Assembly (NCBI GenBank): GCA_001830425.1
Contig: MIAA01000016.1
Location: 52,253-103,883 of the forward strand
From: Rhodospirillales bacterium RIFCSPLOWO2_02_FULL_58_16
GTDB taxonomy: Bacteria; Pseudomonadota; Alphaproteobacteria; Rhodospirillales; 2-02-FULL-58-16
Length of the DNA: 51,631 nt
Direction of reading: 5' to 3'
Under the pieces are notes generated by a model. The model saw nothing but the letters and a program-made list of their open reading frames with translations, did not search any database and was not told where the DNA came from. How positions within the stretch are numbered: position 1 is the stretch's first letter; each line of letters opens with the position of its first letter. Both the position numbers and the translations under genes were made by a program. Positions 1 to 51,631 of the stretch are shown here, piece by piece.

Positions 1-1733
1 GCGATCTTTACGCCGGGCCGCAGGCGCCGGAGTTGAAGGCCGACCTGGAACGGGCAAGCAATGAGGCCAAAGCCTTTAACAACCGCTACCGGGGACACTT
101 GGCCGAACTGAACGGCCTGCAACTGGGTTCCGCCATCACCGCCTATGAATCCCTCTCCGAGATTCTCGACAAGATCATGAGCTACGCCCAACTGCTGTTT
201 TCCGCCGACGCCTCCAACGCCGAAAGCGGGAGCTTCATGCAGGACATCAGGGAGCGGGTGACCGCCATCTCGACGGACGCCCTGTTTTTTACCCTTGAGA
301 TCAACCGACTGGACGACGCCGTGCTGGCGGCGCAACTGACGGCGGACGAGGCCGCCCGTTACGCGCCATGGATCAGGAACACGCGGGTATTCCGCACGCA
401 TCAGCTTTCCGACGATCTGGAGAAATTGCTTCACGAAAAGTCGCCGACCGGAAGCGCGGCCTGGGTGCGCTTGTTCGAGGAGACCTTCGCCGACATGCGC
501 TTCGCCGTTGACGGCAAGCAACTGACCATGTCGGAAGTCCTGAATCTGCTGTCGGACAAGGACGGCGGCCTCAGGCGCAAGGCGGCCAAGGCGCTGGGAG
601 CGGGGCTGAACGCCGACATCCGCCTGTTCACCCTGATCGCCAACACCCTGATCAAGGACAAGGAGATCGAGGATTCGTGGCGCAAGTATCCCCACCCCGC
701 AGCCGAGCGCAACCTGAGCAATCAGTTGGAAGACGAAGTGGTGGAAGCGCTGGCCGGATCGGTGGTTGACGCTTTTCCCGCCCTGGCGCATCGCTATTAC
801 CGGCTCAAGGCGCATTGGTTCGGCCAAGAGGCTTTGGACTACTGGGACCGCAACGCGCCCCTGCCCGATGATGACGACCGACGCTATTCCTGGGAACAGG
901 CCAAAGATTTAGTACTGAACGCCTACGGCGACTTTTGTCCCGACATGGCGAATATCGCCCGGCGCTTTTTCGATCAGCGCTGGATCGACGCAGCGGTGCG
1001 TCCCGGCAAGGACTCCGGCGCTTTTTCCCATCCGACGACGCCTTCGATCCATCCTTATATCCTGATGAACTTCCACGGCAAGGCGCACGACGTGATGACG
1101 TTGGCTCACGAACTCGGACACGGGGTGCATCAGGTGTTGGCGGCCGGCCAGGGGGCGCTGATGTCCGGCGCGCCGCTGACCCTGGCCGAGACCGCTTCCG
1201 TCTTCGGCGAGATGCTGACCTTCCGCGCCATGCTGAACGGCGAAGCCGATGCCGGACGCCGTCGCATCCTGCTCGCCGGCAAGGTCGAAGACATGCTGAA
1301 CACGGTAGTCCGCCAGATCGCCTTTCATCAGTTCGAGACGCTTGTTCACGACCTGCGCCGAAAGAAGGAACTCAGCGCCGAACTCCTCGGCAAAATATGG
1401 ATGGAGACGCAAAGCCGAAGCCTCGGCCCGGCCATCCGCCTTGATGGGGAATACCGCAACTACTGGGCCTACATTCCCCACTTCGTGCATACCCCTTTTT
1501 ATGTCTACGCCTATGCCTTCGGCGACTGTCTGGTGAACTCGCTGTACGGCGTCTTCAGTGACGGGCATGACGGCTTTCAGGACAAGTACATGAACATGCT
1601 GCGCGCCGGCGGAACTCTCCGGCACAAGGAACTGTTGGCTCCCTTCGGCCTCAACGCCTCGGACCCCGGCTTCTGGAAGCGCGGCCTCGCTGTCATCTCC
1701 GGCTTCATCGATGAACTGGAGGCGATGGAGTAA
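1..1733 (+). CDS. pepF: Oligoendopeptidase F, M3B family (5'-truncated)
   Basis: Zinc metallopeptidase that cleaves short peptides in the cytoplasm. The reading frame is open from base 3 without a proper start, so the N-terminus lies upstream of the window; about 577 residues are present, close to the ~600 usual for the family. The zinc motif HELGH is seen near base 1107 (MTLAHELGHGVHQ), and the third zinc ligand is expected in the downstream ETASVFGE segment, as in PepF/M3 enzymes. The C-terminal half shows other typical M3 stretches (AYIPHFVHTPFYVYAYAFGD). The stop codon TAA shares its last base with the ATG of the TPR gene, so the two are probably co-transcribed. The family assignment is secure; the peptide substrate is unknown. 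Confidence 0.95.
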   Translation, partial: DLYAGPQAPELKADLERASNEAKAFNNRYRGHLAELNGLQLGSAITAYESLSEILDKIMSYAQLLFSADASNAESGSFMQDIRERVTAISTDALFFTLEINRLDDAVLAAQLTADEAARYAPWIRNTRVFRTHQLSDDLEKLLHEKSPTGSAAWVRLFEETFADMRFAVDGKQLTMSEVLNLLSDKDGGLRRKAAKALGAGLNADIRLFTLIANTLIKDKEIEDSWRKYPHPAAERNLSNQLEDEVVEALAGSVVDAFPALAHRYYRLKAHWFGQEALDYWDRNAPLPDDDDRRYSWEQAKDLVLNAYGDFCPDMANIARRFFDQRWIDAAVRPGKDSGAFSHPTTPSIHPYILMNFHGKAHDVMTLAHELGHGVHQVLAAGQGALMSGAPLTLAETASVFGEMLTFRAMLNGEADAGRRRILLAGKVEDMLNTVVRQIAFHQFETLVHDLRRKKELSAELLGKIWMETQSRSLGPAIRLDGEYRNYWAYIPHFVHTPFYVYAYAFGDCLVNSLYGVFSDGHDGFQDKYMNMLRAGGTLRHKELLAPFGLNASDPGFWKRGLAVISGFIDELEAME

Positions 1734-3514
1734 TGTCTTTAAGGGCGGCGCTAAATCAGGCCCTTCACCATTTCCGGGCGGGAAGGATGGATGAGGCACA
1801 ACGGATGGCGGCGGAGATTCGCGGTCGGCATCCCGATGATTTCGACGCCCTGTATTTCTCGGGGCGGCTGTGTTTACGCATGGGCGATGAAGAACAGGGC
1901 GTCGCCTATATCGAAAAGGCGCTGGCAAACAACCCCGGCCACGCCGAGGCCTTTTTCAATCTGGCGGCGGCGCAGAGGAAACTGGGCAGATTGAACGATG
2001 CCGCCGGCAGCTATCGCCGCGCCGTTGAGGCCGCCCCCGGCAACGCCGCCGCCCACTACAACCTCGGCAATGTGCTGGCCGACCTCGGCGAGGCTGAACA
2101 GGCGGTCGCCTGTTATCAAGAGTCGCTGCGCATCGACCCCGGCCTGGACCAGGCTCATTTCAATCTCGGCCTCGCCCTTAACGGCCTGAGGCGATTTGGG
2201 GAAGCCGTCGACTCGCTAAAACGGGCGACCGCCCTTGCTCCCGACGACGACGCCGCCCACTACAACCTGGGTACGGCGCTGATCAACCTGGATCGTCTTG
2301 ACGAAGCCGCCGAGTCGTTGCTTCGGGCGCTGGAAATCGATCCCGGAAACGCCGACGCCCATTCCAACCTCGGCGCGGCGCTGGAAGACCTGGACAGGGC
2401 GGACGAAGCCATGGCCCACTACCGCCGGGCGCTGGAAATCGACCCCGATCATGCCGACGCCCTCAACAATATGGGCGCGGCCCTGCTCGGGCCGGACAGA
2501 ACCGACGAGGCGCTTGACCATTTTCATCGCGCCTTGAAAATCGATCCCGACCACGCCGGCGCCCACTGCAACTTGTCCGGCGTTTTACTGGCGCGGGGTG
2601 AATTGCCGCAGGGATGGACCGAATATGAGTGGCGCTGGAAACGCGCCTCGCCGCCGATGCGCAAAAGGGGCTTTCCCCAGCCGGACTGGAATGGATCATC
2701 CCTCAAAGGCAAGTCGATCCTGTTATCGGCGGAACAGGGCGTGGGCGATGAAATCTGCTTTGCCTCGATGATCCCCGATATTATTGACATGGGCGCCGAT
2801 TGCGCCGTTGAGTGCGATCCCCGGCTGGCGGGTTTGTTCGCCCGTTCCTTTCCCCAGGCCTGCGTACACGCCCGCCCCTACCTTGAAGCCGAAAACGGCG
2901 AGGCGACGTTTGATTATCATCTCTCCATGGGCAGCCTGCTGAAGTTCCTGCGACCCGCCGTCAGCGACTTCCCGGAGCGGTCAAGCTATCTGGCGGTTGA
3001 TGAAGAACGGCGACGGTTCTGGCGGGACCGCCTGTCGGCGTTGGGGAAGGGTTTGAAGGTAGGTCTGTCATGGCGCAGCGGGCTGATGACCCACAGCCGC
3101 CGCATCTACTTCGCCGCCCTCGCCGACATGGCGCCGCTGCTGACCATGGACAATACGATATTCGTAAATCTCCAGTATGACCGCTGCGCCGACGAGATCG
3201 CCGAGGCCGAAAAGCGTTTCGGCATTGTTATTCACACATGGAACGATACCGATCTGATGAATGATCTGGACGGCGCGGCGGCGCTGACCTCATGTCTGGA
3301 CGCGGTGGTTACGCCGCTGACCTCTATCTACGAGATGGGCGGCGCGTTGGGCATCCCCACCTTCGCCTTCCATCCGCCCCATCCGTGCATAGTGTCGCTG
3401 GGAACCACCGGCGTTCCCTTTTATCCCTCGGCGCGAATCATCAGGCAGCGCGTCGGCGAGGACTGGAACAGGGTATTCGCCTCTATTGCCGGGGAACTTG
3501 CTAACGCGGCGTAA
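1733..3514 (+). CDS. TPR protein with glycosyltransferase-like C-terminal domain
   Basis: A 593-residue protein. Residues ~1-290 are tandem 34-residue tetratricopeptide repeats (recurring patterns such as AHYNLGNVLADLGEAEQAV and LEIDPGNADAHSNLG), which form a protein-binding solenoid. From about residue 300 a WTEYEWRWKR linker leads into a GT-B-like domain (GKSILLSAEQGVGDEICF) of the kind found in many alphaproteobacterial TPR proteins related to heptosyltransferase/O-GlcNAc-transferase architectures. A cytoplasmic role in protein or surface-glycan glycosylation is an inference. The start overlaps the pepF stop by one base. The last ~115 bases are duplicated about 2.09 kb downstream; this copy is the functional end because it is continuous with the rest of the gene. 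It originally overlapped the convergent M23 gene by 14 bp. Confidence 0.85.
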   Translation: MSLRAALNQALHHFRAGRMDEAQRMAAEIRGRHPDDFDALYFSGRLCLRMGDEEQGVAYIEKALANNPGHAEAFFNLAAAQRKLGRLNDAAGSYRRAVEAAPGNAAAHYNLGNVLADLGEAEQAVACYQESLRIDPGLDQAHFNLGLALNGLRRFGEAVDSLKRATALAPDDDAAHYNLGTALINLDRLDEAAESLLRALEIDPGNADAHSNLGAALEDLDRADEAMAHYRRALEIDPDHADALNNMGAALLGPDRTDEALDHFHRALKIDPDHAGAHCNLSGVLLARGELPQGWTEYEWRWKRASPPMRKRGFPQPDWNGSSLKGKSILLSAEQGVGDEICFASMIPDIIDMGADCAVECDPRLAGLFARSFPQACVHARPYLEAENGEATFDYHLSMGSLLKFLRPAVSDFPERSSYLAVDEERRRFWRDRLSALGKGLKVGLSWRSGLMTHSRRIYFAALADMAPLLTMDNTIFVNLQYDRCADEIAEAEKRFGIVIHTWNDTDLMNDLDGAAALTSCLDAVVTPLTSIYEMGGALGIPTFAFHPPHPCIVSLGTTGVPFYPSARIIRQRVGEDWNRVFASIAGELANAA

Positions 3515-3634
3515 CCTCGGCGCCGGCCACCCTGGTTTCGGCGGCGTCTTCGGCAAGGTAGGAAAGTTGATAGTCGACCTTGGTTACGGATTCCATGAAA
3601 CGGGTCAGCGCCGCCCCTTTCAGTTCGCGTCCTG
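3400..3634. repeat. Copy A of ~235-bp duplication (TPR gene end plus M23 gene end)
   Basis: This stretch recurs at 5486-5720 with an offset of exactly 2086 bp and about a dozen substitutions (roughly 95% identity by eye). It holds the real 3' end of the TPR gene and, on the minus strand, a copy of the last ~43 codons of the M23 peptidase. The similarity ends abruptly before the REPIN-like element at 3643. The two copies bracket the inserted segment like a very long target duplication, or like the product of recombination with a related locus. Confidence 0.9.
3501..3633 (-). pseudogene. Orphan C-terminal fragment of the M23 peptidase gene
   Basis: On the minus strand this piece encodes a tail nearly identical to the end of the M23 peptidase at 5587-7047 (it starts GRELKGAALTRFME and ends AGAEVTPR). 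The catalytic part is absent; upstream of the fragment the frame runs into unrelated sequence with the REPIN element. It is a by-product of the duplication and not a functional gene. The reading frame is intact within the fragment and one substitution is Ala to Ser, so the duplication is not very old or came from a functional relative. Confidence 0.85.
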
Positions 3635-3642
3635 TAAATATT

Positions 3643-3720
3643 GGGGTCAGGTCTTGTCTTTTGCCTAATGCCGTGACCCCGCTACGCTTGCAGTTGAGGC
3701 AAAAAGCAAGACCTGACCCC
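3643..3720. repeat. REPIN-like mini-element (inverted REP pair)
   Basis: A 23-bp unit beginning GGGGTCAGGTCTTG at 3643-3665 is repeated in inverted orientation at 3698-3720 with one mismatch, separated by 32 nt. The same unit forms the perfect terminal repeats of the transposase element at 4539-5478. This is the layout expected of a non-autonomous REPIN mobilised by a REP-associated tyrosine transposase. The transcript would fold into a long hairpin. Confidence 0.8.
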
Positions 3721-3913
3721 ATGACCTCATGACCCCTTTGCATGAACAGCGAACCGCTATTACGTATCATAGCAACGGAAGACGGGCCGGACTCGGAAGG
3801 CGAGGAATGATCGGTGGGTCCGTATATTATTAAGTTAGCCCACATAGCACCGGAATGGATGGCGCGCTTCTTGCGTCAACGATGTTGTCATCATCAAATA
3901 TGGGAGGCCCGTC
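3721..3913. other. Intergenic spacer inside the inserted segment
   Basis: With the REPIN and the duplicated tail, the gene-free stretch 3515-3913 is about 400 bp. After the REPIN a short direct echo, ATGACCTCATGACCCC, occurs near 3720-3738. A Shine-Dalgarno-like GGGAGG lies at 3902-3907 in front of the hypothetical gene at 3914. No convincing promoter, terminator or RNA gene was seen. Confidence 0.4.
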
Positions 3914-4459
3914 ATGCAAGTCCAAGAGTCGAACCCGTTGTTCTCTTTCTCTAGGGTCGTATCGCGGCAGAATGAACTGGCTGCAACATCGTCGGCAAGT
4001 TCGGCCGCCCCTGCGGCAAGTTCGGCCTATACCGTAACCATTTCGCAAGCTGCCCGCGATCTGGTCGCAACCGAAACGTCGGGCAATCAATGGCTCAATT
4101 ACCGGGCTGTCACGCTTCGCAATGCGGAGGTTGATCCAGCTTTTGCGAAGAAAACGGCAGAACATTTTGCTTATAACGATAGTTTCGAGAAACACGGCCC
4201 CATGGTCGATATTTCCCACGACCCGATCCGATACTCGGCCACAGGAGAAGTAGTTACAGAAGAAAGCCTCGCGGCTTTCAAGGCGGAAGCCGCCAAAGTC
4301 ACTGCGGGACGAATCGCGCTTTATCAAGCAGAGAAGGTCAAGGGAACTCCCGATGCGCAGATATTGGAGAAGCTCTTTTCCTTCGTTGACGGCCAGTCCG
4401 ACACCCATCTCAGGTTGTTGAATTGGGATCGACCTTCCCAACAAAATGCTGCGGGCTAA
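3914..4459 (+). CDS. Hypothetical protein (181 aa) carried in the inserted segment
   Basis: I do not recognise this protein. It starts at ATG with a good ribosome-binding site (GGGAGG seven bases upstream). The N-terminus is low-complexity and rich in Ser/Ala, with a short internal repeat (GCAAGTTCGGCC occurs twice around 4000-4030, giving ASSA repeats). A more ordinary segment follows (YTVTISQAARDLVATE), then a charged, apparently soluble helical C-terminal half. There is no signal peptide, no transmembrane segment and no catalytic motif that I can name. The gene lies between the REPIN and the transposase element, within the 2.1-kb insertion, so it may be cargo or the remnant of a locus acquired with it. 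A long antisense frame covers the same bases, but only this strand has a ribosome-binding site and ordinary composition. Confidence 0.55.
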   Translation: MQVQESNPLFSFSRVVSRQNELAATSSASSAAPAASSAYTVTISQAARDLVATETSGNQWLNYRAVTLRNAEVDPAFAKKTAEHFAYNDSFEKHGPMVDISHDPIRYSATGEVVTEESLAAFKAEAAKVTAGRIALYQAEKVKGTPDAQILEKLFSFVDGQSDTHLRLLNWDRPSQQNAAG

Positions 4460-4538
4460 CCCATCATTCCACCGGACCTTGCGCATAAAGCCGCGCAAGG
4501 CTACCGAGGAAAATACTGCAAACCACCACCCTGCTGTT

Positions 4539-4561
4539 GGGGTCAGGTCTTGCCTTTTGCC
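4539..4561 (+). repeat. Left inverted REP repeat of the transposon
   Basis: A 23-bp REP unit starting GGGGTCAGG and ending TTTTGCC. It matches the reverse complement of 5456-5478 at all 23 positions. Confidence 0.85.
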
Positions 4562-4563
4562 CG

Positions 4564-5406
4564 CTACCGACCGCCGACCCCGACGCAGCGGACGATGCGA
4601 CTTATGCGGCTGTAGTGGAGACCAAAATGCGCCCCTATCTCGGCCAGGGTGTAGGCGCCGAGTGACCATGCAGTGCGGATGGCCTCGTTGCGATCGGGCG
4701 CAGCAGCAGCGATCTCCGCCAACGACGGCGGCGGCGGCCGCCATTGCCTTCGCGGCACCTCGACCGAGGCGCTCCCTCGAATCATCTCCAAACTACGCAC
4801 AACAAACTCCTCATCGCCCAGGAAGACCTGATTGCGCACCTCGTCCCATACTGCGTCGCTCCTACCCTCGGCAACAAAAGCGGCATAGGCCCGCCGCGCG
4901 GCGGCCCGCTCACTTCCCAGCGGTCCGAGGATTTCCTCCACCGCCAGCCATCCCGGCGCTGGCGTCAGGCCGACGGTGGCGCGATAACTGCTCCATGGCC
5001 AGTCGGCGGCCTTCTCCGCCAACTTTGCCCGCACCGGGTTCAGCGCTATGTAGCGGGCCAGTTCCAGCAGATAAGCCTCGCCATCGACAAGGATAGCCTT
5101 ATAGCGCCCCTGAAACAGGTGCCCGCAATGCCGGTGGCGCCGGTTAAACAACTGGGTATAAACGCCGTTAATCTGCCGCATGCCGTACGCAAGATTGGGC
5201 TTCGGCGTCTCGATCAACAGGTGATAGTGGTTACCCATCAGGCAATAGGCGTAAAACCGCCACTCGAAGCGTTGCGCCGTCTCGGCGAGCCGGTCGAGGA
5301 ACAGATTGCGGTCCTTATCGTCCAGGTAAATCGGTCGCTTGTCGTTGCCGCGCGCTGTTATGTGATAAACAGCCCCCGGATATTCAAGGCGTAGCGGACG
5401 CGACAT
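4564..5406 (-). CDS. REP-associated tyrosine transposase (RAYT, IS200-like Y1)
   Basis: A 280-residue HUH-superfamily single-strand transposase. The N-terminus MSRPLRLEYPGAVYHITARG is characteristic of RAYTs. The metal-binding HUH motif is seen as GNHYHLLIE near residue 59, and the likely catalytic tyrosine is in the following helix (NGVYTQLFNRR). The WPWSSYRA segment is also typical. A C-terminal helix-turn-helix-like part (YTLAEIGAHFGLHYSRISRI) resembles the DnaA-type extension seen in longer RAYTs. The frame is complete, so the enzyme may be active. It would act on the flanking REP units and on REPINs elsewhere in the genome. RAYT proteins are generally domesticated and vertically kept, but here the gene sits within a duplication-bracketed insertion. 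Confidence 0.93.
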   Translation of the reverse strand: MSRPLRLEYPGAVYHITARGNDKRPIYLDDKDRNLFLDRLAETAQRFEWRFYAYCLMGNHYHLLIETPKPNLAYGMRQINGVYTQLFNRRHRHCGHLFQGRYKAILVDGEAYLLELARYIALNPVRAKLAEKAADWPWSSYRATVGLTPAPGWLAVEEILGPLGSERAAARRAYAAFVAEGRSDAVWDEVRNQVFLGDEEFVVRSLEMIRGSASVEVPRRQWRPPPPSLAEIAAAAPDRNEAIRTAWSLGAYTLAEIGAHFGLHYSRISRIVRCVGVGGR

Positions 5407-5455
5407 GACGGGACTCCACGCGGGACAACGATCTTTGCAGACTACGCCACACTAT

Positions 5456-5478
5456 GGCAAAAGGCAAGACCTGACCCC
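5456..5478 (-). repeat. Right inverted REP repeat of the transposon
   Basis: Exact reverse complement of the 4539-4561 repeat, about 50 bp upstream of the transposase start codon. Copy B of the gene-end duplication begins eight bases further on. Confidence 0.85.
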
Positions 5479-5485
5479 CAATACA

Positions 5486-5600
5486 GGGAACCGCCGGCGT
5501 TCCTTTTTATCCCTCGGCGCGAATCATCAGACGGCGCGTCGGCGAGGACTGGAACAGGGTATTCGCCTCTATTGCCGGGGAACTCGCTAACGCGGCGTAA
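5486..5600 (+). pseudogene. Orphan C-terminal fragment of the TPR-glycosyltransferase gene
   Basis: The plus strand encodes the last ~37 codons of the TPR protein (VPFYPSARIIRRRVGED and onward) up to the same TAA stop, with Thr to Ala and Gln to Arg changes relative to the intact gene. It has no start codon and nothing of the protein upstream, so it is a duplication remnant. Confidence 0.8.
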
Positions 5601-5720
5601 CCTCGGCGCCGGCCACCCTGGTTTCGGCGGCGTCTTCGGCAAGGTAGGAAAGTTGATAGTCGACCTTGGTCACGGCCTCCATGAAGCGGGTAAGCGCCGC
5701 CCCTTTCAGCTCGCGCCCGG
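5486..5720. repeat. Copy B of ~235-bp duplication (TPR gene end plus M23 gene end)
   Basis: Counterpart of 3400-3634. Here the M23 end is the functional one, since it is continuous with the rest of that gene, and the TPR end is an orphan. Substitutions are scattered and mostly silent or conservative in both reading frames, which suggests that both copies derive from functional loci. Confidence 0.9.
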
Positions 5721-7047
5721 ACTGCATTTTCACCAGCAGCGGGTTGGCGCGTACGCCGCTTTTAAGAATCTCGTAGTGCAGGTGGGGTCCGGTTGAGCGC
5801 CCGGTCGAACCGACATGCCCGATCACCTGGCCCTGGCGCACACGCTTGCCCTTGCCGATCTTGATGCTGTTCATGTGAGCGTAGGCGGTGGAGTATTCCG
5901 AATTATGCCGGATGCGCACATATTTCCCATAATCCCCGTTCCACCCCGCCTCTTCGACAACGCCGTCTCCGGCGGCGTAAACGGGAGTCCCCGGAGCCGC
6001 CGCGAAATCAACGCCGCGATGCTGCTTCATGTAGCCGAGAATGGGATGGCGCCGTTGGCCGAAGCCCGATGAAAGGCGGGCGCCGTCAATAGGGGTGCGC
6101 ATTAACGCCCGGCGGGCGCTTTGGCCCTTTTCATTGAAGTAATCACTTTGTCCGTCGCTGAGAGTATGAAAATAGATGGAGCGGCGCTTGCCGCTTAAAC
6201 GCAGGGCGGCGTACAGGATGCGCCCGTCGTGGACCAGCGATCCGTTCTCGCCGCGAAAGCGCTCGAACATGATTTCAAAATGATCGCCGGGATGGATGTC
6301 GCGCTGAAAATCAACATCCCAGGAATAAGCGCGGATAAGCTCGGCCAAAACTGCCGCCGGCAGGCCGGCCCTGGAGGCGGCGACGAAAAGGCTGTCGCGG
6401 ATCTCGCCGGTGGCGCGGACCAGATTGCGGGACAATTTACGTTCTTCCTCGGTTACGGCGAATCCGCCCTTGTCGGACCTGGAAACGGCGATCAGGCGAG
6501 TGTAGTCGGGCGCCATTGAGAACCCGTTGAACCGCCCCGGAACTTCGGCGCTTCCGTCAAACCCGATGCGGGGTTTGAAGGCAACGGTAATTTCCTGCCC
6601 CGCCTTGATGTGTCGCGGATTGTAATATTGACCCAAGGCAACGGTGGCGGCGGCGGCGTCCGCGTATGACGCTCCGGCGTCTTTCAATAATTCAGTCAGG
6701 GTATCGCCGTCGCTAAAAACCAGAGAGGTGCTGAAAGGAGGAGGATCAGCCGGCAAGATCACTCCACGTTCGCCGGGGAGACGGGGATGAAGAGTGGCGG
6801 CGGCGGCGGAATTACCCAGCGAAAATGAAGATTTCGCCAACGCTACGGCGACAGATGATCCGTCGGCATCGGTTCCGTCCGGCGTGTACAGGACGAACCG
6901 CGCCGACAATACCACCCCGGCGGTCACCACGACCGCCGCCAACAAAGGCCTGAAAAACATTATCCCCAGTTCCCAGTTTTCGCCGCCGCACCGTGCGCCC
7001 AAGCGGCGGCAAGCCGTCACAACCCTGGAAAGATGTCTTTTATACAT
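5587..7047 (-). CDS. M23-family peptidoglycan endopeptidase with LysM-like domain
   Basis: A membrane-anchored or secreted cell-wall hydrolase of about 486 residues. A hydrophobic N-terminal segment (MFFRPLLAAVVVTAGVVL) lies about 30 residues after the chosen ATG, consistent with a signal anchor. A LysM/OapA-like region follows (DGDTLTELLKDAGAS), and then the C-terminal LytM/M23 domain with zinc ligands in QHRGVDFAAAPGTPV and in the HLH motif GPHLHYEI. Architecture and length match the MepM/YebA-like DD-endopeptidases that open cross-links during growth. The ATG at 7047 is chosen over the TTG at 7059; a start at the ATG near 6960 is also possible. The gene is convergent with the TPR gene and divergent from the transporter operon. 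Its 3' end is duplicated at 3501-3633. Confidence 0.9.
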   Translation of the reverse strand: MYKRHLSRVVTACRRLGARCGGENWELGIMFFRPLLAAVVVTAGVVLSARFVLYTPDGTDADGSSVAVALAKSSFSLGNSAAAATLHPRLPGERGVILPADPPPFSTSLVFSDGDTLTELLKDAGASYADAAAATVALGQYYNPRHIKAGQEITVAFKPRIGFDGSAEVPGRFNGFSMAPDYTRLIAVSRSDKGGFAVTEEERKLSRNLVRATGEIRDSLFVAASRAGLPAAVLAELIRAYSWDVDFQRDIHPGDHFEIMFERFRGENGSLVHDGRILYAALRLSGKRRSIYFHTLSDGQSDYFNEKGQSARRALMRTPIDGARLSSGFGQRRHPILGYMKQHRGVDFAAAPGTPVYAAGDGVVEEAGWNGDYGKYVRIRHNSEYSTAYAHMNSIKIGKGKRVRQGQVIGHVGSTGRSTGPHLHYEILKSGVRANPLLVKMQSGRELKGAALTRFMEAVTKVDYQLSYLAEDAAETRVAGAEVTPR

Positions 7048-7232
7048 GGTTTCTGTCAAGACGATTTCATTAATGGAATCAATCTTGTCGATTAAGGATT
7101 AAGAAATTGTTGCCGGGAATTACGGGGACATAATTAATCAATTAACCTTTTGATTCATTGAAAGATTTTCATAATAACGCCTTTGATCTAGGGTCCGCCC
7201 CTAAGCCGATTGCCCTCCAGTGGAGAAGAATA

Positions 7233-8096
7233 ATGAAAAAGGTTTTATTCGCATTTGCCGTCCTCCTGAGCCTGGCCTCCTTCGCCCATGCCGGAACCTT
7301 CACCTTTACGGCAATTCCCGACGAAGACGAGGCCCGGCTGCGCAGCCGCTTCGACAAAGTGGCGGTCTATCTTTCCAAACAGCTCGGCATCGACGTCAAA
7401 TATGTCCCGGTCAAATCCTACGGAGCGTCGGTCGCCGCCTTTATGAATAATCAGGTCCAGCTTGCCTGGTTCGGCGGCCTTTCCGGCGTGCGCGCCAGGG
7501 TGCGGGTTCCCGGTTCCGAAGCCATCGCCCAGGGCGAGGAAGACCCGGTGTTCTTCACCTATTTCATTGCCAACGCCTCTACCGGCCTCAACGAGGGCAA
7601 AGATTTTCCCGAAGCCATAAAGGGCCTGACCTTCACCTTCGGCTCCAAGGGGTCCACCTCCGGTCGCCTGATGCCCGAATATTTCATCCGCAAGCACTTC
7701 GGCAAATCTCCCGACGAAGTCTTCAAGACGGTCGGCTTCAGCGGCGATCACTCCAAGACCATCCAGTTGGTCCAGTCCGGCGCCTATCAAGTCGGCGCCA
7801 TCAACTACAAGGCCTGGGAAAACGACCTGAAGGACGGCAAGATTGATCCCGCCAAGGTCAAGATCATCTGGAAGACGCCGACTTATCCCGATTACCAATG
7901 GTCGATCCGCAGCGGCGTCGATAAAGACTTCGGCCCCGGCTTCAAGGACAGGGTCGCCAAGGCCCTGCTGGAAATGAAAGACCCGGACCTGCTGGCTTCA
8001 TTCCCCCGCAAGAGCTTCATCCCCGCCGGCAACGCCGACTATCAGATGATCCTCGACGTCGGCAAGGAGACCGGCCTGCTGGATCAGGACGACTGA
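7233..8096 (+). CDS. PhnD-like periplasmic binding protein of an oxyanion ABC transporter
   Basis: Periplasmic solute-binding component (287 residues) of the phosphate/phosphite/phosphonate family. The ATG at 7233 follows a GGAGAAG ribosome-binding site and gives a clean Sec signal peptide (MKKVLFAFAVLLSLASFAHA). The start of the mature protein (FTFTAIPDEDEARL) and the segment VQLAWFGGLSGVRAR resemble the subfamily annotated as putative selenate-binding proteins, more than classical PhnD. This substrate suggestion comes from remembered family patterns; no selenium-pathway gene lies nearby. The ATPase and a fused permease follow directly. The 185-bp divergent spacer upstream (7048-7232) is AT-rich and is the likely promoter region. 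Confidence 0.85.
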   Translation: MKKVLFAFAVLLSLASFAHAGTFTFTAIPDEDEARLRSRFDKVAVYLSKQLGIDVKYVPVKSYGASVAAFMNNQVQLAWFGGLSGVRARVRVPGSEAIAQGEEDPVFFTYFIANASTGLNEGKDFPEAIKGLTFTFGSKGSTSGRLMPEYFIRKHFGKSPDEVFKTVGFSGDHSKTIQLVQSGAYQVGAINYKAWENDLKDGKIDPAKVKIIWKTPTYPDYQWSIRSGVDKDFGPGFKDRVAKALLEMKDPDLLASFPRKSFIPAGNADYQMILDVGKETGLLDQDD

Positions 8097-8130
8097 TGGA
8101 CGAAGCGGCATCTCTGGAGTACGCTGGCCT

Positions 8131-8787
8131 ATGCTTTTGTTCGAGCTTGATAACGCCGGCGTACAATACAACGGCTCCCCGGCGCTCAGCGGCGTAACGC
8201 TGAAGATTCACCGGGGAGAAAAAATCGCCATAGTCGGGCCGAACGGCGCCGGCAAATCCTCTCTCCTCGGTCTCCTTTATGACCAGCATAAGGAGGAGAC
8301 TTCCTTGCTGCCCCAGGAGCTGGGACTGGTCAAGACGCTGTCGGTTTTTCACAACATCTTCATGGCGCGGCTGAATCGCCATTCGGTCTGGTACAATCTG
8401 TCAAACCTTGCTTTCCCCAAAAAGAAAGAAGTCGAGGCCATCCGCGAAGTGGTGCAACGGCTGCGCTTTGAAGACAAGCTGTTCACCCCGGCGGGCGAGC
8501 TTTCCGGCGGCCAGCAGCAACGCACCGCCGTCGGTCGCGCCCTATATCAGCACAGCCGCATCCTGCTCGGCGACGAGCCGCTTTCGGCGATTGATGAAAA
8601 ACAGGCGGGCGTCGTGCTGGACTGTCTGGTTAAAGAGCATGAAACAGTGGTTCTGGCTTTGCACGACGTGGATATGGCTCTCTCCTTCGCCGACCGCATC
8701 ATCGGCGTCAAGGCCGGCCGCATAGTCATGGACCAACCGACATCGGGCATGACCCGTTCCGACCTCGATGACGTCTTCCACCATTGA
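8131..8787 (+). CDS. ABC transporter ATP-binding protein (PhnC-like)
   Basis: ATPase subunit (218 residues) that powers the adjacent transporter. Walker A is GPNGAGKS near residue 36, the ABC signature is LSGGQQQR near 123, Walker B is ILLGDEP near 145, and the switch histidine is in ALHDVDMAL. The protein is slightly shorter than PhnC (about 250 residues), with a compact region between Walker A and the Q-loop. It starts 34 bp after the binding-protein stop and overlaps the permease gene by 20 bp, so the three subunits are one operon. Confidence 0.92.
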   Translation: MLLFELDNAGVQYNGSPALSGVTLKIHRGEKIAIVGPNGAGKSSLLGLLYDQHKEETSLLPQELGLVKTLSVFHNIFMARLNRHSVWYNLSNLAFPKKKEVEAIREVVQRLRFEDKLFTPAGELSGGQQQRTAVGRALYQHSRILLGDEPLSAIDEKQAGVVLDCLVKEHETVVLALHDVDMALSFADRIIGVKAGRIVMDQPTSGMTRSDLDDVFHH

Positions 8788-10282
8788 TCATGTAAATCGT
8801 CCGCCCCGACCGTTGGCGAGGGTCAGCCTCTCCTTCGTCGGCATCGCCGTCTTCTGCCTGATCGTCGGCGACGTGGAAATTTCCACCCTTGATCCGTGGG
8901 GAGAAATGGCCCGCATGGTGAAAGGCGTTTTCACGCCGGACTTCTTCGCCACCGAGCATCTGGGCGGCGCCATTCTCAATACCCTGTCCTTCGCCTTCAT
9001 CGGCGTCGTGTTGGGCAGCGCTTGCGGATTCGCCCTGTCCCTGATTTTCCGCTACCCGGCGGTGAGGTTTTTCTGCGCCTTCATCCGCGCCGTCCACGAG
9101 TTGTTCTGGGCGCTGATTTTCCTGCAAGCCTTCGGACTGACGCCGATCACCGGCATCCTGGCCATCGCCATTCCCTTCGCCGGCGCCTTCGCCAAGGTCT
9201 ATTCGGAGATAATAGAAGAAGCCGACGCTTCGCCGCTCAAGACAATCCCCAAGGGCAGCGGTTACGTCTCGACATTGTTTTACGCCCGCATTCCCGACAT
9301 ATGGACTCACTTCAAGACCTACACCATGTATCGTATGGAATGCGGCCTGCGCTCTTCCGCCGTGCTCGGCTTCGTCGGCCTGCCGACCATCGGCTTTCAT
9401 CTGGAAACGGCGTTCAGCAACGGCAACTATTCGGAAGTGTCGGCGCTGCTGTATCTGTTCTTCATCATCATCGCCTCAATGAGGCTGTGGATGCGCCCGA
9501 GGCTGTTGCCGGCATATCTGCTCGGCGCTTTTATAGTGTTGCCGGTAGGCGCCGATATCTCCATGACCAACGTGACGCGCTTCCTCACCCAGGATATCAT
9601 CCCCGGCCCCCTAAGGTGGGTTAATACAATAGACGGCAACGCGCTTGACAGCCTGGGCCATTGGGCATGGAACCTTCTGTACAGGGAAGCTTTGCCCGGC
9701 GTCGTCAACACGGTGCTGCTGACCATGATCGCCCTGGTCGGCGCCGGCATCCTGACCCTTGTTTTCTTCCCGCTGATTTCCAAAAAGTTCTTCGGTCGCC
9801 GCCGACGCGCCGTCGGCCACATATTCCTGGTGGTCGTGCGCTCGACTCCCGAGTACATCCTCGCCTATGTCTTTTTGCAGCTATGGGGGCCGTCCATGCT
9901 GCCCGCCATCGTCGCCCTGTCGCTGCACAACGGAGCCATCATCGGCCATTTAATCGGTCGCTACGCGGACGAGTTGCCGTTGCGCCCCGATGCGCCGAAA
10001 GGAATGAACCTTTACACCTACAATATAGTCCCCAGAGTTTACGGCCAGTTCATGGCTTTCCTCTTTTACCGCTGGGAGGTAATCATGCGCGAGACCGCCA
10101 TTCTCGGCATTCTCGGCATCAAGACGCTGGGCTTTTATGTGGACAGCGCCTTTACCGACATCCGCTTCGACCGCGCCCTGGCGTTGATCATCATCACCGC
10201 CCTGCTGAACATCGCCGTTGACCACATTTCCCGCATCGTGCGCGCCCGCCTGCGCTTGAAGACCAACCCGGATATAGTTTAA
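8768..10282 (+). CDS. ABC transporter permease, two fused PhnE-like domains
   Basis: Inner-membrane permease of 504 residues in which two PhnE-type modules are fused. Module 1 occupies residues ~20-240, with an EAA-like loop in YSEIIEEADASPLKTIPKGS. Module 2 occupies ~290-500, with the matching loop in GRYADELPLRPDAPKG. Single PhnE proteins are about 260 residues, so this one polypeptide probably supplies both halves of the channel. Several hydrophobic helices are evident (LSFVGIAVFCLIVGDVEI, LNTLSFAFIGVVLGSACG). The start lies within the end of the ATPase gene, and the stop directly abuts the next ATG. Confidence 0.9.
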   Translation: MTSSTIDHVNRPPRPLARVSLSFVGIAVFCLIVGDVEISTLDPWGEMARMVKGVFTPDFFATEHLGGAILNTLSFAFIGVVLGSACGFALSLIFRYPAVRFFCAFIRAVHELFWALIFLQAFGLTPITGILAIAIPFAGAFAKVYSEIIEEADASPLKTIPKGSGYVSTLFYARIPDIWTHFKTYTMYRMECGLRSSAVLGFVGLPTIGFHLETAFSNGNYSEVSALLYLFFIIIASMRLWMRPRLLPAYLLGAFIVLPVGADISMTNVTRFLTQDIIPGPLRWVNTIDGNALDSLGHWAWNLLYREALPGVVNTVLLTMIALVGAGILTLVFFPLISKKFFGRRRRAVGHIFLVVVRSTPEYILAYVFLQLWGPSMLPAIVALSLHNGAIIGHLIGRYADELPLRPDAPKGMNLYTYNIVPRVYGQFMAFLFYRWEVIMRETAILGILGIKTLGFYVDSAFTDIRFDRALALIIITALLNIAVDHISRIVRARLRLKTNPDIV

Positions 10283-10996
10283 ATGGACCTGTCCATCCTG
10301 TTTACGGCGTTCACAATAGGACTGTTGAGCAGCCTGCACTGCCTCGGCATGTGCGGCGGCATCGCCGGCGCCTTGACCATGAGTCTGCCTGACGAGATTC
10401 GTCGGGACCACAGGCAACTGCTTACCTATGCCGGCGCCTACAATCTGGGACGGCTTTGCAGCTATGCGATAGCCGGCGCCGTCGTCGGCGCTTTCGGCGC
10501 CGGTATTTTACAAGTATTCAGTCCGGGCTACGGTCGTTTGCTGTTAAGAGGACTCGGCTTCGCCGTGCTGTGCGGCATCGGGCTTTATGTGGCCGGGTGG
10601 TTCCCTGCTTACGCTTTGATCGAGGGCGTCGGAGCGCCGCTATGGCGGCGAATCGCGCCTCTCGGCAGCGGTTTATTGCCGGCGCGCAACCCCGGCCGAG
10701 CGCTTCTCTACGGCGCCGTTTGGGGATGGTTGCCATGCGGACTGATTTATTCCGCCCTGATTTTTGCCTTTGCCTCGGGAGACCCGGCGAAGGGGGCGCT
10801 GGTCATGATAGGCTTTGGTTCCGGCACGCTGCCGGTTATGATGGCCGCCGGACTGCTGTCGCGTTGGACCGTTTCCCTTGATCAAATGCCTCTTGTCCGC
10901 CGCCTTATCGGGCTGTCTATAATAGTCATGGCCTTGGCGAGTCAGTTTCTTTCGGGAAGTTTCGTCAATTTGTTTTGCGTCTATTTAGGGATATAA
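10283..10996 (+). CDS. TauE/SafE-like (DsbD_2 family) membrane protein
   Basis: A polytopic inner-membrane protein of 237 residues with about six hydrophobic segments. The N-terminal LLSSLHCLGMCGGIAGAL with two cysteines is the hallmark of the sulfite-exporter-like/UreH-like family, often found near cytochrome cbb3 maturation or metal-handling genes. A second conserved patch, GAVWGWLPCGLIYSAL, holds another cysteine. The role could be transport of a sulfur or metal compound or transmembrane thiol chemistry; the sequence alone does not decide. The ATG follows the permease stop without a gap, so it is probably part of the transporter operon, which may hint at sulfur- or selenium-type oxyanion handling. 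Confidence 0.85.
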   Translation: MDLSILFTAFTIGLLSSLHCLGMCGGIAGALTMSLPDEIRRDHRQLLTYAGAYNLGRLCSYAIAGAVVGAFGAGILQVFSPGYGRLLLRGLGFAVLCGIGLYVAGWFPAYALIEGVGAPLWRRIAPLGSGLLPARNPGRALLYGAVWGWLPCGLIYSALIFAFASGDPAKGALVMIGFGSGTLPVMMAAGLLSRWTVSLDQMPLVRRLIGLSIIVMALASQFLSGSFVNLFCVYLGI

Positions 10997-11006
10997 GGAG
11001 AATTTC

Positions 11007-11426
11007 ATGCCCCCGTTAAATGGTTCCAAGACGGCATTAAATCTGAAGAAGGCGTTCAGCGGCGAGGCTCAGGGGAACCGGCGTTACCTCTACTTCGCCC
11101 AGAAAGCCGATATTGAGGGACTCAACGATATCGCCTCGGTCTTTCGCTCAATCGCCGAAGGCGAAACCGGCCATGCCCATGGCCACCTTGAATTTCTCGA
11201 AGAAGCAGGCGATCCGACTACCGACATGCCCATCGGCGACACCAGGGATAATCTGGCGGCGGCAATTGCCGGCGAGACCTATGAATATGCCGAAATGTAC
11301 CCGGAGATGGCTAAAATCGCCAGAAATGAAGGGTTCGATGAAATAGCCGACTGGTTCGAAACGCTGGCCAAGGCCGAAAAATCACACGCCGGCCGCTTTC
11401 AGAAGGCGCTCAACACCCTGGAATAA
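11007..11426 (+). CDS. Rubrerythrin family diiron protein (no rubredoxin domain)
   Basis: A 139-residue ferritin-like diiron protein, likely a peroxide scavenger. The first ligand helix is seen in AFSGEAQGNRRYLYFAQKA, the second in SIAEGETGHAHGHLEF, the third in AAIAGETYEYAEMYPEMA and the fourth in TLAKAEKSHAGRF, giving the usual Glu/His set. The C-terminal rubredoxin (CxxC) domain of full rubrerythrins is missing, as in the erythrin-like short form. It has a strong ribosome-binding site (AAGGAG) ten bases after the TauE/SafE-like gene, so the two are likely co-transcribed. Confidence 0.93.
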   Translation: MPPLNGSKTALNLKKAFSGEAQGNRRYLYFAQKADIEGLNDIASVFRSIAEGETGHAHGHLEFLEEAGDPTTDMPIGDTRDNLAAAIAGETYEYAEMYPEMAKIARNEGFDEIADWFETLAKAEKSHAGRFQKALNTLE

Positions 11427-11437
11427 AAAACAGAGGA

Positions 11438-11950
11438 TCATTCTACTTTCTCGTCACGATGCACGCCCCAGAAATCAACTCGTCGCAACCAGCCCTTGTG
11501 ACCGCTGATATCTACCTTGCACCAGCCGGAATCTTCCGGGCATTCGAGAATTTGCCCGATGACGCCGACATCGGCCAGCGCCACAGGCGCGCTTTCAACC
11601 TTGGCTTCACGTCGAAGCGTGCGGGTATTGCCGGTAATAATGATGGTGCGCAGTCCCCCCACCATGCTCTGATGAACCCAGCCCTGGGCGCCCTGCCAAT
11701 CCCTGATTTTACGCCAGGTCAGATATTCGGCGATAACTTCCACCGGAAGTTTCTGGCGGAGATATACCCATTCCACCGGGTATTGAACGCCGGGGCCGGT
11801 GCGCAGGTTCACCTCGCCGGCGCGCAGACTGACAAATCGCGGCAATGGCAACCCGGAGCCTTCGGTTGCCAACGCCGCCGGGATGGCGAAAAAGGTCGCC
11901 ATAAGAAGAATAAAGACCAAAAACGACATGAATCGGCGGAAAAAAAACAT
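11438..11950 (-). CDS. Secreted SH3-domain protein
   Basis: A periplasmic protein of about 170 residues with bacterial SH3 repeats. The ATG at 11950 gives a signal peptide (MFFFRRFMSFLVFILLMATF, then cleavage after AALA). The SH3-like part starts at LRAGEVNLRTGPGVQYPVEW, and a second repeat contains QGWVHQSMV and GHKGWLRRVDFWG. Such proteins are common in alphaproteobacteria and are thought to bind cell-wall material; the exact role is unknown. An upstream in-frame start (12013) would add 21 residues in front of the signal peptide and is rejected. The gene is convergent with the rubrerythrin gene, 11 bp away; no clear terminator lies between them. Confidence 0.87.
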   Translation of the reverse strand: MFFFRRFMSFLVFILLMATFFAIPAALATEGSGLPLPRFVSLRAGEVNLRTGPGVQYPVEWVYLRQKLPVEVIAEYLTWRKIRDWQGAQGWVHQSMVGGLRTIIITGNTRTLRREAKVESAPVALADVGVIGQILECPEDSGWCKVDISGHKGWLRRVDFWGVHRDEKVE

Positions 11951-12020
11951 GGCAGGCCGTAAACCCTTAAAAGTCGGAACCGCATTCAAATCTAATAATA
12001 CCATCGGCCTCAATCATTTT

Positions 12021-12096
12021 CCCCTCCTTACCAAGGAGGGGTCAGGGGAGGTTGCTGCAAATACCCCCTCTAACTCCCCCTTGAAGCAAGGGGGAG
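12021..12096. repeat. Double-hairpin intergenic repeat
   Basis: Two perfect hairpins lie 32 nt apart. The first is CCCCTCCTT (12021-12029) with AAGGAGGGG (12033-12041); the second is CTCCCCCTTG (12074-12083) with CAAGGGGGAG (12087-12096). Each has a 3-nt loop. Elements of this composition are common dispersed intergenic repeats in proteobacteria. The second hairpin is followed by AATTTTTC on the plus strand and could terminate transcription, but no plus-strand gene ends just upstream. Confidence 0.65.
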
Positions 12097-12184
12097 AATT
12101 TTTCAGAGTAATTCTATAACAGACTAATACAGCAGATCATAATCCTACCATGAAATTATTATTGCCGACCGGTCGCTCTATCGT

Positions 12185-12247
12185 GTTCACGCCGTGAATC
12201 CCTCTTGACGTTCGTGACATGAACGCGGTAATGTTCGCCGCATGAAC
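12185..12247. promoter_or_regulatory. Array of three GTTC-N7-GAA(C/T) inverted repeats (operator candidate)
   Basis: Three sites with the same half-sites and the same 7-nt spacing lie at 12185-12199 (ending GAAT), 12210-12224 and 12233-12247 (both ending GAAC), with starts 25 and 23 bp apart. That is close to two helical turns, so bound dimers would sit on one face. The array overlaps the predicted promoter and ends ten bases before the first possible start codon of the winged-helix gene, the natural candidate for autoregulation. Confidence 0.55.
12205..12232 (+). promoter_or_regulatory. Possible sigma-70-type promoter for the regulator/antiterminator operon
   Basis: TTGACG (12205-12210) is followed after 16 bp by GGTAAT (12227-12232), a fair match to -35/-10 hexamers. 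The second and third GTTC-N7-GAAC sites overlap or flank it. The spacer upstream (11951-12257) otherwise holds only the double-hairpin repeat and the start region of the divergent SH3 gene. Confidence 0.4.
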
Positions 12248-12257
12248 GCCATCAGGC

Positions 12258-12929
12258 ATGGGCAGAAGCGTTGTGAGTAAGCCGAGACAATCATCCGGCG
12301 CATTAGGCAACGAGGCCGAGATTACTCTCGGCCTTTTGAACGCCATCTACGAAAACAGTTCGGTTACGCAGCGCTCGGCGGCGGTGGAGTTGGGAATTGC
12401 CCTCGGACTGGTTAACACCTACCTCAAACGGTGCGTCAAAAAGGGCTGGGTCAAGGTCGCCCAGGCGCCGGCTAACCGGTATCTATATTATCTTACCCCC
12501 CATGGATTCGCCGAGAAAAGCCAACTTACGCAGCAGTATTTATCCATATCCTTTAACTTCTTCCGCGATGCGCGCCGACAGTGTTCGGAACTGTTTGCCC
12601 TAAGCGTCGAGAACGGCTGGAGCCGCATAGCGTTGCACGGCGTCAGCGATCTGGCGGAAATCGCCACCTTGTGTGCGCGTGAATACTCTATATCGCTTAT
12701 TGCGGTAATTGACCCGACAAGCGCCGGCGGCAATGTCGGGGACATTCCCATAGTCAAAGATTTTCAGTCCGCCAAAAATGCCGGCGGCGGAATTGACGCA
12801 GTTATATTAACGGATTTGAACAACCCACAGGATGGATTTGATGCGCTGACGCGGCATTTGCCCGTTGAACGCATCCTTGCCCCCTCGATTCTTAATATTT
12901 CGCGCACCCCCCAAGTTTTAATGGAATAG
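12258..12929 (+). CDS. Winged-helix regulator with Rossmann-like C-terminal domain
   Basis: A 223-residue protein. Residues ~20-90 form a winged helix (ITLGLLNAIYENSSVTQRSA, then LGLVNTYLKRCVKKGWVKV as the likely recognition helix, then the wing RYLYYLTPHGF). From ~115 an alternating beta-alpha pattern follows (WSRIALHGVSDLAEIATLCA, LIAVIDPTSAGG, GIDAVILTDL). It resembles the nucleotide- or sugar-nucleotide-binding Rossmann domain of PglD or of methyltransferase C-termini. This suggests a ligand-sensing repressor or activator; the ligand is unknown. GTG at 12273, preceded by AGAAG, is an alternative start. The gene is 8 bp from the NusG paralogue and heads the glycan locus, so it probably controls it. 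Confidence 0.75.
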   Translation: MGRSVVSKPRQSSGALGNEAEITLGLLNAIYENSSVTQRSAAVELGIALGLVNTYLKRCVKKGWVKVAQAPANRYLYYLTPHGFAEKSQLTQQYLSISFNFFRDARRQCSELFALSVENGWSRIALHGVSDLAEIATLCAREYSISLIAVIDPTSAGGNVGDIPIVKDFQSAKNAGGGIDAVILTDLNNPQDGFDALTRHLPVERILAPSILNISRTPQVLME

Positions 12930-12937
12930 GTGAACCC

Positions 12938-13441
12938 ATGAACCAGTGGTATGTCGTTTACACCCACGCTAAAAGCGAAAAACAAGCCCTCTTGAATCTT
13001 CACCGCCAAGGGTTCTCGGCCTATCTTCCCCTTCACCTCAAGCGGCGCCGACACGCCAGACGCATCGACTGGGTGCCTTCCCCCCTGTTTCCCCGCTACC
13101 TTTTTGTCGAAATGGACATAAAGCAGACTTGTTGGCATGTCATCAACTCGACAATCGGCGTGATTCGCCTGTTCACTCAGGGCCATCTTCCCACGCCGGT
13201 GCCTACCGGCGTCGTCGAAGACATTCAAACCCACGAGGACGAGACAGGCATGGTTGTCTTGAACGCCGCCTGTTCCTTCAAGAAAGGCGACATGGTTCGA
13301 ATCACCGCCGGAGCGATGTACGATCATGTCGGTTTTTTTGATTGCGCCGATGATGACAAGCGGGTTGTTATCTTGTTGAATCTTCTTGGCCGTGAAGTAA
13401 AAGTCCGCCTTCCGGCGGCCACAGTCAGCGCCTGCGCATAG
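12938..13441 (+). CDS. NusG paralogue, RfaH/LoaP-like transcription antiterminator
   Basis: A 167-residue specialised NusG. The N-terminal NGN domain is clear (MNQWYVVYTHAKSEKQALL, then SPLFPRYLFVEMD), and the C-terminal KOW-type part holds FKKGDMVRITAGAMYDHVG and LLGREVKVRLP. Paralogues in front of long polysaccharide operons (RfaH, UpxY, TaA, LoaP) bind RNA polymerase and suppress premature termination. It is not the housekeeping nusG, because no secE or ribosomal genes are near. The 90 nt after its stop codon are highly structured and carry an ops-like element, which fits recruitment of this protein for the ~38 kb downstream. Whether its KOW refolds as in RfaH cannot be judged here. Confidence 0.9.
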   Translation: MNQWYVVYTHAKSEKQALLNLHRQGFSAYLPLHLKRRRHARRIDWVPSPLFPRYLFVEMDIKQTCWHVINSTIGVIRLFTQGHLPTPVPTGVVEDIQTHEDETGMVVLNAACSFKKGDMVRITAGAMYDHVGFFDCADDDKRVVILLNLLGREVKVRLPAATVSACA

Positions 13442-13518
13442 CCCCCGACAGGGGGGCGTCGGCAAAAAAGCAACGAGTTTTGCCGTCCGGGCGAATTCAC
13501 CCGGACTGCGGTAGCACG
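13441..13518 (+). promoter_or_regulatory. Structured leader with three hairpins and an ops-like element
   Basis: Three hairpins follow each other: GCCCCC (13441-13446) with GGGGGC (13452-13457); GGCAAAA (13461-13467) with TTTTGCC (13478-13484); and GTCCGGG (13485-13491) with CCCGGAC (13500-13506). The first competes with an alternative CCGAC/GTCGG pairing. Directly after hairpin 3 comes TGCGGTAGCACG (13507-13518), which shares the GCGGTAGC core with the enterobacterial ops site (GGCGGTAGCNTG). legB starts 13 nt later. The arrangement suits pausing and loading of the NusG paralogue. Confidence 0.55.
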
Positions 13519-13531
13519 AGCGGATTTTGCT

Positions 13532-14527
13532 TTGAAAAACCAAAAAGTTTTCATAACCGGCGCCGACGGCTTTATCGGCTCGCATTTGGCGGAGGCCTTG
13601 GTCAAAAGCGGCGCTGAGGTCACCGCCCTTGCCCTTTACAACTCCTTTGACAGCCATGGCTGGCTGGACGATACGGACCCGGAAATCCGCCGCTCCATGC
13701 GTTTGGTCAGAGGCGACGTGCGTGATTCTCATCAGATGATCGAATTGTGCAAAGGGCAAGACGCGGTCTTCCATCTGGCCGCCCTGATCGCTATCCCCTA
13801 TTCCTACGAAGCTCCGTCCAGCTATGTGCAAACCAATGTTCAGGGCGCCGTCAATGTATTGAAGGGAGCGCTTGACGCCGGGGCATCCCGCGTCATTTGC
13901 ACGTCCACCAGCGAAGTCTACGGCACCGCCCTTTTTACCCCCATTACCGAGGACCATCCCCTGCGGGGGCAGTCCCCTTATTCCGCCTCCAAGATCGCCG
14001 CCGATATGATGGCTGAGGCTTTCGCCCGCTCCTTCGCCTTGCCGGTAATCACCCTGCGCCCCTTCAACACATATGGCCCGCGCCAGAGCGAACGGGCGGT
14101 TATCAGCACGGTCATCCGCCAGGCGCTGGATTCTCGTTGCGACGCTATCCGACTGGGTGATTTATCGCCGTCCCGCGACTTTAATTATGTAAGCGACACC
14201 GTTTCGGCCTTCCTCAAGGCCGCCGAGCTGGATGACGGCAACACAGGCAAGACATTCAACGCCGGCAGCGGACGCATGGTCGCCATCGGCGACATGGTAA
14301 AAATGACGTGCGCCATCATCGGCTGCGACAAGCCGATCATTCAGGAAGAGGCGCGCAAACGCCCGGCCGACAGCGAGGTCATGGCCCTGATGGCCGATGC
14401 CGCCAAACTTAAAGAGGCATCGGGCTGGACGCCGTCCGTCTCCCTGGAGGAAGGACTGCGACGCACCATCGACTGGTGGCGCCCCCGCATGGACCGCGTA
14501 CGGGCAGATGCAAAGTATATGGTGTAG
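13532..14527 (+). CDS. legB: LegB-like NAD-dependent sugar-nucleotide 4,6-dehydratase
   Basis: An extended SDR of 331 residues that converts a nucleotide-linked GlcNAc to its 4-keto-6-deoxy form, the first committed step toward legionaminic acid. The cofactor motif TGADGFIGSH is at residues 9-18, and the catalytic YxxxK is in SPYSASKIAAD. The segments LYNSFDSHGWLDD and AALIAIPYSYEAP are typical of LegB rather than of PseB or RmlB. The start codon is TTG (13532) with a weak ribosome-binding site; no ATG is available upstream. It is the first structural gene after the leader. The next gene, legC, starts within its 3' end. Confidence 0.92.
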   Translation: MKNQKVFITGADGFIGSHLAEALVKSGAEVTALALYNSFDSHGWLDDTDPEIRRSMRLVRGDVRDSHQMIELCKGQDAVFHLAALIAIPYSYEAPSSYVQTNVQGAVNVLKGALDAGASRVICTSTSEVYGTALFTPITEDHPLRGQSPYSASKIAADMMAEAFARSFALPVITLRPFNTYGPRQSERAVISTVIRQALDSRCDAIRLGDLSPSRDFNYVSDTVSAFLKAAELDDGNTGKTFNAGSGRMVAIGDMVKMTCAIIGCDKPIIQEEARKRPADSEVMALMADAAKLKEASGWTPSVSLEEGLRRTIDWWRPRMDRVRADAKYMV

Positions 14528-15693
14528 TCGTCATCTTCAGCGCTAAAAAAATCGTCAAAATTCTTGCCGAAGCAATCCCCTCCGGCTCGCCCCTCCATGA
14601 ACCGGAAATCGCCGGCAATGAACGGGTTTATGTCGAAGAATGCCTGAAGTCGGGCTGGGTATCTCCCGTCGGCGCCTTCGTTGACCGCTTCGAGGGCGTC
14701 CTTGCCGATTATACCGGCGCCGGATACGCCGTCGCCTGCGTCAACGGAACGGCGGCGCTGCATACATGTCTATTGATGGCCGGCGTCGCCTCCGGCGACG
14801 AAGTCATCATCCCGACGCTGACCTTCGTCGCCACCGCCAACGCCGTCGCCTATTGCGGCGCCGTCCCTCACTTCGCCGACAGCGAAGAAGCAACCCTCGG
14901 CCTGGACCCGGCCAAGCTGGAAAAATACCTGGAACGCACCGCCCATATCACCCAAGGGAAGTGCTTCAACCGGCGCACCGGAAAAAGAATCGCCGCCGTC
15001 GTTTGCATGCACACCTTCGGCCATCCGGTGGATATCGATCCGCTGATCAAGGTATGCCGGCATTTCAAGTTGCCGTTGATCGAGGACGCCGCCGAATCCC
15101 TAGGCTCCTTTTACAAAGATCGCCATACGGGCAGAGACGGCCTTCTCAGCGCCTTGAGTTTCAACGGCAACAAGATCATAACCACCGGCGGCGGCGGCGC
15201 GGTCCTTACCAACGACAAGGAACTGGCCAAGGCGGCCAGACACCTGACCACCACCGCCAAGTTGCCTCACCGCTGGGAGTTCATCCATGACCGGGTGGGG
15301 TTCAATTACCGGATGCCCAACATCAACGCCGCCATCGGCTGTGCGCAAATGGAGCAACTGCCGGGATTCATCGACCGCAAACGGCGTTTGGCCCGGCGCT
15401 ATGGTGAGGCTTTTGCCGGCATCGCCGGCGTCCGCTTTTTCCATGAGCCGCAAAATTGCCGCAGCAACTACTGGCTCAACGCATTGATCCTTGAGAAAGA
15501 GCATGCCGGCCTGAGAGATTCCATCCTGGAAGCCGCCAACGATGCCGGAGTGATGACGCGCCCGACATGGCGTCCCATGCACCATCTGGAAATGTACAAG
15601 AATTGCCCGAGCATGAACCTGGATGTCGCCGAAGACCTGTACGCGCGCATTATCAATATTCCCTCCAGCCCCAACCTGGAAAATGACTCGTAG
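14476..15693 (+). CDS. legC: LegC-like PLP aminotransferase (4-keto sugar transaminase)
   Basis: A DegT/DnrJ/EryC1-family aminotransferase that adds the 4-amino group to the LegB product using glutamate. The conserved core is clear: GSPLHEPEIAGNERVYVEEC near the start, NGTAALHTCLL, IIPTLTFVATANAVAY, and the PLP lysine in SFNGNKIITTGGGG. The start is problematic. Homologous sequence begins about residue 20, but no ATG, GTG or TTG lies in frame between 14476 and that point. Either the protein carries a 20-residue extension from the ATG at 14476 (overlapping legB by 52 bp), or a rare start codon such as ATT or ATC near 14533-14560 is used. The end overlaps legG by 11 bp. Confidence 0.9.
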   Translation: MAPPHGPRTGRCKVYGVVVIFSAKKIVKILAEAIPSGSPLHEPEIAGNERVYVEECLKSGWVSPVGAFVDRFEGVLADYTGAGYAVACVNGTAALHTCLLMAGVASGDEVIIPTLTFVATANAVAYCGAVPHFADSEEATLGLDPAKLEKYLERTAHITQGKCFNRRTGKRIAAVVCMHTFGHPVDIDPLIKVCRHFKLPLIEDAAESLGSFYKDRHTGRDGLLSALSFNGNKIITTGGGGAVLTNDKELAKAARHLTTTAKLPHRWEFIHDRVGFNYRMPNINAAIGCAQMEQLPGFIDRKRRLARRYGEAFAGIAGVRFFHEPQNCRSNYWLNALILEKEHAGLRDSILEAANDAGVMTRPTWRPMHHLEMYKNCPSMNLDVAEDLYARIINIPSSPNLENDS

Positions 15694-16846
15694 CGTCTGC
15701 GTCATCACCGGGTCGCGGGCCGAGTACGGGTTGCTGTCCTGGCTGCTCAGGGAAATCAGGGACGACGCGGACCTGGAATTGCGGCTGATAGTGACCGGCG
15801 CCCACCTGTCGCCCGAATTCGGAGAAACCTGGCGCGTCATCGAAGAAGACGGATTCGCCATCAACGCCAAAGTAGACCTTCATTTGTCCGGCGACGCCCC
15901 GCCTGATATCGCCCGGTCGATGAGCGCCGCGCTCACCGGCATGGCAAAGGCCCTCGGCGAGATCAAGCCCGATATCGCCGTCGTCCTCGGCGACCGTTTC
16001 GAGATTTTCGCCGCCGCCCAGGCCGCCATGCTGAACCGCATTCCCCTGGCCCATATTCATGGCGGCGAACTTTCCGAAGGCGCCATGGACGACGCCATGC
16101 GCCACGCCGTCACCAAAATGGCCCATCTGCACTTTGTCGCCGCCGAGCCTTACCGACGGCGCGTTATTCAACTCGGCGAAACCCCGGAGCGCGTTTTTTG
16201 CGTCGGAGCGCCGGGTCTGGATAATATCGCCTATCTTGACCTGCTGAGCAGGCCCGAGCTGGAGAACGCCATCGGCCATAAGTTGGGAAAACGGTTCCTG
16301 TTGGTCACTTATCACCCGGTAACCCTGATGGAGACATCAACGGCTATCAATGAGCTTTTGGCGACGCTGGATATGTTTCCCGACTACAATATCCTTATCA
16401 CCGGAGTGAATGCCGACCCCGGCCATAAAGATATTGCCTCCAGGCTGAAAAGCTATGCCGACGGGCAACCTGACCGCGTGTCCCTGCGCGCCTCGCTGGG
16501 GCAGTTGCGTTACCTGAGCGCCATGAAGCACGCCGCCGCCGTCATCGGCAATTCCTCCAGCGGCATTATCGAAGCGCCGGCAATAAAGACGCCGACGGTG
16601 AATATCGGCGAACGCCAGAGCGGCCGTATTCGCGGGGCGACGATCATCGATTGCGGCGAAAGCCGGAACGAAATCGCCGCCGCCGTCCGTAAAGCCGTGA
16701 GCCATGAATTCCGTGAAACCACGCAAAGCGCCGTCCATCCTTATGGAACGCCCGGCGTCGCCGCCAGAATCAAGGCCGTGCTGAAAGACTTCCCCCTGGA
16801 AGGCATCCTGGTGAAACGCTTCCACGACCTGCCGGCGGCGTCATGA
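15683..16846 (+). CDS. legG: LegG/NeuC-like hydrolysing UDP-sugar 2-epimerase
   Basis: A GT-B-fold hydrolysing 2-epimerase (387 residues) that removes the nucleotide and inverts C2 to give 2,4-diacetamido-2,4,6-trideoxymannose. Diagnostic stretches are ITGSRAEYGLLSWLLRE at the start, VLGDRFEIFAAA, IPLAHIHGGELSEGAMDD, and VIGNSSSGIIEAP for the phosphate-binding region. The ATG at 15683 begins the homologous region directly; an upstream in-frame ATG at 15623 would add 20 unlikely residues inside legC. In Campylobacter the equivalent is PtmD. It overlaps the synthase gene by four bases (ATGA), suggesting translational coupling. Confidence 0.92.
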   Translation: MTRSVCVITGSRAEYGLLSWLLREIRDDADLELRLIVTGAHLSPEFGETWRVIEEDGFAINAKVDLHLSGDAPPDIARSMSAALTGMAKALGEIKPDIAVVLGDRFEIFAAAQAAMLNRIPLAHIHGGELSEGAMDDAMRHAVTKMAHLHFVAAEPYRRRVIQLGETPERVFCVGAPGLDNIAYLDLLSRPELENAIGHKLGKRFLLVTYHPVTLMETSTAINELLATLDMFPDYNILITGVNADPGHKDIASRLKSYADGQPDRVSLRASLGQLRYLSAMKHAAAVIGNSSSGIIEAPAIKTPTVNIGERQSGRIRGATIIDCGESRNEIAAAVRKAVSHEFRETTQSAVHPYGTPGVAARIKAVLKDFPLEGILVKRFHDLPAAS

Positions 16847-17934
16847 GCGGCGTCTATATCATTGCCGAGGCCGGCGTCAACCATAACGGCGAGCTGGACA
16901 AGGCGCTGGCCTTAGTAGACGTCGCCGCCGAGGCGGGGGCCGACGCCGTCAAGTTCCAGACCTTCAAAGCCGAGAGCGTGGTCAGCGCCGACGCCCCCAA
17001 GGCCGAATACCAGAAATCCACCACCGACGTCGCCGAGTCCCAGTTGGACATGATTCGTCGCCTTGAACTGAATAAAGATCAGCACCACCGCCTGATGACG
17101 CGGTGCAAAGAGCGGGGAATTGACTTTCTTTCCACTCCCTTTGACCACGATAGTCTGCGTTTTCTCGTTGATGAGATGAAGCTCAAAACCCTTAAAATTC
17201 CTTCCGGAGAGATCACCAACGGCCCGTTATTGCTGGCGGCGGCAAGCAGCGGCGCAAAAATAATCTGCTCGACGGGCATGAGTTCCATGGAAGAGGTCGC
17301 CGACGCCCTGGGAGTCTTCGCCTTCGGCTACGCCATGCCCGGCAAGCCTCCCTCCCGCGACGCCTTCGGCCAAGCCTTCGCCTCGGCGGCGGGCAAGACT
17401 GCGCTGAAAGAGAACGTCGCCCTGTTGCACTGCACCACCGAATATCCGGCCCCGTTTGAGGATATCAACCTGAGAGCCATGGACGCCCTGGCCGAAACCT
17501 TTGATCTGCCGGTCGGTCTTTCCGATCATTCCGCAGGTATTGCCGTCGCCATCGCCGCCGCCGCTCGCGGCGCGGCAATAATTGAAAAACACTTCACCCT
17601 TGACCGATCTCTTCCCGGCCCCGACCATAAAGCCTCGCTGGAGCCGGGAGAACTCAAGGAAATGATAACGGCCATCCGCCATGTGACCGCCGCGCTGGGA
17701 GACGGCGTTAAACAAATCAGACCGTCGGAAACCGCCAATCTTTCTATCGCCCGCAAAAGCTTGTTCGCGGCGAAGGACATCCGCAAGGGGGAGATCATTA
17801 CCGCCGATCACCTGACGGCCATGCGCCCGGGAACCGGCGTTTCGCCCATGGAATACTGGCGGCATATAAACAAACCCGCCGAATGCGATATTGCTGAAGG
17901 CGAAATGATTCAATCGGCGCGAAAGAAGAATTGA
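16843..17934 (+). CDS. legI: LegI-like nonulosonic acid synthase (NeuB family)
   Basis: Condenses the six-carbon N-acetyl sugar with phosphoenolpyruvate to form the nine-carbon acid. The 363-residue protein has the NeuB TIM barrel (YIIAEAGVNHNGELDKAL, AVKFQTFKAE, LKIPSGEITNGPLL, CSTGMSSMEEV, TEYPAPFEDINLRAM, GLSDHSAGI) and a C-terminal antifreeze-like SAF domain from about residue 290 (ARKSLFAAKDIRKGEIIT). This is the usual layout and length for the family. Legionaminate rather than sialate or pseudaminate is inferred from the neighbouring legB, legC and legG. It is followed after one base by the amidotransferase gene. Confidence 0.93.
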   Translation: MSGVYIIAEAGVNHNGELDKALALVDVAAEAGADAVKFQTFKAESVVSADAPKAEYQKSTTDVAESQLDMIRRLELNKDQHHRLMTRCKERGIDFLSTPFDHDSLRFLVDEMKLKTLKIPSGEITNGPLLLAAASSGAKIICSTGMSSMEEVADALGVFAFGYAMPGKPPSRDAFGQAFASAAGKTALKENVALLHCTTEYPAPFEDINLRAMDALAETFDLPVGLSDHSAGIAVAIAAAARGAAIIEKHFTLDRSLPGPDHKASLEPGELKEMITAIRHVTAALGDGVKQIRPSETANLSIARKSLFAAKDIRKGEIITADHLTAMRPGTGVSPMEYWRHINKPAECDIAEGEMIQSARKKN

Positions 17935-17935
17935 A

Positions 17936-19162
17936 ATGACCAAACCTAACGTACCCGAGGCCTTTTACGGCCTGCCCCAGGAAGTGACGTACTGCACAAA
18001 ATGCATCATGTCGAACCAGCGGCCGTCCTCGTACCCGGAGTTCCGCCACACCATAAAGCGCAAGACCCCCAGCCTCAACATCTGGGGTGACGGCATCTGT
18101 GACGCCTGCCGTTGCAATGAAAAGAAAGAACAGATCGACTGGAAAGCGCGTGAGGAGGAGCTTCTCATCCTTCTTGACAAGCATCGCCGCGCCGACGGCG
18201 GTTACGATTGTCTGGTTCCGGGCAGCGGCGGCAAGGATAGCTGCATCGCCGCCCATCTCCTGAAGTACAAATACGGCATGAACCCGTTGACCGTAACCTG
18301 GCCGCCGATTCTTTATACGGACATCGGATTGAAAAATTTCCGTTCGTGGATCGAAATCGGCGGCTTTGACAACATCTCCTTCAAGCCCAATGGCCGCGCC
18401 CAGAAGCTGCTGACCCGGCTTTCCATCGAGAACCTGTTTCACCCGTTTCAGACCTTTATCCTCGGGCAAAAAAATCTGGCGCCGAAGATGGCCGCGAAGT
18501 TTGATATTCCGTTGGTCTTTTACGGCGAGTCGGAAGCCGAGTACGGCAACCCCATCGCCGAATCGACATCGGCGCGCCGCGATGAGTCATACTTCTCGGC
18601 AGACGACCTTTCCGAAGTCTATCTGGCCGGAGTGGCGGTGCCTGAACTGATCGAAAAGCACGGACTCACCCTTAACGAGCTGTCGCCATACTTTCCGCCC
18701 GCCCCGCAGGAACTCCGGGAAAAGAAAATTCAGGTCCACTATCTCGGCTACTACACCAGATGGACGCCCCAGGAGGCTTACTATTACGCCGTCGAGAACA
18801 CCGGCTTTGAGGCCAATCCGATAAGAACCGAAGGCACCTACAGCAAATACAACAGCCTGGACGACAAAATCGACGGCTTCCACTACTACACTACCTGGAT
18901 CAAGTTCGGCCTCGGCCGCGCCACCTACGACGCCAGCCAGGAAATCCGCAACAAGCACATCACCAGGGAAGAAGGCATCGCCCTGGCCAAGCGTTTCGAC
19001 GGCGAGTTCCCCGAACGTTATTTCAAGGATGTGATGGATTACATTGAAATGGAGCCTGAACACTTCCTCAAGATTCAAGACAAGTTCCGCTCCCCCCACC
19101 TGTGGATGCAAGACGGCGATAAATGGGTCTTGCGTCATCCCGCATGGGAAAATGAAGCCTGA
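17936..19162 (+). CDS. N-acetyl sugar amidotransferase (PseA/PtmG/WbuX family)
   Basis: A PP-loop ATP pyrophosphatase of 408 residues that activates an N-acetyl group and exchanges it for an amidine, producing acetamidino nonulosonates. The nucleotide motif is PGSGGKDSC, near residue 97. Two cysteine clusters near the N-terminus (YCTKCIMS and CDACRC) suggest a zinc site, as known in the family. HisH/HisF-type ammonia-supplying partners, which accompany WbuX in some O-antigen loci, are not seen here, as in Campylobacter where PseA/PtmG stand without them. Its position directly after legI supports a legionaminic acid amidino derivative, but the substrate is inferred. Confidence 0.87.
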   Translation: MTKPNVPEAFYGLPQEVTYCTKCIMSNQRPSSYPEFRHTIKRKTPSLNIWGDGICDACRCNEKKEQIDWKAREEELLILLDKHRRADGGYDCLVPGSGGKDSCIAAHLLKYKYGMNPLTVTWPPILYTDIGLKNFRSWIEIGGFDNISFKPNGRAQKLLTRLSIENLFHPFQTFILGQKNLAPKMAAKFDIPLVFYGESEAEYGNPIAESTSARRDESYFSADDLSEVYLAGVAVPELIEKHGLTLNELSPYFPPAPQELREKKIQVHYLGYYTRWTPQEAYYYAVENTGFEANPIRTEGTYSKYNSLDDKIDGFHYYTTWIKFGLGRATYDASQEIRNKHITREEGIALAKRFDGEFPERYFKDVMDYIEMEPEHFLKIQDKFRSPHLWMQDGDKWVLRHPAWENEA

Positions 19163-19165
19163 TTA

Positions 19166-19804
19166 ATGAACAGACCCGTTATAATCATCGGTGCCGGCGG
19201 CCATGCCAAGGTCGTTATTGACGCCTTGTTGCTGATCGGCATCAAAGTTTTCGCCGCCGCCGACATCGACCCCGCCAGACGAGGACAATCTATCCTGAGC
19301 ATCCCCATCATCGGGGAAGACCGCATCGCCGCCGAGCACGCCCCTGATTCCGTCATGCTGGCGAACGGCATAGGCTCCACTGGAAACCCGAAGGCCCGGC
19401 GGGCGGTTTTCTACCGCTTCAAAAAGCTTGGATACGTTTTCAGAACAGTTATCCATCCCTCCGCCGTCATCGCCAGAGACGTGGAAATCGGCGAAGGGTG
19501 TCAAATCATGGCCGGAGTCGTCATCCAGACCGGCGTCAGGACCGGCATCAACAGCATCATCAACACGCGCTCATCGGTGGATCACGACTGCCGGATCGGC
19601 GATCACGTTCATATTGCGCCGGGGGTTACCTTATCCGGAGCCGTAATTATCGGCGACGGCGCTCATTTAGGCAGCGGCGCGACGGTCATCCAGGAATGTT
19701 CCATAGGCAATGACTGCATAATCGCCGCCGGAGCGGTGGTTGTCGATAATGTCGCGCCCGGAATCGTTGTCCGTGGCGTTCCCGCCAAAAAAGCTATGCT
19801 GTGA
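19166..19804 (+). CDS. NeuD/PglD-like sugar O- or N-acetyltransferase
   Basis: A 212-residue protein with an N-terminal Rossmann-like substrate domain (IIIGAGGHAKVVIDALLLIG) and a C-terminal left-handed beta helix of hexapeptide repeats (VIARDVEIGEGCQIMAGVVI). The catalytic histidine is likely in SSVDHDCRIGDHVHIAPG. It is the expected acetyl-CoA-dependent acetyltransferase of the cassette. It may be LegH, which acetylates the 4-amino group before LegG, or a NeuD-type O-acetyltransferase acting later. No other candidate for the essential LegH step is seen in this half of the locus, so LegH is the better guess. It begins three bases after the amidotransferase stop. Confidence 0.87.
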   Translation: MNRPVIIIGAGGHAKVVIDALLLIGIKVFAAADIDPARRGQSILSIPIIGEDRIAAEHAPDSVMLANGIGSTGNPKARRAVFYRFKKLGYVFRTVIHPSAVIARDVEIGEGCQIMAGVVIQTGVRTGINSIINTRSSVDHDCRIGDHVHIAPGVTLSGAVIIGDGAHLGSGATVIQECSIGNDCIIAAGAVVVDNVAPGIVVRGVPAKKAML

Positions 19805-20715
19805 TGAAGGCGCTGGTCGTCGGCTTCGGCTCAAGCGGGGCGCGTCATGCCCGCATCCTCGCCGATATGGGCCTGAATGTGGCGGTAGCCAGCCGCCGGG
19901 TCGTAAGCGCCGCTAAAGTTTATCCGACGATTCCCATGGCGGCAGCCGACTGGAAACCCGACTATGTGGTGATCGCCGGCCGCACCGGCGAGCATCGCTC
20001 GGATTTTGCCGCCCTTGCCGGGACCGGCTTTCGCGGAAAGGTGCTTGTGGAAAAACCTCTCTTCGACGGACCGGCGACCATCCCTGAGCATCAATTTGCC
20101 GGCGTCCATGTCGCCTATAATCTGCGTTTTCATCCTGTCATCAACAGGTTGAGGGGCATCCTTAAGCAAATCCCTCCTTTGGCCGTTCACGCCTATGTCG
20201 GCCAGTATCTTCCAAAATGGCGCCCGGAAACGGATTATCGTCTCGGCTACTCGGCCCACAAAGCCGAAGGCGGCGGCGCTCTCAGGGACCTCAGCCACGA
20301 ACTGGATTACCTTAACCGGCTGTTAGGCGGATGGACCGGACTTACCGCCGCCGGAGGGCGCTTCAGCCGACTGGAAATCGACAGCGACGACATTTTTTCG
20401 ATTTTATTCAAAACTAGGGACTGCCCGATTGTTTCCCTGCAAATGAACTATCTGGACAGCACACCAAGCCGAAACATCATCGTCCTCACCGACAACGGCT
20501 CCATCCGCGCCGACCTGATCGCCGGAACTATTGATTTCGCAGGCGAAACAGAATCATTACAGACGGAGCGTGACGCGACTTATATCGCCGAGCACAAGGC
20601 GGCCTTAGCCGGCGAAAATGACATCGCCTGCTCTCTCGACGAAGGGCTGGAGGCGCTTCACATGATCGCCGCCGCCGAGAAGGCCGCCCTTGAGAATGTT
20701 TGGGTAACGAAATGA
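19804..20715 (+). CDS. Gfo/Idh/MocA-like oxidoreductase (PtmF-like)
   Basis: A NAD(P)-dependent oxidoreductase of 303 residues. It has an N-terminal Rossmann motif (ALVVGFGSSGARHARIL), the family EKP signature in KVLVEKPLFDG, and a C-terminal sheet domain (GGGALRDLSHELDYLNRLLGG). In gene order it matches ptmF of the Campylobacter legionaminic acid locus, which lies beside legF/ptmB and ptmA. The biochemical role of PtmF-type proteins in precursor supply is less certain than for the core enzymes. ATG at 19804 is preferred to GTG at 19801. It overlaps the upstream stop by one base and the next start by four. Confidence 0.8.
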   Translation: MKALVVGFGSSGARHARILADMGLNVAVASRRVVSAAKVYPTIPMAAADWKPDYVVIAGRTGEHRSDFAALAGTGFRGKVLVEKPLFDGPATIPEHQFAGVHVAYNLRFHPVINRLRGILKQIPPLAVHAYVGQYLPKWRPETDYRLGYSAHKAEGGGALRDLSHELDYLNRLLGGWTGLTAAGGRFSRLEIDSDDIFSILFKTRDCPIVSLQMNYLDSTPSRNIIVLTDNGSIRADLIAGTIDFAGETESLQTERDATYIAEHKAALAGENDIACSLDEGLEALHMIAAAEKAALENVWVTK

Positions 20716-21440
20716 AACGGCTGTGCACCATCTGCGCCCGTGGCGGCTCCAAGGGGGTCAAGGGCAAGAACCTGCGTCTGCTCGCCGGCAAGCCCTTGAT
20801 TGCCCACTCCATTGAACAAGCCCGCCAATCAGGTTTGTTCGAGGCGATCGGCGTCAGCAGCGACAGCAATGATATTTTGAAAACCGCCGATGAGTGGGGC
20901 GCCGATTACCTCGTTGAGCGACCCGCCGAAATGGCCTCGGACACGGCGGGCAAGCTTCCGGCAATTCGTCACTGCGCCGAAACGATTGAGAAACAATGCC
21001 GAACAAAATTCGATACGTTTGTTGATCTCGACTGCACCTCGCCCTTGCGGGCGGTAAAAGACATCCAGGACGCCGTCGCCCTTCTCGAAGCCGGCGGCGT
21101 CGGCATAGTGTTGACTGGAACGCCGTCCCGGCGTTCGCCCTATTTTAATCTGGTCGAGGTGGATGAACAGGGCGGGGTCCATCTCAGCAAGCCGCTGAAG
21201 ACCCCCATAGAAAGACGCCAGGACTCTCCCAAGTGCTACGATCTCAACGCCTCCATCTATGCGTGGCGCCGCCGGGCGCTTCTTTCCGGGAGCGATACGA
21301 TCTTCGGAGACGACACCCGACTGTTCATTATGCCGGAGGAACGTTCCCTCGACATTGATTGCGAACTGGATTTCCAATTCGTCGAATTTCTTTTATCCCA
21401 AGTATTGAGAGAAAAGCCATGTCTGACATCTTTGACCTGA
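20712..21440 (+). CDS. legF: CMP-legionaminic acid synthetase (LegF/PtmB-like)
   Basis: Cytidylyltransferase of the NeuA family (242 residues) that activates a nonulosonic acid with CTP. The nucleotide-binding head ARGGSKGVKGKNLR is at residues ~8-21; further typical segments are FVDLDCTSPLRAVKDIQDAV, IYAWRRRALL and PEERSLDIDCELDFQFVE, the last with metal-binding aspartates. The start at 20712 overlaps the upstream stop as ATGA; an in-frame ATG at 20700 is less likely. The setting between ptmF-like and ptmA-like genes mirrors ptmB of Campylobacter. A second, different synthetase lies at 24084. Confidence 0.9.
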   Translation: MKRLCTICARGGSKGVKGKNLRLLAGKPLIAHSIEQARQSGLFEAIGVSSDSNDILKTADEWGADYLVERPAEMASDTAGKLPAIRHCAETIEKQCRTKFDTFVDLDCTSPLRAVKDIQDAVALLEAGGVGIVLTGTPSRRSPYFNLVEVDEQGGVHLSKPLKTPIERRQDSPKCYDLNASIYAWRRRALLSGSDTIFGDDTRLFIMPEERSLDIDCELDFQFVEFLLSQVLREKPCLTSLT

Positions 21441-22231
21441 GCGGCAAGGTCGCCGTAGTGACCGGCGGCGCCGGCATAATCGGAACCCCGGTTTGCAAAG
21501 GTTTGGCCGAACACGGCGCCGCCGTGGCGGTGGTTGACGTCAACGGCGCGGCCGCCAAGACGCTGGCTGAGCAAATCGCCGATGAATTCGGGGTCAAGGC
21601 CATCGGTGTCCTTTGCGACGTTTCCTCGCCTCAATCGGTAGCGGAAATGGCGAAAACCGTTTGCGACAAGCTGGGAGGCATTCACATTTTACATAACAAC
21701 GCCGCCACCAAAGCGGCAAACATGAATGATTTTTTTGCCTCTTTCGAGGATTTCAAACTGGAAACATGGCGCGAGATCATGGCCGTCAACCTGGACGGCA
21801 TGTTCCTGGTCGCCCAGGCCGTGGGCAAGCAGATGATCAAGCAGGGCAACGGCGGCAGCATCATCCAGACCTCCTCTATTTACGGCATCGTCGCCCCTCA
21901 TCAGAAAATCTATGAGATATCAAATATCATCGGTAAAAAAATCAACACGCCGGCCGTCTATTCCGCATCCAAGGCCGCCGTAATCGGGCTGACCAGATAT
22001 CTGGCCGCTTACTGGGCGGACAAAGGCATCCGGGTGAATACGCTGGTTCCCGGCGGCGTCGAAAGCGGCCAGGACGGCCCTTTCCTGAAAGCCTATAATG
22101 AACATGTGCCGATGGGCCGCATGGCGCAGGCCGAGGAAATGGTCGGCGCCGTCGTCTATCTGGCCTCCGACGCCTCAAGCTATATGACCGGGCAGATGAT
22201 GACGGTCGATGGCGGGTGGACGGCGTGGTAA
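21419..22231 (+). CDS. Short-chain dehydrogenase (PtmA-like)
   Basis: Classical SDR of 270 residues. The cofactor motif TGGAGIIG is near residue 14, NNAATK stands where the NNAG motif is usual, and the catalytic YSASKAAVIGLTRYLA is near residue 180. The C-terminus ends in MTVDGGW, typical of the FabG/PtmA group. The start at 21419 overlaps the end of legF by 22 bp; an in-frame ATG upstream is inside legF and less likely. Together with the ptmF-like gene it suggests a precursor-forming pair as in the Campylobacter ptm locus; the exact reaction here is not proven. Confidence 0.85.
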   Translation: MSDIFDLSGKVAVVTGGAGIIGTPVCKGLAEHGAAVAVVDVNGAAAKTLAEQIADEFGVKAIGVLCDVSSPQSVAEMAKTVCDKLGGIHILHNNAATKAANMNDFFASFEDFKLETWREIMAVNLDGMFLVAQAVGKQMIKQGNGGSIIQTSSIYGIVAPHQKIYEISNIIGKKINTPAVYSASKAAVIGLTRYLAAYWADKGIRVNTLVPGGVESGQDGPFLKAYNEHVPMGRMAQAEEMVGAVVYLASDASSYMTGQMMTVDGGWTAW

Positions 22232-24087
22232 GCCCGTTGCAGTCTCCTTTGGAGCGGCTTGAAGACCTTAGCGAATTGTCGGTTTTGAAGCTCCCGGAAC
22301 ATATCCGGGGTCAGTACCCGCGTCTGGCCCTGATATCTCATCCCCGTCATCTGGAAAACGTAAAGCATGATGACTCGACCCTGATCGTCACTACGGACTG
22401 GCTGCAATGGCGTCAATGCGTGAGCGAAAACCGACACTGTATCCATTTTGAATGGGCGCTCGCCGAGCGCATCAACCCGGAAATAAAGGAAGGCGAACTT
22501 TACCTGCACTATAACGACTGGGCCAAGGTGGACGGCGTCGATGTCACCGAATTTCATGGCGTTTCGCTGGCAACCCTTTTCTGGCGCGAGGTGACGTTGG
22601 CGTGTCGCGCTTACGACCGGCTTTCCCATGCCCTGGATCGAATTTGCCTGCATTTCGGGCCTTCCGAGATAATCCTTTACGACTTACGATCAGACTATGA
22701 CCTTCTGGACCCCCATATCCGGCGCGATCTGGTCCGCGAAACAGCGGATCGTCACGGCGCCGTCCTCGTTGACAGGCATGACCCTGCGGCGCCCGAAACC
22801 ACCCTTTACGGCGTCCGTATTGAGGAGCCGCAGTTACGCGAGTTTCTTCGAGGTTGCTACGCCATGGCTGTGGGGGCCGCCTTCGGCCTGCTGTGGCGGC
22901 TAAGAAGCGGCAAGCCGAAAGTCTTTTTATTCAATAACGCCGCCGTTATGGATGCTTTGCTGGAAAAGAGCCGAGACGCCGCCGTGGCCCCGGTCATTCT
23001 GGCGGAACAATGGCCCAAGTCGCTGCGCTTCCTTCGATCATGCCGGCAAAATGGTGTCGTTCTCGCCGAACTGCCCCGAGCCTCTTTAACCGGCGCCGAT
23101 AAGGCGGCCTTACGGGCTATGACGCAAAAGCTCTTTAAGTCATGGTCCGCCCCTGCAAGCGGTCTTGAGAAAGCCCGTCGCGCCTTCATCAAGGAAAGGT
23201 GTATTGACTCCGGATTGCTTCGTGACCGCGCCGCGAGGGTCAAGCGCTACAACGCCTTTATGAAGCGCCATCAATTCCGTCGCGTAATGGTCGGCGACAT
23301 TACAAATACGGAATGCCGCATTATTGCCGAGACAGCCCGCGTTCACAACGCTCCTTTCGATGAACTGCTCAATGGGATGTTTCTGACCGACCGGCAAAAC
23401 GACGCCCGCATCGCCCGGGGGGGAAACAATCGTCTGCTGGCCAGAGGAGCCGTCGACGAAAGATGGGCGCAAAAATCCGCTTTCGGCCTGAAGCGCCTTC
23501 GCGCCGGCTATCCTCCTGACGGCGCATGGAGACAAAAACCGGAAACGATGCCGCCGAGGCAAAATAATTGGCTGATCATGCCTTGTTACACGGACGGCGA
23601 CGACAGCCGAGGACTCATGTCCAACATGTTTTCAACGCTGGTGGATGTTGTCAGGACATTAACCGATCTCGGATATAAAAACATCCGCATCAAGCTGCAC
23701 CCCGGAATGCCGAAACAAAAGGCGTATTTTGAAAAAATACTGACCTTTCACAAATTAAATTATCCGGTTTTTCAGGACGGCGGATTGATTGATCATATTT
23801 ATTGGGCCGATTTTGTGGCCGGACCGATAGGGTCCGGCGCCCTGCTGGAAACCTTGGGGGCGGGACGTTCTTATTTCGCTTTCCGCCCCTGGCCCACCGG
23901 CATCAACCCCGCGTATTTTGAAAACACCCCCATCATGTCCTCGGTGGCGGATTTACGGCGCGCCCTGAAAAGCGGCATGAAGCCGGACGCAACAGCCATT
24001 CTCCAGGATTTTTGTTCCATGGATGATATCCCCGATTCCGTCGGCTGCGTTTGGAAAGCATTGGCGGAAAGCAACGAGGCGGCATGA
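22216..24087 (+). CDS. Large uncharacterised protein, putative GT-B glycosyltransferase
   Basis: I do not recognise this 623-residue protein as a named family. It appears soluble apart from a weakly hydrophobic stretch around residue 220 (CYAMAVGAAFGLLWRL). The C-terminal third looks like the nucleotide-sugar half of a GT-B enzyme: NWLIMPCYTDGDDSRG, then NIRIKLHPGMPKQKAYFEK, then DFVAGPIGSGALLETLGAGR, the last resembling the glycine-rich donor loop of capsule-type glycosyltransferases. Its place directly after the CMP-legionaminate genes makes it a candidate nonulosonic acid transferase. The start GTG at 22216 overlaps the SDR stop by 16 bp; GTG at 22225 is an alternative. It is followed by a second CMP-sugar synthetase with ATGA overlap. 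Confidence 0.65.
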   Translation: MDGVVSPLQSPLERLEDLSELSVLKLPEHIRGQYPRLALISHPRHLENVKHDDSTLIVTTDWLQWRQCVSENRHCIHFEWALAERINPEIKEGELYLHYNDWAKVDGVDVTEFHGVSLATLFWREVTLACRAYDRLSHALDRICLHFGPSEIILYDLRSDYDLLDPHIRRDLVRETADRHGAVLVDRHDPAAPETTLYGVRIEEPQLREFLRGCYAMAVGAAFGLLWRLRSGKPKVFLFNNAAVMDALLEKSRDAAVAPVILAEQWPKSLRFLRSCRQNGVVLAELPRASLTGADKAALRAMTQKLFKSWSAPASGLEKARRAFIKERCIDSGLLRDRAARVKRYNAFMKRHQFRRVMVGDITNTECRIIAETARVHNAPFDELLNGMFLTDRQNDARIARGGNNRLLARGAVDERWAQKSAFGLKRLRAGYPPDGAWRQKPETMPPRQNNWLIMPCYTDGDDSRGLMSNMFSTLVDVVRTLTDLGYKNIRIKLHPGMPKQKAYFEKILTFHKLNYPVFQDGGLIDHIYWADFVAGPIGSGALLETLGAGRSYFAFRPWPTGINPAYFENTPIMSSVADLRRALKSGMKPDATAILQDFCSMDDIPDSVGCVWKALAESNEAA

Positions 24088-24785
24088 TTGACGGCAAAAA
24101 GGTATTGGCGGTGATCACCGCTCGCGGCGGCTCCAAAGGACTGCCGCGCAAAAATATCCTTGAAGTGGGCGGCCGCCCGATGCTGGCGTGGAGCGTCGAC
24201 GCCGCCGAAAAATCAAGTCTTTTGGATAGAACTATTCTGTCATCAGACGACGACGAAATTATTCGGGTAGGCAGGGAATGGGGATGTGACGTCCCCTTCA
24301 AACGACCGCTTGAGCTTGCGCACGATGAAACCTCGACCGAGCATGCGCTTATTCACGCCCTCGATCATCTTGAAGAAACCTATGATTATATTGTGCTTCT
24401 GCAACCTACTTCACCCTTACGCGAGGCGCAGGATATCGACAACTGCATCACGACATGCCGCCGACGCGGCGTCCCCGCCTGCGTCTCCGTATGCAAAACC
24501 GAAAAATCACCCTACTGGATGTTTCAGATAGATGGTCAGGGACGCATGTCGCCGTTTTTGAAAAAAGACGGACCTTGGCACCAACGCCAGAATCTGCCCG
24601 CCGCCTATGCCGCCAACGGCGCCGTCTATGTGGCGGAAGTTCCATGGTACAGGAAAAACCAGACGTTTTACGCCCCGGATACAGCGGCCTATGTCATGCC
24701 TCCCGAACGATCAATCGACGTGGACACCGAACTGGATTTACTGCTGGTCGAAACCATCATGCAGGCGCGGCGTAAACCGTTTTGA
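24084..24785 (+). CDS. Second acylneuraminate-type cytidylyltransferase
   Basis: A 233-residue CMP-nonulosonate synthetase distinct from the one at 20712. Motifs are TARGGSKGLPRKN, LLQPTSPLREAQDIDN, AANGAVYVAEV and PERSIDVDTELDLLLVE. The sequence is NeuA/NeuA-like rather than KdsB, and the active-site head is intact. A second synthetase in one locus suggests that two different nonulosonic acids are activated, or that one of the enzymes has changed specificity. The ATG at 24084 overlaps the stop of the putative glycosyltransferase, which suggests a functional link between the two. The following galE gene overlaps its end by four bases. Confidence 0.88.
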   Translation: MIDGKKVLAVITARGGSKGLPRKNILEVGGRPMLAWSVDAAEKSSLLDRTILSSDDDEIIRVGREWGCDVPFKRPLELAHDETSTEHALIHALDHLEETYDYIVLLQPTSPLREAQDIDNCITTCRRRGVPACVSVCKTEKSPYWMFQIDGQGRMSPFLKKDGPWHQRQNLPAAYAANGAVYVAEVPWYRKNQTFYAPDTAAYVMPPERSIDVDTELDLLLVETIMQARRKPF

Positions 24786-25783
24786 ACATAAAGGCCAAGC
24801 CCATACCCCGCCCCATCCTCGTCACCGGCGGCGCCGGCTATATCGGCAGCCACACGGTGCTGGCCCTGGTCGCCGCCGGCATACCGGCAGTCGTCCTTGA
24901 CGACCTGTCCACGGGAAGCCGGGATATGGTCCCCGAGGGCGTCCCCTTTGTTCAGGGAAACGTCGCCGACATGGCGCTGGTGCGGCGAACGCTCAGGGAA
25001 AACCAATGTTGCGGCATAATGCATTTTGCCGGGTCGATCATCGTTCCTGAATCCGTCCACGACCCGCTGAAATATTACCGCAACAACGCCGAAGCCGGCC
25101 GGGCACTGATCGAGGCGGCGCTGGCGGAAAATATCAAGACCTTTATCTTCTCATCAACCGCTTCCGTTTACGGTCGCCCCAAAACCGTTCCCATCAATGA
25201 GGATGCGCCGACGGCGCCGGAAAACCCCTATGGCTTTTCAAAACTGATCATCGAGAGAATATTGAAAGACGTTTCCTCGGCCCATGGCCTTAGTTACGCC
25301 GCCTTGCGTTATTTCAACGTCGCCGGCGCCGACGCAAAAGGCCGCGCCGGTCAGGTCGGCCCCCAATCGACCCATCTGATCAAGATCGCCGTCGAGACGG
25401 TTCTCGGGCGGCGCCGGCATATGGAAATTTTCGGCGACGACTATGATACGCCCGACGGCGCCTGCATCCGTGACTACATCCATGTCAGCGATCTGGCGGA
25501 CGCTCATGTCAAGGCCTTCAATCATCTTTTGAACGGAGGCGATAACTTGATTCTGAATTGCGGCTATGGCCGGGGCGCCTCGGTGCGCGAGGTTTTGAAC
25601 GCCGTACAAAAAGTTTCCGGTCAAACCCTTGATATCCGCATCGCGCCGCGCCGTCCCGGCGATGTCCCCGAACTGGTGGCCGATGTCACGCGCATTCGGA
25701 AAATCCTCGGCTGGGTTCCCCGCTTTACCGACCTTGACGTCATCATTCGCACCGCCCTGGAATGGGAACGGAAACGAGCGTGA
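24782..25783 (+). CDS. galE: UDP-glucose/UDP-GlcNAc 4-epimerase (GalE-like)
   Basis: Extended SDR of 333 residues that interconverts UDP-Glc/UDP-Gal or the N-acetyl forms. TGGAGYIGSHTVLALV is near residue 15, SSTASVYGRPKTVP carries the catalytic serine, and PYGFSKLIIERILKD the YxxxK. LRYFNVAGADAKGRAGQVGP and RDYIHVSDLADAH are typical of true GalE. The start is TTG, overlapping the upstream TGA as TTGA, with the Rossmann motif some 15 residues in; no better start is near. It presumably supplies galactose- or GalNAc-type precursors to the surface glycan. The downstream gene starts with an overlapping GTGA. Confidence 0.92.
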   Translation: MNIKAKPIPRPILVTGGAGYIGSHTVLALVAAGIPAVVLDDLSTGSRDMVPEGVPFVQGNVADMALVRRTLRENQCCGIMHFAGSIIVPESVHDPLKYYRNNAEAGRALIEAALAENIKTFIFSSTASVYGRPKTVPINEDAPTAPENPYGFSKLIIERILKDVSSAHGLSYAALRYFNVAGADAKGRAGQVGPQSTHLIKIAVETVLGRRRHMEIFGDDYDTPDGACIRDYIHVSDLADAHVKAFNHLLNGGDNLILNCGYGRGASVREVLNAVQKVSGQTLDIRIAPRRPGDVPELVADVTRIRKILGWVPRFTDLDVIIRTALEWERKRA

Positions 25784-26535
25784 AAATCGTCGCCATAATT
25801 CCCGCCCGCCTCGGCTCGTCGCGATTCCCCGGCAAGCCGCTGGCGCCGTTGCTCGGCAAAACCATGATTGAGCACGTCTACAGGCGCACCGCCATGAGCA
25901 AGTCTCTCCTGGGGGTCTATGTCGCCACCTGTGATGAAAAAATCCGCGATGCGGTCGAAGGCTTCGGCGGCAAGGCGGTGATGACCTCAAACCGCCACGA
26001 GCGGGCTGGCGACCGCGTCGCCGAGGCCATTGAGGGCATCGAGGCCGATGTGGTGGTCATGGTCCAGGGCGATGAACCGATGACGCGCCCGGACATGATC
26101 GACGAGGCGACGGCGCCCTTCGGCAATAACCCGGATATTTCCTGCGTCAATTTGACTACGCGCATAGAAAGCATGGATGAATTCAACAACCCCAACACCA
26201 TCAAGGTGGCAATCGACCGGACCGGCAATGCCCTTTACTTCTCGCGCCGGCCGATTCCTTACGCCGTTGAGGCAAACTTCGCGGCGATAACCCCGTACAA
26301 GCAGGTATGCATCATCCCGTTCAGCCGCCAGGCTCTGAAGACATTTTCGGCGCTGAAGCCGACGCCCCTGGAGATAGCCGAATCCATCGACATGTTGCGT
26401 TTCCTTGAACACGGTTATCCGGTGCGCATGGTGGAAACCCGCTTCAACACCCACGCGGTGGACACCCCCGAGGATCTGACCCGTGTGGAAAAATTGATGA
26501 CTCATGATCCCTTAACCGAAAGCTATTCGTCATGA
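25780..26535 (+). CDS. kdsB: CMP-KDO synthetase family protein (KdsB-like)
   Basis: 3-deoxy-manno-octulosonate cytidylyltransferase family, 251 residues. The head IIPARLGSSRFPGKPLAPLL, QGDEPMTRPDMID, CVNLTTRI and TPEDLTRVEKLM match KdsB. GTG at 25780 is chosen because it begins the conserved sequence and overlaps the galE stop; ATG at 25762 would add six residues. Because it lies within a surface-glycan operon rather than with lipid A genes, it may be a secondary copy that activates KDO or a related sugar acid for this glycan. KDO synthesis genes (kdsA, kdsC, kdsD) are not in the window. Confidence 0.87.
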   Translation: MKIVAIIPARLGSSRFPGKPLAPLLGKTMIEHVYRRTAMSKSLLGVYVATCDEKIRDAVEGFGGKAVMTSNRHERAGDRVAEAIEGIEADVVVMVQGDEPMTRPDMIDEATAPFGNNPDISCVNLTTRIESMDEFNNPNTIKVAIDRTGNALYFSRRPIPYAVEANFAAITPYKQVCIIPFSRQALKTFSALKPTPLEIAESIDMLRFLEHGYPVRMVETRFNTHAVDTPEDLTRVEKLMTHDPLTESYSS

Positions 26536-27473
26536 CCTGGAAAATTCTGATCAGCGCCCCCTACATGCTGCCGGCAATCGACCGCTTTTCCGATTTTTTC
26601 GTAAAAAATAATATGGAAATCGTCCCGGCAAAGGTGAAAGAGCGGCTGGAAGAAGAAGATTTGCTGGGCATTGTTTCCGACATTGACGGCGTCATTTGCG
26701 GCGATGACCGCTTCACCGACCGGGTGCTGGCGGCAGCCCCCAGACTCAAGGTCATCGCCAAATGGGGCACAGGCATCGATTCCATAGACAAGGAAGCGGC
26801 GGAAAGGCGGGGCATCCGCATTTGCCGGACGCCGGACGCCTTCACTCACCCGGTGGCCGACAGCGCGCTCGGCTACATTCTCGCCTTCGCCCGGCGTCAA
26901 CCCTGGATGGACGCCCAGATGAAACAGGGAATCTGGGACAAAATTCCGGGACGGGCGCTCAATGAATGTTCGCTGGGAGTCATCGGCGTCGGCAATACCG
27001 GCACGGCGACCCTGCGCCGCGCCAAGGCTTTCGGCATGAAGCTGCTGGCTAACGACATCCGCGAGATTAACCCGAACCTCATTGAAGAACTGGGCGTCGG
27101 GATGGTCTCCAAGGACGATCTGTTCGCCGGCGCCGACTTCGTCAGCATCAACTGCGACCTCAACCCGACCTCATATCGCCTGATGGGGGCGCCGCAATTC
27201 GCGGCGATGAAGAAGACTGCGGTGTTTATCAATCTGGCGCGAGGACCGATAGTCGATGAGCCGGCCCTTATTGACGCCCTTCAACAGGGATTGATCGCCG
27301 GCGCCGCGCTAGATGTTTTTGAATGTGAGCCTCTGCCCAGGAATAGTCCGCTGCTTAAAATGGACAATGTCATGACGGCGCCCCACAACTCCAACTCAAG
27401 CCCCAAGGCGTGGGAGCGGGTGCATTGGAGCACCCTCAATCAGCTTCTTAACGCTCTTAATGAAGCAGCGTAG
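26532..27473 (+). CDS. D-2-hydroxyacid dehydrogenase (phosphoglycerate dehydrogenase-like)
   Basis: NAD-dependent D-isomer-specific 2-hydroxyacid dehydrogenase of 313 residues. The catalytic set is present: Arg in NLARGPIVDEPALID, Glu in DVFECEPLP and His in TAPHNSNS. The NAD-binding GVIGVGNTGTATLRRA is near residue 155. It lacks a C-terminal ACT domain, so it is not a regulated serine-pathway SerA. The four-base overlap with the KdsB-like gene and the position before a GT2-dehydrogenase fusion suggest that it reduces or oxidises a sugar-acid or glycerate-like precursor of the glycan; that is an inference. Confidence 0.88.
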   Translation: MTWKILISAPYMLPAIDRFSDFFVKNNMEIVPAKVKERLEEEDLLGIVSDIDGVICGDDRFTDRVLAAAPRLKVIAKWGTGIDSIDKEAAERRGIRICRTPDAFTHPVADSALGYILAFARRQPWMDAQMKQGIWDKIPGRALNECSLGVIGVGNTGTATLRRAKAFGMKLLANDIREINPNLIEELGVGMVSKDDLFAGADFVSINCDLNPTSYRLMGAPQFAAMKKTAVFINLARGPIVDEPALIDALQQGLIAGAALDVFECEPLPRNSPLLKMDNVMTAPHNSNSSPKAWERVHWSTLNQLLNALNEAA

Positions 27474-27481
27474 AGACTCTC

Positions 27482-29407
27482 GTGGAAACCTCGATCATCG
27501 TCCGCATGTTCAATGAAGAAAAGCATTTGAACAGGCTTTTCGATGGTTTTGACCGCCAGACATATAAAGACTTCGAGGTTATCGCCGTGGATTCGGGATC
27601 GCTGGATCGGTCCCGTGAAATCGCCGGCAAGCGGGCCGCCCGTCTGGTCTGCATCAACAGCCACGATTTCACCTACGGCTATTCACTGAATGCCGGAATC
27701 AAAGAGGCGCAAGGACGCTTCATCGCCATCGCCTCGGCCCACACCATCCCTGAGAACGATCATTGGCTGGAAAATCTGATTGCTCCCTTAAGGGAAGAAA
27801 AAACGGCGATGTCCTACGGTCGGCAAATCGGCGCGGCTTGCTCGAAATTCAGCGAGAACGAAGACTACAAGCGCATGTTCGGCGACCAAAAACTTTTTGA
27901 ATCGATGGAGCGCCTCGCCGTCAACAACGCCAATTCCGCAATCCGCAAAGAACTGTGGGAGCAATACCCCTTCGACGAAAAACTCCTCGGACTGGAGGAT
28001 ATCGACTGGGCGAAGCATTGGATGGCGCGAGGATATAAAGCGGCCTACGAGCCTGCTGCCGTTCTTAAACATATCCACGAAGAAACATGGGGGCAGATCC
28101 GCCGCCGCGCCTACCGGGAAGCGGTATCTTTCAGAAGAATCGGCATCAAGAGCCGCGCCTCCGCTCCTAGAGAACTGATGCGGGAAATATTTTTCACTTT
28201 AAGTGATTTCTATAATGCCGTGACCGTTAATGATAATCCGGTAAGCGCCCGCTTGACGCCGGGACAGCGAATGCGCGAAATCATTTATTACCGCCTGCAT
28301 AAAAACACAGGCGCTCTCAAGGGACTACTGGAATCGCATCCCCTTGAAACGCGGGAATCACAGGAAAAGGTCTTTTTCGACCGCCCCACCGAAGCCGTTG
28401 TTATTCATGGCCCCAACCGGGCCGCTTTCGAGGAACTGAAAATCCCTGAGATAAAGCCGGGCGATGTCTTGATTCGCGTCGCCCATGTGGCGGTCTGCGC
28501 CACCGACCTGGAGATTTTCAGCGGCGCCCTCGGCTATTACAAAAACGGCATGGCCAAGTACCCCATCGTTCCCGGCCACGAATTCAGCGGCCGCGTCGTC
28601 GCCGTTGGCCGGAACGTCAAAAACCTTGCCGAACAGACGCCGGTAGTCGTCGAATGCATCCAGAGTTGCGGAATCTGCGGGGAATGCCGATCCGGCAACT
28701 TCATCGGTTGCGGGGAACGGGCCGAACTGGGCGTTTTAAGACGTAACGGCGCCTATGCCGGTTATGTGAGCGCGCCGGCGCGCTTTGTCCATAAGCTGCC
28801 GCAAACCATGGACTTGCGCCGGGCCGCCCTCGCCGAACCGCTGGCGGTGGTCTTGAAGAGTCTGCGCCGATTGACTCCGTTGCTTGGTGCCAAGTCGGGG
28901 CGGCGACATTGCTTCGTCGTCGGCGCCGGTCCGCTGGGCCACATGTTCGCCAAAACGCTGGCCCATTTCGGCCATGAAGTCACCGCTTTTGACCGCAACC
29001 CCAAACGCCGCGCCCTGTTCGATGGAACAGGCATAAAAAGTTCCGACTGTCTGGACGACCTCGCAAAATTCAATGTCATTATCGAGATCACCGGCGACCC
29101 GGAAGTGCTGGACAAGGTTCTTCACCTAAGCCCGGCCGACGCCTCCATATTGTTGCTGGGACTGCCCTACGGCAAGAAGCCGTTTTCCTTTGAGGCCGTA
29201 ACCGCCTATGACAAGACGGTCGTCGGTTCCGTCGGCAGTACGGCGGAAGATTTTGAAGAAGCGATCAAGCTGCTTGATAAGCTGGATCTTGACGCCTATC
29301 TCCAATGCCCTATGAGGCTTGATGATTTTCACGCCGCATGGGAAAAAAGCAAGAGTGGCGATGTGCTCAAGGTAATCCTTGATGTGGATGAAGTTACCCG
29401 ACAATGA
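27482..29407 (+). CDS. Fusion of GT2 glycosyltransferase and zinc-dependent alcohol dehydrogenase
   Basis: One uninterrupted 641-residue frame joins two enzymes. Residues 1 to ~290 are a GT-A family 2 glycosyltransferase (SIIVRMFNEEKHLNRLFDGF, VIAVDSGSLDRSREIA, GLEDIDWAKHWMARGY as the ED motif). From ~303 a medium-chain dehydrogenase follows. Its catalytic zinc ligands are in HVAVCATDLEIFSG and VPGHEFSGRVV, its structural zinc cysteines in SCGICGECRSGNF plus a later Cys, and its cofactor motif is VVGAGPLGHMFAKTLA. Both halves look complete. The start is GTG, eight bases after the upstream stop. Making and transferring a sugar in one polypeptide is a plausible role; substrates are unknown. A sequencing frameshift is not needed to explain it. 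Confidence 0.85.
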   Translation: METSIIVRMFNEEKHLNRLFDGFDRQTYKDFEVIAVDSGSLDRSREIAGKRAARLVCINSHDFTYGYSLNAGIKEAQGRFIAIASAHTIPENDHWLENLIAPLREEKTAMSYGRQIGAACSKFSENEDYKRMFGDQKLFESMERLAVNNANSAIRKELWEQYPFDEKLLGLEDIDWAKHWMARGYKAAYEPAAVLKHIHEETWGQIRRRAYREAVSFRRIGIKSRASAPRELMREIFFTLSDFYNAVTVNDNPVSARLTPGQRMREIIYYRLHKNTGALKGLLESHPLETRESQEKVFFDRPTEAVVIHGPNRAAFEELKIPEIKPGDVLIRVAHVAVCATDLEIFSGALGYYKNGMAKYPIVPGHEFSGRVVAVGRNVKNLAEQTPVVVECIQSCGICGECRSGNFIGCGERAELGVLRRNGAYAGYVSAPARFVHKLPQTMDLRRAALAEPLAVVLKSLRRLTPLLGAKSGRRHCFVVGAGPLGHMFAKTLAHFGHEVTAFDRNPKRRALFDGTGIKSSDCLDDLAKFNVIIEITGDPEVLDKVLHLSPADASILLLGLPYGKKPFSFEAVTAYDKTVVGSVGSTAEDFEEAIKLLDKLDLDAYLQCPMRLDDFHAAWEKSKSGDVLKVILDVDEVTRQ

Positions 29408-31143
29408 CGCATATAATAATTCTCAACGAGATAACGGTTTTCCGGTTTGTGTTATTGTGCCTGTTTCGTAGAAAAGTTTATGTCCTTTGTATTGATCCTT
29501 TGTTTTTCATTCTGCAGCGCCCACTCCAAATGGTTCTCGTCTGGTCGATCAGATCCGGACGGGCGCACGATCTGATCGAACTGTGCCCCGACCTCCAACA
29601 TGTCAAGGACAGACATTCAGAGGTCTATCTGTATAATGTTTTCGGAAAAATCGAGCCGTGGATAAACGACTATTTCGACTTTGCAAAGGTGGACCGAATC
29701 ATTCCCGATTATGCCATGGCGTATAAGAATGTCGTATGTAAGCACTTCGACTGGAGATTCATCTTTATTCTTACACTGGCGGCGGCATTGGACAAACCGG
29801 AACTAGCGGGGGCAAAAGTCAAGGGATTGCCTCCCGCCATGCTGCAAGCCATGAATGTTTATGCCGAGCGTTCGTGTTTCAAGGACATCACCCCACGAAC
29901 TTCCCTTTACCACCCGGCGGTCAATATGCTCGCCGCCGTCGCCATAGCCGTCTATGCCTGCGCCTGGATAATTTCGCGCGTACGGCCCTTTGGGTTCCGA
30001 CATGAAACCTTTTTTTTCGCAGCGGATTATCTGGGCGATCCACGTGATGTTCACCTTTACCGGGAAATTGCGGACGGTGGGCCGATATTACTGGTTATCA
30101 GGTGTTTGTCCGGCCACCCCCTTGAAGAAGAAACGCTCAACACCTACCGCACATGTAATTCCAAGGATGGACTATTGACGATTCGGGATGGCATTGAATT
30201 ATCGGCGCTTGCAATGAGAGACACATTCCGCCTTTTTAAACATTTTCGGTCCATGGATCCTGCCGTTTTCTTCCAGATCGCCACCCTGCCGCACCGCAGA
30301 ACGATGCTGCGGGCATTATTCTCGCGCTTCACGCCGGAATATTTCTGGGGACGCGACGAATACAATGTGGAGCACATACTAAGGCGTCAGGAGTTGAACC
30401 GCATCGGCAAACACTCATATGGGGTCTGCCTGGGCTTTGGCCCATATGCCGATCTCTTGGCCCCGTTTCGCTACATAAATTACGACCGCTACTATGTCTT
30501 CGGAAAAATTCTTCAAGAGATATATAAAGACACATGGGCGAAGGACATGGCCGTCGTGCCGTCAGGAACGTTTGGAGCATCCAGAAAGGATTATATGTGC
30601 ATGGGCGATCCTCGTCCCAATGACATAGCCGTTCTCGCCGGTCTTTTCACCAACTCCTCAATTTTTGTAGAAATCGTGCGAAGTCTTGCAACGGCATTTC
30701 CCGAACGCACCATTTGGCTGCAAGTAAAGGCCAATTACGCCGGTATGAAACGTGGTATAGATTTTGTCAACGCCTGTAGCTGCGGCCTTACAAATGTTGT
30801 TTATACCCGCGATCCTATTTTCGACATTTTCAAACGGGTGACTTTCGCCTTTTCAGACCCCTCAACCGTGGTTATTGAGGCTATGCAATTCGGTTTGGCG
30901 TCATTCATGCTCGATATTTCGGACATCCATGAGGTTTGCATATTCAGGAATTTTCCGGGAATTTGCGTAAAATCCGCCGAAGAAGCCATAATGCGGGTCA
31001 AGAATCTGGAATCCGGGGATTGGAAATACCCCAGAGAAAGTTACGCCGATCTTATCGATCTTTCAGGACGAGTTTTCTTCGATATCGTCAGAGAAGACAT
31101 CGGCTTGCCGCCAGAATTCAAAAGCGTGAACAACAGCATATAA
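29404..31143 (+). CDS. Uncharacterised protein (579 aa), possible glycosyltransferase
   Basis: I cannot name its family. There are two hydrophobic stretches, near the N-terminus (VFRFVLLCLF to VLCIDPLFFILQ) and around residue 180-195 (VNMLAAVAIAVYACAWIISR), so it may associate with the membrane. The C-terminal part has a GT-B-like look: IWLQVKANYAGMKRGIDF, then FAFSDPSTVVIEAMQFGLAS, which resembles the donor-binding loop of capsule glycosyltransferases. Composition is clearly more AT-rich than the leg genes, pointing to a different origin. It overlaps the fusion gene by four bases (ATGA). After it a 71-bp spacer with no visible signal precedes the radical SAM gene. Confidence 0.55.
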   Translation: MTHIIILNEITVFRFVLLCLFRRKVYVLCIDPLFFILQRPLQMVLVWSIRSGRAHDLIELCPDLQHVKDRHSEVYLYNVFGKIEPWINDYFDFAKVDRIIPDYAMAYKNVVCKHFDWRFIFILTLAAALDKPELAGAKVKGLPPAMLQAMNVYAERSCFKDITPRTSLYHPAVNMLAAVAIAVYACAWIISRVRPFGFRHETFFFAADYLGDPRDVHLYREIADGGPILLVIRCLSGHPLEEETLNTYRTCNSKDGLLTIRDGIELSALAMRDTFRLFKHFRSMDPAVFFQIATLPHRRTMLRALFSRFTPEYFWGRDEYNVEHILRRQELNRIGKHSYGVCLGFGPYADLLAPFRYINYDRYYVFGKILQEIYKDTWAKDMAVVPSGTFGASRKDYMCMGDPRPNDIAVLAGLFTNSSIFVEIVRSLATAFPERTIWLQVKANYAGMKRGIDFVNACSCGLTNVVYTRDPIFDIFKRVTFAFSDPSTVVIEAMQFGLASFMLDISDIHEVCIFRNFPGICVKSAEEAIMRVKNLESGDWKYPRESYADLIDLSGRVFFDIVREDIGLPPEFKSVNNSI

Positions 31144-31214
31144 TCGGCCGCCGGAACGCGCCCCAATCCGCTGTCAACCTGTTCGCTTACCCCTAATCTC
31201 CGGAAGCATAGTGA

Positions 31215-32864
31215 ATGACCATGAAGGATAAAACCGATTTCCGAGTCCTGATCGTTTACCCCAATCTCCCGCTGATGCTGGTTCCGTCACTCAGCGTAAG
31301 TATTTTTACGCGGATACTCAAAGGTCAGGGATACGCCGTCAAACTCTTCGAAACCACCGGCTATCTGCCGCCGGAAGTAGACAGTTCCAGCCCTGAGAAC
31401 CGCGTCAAGTTCTCACAAGCGCGTAATTTCGACTACGAGCACGACCTGGGCATCAAACCGCGTCGCAGCGACATGTGCGTCGATTTCCGCGAAGAAGTAT
31501 CGGCGTTTCAACCCGACCTTATTCTGTATTCGGTTGTTGAGGATGCCTTCCTTCAATGTATATCCTTAATGACGGCAATTAACGACTTGGCTATTGCCCA
31601 CCTGGTCGGCGGTGTTTTTCCCACCAGCGCGCCGGAAACCTGCTTCAAGCATCCGGTAATCCGGCAAATCGCTTTGGGAGAGGGAGAGAAGATCGTCCTT
31701 GAAATGGCCGAAGCGATTCGCCTGGGATTGCCTACCGAGAACATTAACGGCGTATGGACGCGCCTGCCCGACGGACGTATTCGCAAGAATACCCGTCCGC
31801 CGTTAGTGGATATAGGCAAATATCGCCCCGATTTCAGCTTGTTCGATGAACGACGCTTCTACCGGCCCATGGGCGGAAAAATCTTTCGCACCATGCCGAT
31901 CGAAACTTATCGCGGGTGTCCCTTTACCTGCACATTCTGTAATTCACCTATGCAGACATCACAATCACGGGCGGCGGGTCTCGGCAATTTCCTGCGGCGC
32001 AAGAACATGACTCAACTGCGTGAAGAATTGCGTGAAGTCATCGACCGATATCACCCGGAATTTTTTTACTTTATTGATGACAGTTTTCTGGCCCGCCCCT
32101 ACCGGGAAATCTTTGAATTTTGCAATATGTATGAAGAATATAAGCTGCCGTTCTGGTTCAACACCCGGCCCGAGGCCTGCACCGAAGATGTTCTGATTCG
32201 ACTTAAGGAAGTCGGAGCCTACCGTATCTCGTTCGGTATCGAATCAGGCAACGAGGAGTTCCGGCGCAACGTACTGCAACGCCGCAACAACAACCGTCAG
32301 ATCATTGAATCGTTCGAGCGTATCGCGGCGTCCGGAATTGCTTTTTCCGTCAATCTGATCATCGGCTTCCCCGGCGAGACGCGAGAGCATGTCATGGATA
32401 CCGTCGAACTGGTCCGTTCGATTTGTGGCTATGACTCGATCACGGTCAGCATCTTCACTCCCTACCACGGCGCCAAACTGCGCGAGGTGGCGGTTCGCAA
32501 CGGCTGGCTGGATCCGAATACCATAACCGTTCACACCACCTCACGATCACTCCTGTCCATGCCGGCTCCGTATCTGAGTGCCGGCGACATTGACGGTCTG
32601 ATGCGCGTAGTGCCTCTCTATTGCTACTTCCCCAAGGATCAATGGGAAAGACTCCGCCGCGCCGAAACCGCCGACGCCGAAGGAGATGCCGTTCTGGCTG
32701 AATTTATGGATATATATAAATCCGAATTCCTGGGACTGACCCAGGAAGAAAAATTACGGCACTATGTCGAGGGCGGAACCGGATGCCGCGCTAATTCCAA
32801 TGACGCCTTCTATTTCAGTCCCAGCCGATTATCCGATGAAGCCATCGCATCCCTGCAATCCTGA
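31215..32864 (+). CDS. Cobalamin-binding radical SAM protein 1
   Basis: A B12-binding-domain radical SAM enzyme of 549 residues. The N-terminal cobalamin-binding-like domain spans ~1-190 (VLIVYPNLPLMLVPSLSVSI, LVGGVFPTSAPE, IALGEGEKIVLEMAE). The iron-sulfur motif CxxxCxxC is in YRGCPFTCTFCNSP near residue 233, followed by a radical SAM barrel (YFIDDSFLARPYREI, RISFGIESGNEEFRRNVL, NLIIGFPGETREH). The canonical cobalamin DxHxxG motif is not evident, so B12 use is uncertain. Members of this superfamily carry out methylations and other C-H chemistry; the substrate here may be a sugar or lipid carrier. An alternative start two codons on (ATG at 31221) is possible. Confidence 0.85.
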   Translation: MTMKDKTDFRVLIVYPNLPLMLVPSLSVSIFTRILKGQGYAVKLFETTGYLPPEVDSSSPENRVKFSQARNFDYEHDLGIKPRRSDMCVDFREEVSAFQPDLILYSVVEDAFLQCISLMTAINDLAIAHLVGGVFPTSAPETCFKHPVIRQIALGEGEKIVLEMAEAIRLGLPTENINGVWTRLPDGRIRKNTRPPLVDIGKYRPDFSLFDERRFYRPMGGKIFRTMPIETYRGCPFTCTFCNSPMQTSQSRAAGLGNFLRRKNMTQLREELREVIDRYHPEFFYFIDDSFLARPYREIFEFCNMYEEYKLPFWFNTRPEACTEDVLIRLKEVGAYRISFGIESGNEEFRRNVLQRRNNNRQIIESFERIAASGIAFSVNLIIGFPGETREHVMDTVELVRSICGYDSITVSIFTPYHGAKLREVAVRNGWLDPNTITVHTTSRSLLSMPAPYLSAGDIDGLMRVVPLYCYFPKDQWERLRRAETADAEGDAVLAEFMDIYKSEFLGLTQEEKLRHYVEGGTGCRANSNDAFYFSPSRLSDEAIASLQS

Positions 32865-32907
32865 CGTGCTCCAGATAGGCCTGTTGCAAAAGCATCTTAA
32901 CTTCGCT

Positions 32908-32922
32908 ACCGGACTGTCCGGT
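32908..32922. other. 15-bp perfect palindrome in the spacer
   Basis: ACCGGACTGTCCGGT is a perfect inverted repeat with a 1-nt centre in the 100-bp gap between the radical SAM and methyltransferase genes. No T-run follows, so it is not an obvious terminator. It may be a protein-binding site or chance. Confidence 0.3.
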
Positions 32923-32964
32923 CGAATAGAACTACTTCACTGAATTTATCCGGAGAATTCTCGA

Positions 32965-33954
32965 ATGAAACAATGTGATGCGTGCGGTTCTGTACGGATA
33001 TTTAGGCGGGTCTATAGAGCCGATATGACCTCAAACCCGTATCTTTTCGCTATTCGCAGGGTTGTATGGCGCGTTGTGCATTTGCTGCTTTTTTTAAGGG
33101 TTTTTTTCGGGAAACATTGGAGCGGGCGACTAACTCAATCTGTTTTTTGCCACCATAATTTGTCAATATGTGAAGATTGTGGGTTTGGAAAAATCGAGCC
33201 TATGCCGTCACATAATGATGTCAAATTATTTTATAACGAATACTACCAATCAACGCCGGAAGATTTGAATATAAGCGAAAATAATATAGATTCGTCTCCC
33301 GAATTAATTAACAGAGTAGATTTCTTACTGTTCTATTGTAGCGACAAAACCGTCTGCTCACTTCTTGACTTCGGCGCCGGCCTTGGCGGCCTTGCGCAAC
33401 AGATCAAGTTCAAGAGGCCTGACTGGCAACTTTTTGCGACCGACGTAGAAAGAAAAGTGAACCTCCTTAAAGAGATGAATGTTTTCGAAAAAGTATATGC
33501 TGAAGGGGTTTTGATAGGCCGGTCTTTTGACATTGTCGCCGCCACCGGAGTATGGGAGCACTTGCTCGATCCATCTGCTTCATTATCATTCTTATGGGAA
33601 CATGTAGCGCCCGGCGGCTTTCTGTTTCTTGAGGTGCCCAATACAACTCAGGAGTATCATAAGATACCTGACCGAATGGACATCCCGCACACACTGCACT
33701 TTACATCAAAATCCGCGCGTTTCTTCATTGACCGGCTGAACCCTGCGCCGGATAAAGTCATCATTGCTCCCGGGGGGCGTCCTTGGGAACAGGAGCCGAT
33801 CAACAGCGATGGCGGACATCTGTATTCCCATGATGCCGTCTTTCAATCCTTTGAAAGTTACCATGCCGCAGGCGAACGCGGACGCGACCTGAGAATTATC
33901 GCCAAGAAACCTGATGTTAACATGCCTCGAAAATGTGATGCCGCGCTCACATAA
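32965..33954 (+). CDS. Class I SAM-dependent methyltransferase with N-terminal zinc-binding cysteines
   Basis: A 329-residue protein. CDACGS at the start and CEDCGFGKIEPMP near residue 72 look like a split zinc ribbon, as in the sugar C-methyltransferase family. The methyltransferase core starts around residue 130 (SLLDFGAGLGGLAQQI as the SAM-binding loop; FDIVAATGVWEHLLDP; GGFLFLEVPNT). The region between the cysteine pairs contains a hydrophobic stretch (VVHLLLFLRVFFG). It has a good ribosome-binding site (CCGGAGAA). The AT-rich composition (21 G+C in the 60 bases from 33181) contrasts with neighbours and suggests recent acquisition. Methylation of a sugar residue of the glycan is the likely role. 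Confidence 0.82.
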   Translation: MKQCDACGSVRIFRRVYRADMTSNPYLFAIRRVVWRVVHLLLFLRVFFGKHWSGRLTQSVFCHHNLSICEDCGFGKIEPMPSHNDVKLFYNEYYQSTPEDLNISENNIDSSPELINRVDFLLFYCSDKTVCSLLDFGAGLGGLAQQIKFKRPDWQLFATDVERKVNLLKEMNVFEKVYAEGVLIGRSFDIVAATGVWEHLLDPSASLSFLWEHVAPGGFLFLEVPNTTQEYHKIPDRMDIPHTLHFTSKSARFFIDRLNPAPDKVIIAPGGRPWEQEPINSDGGHLYSHDAVFQSFESYHAAGERGRDLRIIAKKPDVNMPRKCDAALT

Positions 33955-33962
33955 TTGAGAAC

Positions 33963-34070
33963 GTGCGCACCACAATTTTGCAACATGACCAAGCTTTGGA
34001 CGTGGAGTCCACAACGCCGGACGAGACCGTCGAAAAGATAGTTCCCAATATCGATAGGATACAGACATGA
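33963..34070 (+). CDS. Possible 35-residue small ORF in the spacer
   Basis: A GTG-started frame encodes a 35-residue acidic peptide (begins VRTTILQHDQALDVE and ends VPNIDRIQT). Its TGA overlaps the ATG of the sulfotransferase gene as ATGA, the same coupling used by most neighbours. The frame is open from 33939. A ribosome-binding site is weak (GAGAA). It could be a real small protein, a translational coupling device or the remnant of a lost gene. Confidence 0.25.
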   Translation: MRTTILQHDQALDVESTTPDETVEKIVPNIDRIQT

Positions 34071-35128
34071 TCAAGTCTCTAGTCATCAACGGCCTTCACC
34101 GCAGCGGCACCACCATGCTGGAGCGATTGATCGACTCTCAGCCGGACATGATATGCTTCGGTCATCTTTTTGAGATGCTGCGGATCATCGCCGGCATGCG
34201 CGGACTGCCTGAAAAGGATTTTATCGTCCGCGAATCATTCACCTCCGGCATGAACAGAATAACGGAGAAGTCATATAGCCTCCTGCGTTATGCCCTCATG
34301 AATTCCTACATGTCCATGATTGCCGGCATCAGCACGTCGCCGCATTACTTAGCCTCGGAACACAACAATATTTACGGATTATCCAAGGATCAGCTCATGG
34401 CGCTCATGGACATCATCAGCCAGCACGATCCAATCACCGATATCGCGGCGCTTCTTGCGGCGATGGGGGAAGCAACCGGCGTCAAAGTCATGGCGACAAA
34501 GTGGACATACAATCATAATTACGCGCCTGTATTTCTCGATTCGCCCAGGGCTTACTGGCTCGAACTCGTGCGTTCGCCCTATGCCACCTATTCCTCGGAA
34601 AAGAAAGGCGGCTGGGATGACCTCGTGTCCAACAATCTCAACAAGGAAGACGCTTTACGCTTTGCCGCCACGTTCCGGCATGAAAGATTTCTGGTGGTGC
34701 GTTACGAGGACTTAACCGAAAATACCGACAAATGTCTGTTCGAGATTTCCGAATGGCTGGGCGAGAAAGTCAGGAACATCAAGCTACTCAACCGGCGCGG
34801 CGGTACTTTCCACGGCAACACGTCCGAAAACGTCGTCCGGGGGAATAATGTGAGCTTTGAAGACAAAGCCATCCAGCCCTACGTCGGCGCCATCGATAAT
34901 GAACGCTGGTACAAGCACTTAACGGGAGCCGATATTGCCTACCTGAATCTGGCTATGAATTTCCACGGCGTATATCCCAAAGAGCCGACTTCGCTGCCTT
35001 CGACTGCTCAAGGCGCCTTGCGACTGGCGCGGCTTCGCGCCATAGACAAGGCAAAATGCCTGATGAAGGCCACGATCCGGCCGCTGGGTTATACCATCAC
35101 ACGCCTTCCGAACGACGTATCTCTTTGA
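34067..35128 (+). CDS. Sulfotransferase family protein
   Basis: A 353-residue P-loop enzyme likely to transfer sulfate from PAPS to a hydroxyl or amine. The N-terminal motif NGLHRSGTTMLERLIDSQP is a good match to the 5'-phosphosulfate-binding loop. A possible 3'-phosphate-binding segment is YWLELVRSPYATYSS near residue 165, with VVRYEDLTENTDKCLFEI later, which is characteristic of the family. The substrate may be the glycan made by this locus, which would make it sulfated; no PAPS-synthesis genes are in the window. It lies before the ABC flippase gene after a 48-bp spacer. Confidence 0.83.
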   Translation: MIKSLVINGLHRSGTTMLERLIDSQPDMICFGHLFEMLRIIAGMRGLPEKDFIVRESFTSGMNRITEKSYSLLRYALMNSYMSMIAGISTSPHYLASEHNNIYGLSKDQLMALMDIISQHDPITDIAALLAAMGEATGVKVMATKWTYNHNYAPVFLDSPRAYWLELVRSPYATYSSEKKGGWDDLVSNNLNKEDALRFAATFRHERFLVVRYEDLTENTDKCLFEISEWLGEKVRNIKLLNRRGGTFHGNTSENVVRGNNVSFEDKAIQPYVGAIDNERWYKHLTGADIAYLNLAMNFHGVYPKEPTSLPSTAQGALRLARLRAIDKAKCLMKATIRPLGYTITRLPNDVSL

Positions 35129-35176
35129 GAACAGGTTTTAACATCAAAATATTAAACCATAGGGCCTTGCCCATTC

Positions 35177-37000
35177 ATGCTTAACGTCGCGCTTAAGTTG
35201 CTGGCTTTCATGGATTCCCGGTCGCGCCGGCAGTTTTATCTGCTGTTGGCGCCGATGCTGGCGACATCAATCCTGGAAATGGCCAGCATCGGCATGATCT
35301 TGCCGCTGTCGTTCGCATTAATTGGAAACAGCACCGATAAATATCAAAAATATATGGCATGGGCGCTATCCCCACCGATGCTCGCAGACCAGCAACAATT
35401 ATTATTTTATATGGTCGGCGTGTTTGTTGTTTTTTTCATTTTGAAAAACGCCGCCATTCTGACGATGCTGTTTTTGATTACACGGTTCACGCAAACCAGG
35501 ATGGCGCTTTTTCAGCAGCAAATGTTCAATTTATATCTGCAACGGCCATATGCCTTTCATCTTCGGCGCAACACCGCCAAAACCATACGCGACCTAGGCA
35601 GTAGCATCGGCTCGTCCTTCGACGGTCTGCGCCTGATCATGAATCTGCTCATGGATGTTTTATTGGCGGCGGCGGCCTGCTTATTGCTTTTGATCGTCGA
35701 ACCTTGGGTTACCATCGGCGTTGGGATTTTTCTGTTGATCATGAGCCTGGCTTTTTATCGTAAGCTTGCGCCGCTCCTGCAACGGTGGGGCGCACAAGGG
35801 TTCAGTCTGGAAGCCGAGATCATTAAGTCGATCAGCCAGGGATTCGGCGCCATCAAGGATATCAAGATTCTTGATTGTCATGATTATTTGAACCGCGCCT
35901 TCGCCGAAAAAACCGCCCGCCGGGCCGTTTTGTTAACACGAACCATAACCGCTAACCAATCGCCGCGATTGCTTATCGAAACCATAATTATTCTGGGGTT
36001 CATGGTGGTCGTTATTGTTCTGTTGGAACTACGCGGCTCGGTTGAAGAAGCCATCTCGGTCCTCGGCTTGTTCGGCATGGCCACCCTCAGGCTGATGCCC
36101 TCCATGAACCGCATCATCAGTTCCATGGCCGAAATCAAACAACGCACCGCAATGGTCGATGCTTTGTATGTGGATTTTCAGGAAGGCCTGATTGACGCCG
36201 AGAAAAACAAGCAGGGCGACGCCGGGGAAAGCCTGCCCTTTGAGCATGAAATTCACCTGAATAACCTTACCTTCCGCTATGAACAAGCGGCCCAGGATAA
36301 ATCTGCCCTGTATGGAATCAACCTGCGCATCGCCAAAGGAGAGTCCATCGGCGTGGTCGGGCCTTCCGGGTCGGGAAAGACCACCCTGATCAACATTTTT
36401 ATGGGGTTGTTGCACCCCGGCACCGGCGAAATGCTGGTTGACGGCATCGACGCCTTCTCCCGCTTGCGCGCATGGCAAAACCATTTAGGATATGTCCCTC
36501 AACAGGTCTATCTTCTCGATGACACCCTCAGGCGCAATATCGCCTTCGGCATAGAGGATGAAAACATCAATGAAGAGCGCATCGCCGAAGTGGTCAGCAT
36601 GGCCCACCTGGAAGACCTGGTTGCCGAGTTGCCGGCGGGGCTTGGTACGGAAGTCGGCGAGAGAGGAATGAGGCTGTCCGGCGGGCAGCAGCAGCGTATC
36701 GGCATCGCCAGAGCGCTTTACCGTGATCCGGACATCCTGGTTTTCGACGAGGCTACTTCGTCCCTTGATGGAAAAACCGAACACGAGGTAACGCGGGCTA
36801 TTGAAGAATTGTCAGGAGAAAAGACGTTGATAATTATCGCCCATAGACTCAGCACCGTACGCCGATGCCGACGCCTGATTCTCATGAAGGACGGCCACAT
36901 CAAAGATACGGGGACATTTAATGAACTGATGGAAAAAAACCCGGATTTTCAACGCCTGGTTCAAATCGGAAATATCGACATTAACGGCGCCCCTTTATGA
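35177..37000 (+). CDS. ABC exporter/flippase (MsbA/PglK type)
   Basis: A half-transporter of 607 residues with an N-terminal six-helix membrane domain (residues ~1-320; FYLLLAPMLATSILEMASIG, LLFYMVGVFVVFFILKNAAI) and a C-terminal ATPase. Walker A is GPSGSGKTT near residue 394, the signature LSGGQQQR near 500, Walker B ILVFDEATSSLDG near 520 and the switch His is in IAHRLSTVR. The homodimer probably flips a lipid-linked glycan, like PglK/WlaB, or exports a glycolipid. It is the only export candidate seen in the locus; no Wzx/Wzy or Wzm/Wzt is present. It overlaps the FkbM gene by four bases. Confidence 0.9.
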   Translation: MLNVALKLLAFMDSRSRRQFYLLLAPMLATSILEMASIGMILPLSFALIGNSTDKYQKYMAWALSPPMLADQQQLLFYMVGVFVVFFILKNAAILTMLFLITRFTQTRMALFQQQMFNLYLQRPYAFHLRRNTAKTIRDLGSSIGSSFDGLRLIMNLLMDVLLAAAACLLLLIVEPWVTIGVGIFLLIMSLAFYRKLAPLLQRWGAQGFSLEAEIIKSISQGFGAIKDIKILDCHDYLNRAFAEKTARRAVLLTRTITANQSPRLLIETIIILGFMVVVIVLLELRGSVEEAISVLGLFGMATLRLMPSMNRIISSMAEIKQRTAMVDALYVDFQEGLIDAEKNKQGDAGESLPFEHEIHLNNLTFRYEQAAQDKSALYGINLRIAKGESIGVVGPSGSGKTTLINIFMGLLHPGTGEMLVDGIDAFSRLRAWQNHLGYVPQQVYLLDDTLRRNIAFGIEDENINEERIAEVVSMAHLEDLVAELPAGLGTEVGERGMRLSGGQQQRIGIARALYRDPDILVFDEATSSLDGKTEHEVTRAIEELSGEKTLIIIAHRLSTVRRCRRLILMKDGHIKDTGTFNELMEKNPDFQRLVQIGNIDINGAPL

Positions 37001-37890
37001 AAAAACTCCTGCGTTCCCACCCTTTGACCCGCCGTATGTATGCGTTTGCGCGCGCCGTTTATCTGCTGTTTTATGACATGGCCGTTAAACTTCTGAAGGC
37101 ATGGATTCGTTGGCGATCAAAAAATCAGGGATATCGCGTCTTTCGCTGGAACGGCTTTACCATCCGCGAGGAATGGAAAACCCCTTATGCCGCCGGAAAT
37201 ATTATAAACGGCCTGAAGGAATTCTCCGCAATGGCCGATATGGCCGTAGTCCTCTGCGGCCCAAGTCCGGTCATTTTTGATGTAGGCGCAAACATCGGAT
37301 TATCCGCACTGGCTTTTTCACGCATCAACGGCGCCTCGGTTTACGGCTTCGAGCCAACGCCAAGCACGTTTAGTTTTTTCGAGGAAAACATCCGCATAAA
37401 TAACGTGAAAAACATCATCCCTGTTAACATCGGCCTTTCAGACAAAAAGGCTTCAATGCTCATCGGCCCACCGAAAATCGATAGCGATTCCGGAAACTTT
37501 ACGGTGTATGTGAATCAAGATGACCCGGCGATAAGAATCCTTTCACAGGAAGCCCGCTTCGATACTCTGGACAACTATATAGCCGACAATGACATCCGAC
37601 GAATGGATTACTTGAAGGTTGATGTGGAAGGCCATGAAATCAACTTTCTTAAAGGAGGAATAGCCACAATCAAAAAGTTTCGGCCTATTATTCAGTTGGA
37701 ATATTATTTTTGCTCCCAACAAATGGCCAAGCATACTCCTGAAGAACTTCTTTCGCTGTTACATGAAATAAATTATACCATATTTATATTTGAAGTATTA
37801 TCCTCTTTTCTGTCTCCACTTGATATTAATGAACTTGTCAATCACCCGGAGGCTTTTAATACTGAATTTATCTTAAAACCTAATGCCTAA
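36997..37890 (+). CDS. FkbM family methyltransferase
   Basis: A SAM-dependent O-methyltransferase of 297 residues. The binding loop is VIFDVGANIGLSALAFSRI near residue 92, and the characteristic FkbM motif DYLKVDVEGHEINFLKGG is near residue 206. Such enzymes often methylate sugar hydroxyls in surface polysaccharides. A mildly hydrophobic N-terminal segment (YAFARAVYLLFYDMAVKLL) may associate with the membrane. The 3' third is markedly AT-rich, unlike the flanking genes, so the gene looks imported. Start and end both overlap neighbours (ATGA with the ABC gene, eight bases with the next gene). Confidence 0.9.
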   Translation: MKKLLRSHPLTRRMYAFARAVYLLFYDMAVKLLKAWIRWRSKNQGYRVFRWNGFTIREEWKTPYAAGNIINGLKEFSAMADMAVVLCGPSPVIFDVGANIGLSALAFSRINGASVYGFEPTPSTFSFFEENIRINNVKNIIPVNIGLSDKKASMLIGPPKIDSDSGNFTVYVNQDDPAIRILSQEARFDTLDNYIADNDIRRMDYLKVDVEGHEINFLKGGIATIKKFRPIIQLEYYFCSQQMAKHTPEELLSLLHEINYTIFIFEVLSSFLSPLDINELVNHPEAFNTEFILKPNA

Positions 37891-38695
37891 ATTCGCCGTC
37901 TCCAATATCGCGCTCAACGCCTTTGATCATGCGGCGGAGCTGGAACGTCTGCCCGAGTTAGGCCTGCAAGGACTGGAGGTGGCCCCCGGCCGCGTCTGGA
38001 GAGACACCTGGCCCGGCCCTGCGCCGCAACAGGTCGAGGCTTACCGCCGACAGGCGGAGACCGCCAGTCTTAAGGTGATCGGGCTGCATTCCATTTTCTA
38101 TGACCACCCGGAATTGGGGCTGTTCCGCGACAGGGAAACCCGCAGCCGCACCATGGACTTCATGGAACATCTTTCGGCGGTATGCCGCGACCTGGGCGGC
38201 AAGACCATCATCTACGGCGGCGGACGCAGACGCAATAATACTCCCCTTGATGAAGCGACCAAGGAAGCGGTCGGCTTCCTTGGGGAACTGTGCCGCCGCA
38301 TCGAAGGCCACGGCGTCTGTTATTGCTTCGAGCCGCTGGGTCCGCAAGACGCCGATTTCATCAACTCGGCCTTTGAATCCCTGGATATCGTCAATTCAAT
38401 AAACCATCCGGCGCTACAGGTTCAACTGGACGCCAAGGCCCTGGTTGACAATAACGAGGCTGAACCCGCCACCTTCCGGGCGGTGAAGGAGCATCTGGTT
38501 CATTTTCACGCCAACGAGCCGGGTCTTGGGGTATTGGGCGTCTCCGGAGCCGTTGACCACGCCGCCATGGGCCGTATGCTTGACGACATAGGATATGATG
38601 GTTTTGTTTCTATCGAGCAGCGCATGTTAAACGAAGCGGACCCGCTCGCCGACATTGCGCGGAGCGCCGCCGTTCTGAAAGAATGTTACCGATGA
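37883..38695 (+). CDS. Sugar phosphate isomerase/epimerase (xylose isomerase-like TIM barrel)
   Basis: A 270-residue AP-endonuclease-2 type TIM barrel. Candidate metal ligands are Glu in YCFEPLGPQDADF, Asp in QVQLDAKALVDN, His in HLVHFHANEPG and Glu in FVSIEQRML. These enzymes isomerise or epimerise keto and aldo sugars or inositols. It overlaps both neighbours and is followed directly by an SDR, so a two-step sugar conversion is likely. The substrate cannot be told from sequence. Confidence 0.85.
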   Translation: MPKFAVSNIALNAFDHAAELERLPELGLQGLEVAPGRVWRDTWPGPAPQQVEAYRRQAETASLKVIGLHSIFYDHPELGLFRDRETRSRTMDFMEHLSAVCRDLGGKTIIYGGGRRRNNTPLDEATKEAVGFLGELCRRIEGHGVCYCFEPLGPQDADFINSAFESLDIVNSINHPALQVQLDAKALVDNNEAEPATFRAVKEHLVHFHANEPGLGVLGVSGAVDHAAMGRMLDDIGYDGFVSIEQRMLNEADPLADIARSAAVLKECYR

Positions 38696-39462
38696 GCAAA
38701 CTGAATTTTCCCGACTGGACCCCCAAGGCGCCGCCGGGATCGCGCATATTAATCGCCGGCGCCACCGGCGGCCTGGGCCAAGCCCTTGTCAAAATGCTGC
38801 TTGCGGGGTCGGACTGCATCATCGGCGCCCATGGTCAAAGCCACGCCGGTCAAAAAAATGACGCCCGCATTATTCCGCTGACGCGAAAGTTCGCGGATGA
38901 AGCGGACTGCGTCGCGGTTGTCGATGAATTTTCTGAAAAAGCGGGAGGCGTTGACGCCCTGGCGGTCCTGTCGGGAGGCATTCATTTCAGCGGCCATTGG
39001 AAGGACATGCCGGCGGCGGAATGGGAGCAAGACATCGACCTCAATCTCAACCGGCCTTTCTACCTGGCCCGCGCCGCCATGGCCCGCATGAAAAAACAAG
39101 GCCGGGGAGGGCGCATCTTGTTAACCGGCACCGAATCGGCTCTGCACGGCGGCAGCGCCATGTCTTTCCCCTACGCCGTCGCCAAGCGCGGAACCGAATG
39201 TCTGGTCCAGGGTCTGGCCCGCGAAGGAGCGCCCGATAACATTCTGGTGAACGGCGTCCGCCTCGGTTTTATTGCCAGCGGATTTCATCAACGCTGGCAC
39301 AATAAAACCGAAAAAGATATGCAGGAACGCGCCGAAATGGTGCCTTTGAAACGGGGCGGCCATCCGGATGAAGCCGCCGCGCTGATGATCTATCTGTTGT
39401 CGGGATGGTCCCAATTCATCACCGGCCAGATGATTCCGTTGACCGGCGGCGATTGGCTGTAA
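38692..39462 (+). CDS. Short-chain dehydrogenase/reductase
   Basis: SDR of 256 residues. AGATGGLGQALVKML near residue 22 binds NAD(P), LSGGIHFSGHWKDM stands in place of the NNAG region, and the active site is SFPYAVAKRGTECLVQ. The ending ITGQMIPLTGGDWL is typical of the FabG-like group. The ATG at 38692 overlaps the isomerase stop as ATGA. It probably oxidises or reduces a sugar intermediate together with the preceding isomerase. Confidence 0.88.
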   Translation: MSKLNFPDWTPKAPPGSRILIAGATGGLGQALVKMLLAGSDCIIGAHGQSHAGQKNDARIIPLTRKFADEADCVAVVDEFSEKAGGVDALAVLSGGIHFSGHWKDMPAAEWEQDIDLNLNRPFYLARAAMARMKKQGRGGRILLTGTESALHGGSAMSFPYAVAKRGTECLVQGLAREGAPDNILVNGVRLGFIASGFHQRWHNKTEKDMQERAEMVPLKRGGHPDEAAALMIYLLSGWSQFITGQMIPLTGGDWL

Positions 39463-39473
39463 TAGGAAGAACG

Positions 39474-40613
39474 ATGTCGCCGACCAAAACAGATGTCATT
39501 CCCTTTGTCGATCTTACCCGGCAGTTCTCAAGCCTGGACGCCGAGATCATGTCCGCCATAAGAAAGGTCGCCGAGGAGGCGTGTTTTATTCGCGGCCCGG
39601 TCCTCGCCGAATTCGAGGAGCGGTTCGCGGCGCTGCACAATGTCCGCCACGCCATCGGGACGGCGTCGGGAACCGACGCCCTGTTCCTGGCGGTGCGGGC
39701 GCTCGGCATCGGGCCGGGGGACGAAGTGATTACCGTTCCCAATACCTGGATTTCCACCGCTTTCGCCGTCTCCCACGCCGGAGCGACGCCGGTTTTTGCG
39801 GATATTGATCCCGACACCTATCAGATGAACCCTGAGGCCCTGGAAAAAGCCATAACGCCCCGCACCAGGGCGGTGATTCCGGTTCACCTTTTCGGACACC
39901 CGGCGCCGATGGCGGCAATCGAGGCCATATGCCGGCCTCGCGGCATCCGCATCATTGAGGATGTCGCCCAGGCGACCCTGGCCGAAAGCGACGGCAGGAT
40001 AGCGGGCGCCATCGGCGATATCTCCTGTTTCAGTTTCTATCCCAGCAAGAATCTCGGCGGCTTCGGCGACGGCGGCCTTATTCTGACTAACGACGATCAA
40101 TCGGCGGCGACGGCGCTGCGCCTGTCCAACTACGGCCAAAACGGGCGATCAATGACCGGGATTCATGAGGACATCGGCTATAACTCACGTCTTGACGCGC
40201 TTCAGGCGGCGATTTTGCTGTGCAAGCTCCCCTACTTGAAGGAATGGACAGCGGCGCGACAAAGAGCCGCCGCCAAGTATGACGAATTGCTTAAACCGCT
40301 TCCCGTCAAGCGTCCCGTTACGGCCAAGGGGGCCGAGCCGGTTTATCATCTCTATGTGATCCAGGTTGATAATCGGGACGCCTGCCATGCCTATTTGCGG
40401 GAAAACGGCGTGATGGCGCAGATTCATTACCCCAAAGTGATCCACTTGCAGGAATGCTACAAGAATCTCGGCTATAAAAAAGGCGACTTTCCGGTTGCTG
40501 AAGATGCTTGCAAACGGATTCTTTCATTGCCGATATTTCCGGAAATTACCGACGAACAGATCAGTCGCACGGTCGAAACCCTTGCCCGTTTCACCGCCAA
40601 GGCAGGCGCATGA
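39474..40613 (+). CDS. DegT/DnrJ/EryC1 sugar aminotransferase
   Basis: PLP-dependent transaminase of 379 residues that forms amino sugars on nucleotide carriers. Key segments are IPFVDLTRQFSSLDAEI, ASGTDALFLAVRALGIGPGD, TVPNTWISTAFAVSHAGATP, IIEDVAQATLA and the PLP lysine in SFYPSKNLGGFGDGG. The start has a good ribosome-binding site (AGGAAG). With the LbH acyltransferase at 41331 and the Gfo/Idh dehydrogenase at 50497 it could form a WbpB/WbpE/WbpD-like set that makes 3-acetamido sugars; that grouping is an inference because the genes are not adjacent. Confidence 0.92.
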   Translation: MSPTKTDVIPFVDLTRQFSSLDAEIMSAIRKVAEEACFIRGPVLAEFEERFAALHNVRHAIGTASGTDALFLAVRALGIGPGDEVITVPNTWISTAFAVSHAGATPVFADIDPDTYQMNPEALEKAITPRTRAVIPVHLFGHPAPMAAIEAICRPRGIRIIEDVAQATLAESDGRIAGAIGDISCFSFYPSKNLGGFGDGGLILTNDDQSAATALRLSNYGQNGRSMTGIHEDIGYNSRLDALQAAILLCKLPYLKEWTAARQRAAAKYDELLKPLPVKRPVTAKGAEPVYHLYVIQVDNRDACHAYLRENGVMAQIHYPKVIHLQECYKNLGYKKGDFPVAEDACKRILSLPIFPEITDEQISRTVETLARFTAKAGA

Positions 40614-41317
40614 CAAAAAAAGATTCAAAAGCCAGCCTGAGCATCGTCGTTCCCGCCTACAATGAAGAAGAGTTAATAGCCCATACCGTCGAGCACCTGC
40701 TGGCCACGGCGCCCCAATGGGTGGATGACCTTGAAGTTATAGTCGTCAACGACGGCAGCTCCGATTCGACCGGACGCATCGTCGATGAATTGGCGAACAA
40801 GTACAAAAATGTCATCGGCATTCAACAGAAAAAAAACGGCGGCTTCGGCATAACCGTCCGCACCGGCCTCATGCGGGCGACAAAGACCTATGTCATGATC
40901 TGCCCCGCCGACTACCGCTTCACGCTGGAAGATTTTAACGTCTATCTTGTGCTAATCAGATATGCCGACATCGTTATCGGCTACCGGCGTCATCGCCGGC
41001 TTCAGCTTCCGTTTTACGGAAAAATGGTTTCGGCGATTTATCATCAGTTGGTAAATTTGGTTTTCAATCTCAATTTCTTCGACGTCAACTGGATCCATAT
41101 GTACAAACGCGACCAGATCGAAACCTATCTGGGAAAAAGCGACGGGGTTTTTCTTCTGGCGGAAAATATTATTCGCGCCAAGCGCCTGGGATTGAGGATC
41201 GTCGGAGTTGACGTCAACTACACCGAGCGGGAATCAGGCATTCCGACCGGCGTGCAGCCAAGAACGATCCTGAAAACCATCAGGGAGCTTTTTATCTTTT
41301 TCTTCAACAGGCGATAA
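40610..41317 (+). CDS. Family 2 glycosyltransferase
   Basis: GT-A fold enzyme of 235 residues. LSIVVPAYNEEELIAHTVEH at the start, VIVVNDGSSDSTGRIVDEL (nucleotide binding) and ICPADYRFTLEDFNVY (where the usual DxD is replaced by PAD) are visible. It resembles dolichyl-phosphate-mannose synthase-like proteins in its N-terminal domain, ends in a basic hydrophobic stretch (TIRELFIFFFNRR) and lacks the C-terminal membrane helices of the longer forms. It overlaps the aminotransferase stop as ATGA and probably transfers a sugar to a lipid carrier or the growing glycan. Confidence 0.9.
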   Translation: MTKKDSKASLSIVVPAYNEEELIAHTVEHLLATAPQWVDDLEVIVVNDGSSDSTGRIVDELANKYKNVIGIQQKKNGGFGITVRTGLMRATKTYVMICPADYRFTLEDFNVYLVLIRYADIVIGYRRHRRLQLPFYGKMVSAIYHQLVNLVFNLNFFDVNWIHMYKRDQIETYLGKSDGVFLLAENIIRAKRLGLRIVGVDVNYTERESGIPTGVQPRTILKTIRELFIFFFNRR

Positions 41318-41330
41318 TCCGAAAAACAGA

Positions 41331-41789
41331 ATGGTTACATTCAGGGATTCAGGGATCAAAGATGTTACTTTCGGCGATAACGTCACCATCGTGCGCCCCG
41401 TAAATCTTTACGGATGCGCCATAGGCGATGACTGCTTCGTCGGCCCTTTCGTCGAAATCCAACGCAACGCAGTTATCGGCAAAAGATGCCGAATTCAATC
41501 ACATAGTTTCATCTGTGAGCTTGTAACCATCGGCGACGATTGCTTCATCGGTCATGGGGTGATGTTCATCAACGATCTGTTCAAGGCCGGAAAACCGGCG
41601 CGGGAAAACCCTGAACTATGGCTGCCGACCGGCATCGGCAACAATGTCTCTATCGGCTCCAACGTGACTATCCTGCCGGTAACGATTTGCGATAATGTGG
41701 TAATCGGCGCTGGCGCCGTGGTGACGAAAAATATCACCGAACCGGGAACCTACATGGGCAACCCGGCCGGAAGATTTGGTTCTTCTTAA
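41331..41789 (+). CDS. Left-handed beta-helix acyltransferase (WbpD/WlbB-like)
   Basis: A 152-residue hexapeptide-repeat acyltransferase (VTFGDNVTIVRPVNLYGCAI, DDCFVGPFVEIQRNAVIG, GNNVSIGSNVTILP, NVVIGAGAVVTKNI). The candidate catalytic histidine is in CFIGHGVMFINDLFKAG. It is of the group that acetylates 3-amino sugars on UDP or dTDP. It begins 13 bp after the GT2 gene and follows the DegT aminotransferase closely, which supports acylation of the amine made by that enzyme. Confidence 0.88.
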   Translation: MVTFRDSGIKDVTFGDNVTIVRPVNLYGCAIGDDCFVGPFVEIQRNAVIGKRCRIQSHSFICELVTIGDDCFIGHGVMFINDLFKAGKPARENPELWLPTGIGNNVSIGSNVTILPVTICDNVVIGAGAVVTKNITEPGTYMGNPAGRFGSS

Positions 41790-41802
41790 GAGCCGTTTTT
41801 TA

Positions 41803-43242
41803 ATGAAAATCCTTCTCGTCTATAAAGACTCTTTCGCCCAGGACCGCATGGCCATCTGCTGCCTGAGCGCCGTCCTTAAAGAGCGCGGTCATCAAGTCGC
41901 CCTTGTCATTCAGGGAGTAACGGAACCGGGCAAGCTGGCGGCGACGATGCAAGATTTCGCCCCGCATGTCGTCGGCTACAGCGCCATGACCGGCGAACAC
42001 ATCTCGCTTCTGAAATTGAACCGCAAACTCAAAAAGGATTTCCGATTTACCTCGGTGTTCGGCGGCGCCCATGCCACTTTCTTTCCCGAACTTATTGATG
42101 AAGACGGTGTTGACGCCATCTGCGCCGGCGAGGGAGACGAAGCCTTTCCCGAGTTCTGCCGCCGCCTTGAAAACGGAGAAAACCATTGGGAAACGCCCAG
42201 CTTTCATGTGAAGCATGACGGCAAGACATATAAAAATCCCCTGATGGCGCTGGTCGACGTCTCGGCTCTTCCCTTTCCCGACCACAAGATTCTCTACGAC
42301 GCCGACCCCGGTCTGGCCGGAACCGGCAACCGGTTCGTCATGGCGGCGCGCGGCTGCCCTTACAAATGCGCCTATTGCTTCAACGTGGAATACAACCAGT
42401 CCTACAAGGGCCTCGGCAAGGTGCTGCGCTGGCGGACGCCGGAGCAGGTAATCCAGGAGATAGAATGGATACGCGACCGTTATCCGACCGACCATATCGC
42501 TTTCGTCGATGACACCTTTCCAGCGAAACCGGGAAAATGGTTTGATGAATTTTGCAGATTATACAAGGATCGGATCGGCATTCCCTTCGACGGCACAGTG
42601 CGCGCCAATTCGCTGAAAGAAGATGTTCTGATTCAATTACGCGACGCCGGACTCAGCTTTGTGTGGATGGGAATCGAAAGCGGCGATGAACAAGCGGCCA
42701 ATGATATTCTCGGTCGCGGCCTGAGCAACGAACAAATTATTTCCGCCGCCGCAATGCTCCATCGCCATGGAGTCGGCATCCTGACTCTCAACATCATCGG
42801 GCTGCCGGTCCCTGATCCCTACCAAACGGATTTGAAAACGCTTGATCTCAATATAAAAATCAAGCCGGCCTATGCCGGTTCTTCGATCCTTTATCCGTTT
42901 CCCGGCACCCCCATCGAACGCTATGCCCGCGAAAAGGGATTCCTTAAAGGCGAGCCGGTTTACATGGAAACCTACAAGCGCTCATCCATGCTTGATTTTT
43001 CTTCGCCCGCAGAAAAAAGAAAAATAGAGAACCTGCATAAGTTGTTCGGCCTCATAGTCAGTTTCCCGTTTCTCAGGCCCGCCGTCGGGTTTTTGTGTCG
43101 CCTTCCTTTCAGCGGATTTTACCGCGCCGTTTATTATTTATGGTACGGCTACTGCCTGAAAATGAAGCTGAACCCCATTAATTGGCGGCGCGAAGGCGCT
43201 TATTACATCGGACTGTTTTTCCGGATGTTCGCCAAAAGCTGA
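41803..43242 (+). CDS. Cobalamin-binding radical SAM protein 2
   Basis: B12-binding-type radical SAM enzyme of 479 residues. N-terminal domain ~1-140: MKILLVYKDSFAQDRM, VVGYSAMTGEHISLLKL, VFGGAHATFFPE. The CxxxCxxC cluster motif is in ARGCPYKCAYCFNVEY near residue 184, followed by FVDDTFPAKPGKWFDEF and WMGIESGDEQAANDILGRG. The C-terminal region carries hydrophobic and basic segments (FLRPAVGFLCRLPFSGFYRA), suggesting membrane proximity. The ATG at 41803 starts the conserved sequence; an in-frame ATG at 41776 would add nine residues. It is unlike the other radical SAM gene at 31215 outside the shared domain plan. The substrate is unknown. Confidence 0.86.
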   Translation: MKILLVYKDSFAQDRMAICCLSAVLKERGHQVALVIQGVTEPGKLAATMQDFAPHVVGYSAMTGEHISLLKLNRKLKKDFRFTSVFGGAHATFFPELIDEDGVDAICAGEGDEAFPEFCRRLENGENHWETPSFHVKHDGKTYKNPLMALVDVSALPFPDHKILYDADPGLAGTGNRFVMAARGCPYKCAYCFNVEYNQSYKGLGKVLRWRTPEQVIQEIEWIRDRYPTDHIAFVDDTFPAKPGKWFDEFCRLYKDRIGIPFDGTVRANSLKEDVLIQLRDAGLSFVWMGIESGDEQAANDILGRGLSNEQIISAAAMLHRHGVGILTLNIIGLPVPDPYQTDLKTLDLNIKIKPAYAGSSILYPFPGTPIERYAREKGFLKGEPVYMETYKRSSMLDFSSPAEKRKIENLHKLFGLIVSFPFLRPAVGFLCRLPFSGFYRAVYYLWYGYCLKMKLNPINWRREGAYYIGLFFRMFAKS

Positions 43243-43245
43243 CTG

Positions 43246-45360
43246 ATGCCGATATTTGAAAACAAGGCTTTAACCGCCGCCCTTATCGTCTCCGCCGCTT
43301 TGAGCGCGCCGTACTATTTCGCCCTCGCCTCAGACAGACTCAAAATTACCGCCCCGCGCCACGTCGGCATATTTTTCGCCGTCTGGCTGCTTTTGTTTAC
43401 CTTCGAGTTCTACATCCTCGGCCCTTATTCGTTTATCGAGATGAGCCACGAAGGCAACTTCAACGTTGCCTTAAATTATTACCTGTCCCACCAGTATAAC
43501 GGCGGTCGCTTCTCTCACCAATTCAGCGGCGGGCAGGATGTTTATTCCATGTTGCCGGGAAAGCAGTATTTCAACCCGGAACTGCTGTTGGCGTATATCT
43601 TCCCCACCTGGATCGTGGTGGCGGCGCACAAAATATTCCTGGCGGCTTTAGGATTCGCCGGCAGTTATCTATTGGCCCGCAAGGCAGCCCCGGACAACCG
43701 GGCGATCGCCGTCGCCGTCGCCGCGATATTCCCGGTTTCCCACGAATATCTGCTGAATTTCAGCACCAACTGGGGAACCGGCTTTGCGGCGCTGCCGTTG
43801 GCCGTTTACGCCTGCGTTGTCTGCTCAAAGGATCGCTTTTTTTGGCGATGGATTTTTCTGGCGACCCTGGTTTTGGCCGCCGGCGAACCGATTCATACCT
43901 TCCCTCCCCTCGCCCTTGCCGTCATCGGCGGCGCCTTGCTGTTCAAAGACGTAGATTTGAAAAAGGTAGTTATCGGTTTTTCCATATTTGCCTTTTTTTC
44001 CCTCCTTGTCTGGCATGAGTTTCTTTTCGCCAATTATCTGGGCGCGGCGGATACGGGGCGAGGGGTTAAAACTTCTGATAATTTCCTTGAGGCAATTCTG
44101 TCCGGCGTTGACATTCTGTTGAGAAATTGGGTTCCCACCTCCCTGTATCTTGCCGGCGTCATGGTTTTGGTTATACGCAAAGACCGTCTCGCGTTGCGCT
44201 CTATCGGCGTTTTGGCCATGCTGATTCTGACTTTTGCCGTCGCTCAATCCTTCCCCTGGGAAAGCGTAGGGTTGGCGTTCGTCAATAAAATCAGCCACTA
44301 CTATATGCTGATTTCGATAACCACTCTGTTCGTGCCGGTCGCCGCCGGGGCGCTTGCCGGTCTTGATGCTTCAAGGTTGATCCGCCAAGGATTCTTGCGC
44401 CCGGAAATTGTCATCATCGCCATGGGCCTGTCGATAGCCACCTGGAATAAATTTGTTAATTTCGGGGATTGGCTGTGGTTCGGCGGACAAGGCAATCTCA
44501 TCGGCTATGAAACCCTAAACAATCCTCAATGGAATCCCGACAAAAATTATCGGGTCATCACTTTGTTCGAAGCTCCGCCGCCTAACGTAGTCTCCGGCTT
44601 TTACGATTTTGATTCCTTCGACGGGATGACAAACCTGGGAAGCGCGGCATGGGAAAAGTATTGGTTTGAAATCATGCGCCGCGATACGAGCCATGTCCTG
44701 GGGACCCGCGCCGGCGTTAAATGGCCGCTATGGAACGGCGAAGTTTACGATATCGAAAGCCATATCCGCACCGATCTTCTGAAGATCGCCGGCGTCCGCT
44801 ATATTTTCAGCGCCCTTCCGCTGTCGGGAAAAGACATGGTTCTGGTTTCGGCATCGAAAAAAGAGGATTGGGCCAAGGTTCGTCCACAATTCTTTGACGG
44901 CTTCGCGGCCTTCGCCCGCTACCGTCTGAAGCGCATATTCGACCCCGGAAAACTTTATGTCTACGAATTGCCCGACGCGCTCCCCAGGGTTTTCGGCGCA
45001 AAGGGCGTCAACGCCATGATCGATGAGTCGACGCTTTACAGCCAAGTCGCCGCCGCCCCGGCCCGCACGATCATTGTGCAGGAAAGATTCATGAAAGATT
45101 TAAGCGGGCCTGGAAACTTGCAGGTCACGTCTTTCCAAAAAGTGCGCGACGGTTTTGATGTCGCGACGGATGCGCCGAAAGGCGGCGTCCTGGTTTTGAA
45201 TCAAACGTTTTCGCCCTTCTGGCAAGCGTGGGCCGGCGACCAGCCCTTAGGCATCGTCCCCGCCGACGGCATCCATATGGCGGTGGCGGTTCCGGCAGGG
45301 ACGCCGCAGATCACCGTGCGTTATCGTCGGCCGTTGCTGCGGGAATTTATTTTGCGCTGA
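43246..45360 (+). CDS. Large multi-pass membrane protein (GT-C/YfhO-like, function unknown)
   Basis: A 704-residue protein with about a dozen hydrophobic helices in residues 1-~400 (TAALIVSAALSAPYYFALAS, IFFAVWLLLFTFEFYIL, AIAVAVAAIFPVSHEYLL, IVIIAMGLSIATWNKFV), followed by a ~300-residue soluble, probably periplasmic, C-terminal domain ending in a beta-rich stretch (GGVLVLNQTFSPFWQAW, then PQITVRYRRPLLREFIL). This layout recalls YfhO/GT-C-type integral glycosyltransferases, which use lipid-linked sugars. An acidic pair in the first loop (MSHEGNFNVALNYYLS) could be catalytic. The gene is tightly spaced between radical SAM and MBOAT genes. Naming it a glycosyltransferase is only a hypothesis. 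Confidence 0.7.
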   Translation: MPIFENKALTAALIVSAALSAPYYFALASDRLKITAPRHVGIFFAVWLLLFTFEFYILGPYSFIEMSHEGNFNVALNYYLSHQYNGGRFSHQFSGGQDVYSMLPGKQYFNPELLLAYIFPTWIVVAAHKIFLAALGFAGSYLLARKAAPDNRAIAVAVAAIFPVSHEYLLNFSTNWGTGFAALPLAVYACVVCSKDRFFWRWIFLATLVLAAGEPIHTFPPLALAVIGGALLFKDVDLKKVVIGFSIFAFFSLLVWHEFLFANYLGAADTGRGVKTSDNFLEAILSGVDILLRNWVPTSLYLAGVMVLVIRKDRLALRSIGVLAMLILTFAVAQSFPWESVGLAFVNKISHYYMLISITTLFVPVAAGALAGLDASRLIRQGFLRPEIVIIAMGLSIATWNKFVNFGDWLWFGGQGNLIGYETLNNPQWNPDKNYRVITLFEAPPPNVVSGFYDFDSFDGMTNLGSAAWEKYWFEIMRRDTSHVLGTRAGVKWPLWNGEVYDIESHIRTDLLKIAGVRYIFSALPLSGKDMVLVSASKKEDWAKVRPQFFDGFAAFARYRLKRIFDPGKLYVYELPDALPRVFGAKGVNAMIDESTLYSQVAAAPARTIIVQERFMKDLSGPGNLQVTSFQKVRDGFDVATDAPKGGVLVLNQTFSPFWQAWAGDQPLGIVPADGIHMAVAVPAGTPQITVRYRRPLLREFILR

Positions 45361-45363
45361 CCT

Positions 45364-46905
45364 ATGCTGTTCAACTCTTACCTCTTTATCTTTCTGTTCC
45401 TGCCGGTGGCGCTCGGCGGCTATTTTCTTGCCGGAAAACGCTCTAACCGCCTGGCGATAGGATGGCTGCTTATCGTCTCTCTGTTCTTTTACGGATGGTG
45501 GAACCCCCTTTTTGTGTGGCCCATCATATTATCGCTTTTATTGAATTTCGCCGCCGGATCTTATCTTTATCGTAATTCATCAAAGACTATTTTTGTCCTA
45601 GCCATTACCTTTAATCTTTCTCTGCTGGGCTATTTTAAATACGCGGGCTTCTTTGCCGGAATCTTTTCCGACGCCACAGGGGCCTCGTTCGATCTTGGCG
45701 ATATCTTATTGCCCCTAGGCATTTCGTTCTTCACCTTCCAGCAGGTTGCTTATCTAGTGGATTCATACAAGCGCCTGACTGTGCCTCACGGCTGGGTTGA
45801 ATATGGCCTGTTTGTCACCTTTTTCCCCCAACTGGTGGCCGGCCCCATTGTTCATCAAGCGGAAATGTTACCCCAATTTACCCGTGGCGACAGAAAATTA
45901 ACGTCCGAAAATTTTGCCGTCGGCGCGACCATTTTCATTCTCGGCCTGTTTAAGAAGGTAGTCATCGCCGATAACATGGCCGGATATTCAACTCCCATGT
46001 TTACCGGAGCGGCGGCGGGAGAAGCCATTACCTTCCTGGAAGCATGGGGAGGATCTCTGGCCTATACATTCCAGATTTATTTTGATTTTTCCGGATACTC
46101 GGATATGGCGATCGGCCTCTCCTGCATGTTCGGCGTCAAGCTCCCCCTAAATTTCAATTCCCCCTACAAAGCCCTCAATATTATTGAATTTTGGCGTTGC
46201 TGGCATATGACCCTTTCCCGTTTTTTCCGTGACTATTTGTACTATCCCCTGGGCGGCAACCGAAAAGGCCCCTCGCGCCGTTACATTAACCTTTTGACGG
46301 TTATGCTGCTCGGCGGTTTATGGCACGGCGCCGGCTGGACATTTGTATTTTGGGGATTTTTACATGGTTTTTACCTGATTTGTAATCATGTCTGGCATGC
46401 TGTTCGGCGCCGTTTGAGCCTTGCTCCCGGCGTTACCTCGCCCATAGGCCGTGCTGTCTCGTGGTTAATAACATTTATGGCGGTCGTTATAGCGTGGGTC
46501 TTTTTCCGCGCCGAATCCTGGGAGGCGGCCCTTAATGTGCTCCAGGGAATGAGCGGCATGGACGGTCGTCTTGTAGTGACGGTCGGCTACGCGCCTTTTT
46601 TTGAATTATTAAAGCCGCTGATCGGAAACTTTAAGATAGCCTCGGCGCCGTTGATCTATTTCGACGGCCGCTCACAAATAGGATGGCTCGCCGCCGTCAT
46701 GATTCTGGCCCTCGCCTTTCCCAACACCCAGCAATGGACACGACGCTACTATCCGTCCACCGACGCCGTTGAGCCTTATCCCGGCTTACCGCGCGCCTTC
46801 CTTTGGCGTCCCACGCCCCTCTGGGCCGGCGTTACCGTTATGCTGGTCGGCATCGCTCTTATTCTTGCGCTACGGCCAAGTGAGTTTCTTTATTGGCAAT
46901 TCTAA
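45364..46905 (+). CDS. MBOAT family O-acyltransferase (AlgI-like)
   Basis: A polytopic membrane O-acyltransferase of 513 residues that moves acyl (usually acetyl) groups across the membrane onto a glycan. Family landmarks are LGISFFTFQQVAYLVDSYK, YFDFSGYSDMAIGLSCMFG, EFWRCWHMTLSRFFRDYLYY and the catalytic histidine in GGLWHGAGWTFVFWG near residue 320. AlgI and PatA have the same length and layout. The gene after it encodes an SGNH-type partner, as in AlgI/AlgJ and PatA/PatB systems. It probably O-acetylates the surface glycan at the periplasmic side. Confidence 0.93.
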   Translation: MLFNSYLFIFLFLPVALGGYFLAGKRSNRLAIGWLLIVSLFFYGWWNPLFVWPIILSLLLNFAAGSYLYRNSSKTIFVLAITFNLSLLGYFKYAGFFAGIFSDATGASFDLGDILLPLGISFFTFQQVAYLVDSYKRLTVPHGWVEYGLFVTFFPQLVAGPIVHQAEMLPQFTRGDRKLTSENFAVGATIFILGLFKKVVIADNMAGYSTPMFTGAAAGEAITFLEAWGGSLAYTFQIYFDFSGYSDMAIGLSCMFGVKLPLNFNSPYKALNIIEFWRCWHMTLSRFFRDYLYYPLGGNRKGPSRRYINLLTVMLLGGLWHGAGWTFVFWGFLHGFYLICNHVWHAVRRRLSLAPGVTSPIGRAVSWLITFMAVVIAWVFFRAESWEAALNVLQGMSGMDGRLVVTVGYAPFFELLKPLIGNFKIASAPLIYFDGRSQIGWLAAVMILALAFPNTQQWTRRYYPSTDAVEPYPGLPRAFLWRPTPLWAGVTVMLVGIALILALRPSEFLYWQF

Positions 46906-46914
46906 TTAAGCATA

Positions 46915-47886
46915 ATGACAAAGAAAATATTTAGACGGTATAATATTATCCTCCTGGTTGGAGGGGGAATTGCGACAAGTATTATGTTTGTATATGCCAT
47001 GGTATTTGGATATTTAAGTACAAACTTTTGGGTGTTCAGATGCAATGCTTCCCTTTATTCAAGCGAATATTACTTGTCGTATTGCGCCGACCAAGCGTTC
47101 GGCAGTTATGAACACGGCGCTATATTTCTGGGAACGGATGAAGAGAGCATTCGCAATTTAAAACTTGCCGATGTTTTAATTCTTGGAAACAGCCGAGCGC
47201 AGATGGCATTTTCAACAACCGCTATTCAGGCTTTTTTTGATGACAGGAACATTAAACACTTCAATCTGACCTTTAACGGCGAACAGGATGTTTTCCCAAG
47301 GAAAATTATTGAAAAATATGCCTTGTCTCCCCGGATAATAATCATTAATTCCGATTATTTTTTTTATAACAGCGCCAATTCTACGGCCAAAAAAATAATG
47401 TCGGAAACCCCTATGGCTAAATTCGAATATACCATGAAAGCCTGGGTGCAGCCTCTTCACAAAGATATTTGCGGCGGCGAAAGACGCCTCTTTAAAAACT
47501 TGCTCTGCGGCGACCAGAAAACACAATACAGATCCCGCAAGAACGGTCGCATAACGTCTCCGAACTGGCCGAACGAAAACATTCCGGTATCCTATTCCGA
47601 TGATTACCCCGAGAACGCTTTTCAGGAATTGCTGAACAATGCGCGGAAATTCAAGAAATTCGCATCCGACAGAAAAATATGTCTTGTCATTACCGTGGTG
47701 CCGTCTCCTGTCGCCACTCCGCTAGTCGGCCGGAAGATCGCCGAGAACCTGGGAACTCCTTTTATCCAACCTGATGTAGAAGGCCTGACCGGCAGCGATT
47801 CAGGCCACCTGAACCCGGCCAGCGCGGAGATTTGGACCAACGCCTTTTTAAAAGAATTTGAACCGGTTTTGCAGGATTGCCTTTAA
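46915..47886 (+). CDS. Membrane-anchored SGNH-like partner of the MBOAT protein
   Basis: A 323-residue protein with one N-terminal transmembrane segment (IILLVGGGIATSIMFVYAMV) and a periplasmic domain. Block I of SGNH hydrolases is seen as DVLILGNSRAQMAF (candidate nucleophile Ser) near residue 90, and block V as SDSGHLNPASAE (Asp and His) near the C-terminus. This combination beside an MBOAT gene matches AlgJ/AlgX- or PatB-like acetyl-transfer partners. The composition is very AT-rich (18 G+C in the 60 bases from 46981), unlike the MBOAT gene. It ends in a four-base convergent overlap with the minus-strand methyltransferase. Confidence 0.72.
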   Translation: MTKKIFRRYNIILLVGGGIATSIMFVYAMVFGYLSTNFWVFRCNASLYSSEYYLSYCADQAFGSYEHGAIFLGTDEESIRNLKLADVLILGNSRAQMAFSTTAIQAFFDDRNIKHFNLTFNGEQDVFPRKIIEKYALSPRIIIINSDYFFYNSANSTAKKIMSETPMAKFEYTMKAWVQPLHKDICGGERRLFKNLLCGDQKTQYRSRKNGRITSPNWPNENIPVSYSDDYPENAFQELLNNARKFKKFASDRKICLVITVVPSPVATPLVGRKIAENLGTPFIQPDVEGLTGSDSGHLNPASAEIWTNAFLKEFEPVLQDCL

Positions 47887-48830
47887 AGTTCATTATACCG
47901 CCCGGTTGTTAATCCGGCGCTGTAAGTGTTGCGATCCGGGCGGCGCAAATCAAGGCCATCGCGCATTTTGTTAAAGCGATTGATGAGTTCCTCGCGGCAT
48001 GCGGCCTCCGCCGCGCCGTCGCCTCGGCAAACCGCTTGGGCCAGATTCAACGCTTGGGGAGCCAGTTCGGCAAGCTGATGGCGATGCACCAGCCAATCAT
48101 TGACGTAAAGGGTGCGATCCGCTTCCGTCGGCGGCAGCATTTCGGGCAACGCCCCCGCAGGGTCGCGCACCAGAATATTAATGCCGTTAAGCCATCCCTT
48201 CTCCCACTGTTTCAAGGCGTTCGGCGCCATATTGGCGGGATGATCCGGGCTGTAGGCCTCGAAAATCATCTTGTATTTCGGATGGGAGATCAGAAAGTCC
48301 CGGGTCGATTGCCGCACAAAAGCATAGTTGGCGTCATCGACCAGAATCACCGCATTTTCATGCAAAAGGGGCGCGGCCAGCAAAAGGGCGATCAGTTGAC
48401 TCCGGTAGTCATGGGCGCCGTCAATGAAATAGACCCCGACCTTGCGCCCCGCCAAATGCTCACCCAGAGTCTCAAGAGCAACCTCGAAGTCCTTGTTAAT
48501 TAATGTCGCGTTTGTCGCATTGAGTCTGGCCTTGCGGTTCGTTACTATATCGTAATTTTTCCCTTGAGGGTCGAGAATCGAGAAATTGTCGATGCCGAAA
48601 CAGGGGAAGTCCGGGAAATGAACGGCTACTGAAAACAAGGTCAGCCCCTGGAATACCCCGATTTCCACATAACAAGCCGTCGGATCATCGGCAAACAACC
48701 CCGTCAGCCTTTGCAGAACGCCGACCGTTTTGCTGCCGGAAAGACCATCAAGGACATCGCCGCCCTTGCAGGACAAGGGGCCGTTCAGGTCAGATTCACG
48801 GATGCAGTTGAGGACTTTTTCAAAAAACAT
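47883..48830 (-). CDS. Class I SAM methyltransferase (Methyltransf_24-like), inverted in the operon
   Basis: A SAM-dependent methyltransferase of about 315 residues. The SAM loop is CYVEIGVFQGLTLFSVA, then CFGIDNFSILDPQG and VGVYFIDGAHDYRSQLIALL with VILVDDANY; this is the pattern of macrocin-O-methyltransferase-like sugar methyltransferases. The ATG at 48830 is chosen because GGAG lies seven bases upstream; the TTG at 48851 would add seven residues. It is the only minus-strand gene in the glycan locus. It converges on the SGNH gene and diverges from the next glycosyltransferase with 44 bp between, so a divergent promoter may lie there. Confidence 0.82.
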   Translation of the reverse strand: MFFEKVLNCIRESDLNGPLSCKGGDVLDGLSGSKTVGVLQRLTGLFADDPTACYVEIGVFQGLTLFSVAVHFPDFPCFGIDNFSILDPQGKNYDIVTNRKARLNATNATLINKDFEVALETLGEHLAGRKVGVYFIDGAHDYRSQLIALLLAAPLLHENAVILVDDANYAFVRQSTRDFLISHPKYKMIFEAYSPDHPANMAPNALKQWEKGWLNGINILVRDPAGALPEMLPPTEADRTLYVNDWLVHRHQLAELAPQALNLAQAVCRGDGAAEAACREELINRFNKMRDGLDLRRPDRNTYSAGLTTGRYNEL

Positions 48831-48874
48831 GAGGGACTCCGGTACAACCAATATTGCCGCAAGACTTTAACACC

Positions 48875-50497
48875 ATGACGCTGCTTTTGCACACACCCTA
48901 TGATTTGCCGGAACCCGGCTCCTATAGCCGATGGTTTGCGACGACGGATGCGGCGGCGGCGCTTGACGCCGCGAACAGATTGCCGCAACTGGAACGGCGC
49001 CTGGAAGATGCGTTCAAGGACTGCCGGGATATTTGGTGGCGATTAGGACGGGAAATGAGCGCCGCCCCCACCGCTTCAACAGCGCAAACCCCGACGGCGG
49101 CGGCCTTCGGCTCGGACTTCGGGTTAATGCTGGCATGGAGCAAAATCGCCGAACAGACTGCCGCCGATGAAGAAACTTGCCTCGCCGTCTGCTCCGATCC
49201 CTGGCTGTTTCGTCATCTGGCCCGCTTGCCCGGCGTCAAGGCGGGAAAGCCGCCGCCGCTTTGGCCCCGCCTTGTCTTCCTGCGCCTGAGAGGCCTGATG
49301 GCCGGGATCAAGGTCAGCCTCAGCGTAGCCGTCGCCTCGCTTTTACTGAAACGATTCAACGGCGCCCACGCCAAGGGTGCTTATTTCCTGCTGGTTTACG
49401 GGCATCCCCGCAGCAACGCCGAGGGCTTCGATGATTATTTCGGAAGCCTGATGAAAGACATTCCGGGGCTGAAAAGATTGTTGCATACCGATTGTCCGCC
49501 CCGCCGGGCGCAGGAACTGGCCGTCGACGGCAAGACGGCGAGCCTTCACGGCTGGGGTAGTCCGCTTTTCGCCTTATGGCCGGCGGCGACGCGGTGGCGA
49601 CCGGAACGAATTCATACCCATGGCCCCTACGGGTGGCTGGTGCGCCGCTCTGCGGCAAAAGAAAACGGCGGCGGCGGCCCGGCGATGAACCGCTGGCAGC
49701 ACCACTGCCAGCAACGATGGCTGCAAGCCGTAAAGCCGTCGCGGGTGGCGTGGCCCTGGGAGAACCACGGCTGGGAGCGGGCCTTTTGCCGGGCGGCGCG
49801 GCGGCTCGGCGTCCCCACCTTGGGCTATCAGCACACGGTGATCGGGCCTTATCAGATCAACTACTCCACCGCCACCAACCACGACGGCCTGGCCGGCATT
49901 CCCGATCTGGTAGTCAGCAACGGCCCGGCCTACCGGAGCGAACTGGAGGCCTGGGGCATCCCCGCCGACCGTCTGGTCATCGGCGGCGCCTTGCGCTTCA
50001 AGCCCTTCGCCAAAAGCATTTATGACGCGCAAGGGCCGGTGTTCGTCCCCTTGTCGGCGATTCCCATGGCCGCCCGCCGGCAGGTGGAAGCCGCCCGCGC
50101 CATCGCCAAAACCGGCCGCCGGGTGGTGGTCAAGGAACACCCGATGTATCCGCTGGACTTCAAGGACGCCCCCAACCTGTCGCGCACCGATGTGCCGCTT
50201 CAGGAGCAGACCGGCCTGTCGGCGGTGTTGTACAGCACCGGGACATCGGCGCTGGAGGCGTTGCTCGCCGGCCTGCCCGCCTATCGGCTGATGCTGGAAG
50301 ACCGCATCGCCATTGATGTCCTGCCCGCCGAAATGGAGGCGCAGAGCGTAACCATCCACACCGTGTCCCAAATCATGGATGCTCCGGCCAAGCCTGAGCG
50401 CCTTGCCTGGGAGCGGGTTCTTTCTCATCCGGACATGGACCTCTGGCGTCGTCTGCTTACTAATGATATGCACGCGGGCCGGGGGGAGAAAGCATAA
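48875..50497 (+). CDS. Putative GT-B type surface glycan glycosyltransferase
   Basis: A 540-residue protein without a firm family name. There is one hydrophobic stretch (GIKVSLSVAVASLLLKRF) near residue 145. The C-terminal half is GT-B-like: GVPTLGYQHTVIGPYQ, PDLVVSNGPAYRSELEAWG, TGRRVVVKEHPMYPLDF and the donor loop VLYSTGTSALEALLAGLPAY. Such segments occur in TIGR04326-type and capsule glycosyltransferases. It may add a residue of the same glycan, but a new transcription unit could start in the 44-bp upstream gap. The ATG at 48875 is preferred over an in-frame start at 48854. Its stop overlaps the next start by one base. Confidence 0.68.
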   Translation: MTLLLHTPYDLPEPGSYSRWFATTDAAAALDAANRLPQLERRLEDAFKDCRDIWWRLGREMSAAPTASTAQTPTAAAFGSDFGLMLAWSKIAEQTAADEETCLAVCSDPWLFRHLARLPGVKAGKPPPLWPRLVFLRLRGLMAGIKVSLSVAVASLLLKRFNGAHAKGAYFLLVYGHPRSNAEGFDDYFGSLMKDIPGLKRLLHTDCPPRRAQELAVDGKTASLHGWGSPLFALWPAATRWRPERIHTHGPYGWLVRRSAAKENGGGGPAMNRWQHHCQQRWLQAVKPSRVAWPWENHGWERAFCRAARRLGVPTLGYQHTVIGPYQINYSTATNHDGLAGIPDLVVSNGPAYRSELEAWGIPADRLVIGGALRFKPFAKSIYDAQGPVFVPLSAIPMAARRQVEAARAIAKTGRRVVVKEHPMYPLDFKDAPNLSRTDVPLQEQTGLSAVLYSTGTSALEALLAGLPAYRLMLEDRIAIDVLPAEMEAQSVTIHTVSQIMDAPAKPERLAWERVLSHPDMDLWRRLLTNDMHAGRGEKA

Positions 50498-51597
50498 TGA
50501 CCATCAGAGTCGCCTTGATCGGCTGCGGCCGCATTGCCGGACACCACTGCCGCGCCATTTCTTCCGTGGAAGGAATTGAACTGGCGGCGGTATGCGATCT
50601 GATCGACGAAAGAGCGCAAGCCTACGCCGGAGAATTCGGCGTCCCCGGCTTCACCGATTACCACGCTATGTTCAACAAAGTCCGCGACATCGACATCGCC
50701 GCCGTCATCACGCCGTCCGGCATGCATTTTGAGCACGCCATGGACGTGATGGAGCGCCACGGCAAGCACGTCATCATGGAAAAACCCACCTTTATGCGCC
50801 CTGAGCAGCTCCATGACGCTCTCGCCGCCGCTGACCGCCTCGGCCTGAAGATGTTCCCGGTATTCCAGAATCGCTACAACAAGGCGGTTCGCCGCGCCAA
50901 GCAGGCGCTGGATAACGACGAACTGGGCGATATCCGCATTGTCGCGGCAAGAGTCCGCTGGTGCCGGCCCCAGCGCTACTACGACATGGCGCCGTGGCGC
51001 GGAACCTTCTCCCATGACGGCGGCGCCCTGACCAATCAAGGTATTCACCATGTCGATTTGTTGCGCTATCTGGGCGGCGAGGTCGAGCGGGTCAACGCCG
51101 TTATGACGACGTTGGGCGCCGACATCGAGGTCGAGGACACGGCGGTCGCCATTATCAACTATCGCTCCGGCGCGGTGGGAACCGTCGAGGTGACGACGGC
51201 GGCGCGGCCTGATGACTTCGAGGCGTCCTTAAGCATCGTCGGCGCCAAGGGTCTGGCCCAGATCGGCGGCATCGCCGTCAACGAGCTGCAAATCTTCACC
51301 CCTGATCCCGACGCCTGCGCCGCCAACAGCGAGGATTTCAAGGGCGTTAAGGGCCACGGCGCCGTCTACGGCTTCGGCCACAGCGAAATGTACAGGGATA
51401 TCGCCGCTTTCTTCGCCGGCGGCGTTCCCTACCCGGTTGACCATGCCGACTGCCTCGGCACCCTGAAGCTGTTGCACGCCTTTTACCGCTCGGACGAAAC
51501 GGGAGACTGGGCAGACGTAAACAGCGACCGGCAATCCGTTCGCCTTGGCCGTAAAGACGATGAAATTTCAAAGCGTTACCGGACTCCATTGTCATGA
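50497..51597 (+). CDS. Gfo/Idh/MocA family sugar dehydrogenase
   Basis: NAD(P)-dependent sugar or sugar-nucleotide oxidoreductase of 366 residues. IRVALIGCGRIAGHHCRAI forms the Rossmann motif, IMEKPTFMRPEQL is the EKP signature, and GGALTNQGIHHVDLLRYLG carries the His/Asp pair usual in the catalytic domain. It is of the type found in O-antigen loci (WlbA/WbpB-like), where the enzyme oxidises UDP-GlcNAcA at C3 before transamination. A matching aminotransferase (39474) and LbH acetyltransferase (41331) are in this window. The next gene, overlapping by ATGA, begins like another member of the same family. Confidence 0.9.
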   Translation: MTIRVALIGCGRIAGHHCRAISSVEGIELAAVCDLIDERAQAYAGEFGVPGFTDYHAMFNKVRDIDIAAVITPSGMHFEHAMDVMERHGKHVIMEKPTFMRPEQLHDALAAADRLGLKMFPVFQNRYNKAVRRAKQALDNDELGDIRIVAARVRWCRPQRYYDMAPWRGTFSHDGGALTNQGIHHVDLLRYLGGEVERVNAVMTTLGADIEVEDTAVAIINYRSGAVGTVEVTTAARPDDFEASLSIVGAKGLAQIGGIAVNELQIFTPDPDACAANSEDFKGVKGHGAVYGFGHSEMYRDIAAFFAGGVPYPVDHADCLGTLKLLHAFYRSDETGDWADVNSDRQSVRLGRKDDEISKRYRTPLS

Positions 51598-51631
51598 CGG
51601 ATAAACTAAAGGTCGGAATCGCCGGTTACGG
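51594..51631 (+). CDS. Start of a second Gfo/Idh/MocA-like oxidoreductase (3'-truncated)
   Basis: Only 12 codons are visible. The ATG overlaps the preceding TGA (ATGA), and the peptide MTDKLKVGIAGYG shows the GxxGxG beginning of a Rossmann fold, as in Gfo/Idh dehydrogenases. The rest lies beyond the window, so the family call is tentative. Confidence 0.5.
   Translation, partial: MTDKLKVGIAGY

Follow-up and report, generated by a model that had tools for sequence, protein, structure and literature searches.

A conserved fusion of a GT2 glycosyltransferase and a zinc alcohol dehydrogenase in a candidate CMP-acid cassette of Rhodospirillales

Zinc-dependent dehydrogenases of the MDR family, among them sorbitol dehydrogenase, L-threonine 3-dehydrogenase, HpsP and glucose dehydrogenase, share two domains, zinc residues, a dinucleotide motif and a predicted fold with the alcohol dehydrogenase (ADH) half of the protein described here; they differ from it in that here the dehydrogenase forms the C-terminal half of a glycosyltransferase (GT). 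The GT half has in common with the GT2 glycosyltransferases (PF00535; for example, GalT1, 5hea) a family score over the cut-off and an ED pair, but carries S-A-H in place of DxD, and its nearest solved relative is reached by sequence at E 6.7e-10. The neighbouring D-2-hydroxyacid dehydrogenase (2HADH) belongs to the fold family of 2-ketogluconate/glyoxylate reductase and phosphoglycerate dehydrogenase and has their R-E-H residues, whereas its counterparts in the same gene cassette, in the copies read to that point, constitute a subfamily of their own with an APHNSNSSP-type signature. The KdsB/KpsU CMP-Kdo synthetases are of one family with the cassette's KdsB-like cytidylyltransferase and share its CTP-side motifs GSSRxPGK and QGDEP; the latter differs in the putative Kdo-side segment, and the genome encodes, at another place, a KdsB whose segment is of the usual kind. 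Legionaminic acid clusters contain LegB-, LegC-, NeuC- and NeuB-like genes and CMP transferase genes, as does a cluster found here, to which the KdsB-2HADH-GT2-ADH cassette is an addition; to our knowledge this cassette is not part of the legionaminic acid clusters described so far.

The fusion is encoded by a single gene within the window, that is, the whole stretch of 51,631 nucleotides that was analysed (Table 1). The initial annotation had read one open frame joining a GT2 glycosyltransferase to a zinc alcohol dehydrogenase, with the junction at about residue 303, and both statements were confirmed: the frame runs through 641 codons, and Pfam domains exceed their cut-offs on either side of the junction, namely Glycos_transf_2 at residues 4-128 (70.6 bits, cut-off 23.3), ADH_N at 325-441 (89.3 bits), ADH_zinc_N at 484-599 (45.7 bits) and Glu_dehyd_C at 448-634 (41.1 bits, cut-off 34.9). 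ADH_N followed by ADH_zinc_N is the domain order of a zinc-dependent MDR alcohol dehydrogenase. A structure model based on a 30-row alignment, used in place of a poor earlier model from 7 rows (pLDDT 67.6), had a mean pLDDT of 90.2 and a pTM of 0.60, a value that gives no picture of how the two predicted halves are placed relative to each other; the pLDDT falls below 50 at residues 291-300, which suggests a flexible linker and supports a second half starting at about residue 303. Using this model, Foldseek matched the ADH half to the (S)-DHPS dehydrogenase HpsP (E 1.8e-26) and to L-threonine 3-dehydrogenase (E 2.3e-26), and VIA-align superposed it on sorbitol dehydrogenase with Z 39.5 and an rmsd of 2.4 over 337 aligned residues, rows within 1 of this Z being counted as ties. 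For the GT half, the matches to solved glycosyltransferases were weak and at the level of sequence only, the fold lists for the whole protein being filled by the ADH half. The start codon lies 8 bases 3' of the stop codon of the preceding gene, and the TGA shares bases with the ATG of the following one (ATGA), which together place the gene within an operon-like run.

Table 1. Features of the fusion gene and its surroundings, in positions of the window.
Feature	Position	Strand	Evidence
Legionaminic-acid-type cluster	13532..21440	+	LegC family, NeuC, NeuB, WbuX and NeuD models over cut-off
NeuA/PseF-like CMP-nonulosonate cytidylyltransferase	24051..24785	+	TIGR03584 156 bits, below cut-off 205.7
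UDP-glucose 4-epimerase GalE	24782..25783	+	TIGR01179 424 bits
KdsB-like cytidylyltransferase (exact start uncertain)	25762..26535	+	PRK13368 310 bits, cut-off 255
D-2-hydroxyacid dehydrogenase (2HADH)	26532..27473	+	R237, E264 and H285 present; signature APHNSNSSP
GT2-ADH fusion gene, 641 aa	27482..29407	+	Frame open over 641 codons, GTG 27482 to TGA 29407
GT2-type glycosyltransferase half, residues about 1-290	27482..28351	+	Pfam PF00535 and PF13641; model pLDDT mostly >85
S85-A86-H87, where GT-A enzymes usually have DxD	27734..27742	+	Invariant in 16/16 fused proteins
E172-D173 (ED pair)	27995..28000	+	Invariant in 23/23 rows
Linker, residues 291-301	28352..28384	+	pLDDT <50 at 291-300
Zinc alcohol dehydrogenase (MDR) half, residues 302-641	28385..29404	+	Pfam; Foldseek; VIA-align
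C339 (with T341 and D342)	28496..28498	+	Invariant in 16/16 fused proteins
H366-E367 (GHE motif)	28577..28582	+	Invariant in 16/16 fused proteins
C396, C399, C402 and C410 (presumed structural zinc lobe)	28667..28711	+	Invariant in 16/16 fused proteins
E452	28835..28837	+	Invariant in 16/16 fused proteins
G481-x-G483-P484-x-G486 (dinucleotide motif)	28922..28939	+	Three Gly invariant in 16/16 fused proteins
579-aa protein, next cassette gene	29404..31143	+	No Pfam or NCBIfam match

The residues expected at the active sites were then read across the relatives. A complete GT-A domain had been claimed for the N-terminal half; its length and predicted fold are consistent with this, but the DxD of metal-dependent GT-A enzymes is replaced by S85-A86-H87, and in the residue table the 7 rows that are unfused or cut likewise have S-A-H or S-G-H at this position. 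The E172-D173 pair presumably contains the catalytic base. In the C-terminal half, the catalytic and structural zinc ligands and the cofactor motif named in the initial annotation are all present, and the ligands and the three motif glycines are invariant across the fused proteins. By analogy with the family we take C339 to be a ligand of the catalytic zinc, H366-E367 to belong to the same site, E452 to be a further ligand as in sorbitol and threonine dehydrogenases, and C396, C399, C402 and C410 to be the structural zinc cysteines. The proline of the dinucleotide motif, P484, is replaced by C in 5 of the 16 fused proteins and by S in another. D504 and R505, further along the chain, are invariant in all 16 and suggest NAD rather than NADP as the cofactor. 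On these residues the ADH half is apparently an intact zinc- and NAD-type dehydrogenase, and it is about as conserved as its partner, with identities to the window protein of 51-70% compared with 52-65% over GT residues 1-240.

Full-length fusions without a stop codon are present in 14 of the 317 genomes of the order, 7 of them in one genus and hence not independent; in addition, one fusion is cut by a contig end and two genomes have the GT half only. The carriers include G899, assembled as a single contig of 4,551,873 bases (4.55 Mb), and G033, assembled as 2 contigs. Scanning named genomes added a 6.97-Mb Desulfobacterales chromosome (L004) and a Rhodospirillaceae MAG contig (L005), giving 16 full-length fused proteins in total, the window's own included. 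Because the fusion recurs at full length across relatives, among them one- and two-contig assemblies, it is not an artefact, and an assembly error or missed stop was ruled out by its presence in finished genomes. When the ADH half was compared with 100 relatives, fused copies scored 385-771 bits versus at most 104 bits for unfused dehydrogenases, and a tblastn search of 11 fusion-less loci (one of which, G017, is readable in part only) found no separate neighbouring gene for it (best E 0.44). The initial annotation had named as grounds for rejection an assembly error or relatives that always encode two genes; with 16 full-length fused proteins and no adjacent-gene split relative found in these loci, both fell away, and we regard the conserved two-domain architecture as virtually certain to be real.

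At E 1e-60, the window's own genome was the sole match in samples drawn from the class (385 genomes) and the phylum (398 genomes), both thin and both including some genomes of the order, which suggests that the fusion is rare outside the order. Plasmid records gave 2279 matches to some part of the query, none covering 80% of it, and no relative of the fusion was found in viral contigs. Among the data examined, the fusion is rare overall and concentrated in this order, with one occurrence outside the phylum. A search of the open-access literature returned no paper with both 'glycosyltransferase domain' and 'alcohol dehydrogenase domain', and within that literature the architecture looks undescribed; it is a conserved and probably bifunctional combination, apparently new, of domains from known enzyme families.

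A 28-row tree built from the GT part, with SH-aLRT values as its sole support measure, united the 16 fused rows, a contig-cut row (L006) and the GT-only proteins of two genomes of one genus (G051 and G031) in one clade with a support of 97; the same clade minus L004 had a support of 96, and the Chloroflexi, Rhodobacterales and more distant rows fell outside. The simplest account of such a clade is a single fusion event and a single loss of the ADH half, so that the fusion is of apparent single origin and the loss would be placed in the genus of G051 and G031, whose proteins extend about 40 residues beyond the GT part, a tail that may or may not be left over from the beginning of the dehydrogenase.

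Besides these two genomes, G282, three plasmids of Rhodobacterales and one contig of Chloroflexi have the GT half alone, and an ADH gene was not found in any of these loci. The loci read in G051 and G031 keep KdsB, 2HADH and GT without an ADH, suggesting that the ADH step is dispensable or replaceable, and the Chloroflexi locus has KdsB-2HADH-GT2 with a UDP-glucose dehydrogenase and no ADH. In G282 and the three plasmids, genes for a NeuA-like CMP transferase and 2HADH come after the GT half, and three of these four loci have a short-chain dehydrogenase/reductase (SDR) and an SMP-30 gluconolactonase nearby: contiguous after 2HADH in G282, where the best models for the SDR include glucose 1-dehydrogenase and aldose dehydrogenase (all below cut-off), and some kilobases off or adjoining in Thalassovita and Sulfitobacter; in the Gemmobacter stretch neither an SDR nor a lactonase is annotated. 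This pair may stand in for the ADH half and a PF04199 hydrolase of the fused loci. Among GT relatives at greater distance, one in G163 carries a CTP_transf_3 domain in the same protein, and one in G111 has a C-terminal part akin to it.

The neighbours that the initial annotation had named, a hydroxyacid dehydrogenase, a KdsB-like enzyme and GalE, were recovered by family searches, the 2HADH with PF00389/PF02826 and its R, E and H residues. Across the loci, the recurrent cassette order is GalE, PF04199 hydrolase, KdsB-like enzyme, 2HADH and, last, GT2-ADH, the window genome being without the hydrolase. Of the 16 fused loci, 14 have the 2HADH gene directly 5' of the fusion; G006 has the two genes at two contig ends, and in G901 2HADH is located elsewhere. 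A KdsB-family gene is within the cluster in all 16, 11 being of the window's type and 5, from one genus, of another type lying 18-2044 bases downstream of the fusion. Homologues of the 579-aa protein are found directly or nearly directly 3' of the fusion in several loci. The legionaminic-acid-type cluster of the window comprises LegB-, LegC-, NeuC- and NeuB-like genes, an N-acetyl sugar amidotransferase, a NeuD-like gene, an oxidoreductase and a second CMP transferase; the LegB-like protein (416 bits, cut-off 475) and the CMP transferase score below their family cut-offs. The surroundings of the fusion include two CMP transferases.

The window's KdsB-like enzyme, one of three KdsB relatives in its genome, scored 150.0 bits against the equivalog model TIGR00466 (cut-off 155.2) and exceeded the cut-off of the subfamily PRK13368. 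It has KQVCIIPF and SIDMLR in place of H-x-G-I-Y-A-[YF]-R and L-E-Q-L-R, segments that we take to form the Kdo-binding side of KdsB and that the third relative, on contig C32, keeps as HIGIYAFR and LEQLR. Its counterparts of the same type share KQVCIIPF/SIDMLR-like segments with small changes, so that 11 are without the H of H-x-G-I-Y-A; the LEQLR segment is altered in all 16 cassettes, including the 5 of the other type, which retain an H. Kdo was set aside as the substrate since the segments with its presumed contacts are altered; the window protein, read from these segments, is probably not a Kdo enzyme. According to the excerpt of one paper, it is the C-terminal domain that binds Kdo (PMC3149649).

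A protein of family PF04199 adjoins the cassette in 10 of the 16 fused loci. Searching the 317 genomes at E 1e-15 gave matches in 26, of which those with at least 46% identity and E <=6.1e-59, together with a contig-cut match in G838, were classed as close, a limit set after the matches had been listed. Counted by genome, the hydrolase is present in 12 of the 14 that carry the fusion versus 6 of the order's 302 others (Fisher P=1e-15, kinship ignored), and by genus, in a hand count, in 6 of 8 versus 5 of 107. The 302 exclude G807, whose contig ends in the gene, and one of the 6 (G017) is unreadable past the start of 2HADH and may carry the fusion. Three of the fused genomes have the hydrolase elsewhere in the genome (G033, G901 and G903), G1038 has a weak match only, and L005 was examined on its 9.8-kb contig only. 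The solved structures nearest to the protein are metal-dependent hydrolases, kynurenine formamidase and isatin hydrolase.

As the best explanation of the whole, we propose with a probability of about 0.4 that GT2-ADH is a two-headed enzyme of a surface-glycan pathway that uses a CMP-activated acid. The part of this that places the fusion in a CMP-acid cassette, with an acid other than Kdo, is likely. From the architecture and gene order observed we infer the chemistry, and the exact route through a lactone and a 2-keto-aldonate is tentative: the ADH half would oxidize C1 of an aldose, possibly galactose as GalE often adjoins, to a lactone; the PF04199 hydrolase, or SMP-30 gluconolactonase in unfused loci, would convert the lactone to an aldonic acid; 2HADH would oxidize C2 of this acid to a 2-keto-aldonic (hex-2-ulosonic) acid, the reverse of the reaction type of 2-ketogluconate reductases of the same family; the KdsB-like enzyme would turn the product into its CMP derivative; and the GT half would transfer the acid from that derivative to a glycan. 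CMP-sialic acid transferases are generally metal-independent, and CMP-sugar transferases usually have no DxD, so a GT half without DxD fits a CMP donor. The earlier idea that the enzyme oxidizes or reduces a sugar or polyol that the same protein transfers draws its support from gene context alone, and that context points more narrowly to a CMP-activated acid, with the dehydrogenase acting early.

The route is weakest in three respects: the hydrolase is absent from the window genome, G051 and G031 have lost the ADH half while keeping the rest, and the ADH family accepts a broad range of substrates. No PF04199 hydrolase of the cassette family was found in the window's own genome at E 1e-8, and SMP-30 gave no match in the window or in the fused loci tested, which leaves the lactonase step unaccounted for in this genome. 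The PF04199 hydrolase resembles kynurenine formamidase and isatin hydrolase and is not a proven lactonase, and glucose dehydrogenases are no closer to the ADH half than are those acting on threonine, sorbitol and sulfonates. Kdo and sialic acids are made by PEP-dependent condensation; an undescribed route that would lead from an aldose to a CMP-activated 2-keto-aldonic acid by two dehydrogenases and a lactonase, without such a condensation and with its first and last steps coupled by the fusion, is unlikely, and if true would make the GT half a GT2-type enzyme that has no DxD metal site and takes a CMP-sugar acid as its donor. The Escherichia coli K3 capsule is cited, in the excerpt of one source, as having 4-deoxy-2-hexulosonic acid (PMC10433991); the excerpt of another has nothing on hexulosonic acids (PMC12409901).

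The ADH half could instead act after or beside the transfer, oxidizing or reducing a hydroxyl on a nucleotide sugar or on the newly transferred residue (giving a keto sugar, for example), KdsB and 2HADH making another residue of the same glycan, which we consider possible though somewhat unlikely. This stands close to the idea of the initial annotation. With the halves covalently joined, no substrate is nearer than the donor or product of the GT half; dehydrogenases of polyols and sugar alcohols resemble the ADH half; and a purely decorating ADH would be expected to be lost as in G051 and G031, where GT, KdsB and 2HADH remain; however, the co-occurrence with PF04199 (12/14 versus 6/302) and the SDR and gluconolactonase of the unfused relatives both fit an early oxidation better. 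The latter protein, of gluconolactonase type, also speaks against a cassette that would make a hydroxy-acid or amino-acid-like substituent of a nonulosonic acid from CMP-activated acids of three or four carbons, as does the fact that the sugar acids activated by KdsB and NeuA relatives have, as far as known, eight or nine carbons; this option is improbable, although among named models 2HADH is best matched by phosphoglycerate dehydrogenase, the ADH half by L-threonine 3-dehydrogenase and the hydrolase by arylformamidase, each below its cut-off.

Two further explanations carry far less weight. The ADH half might be a non-catalytic passenger kept for folding or assembly, as the occurrence of the GT half without it in G051, G031 and the other unfused relatives would allow, but the invariance of the zinc ligands, the three motif glycines and D504-R505 in all 16 fused proteins, and a conservation like that of the GT half, make this very improbable. 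It is harder still to credit that the cytidylyltransferase activates a phosphonate whose side chain the dehydrogenases build: PEP mutase exceeds its family cut-off in 3 of the 14 fused genomes and has no match in 7, including the single-contig G899, even though the window genome is one with a PEP mutase over the cut-off, the window contains a phosphonate-type ABC transporter (named by eye), and bacteria are reported, in the excerpt of one study, to tailor phosphonates mainly through nucleotidyl activation (PMC6697681).

If the two-headed enzyme of a CMP-acid pathway is the true reading, the surface glycans of bacteria would gain a further, new class of activated sugar acid, and a glycosyltransferase family would be seen to use an unfamiliar type of donor. 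We know of no CMP-sugar-acid donor for this family. In relatives with finished genomes, the separate annotations 'KdsB paralogue', 'phosphoglycerate dehydrogenase' and 'cyclase' would then resolve into one route. Whatever the chemistry, this old fusion of a glycosyltransferase and a dehydrogenase, apparently of single origin, is a clear example of one protein that unites steps of a pathway.

Two large proteins encoded in the window, of 579 and 623 aa, recur in clusters of this kind, and the gene for the former often comes after that for the GT2-ADH fusion in the clusters compared. An SDR gene and a gene for a TIM-barrel isomerase-like protein stay paired in four of these clusters. The coordinates of these genes are collected in the table, together with those of two radical SAM-like proteins, a set of transporter-like genes and a transposase. 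Elsewhere in the same genome, on contig C36, a PEP mutase was matched over the cut-off within a 553-codon frame.

Features of the window and of the compared stretches L025, L047 and L102
Feature	Location	Strand	Basis
Radical SAM-like protein 1 (in cluster)	window 31215-32864		many B12-type radical SAM families matched, below cut-off
Radical SAM-like protein 2 (in cluster)	window 41776-43242		by eye; similarity of other loci to both radical SAM-like proteins
579-aa protein	window 29404-31143		no Pfam or NCBIfam match
623-aa protein	window 22216-24087		no Pfam or NCBIfam match
TIM-barrel isomerase-like + SDR pair	window 37883-39462
Same pair	L025 3412-5032
Same pair	L047 11771-13401
Same pair	L102 624-2212
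Y1/IS200-like transposase domain protein	window 4564-5406	-	PF01797
Phosphonate-type ABC transporter-like genes	window 7158-10282		by eye

About 0.9-5 kb beyond the window end on the same contig, C16 (L030 1285-4662), a second KdsB-like gene was found, ~40% to that of the window; it is accompanied by a HAD-like phosphatase (named by eye) and a further 2-hydroxyacid dehydrogenase (32%), and this group is perhaps a sister cassette.

A cytidylyltransferase domain (CTP_transf_3) was found joined to a GT2 domain in another genome, G163 (L092 9556-10983), the GT2 domain belonging to the same wider group as that of the window's fusion. This protein represents a second kind of glycosyltransferase fusion, one that would join donor activation with transfer.
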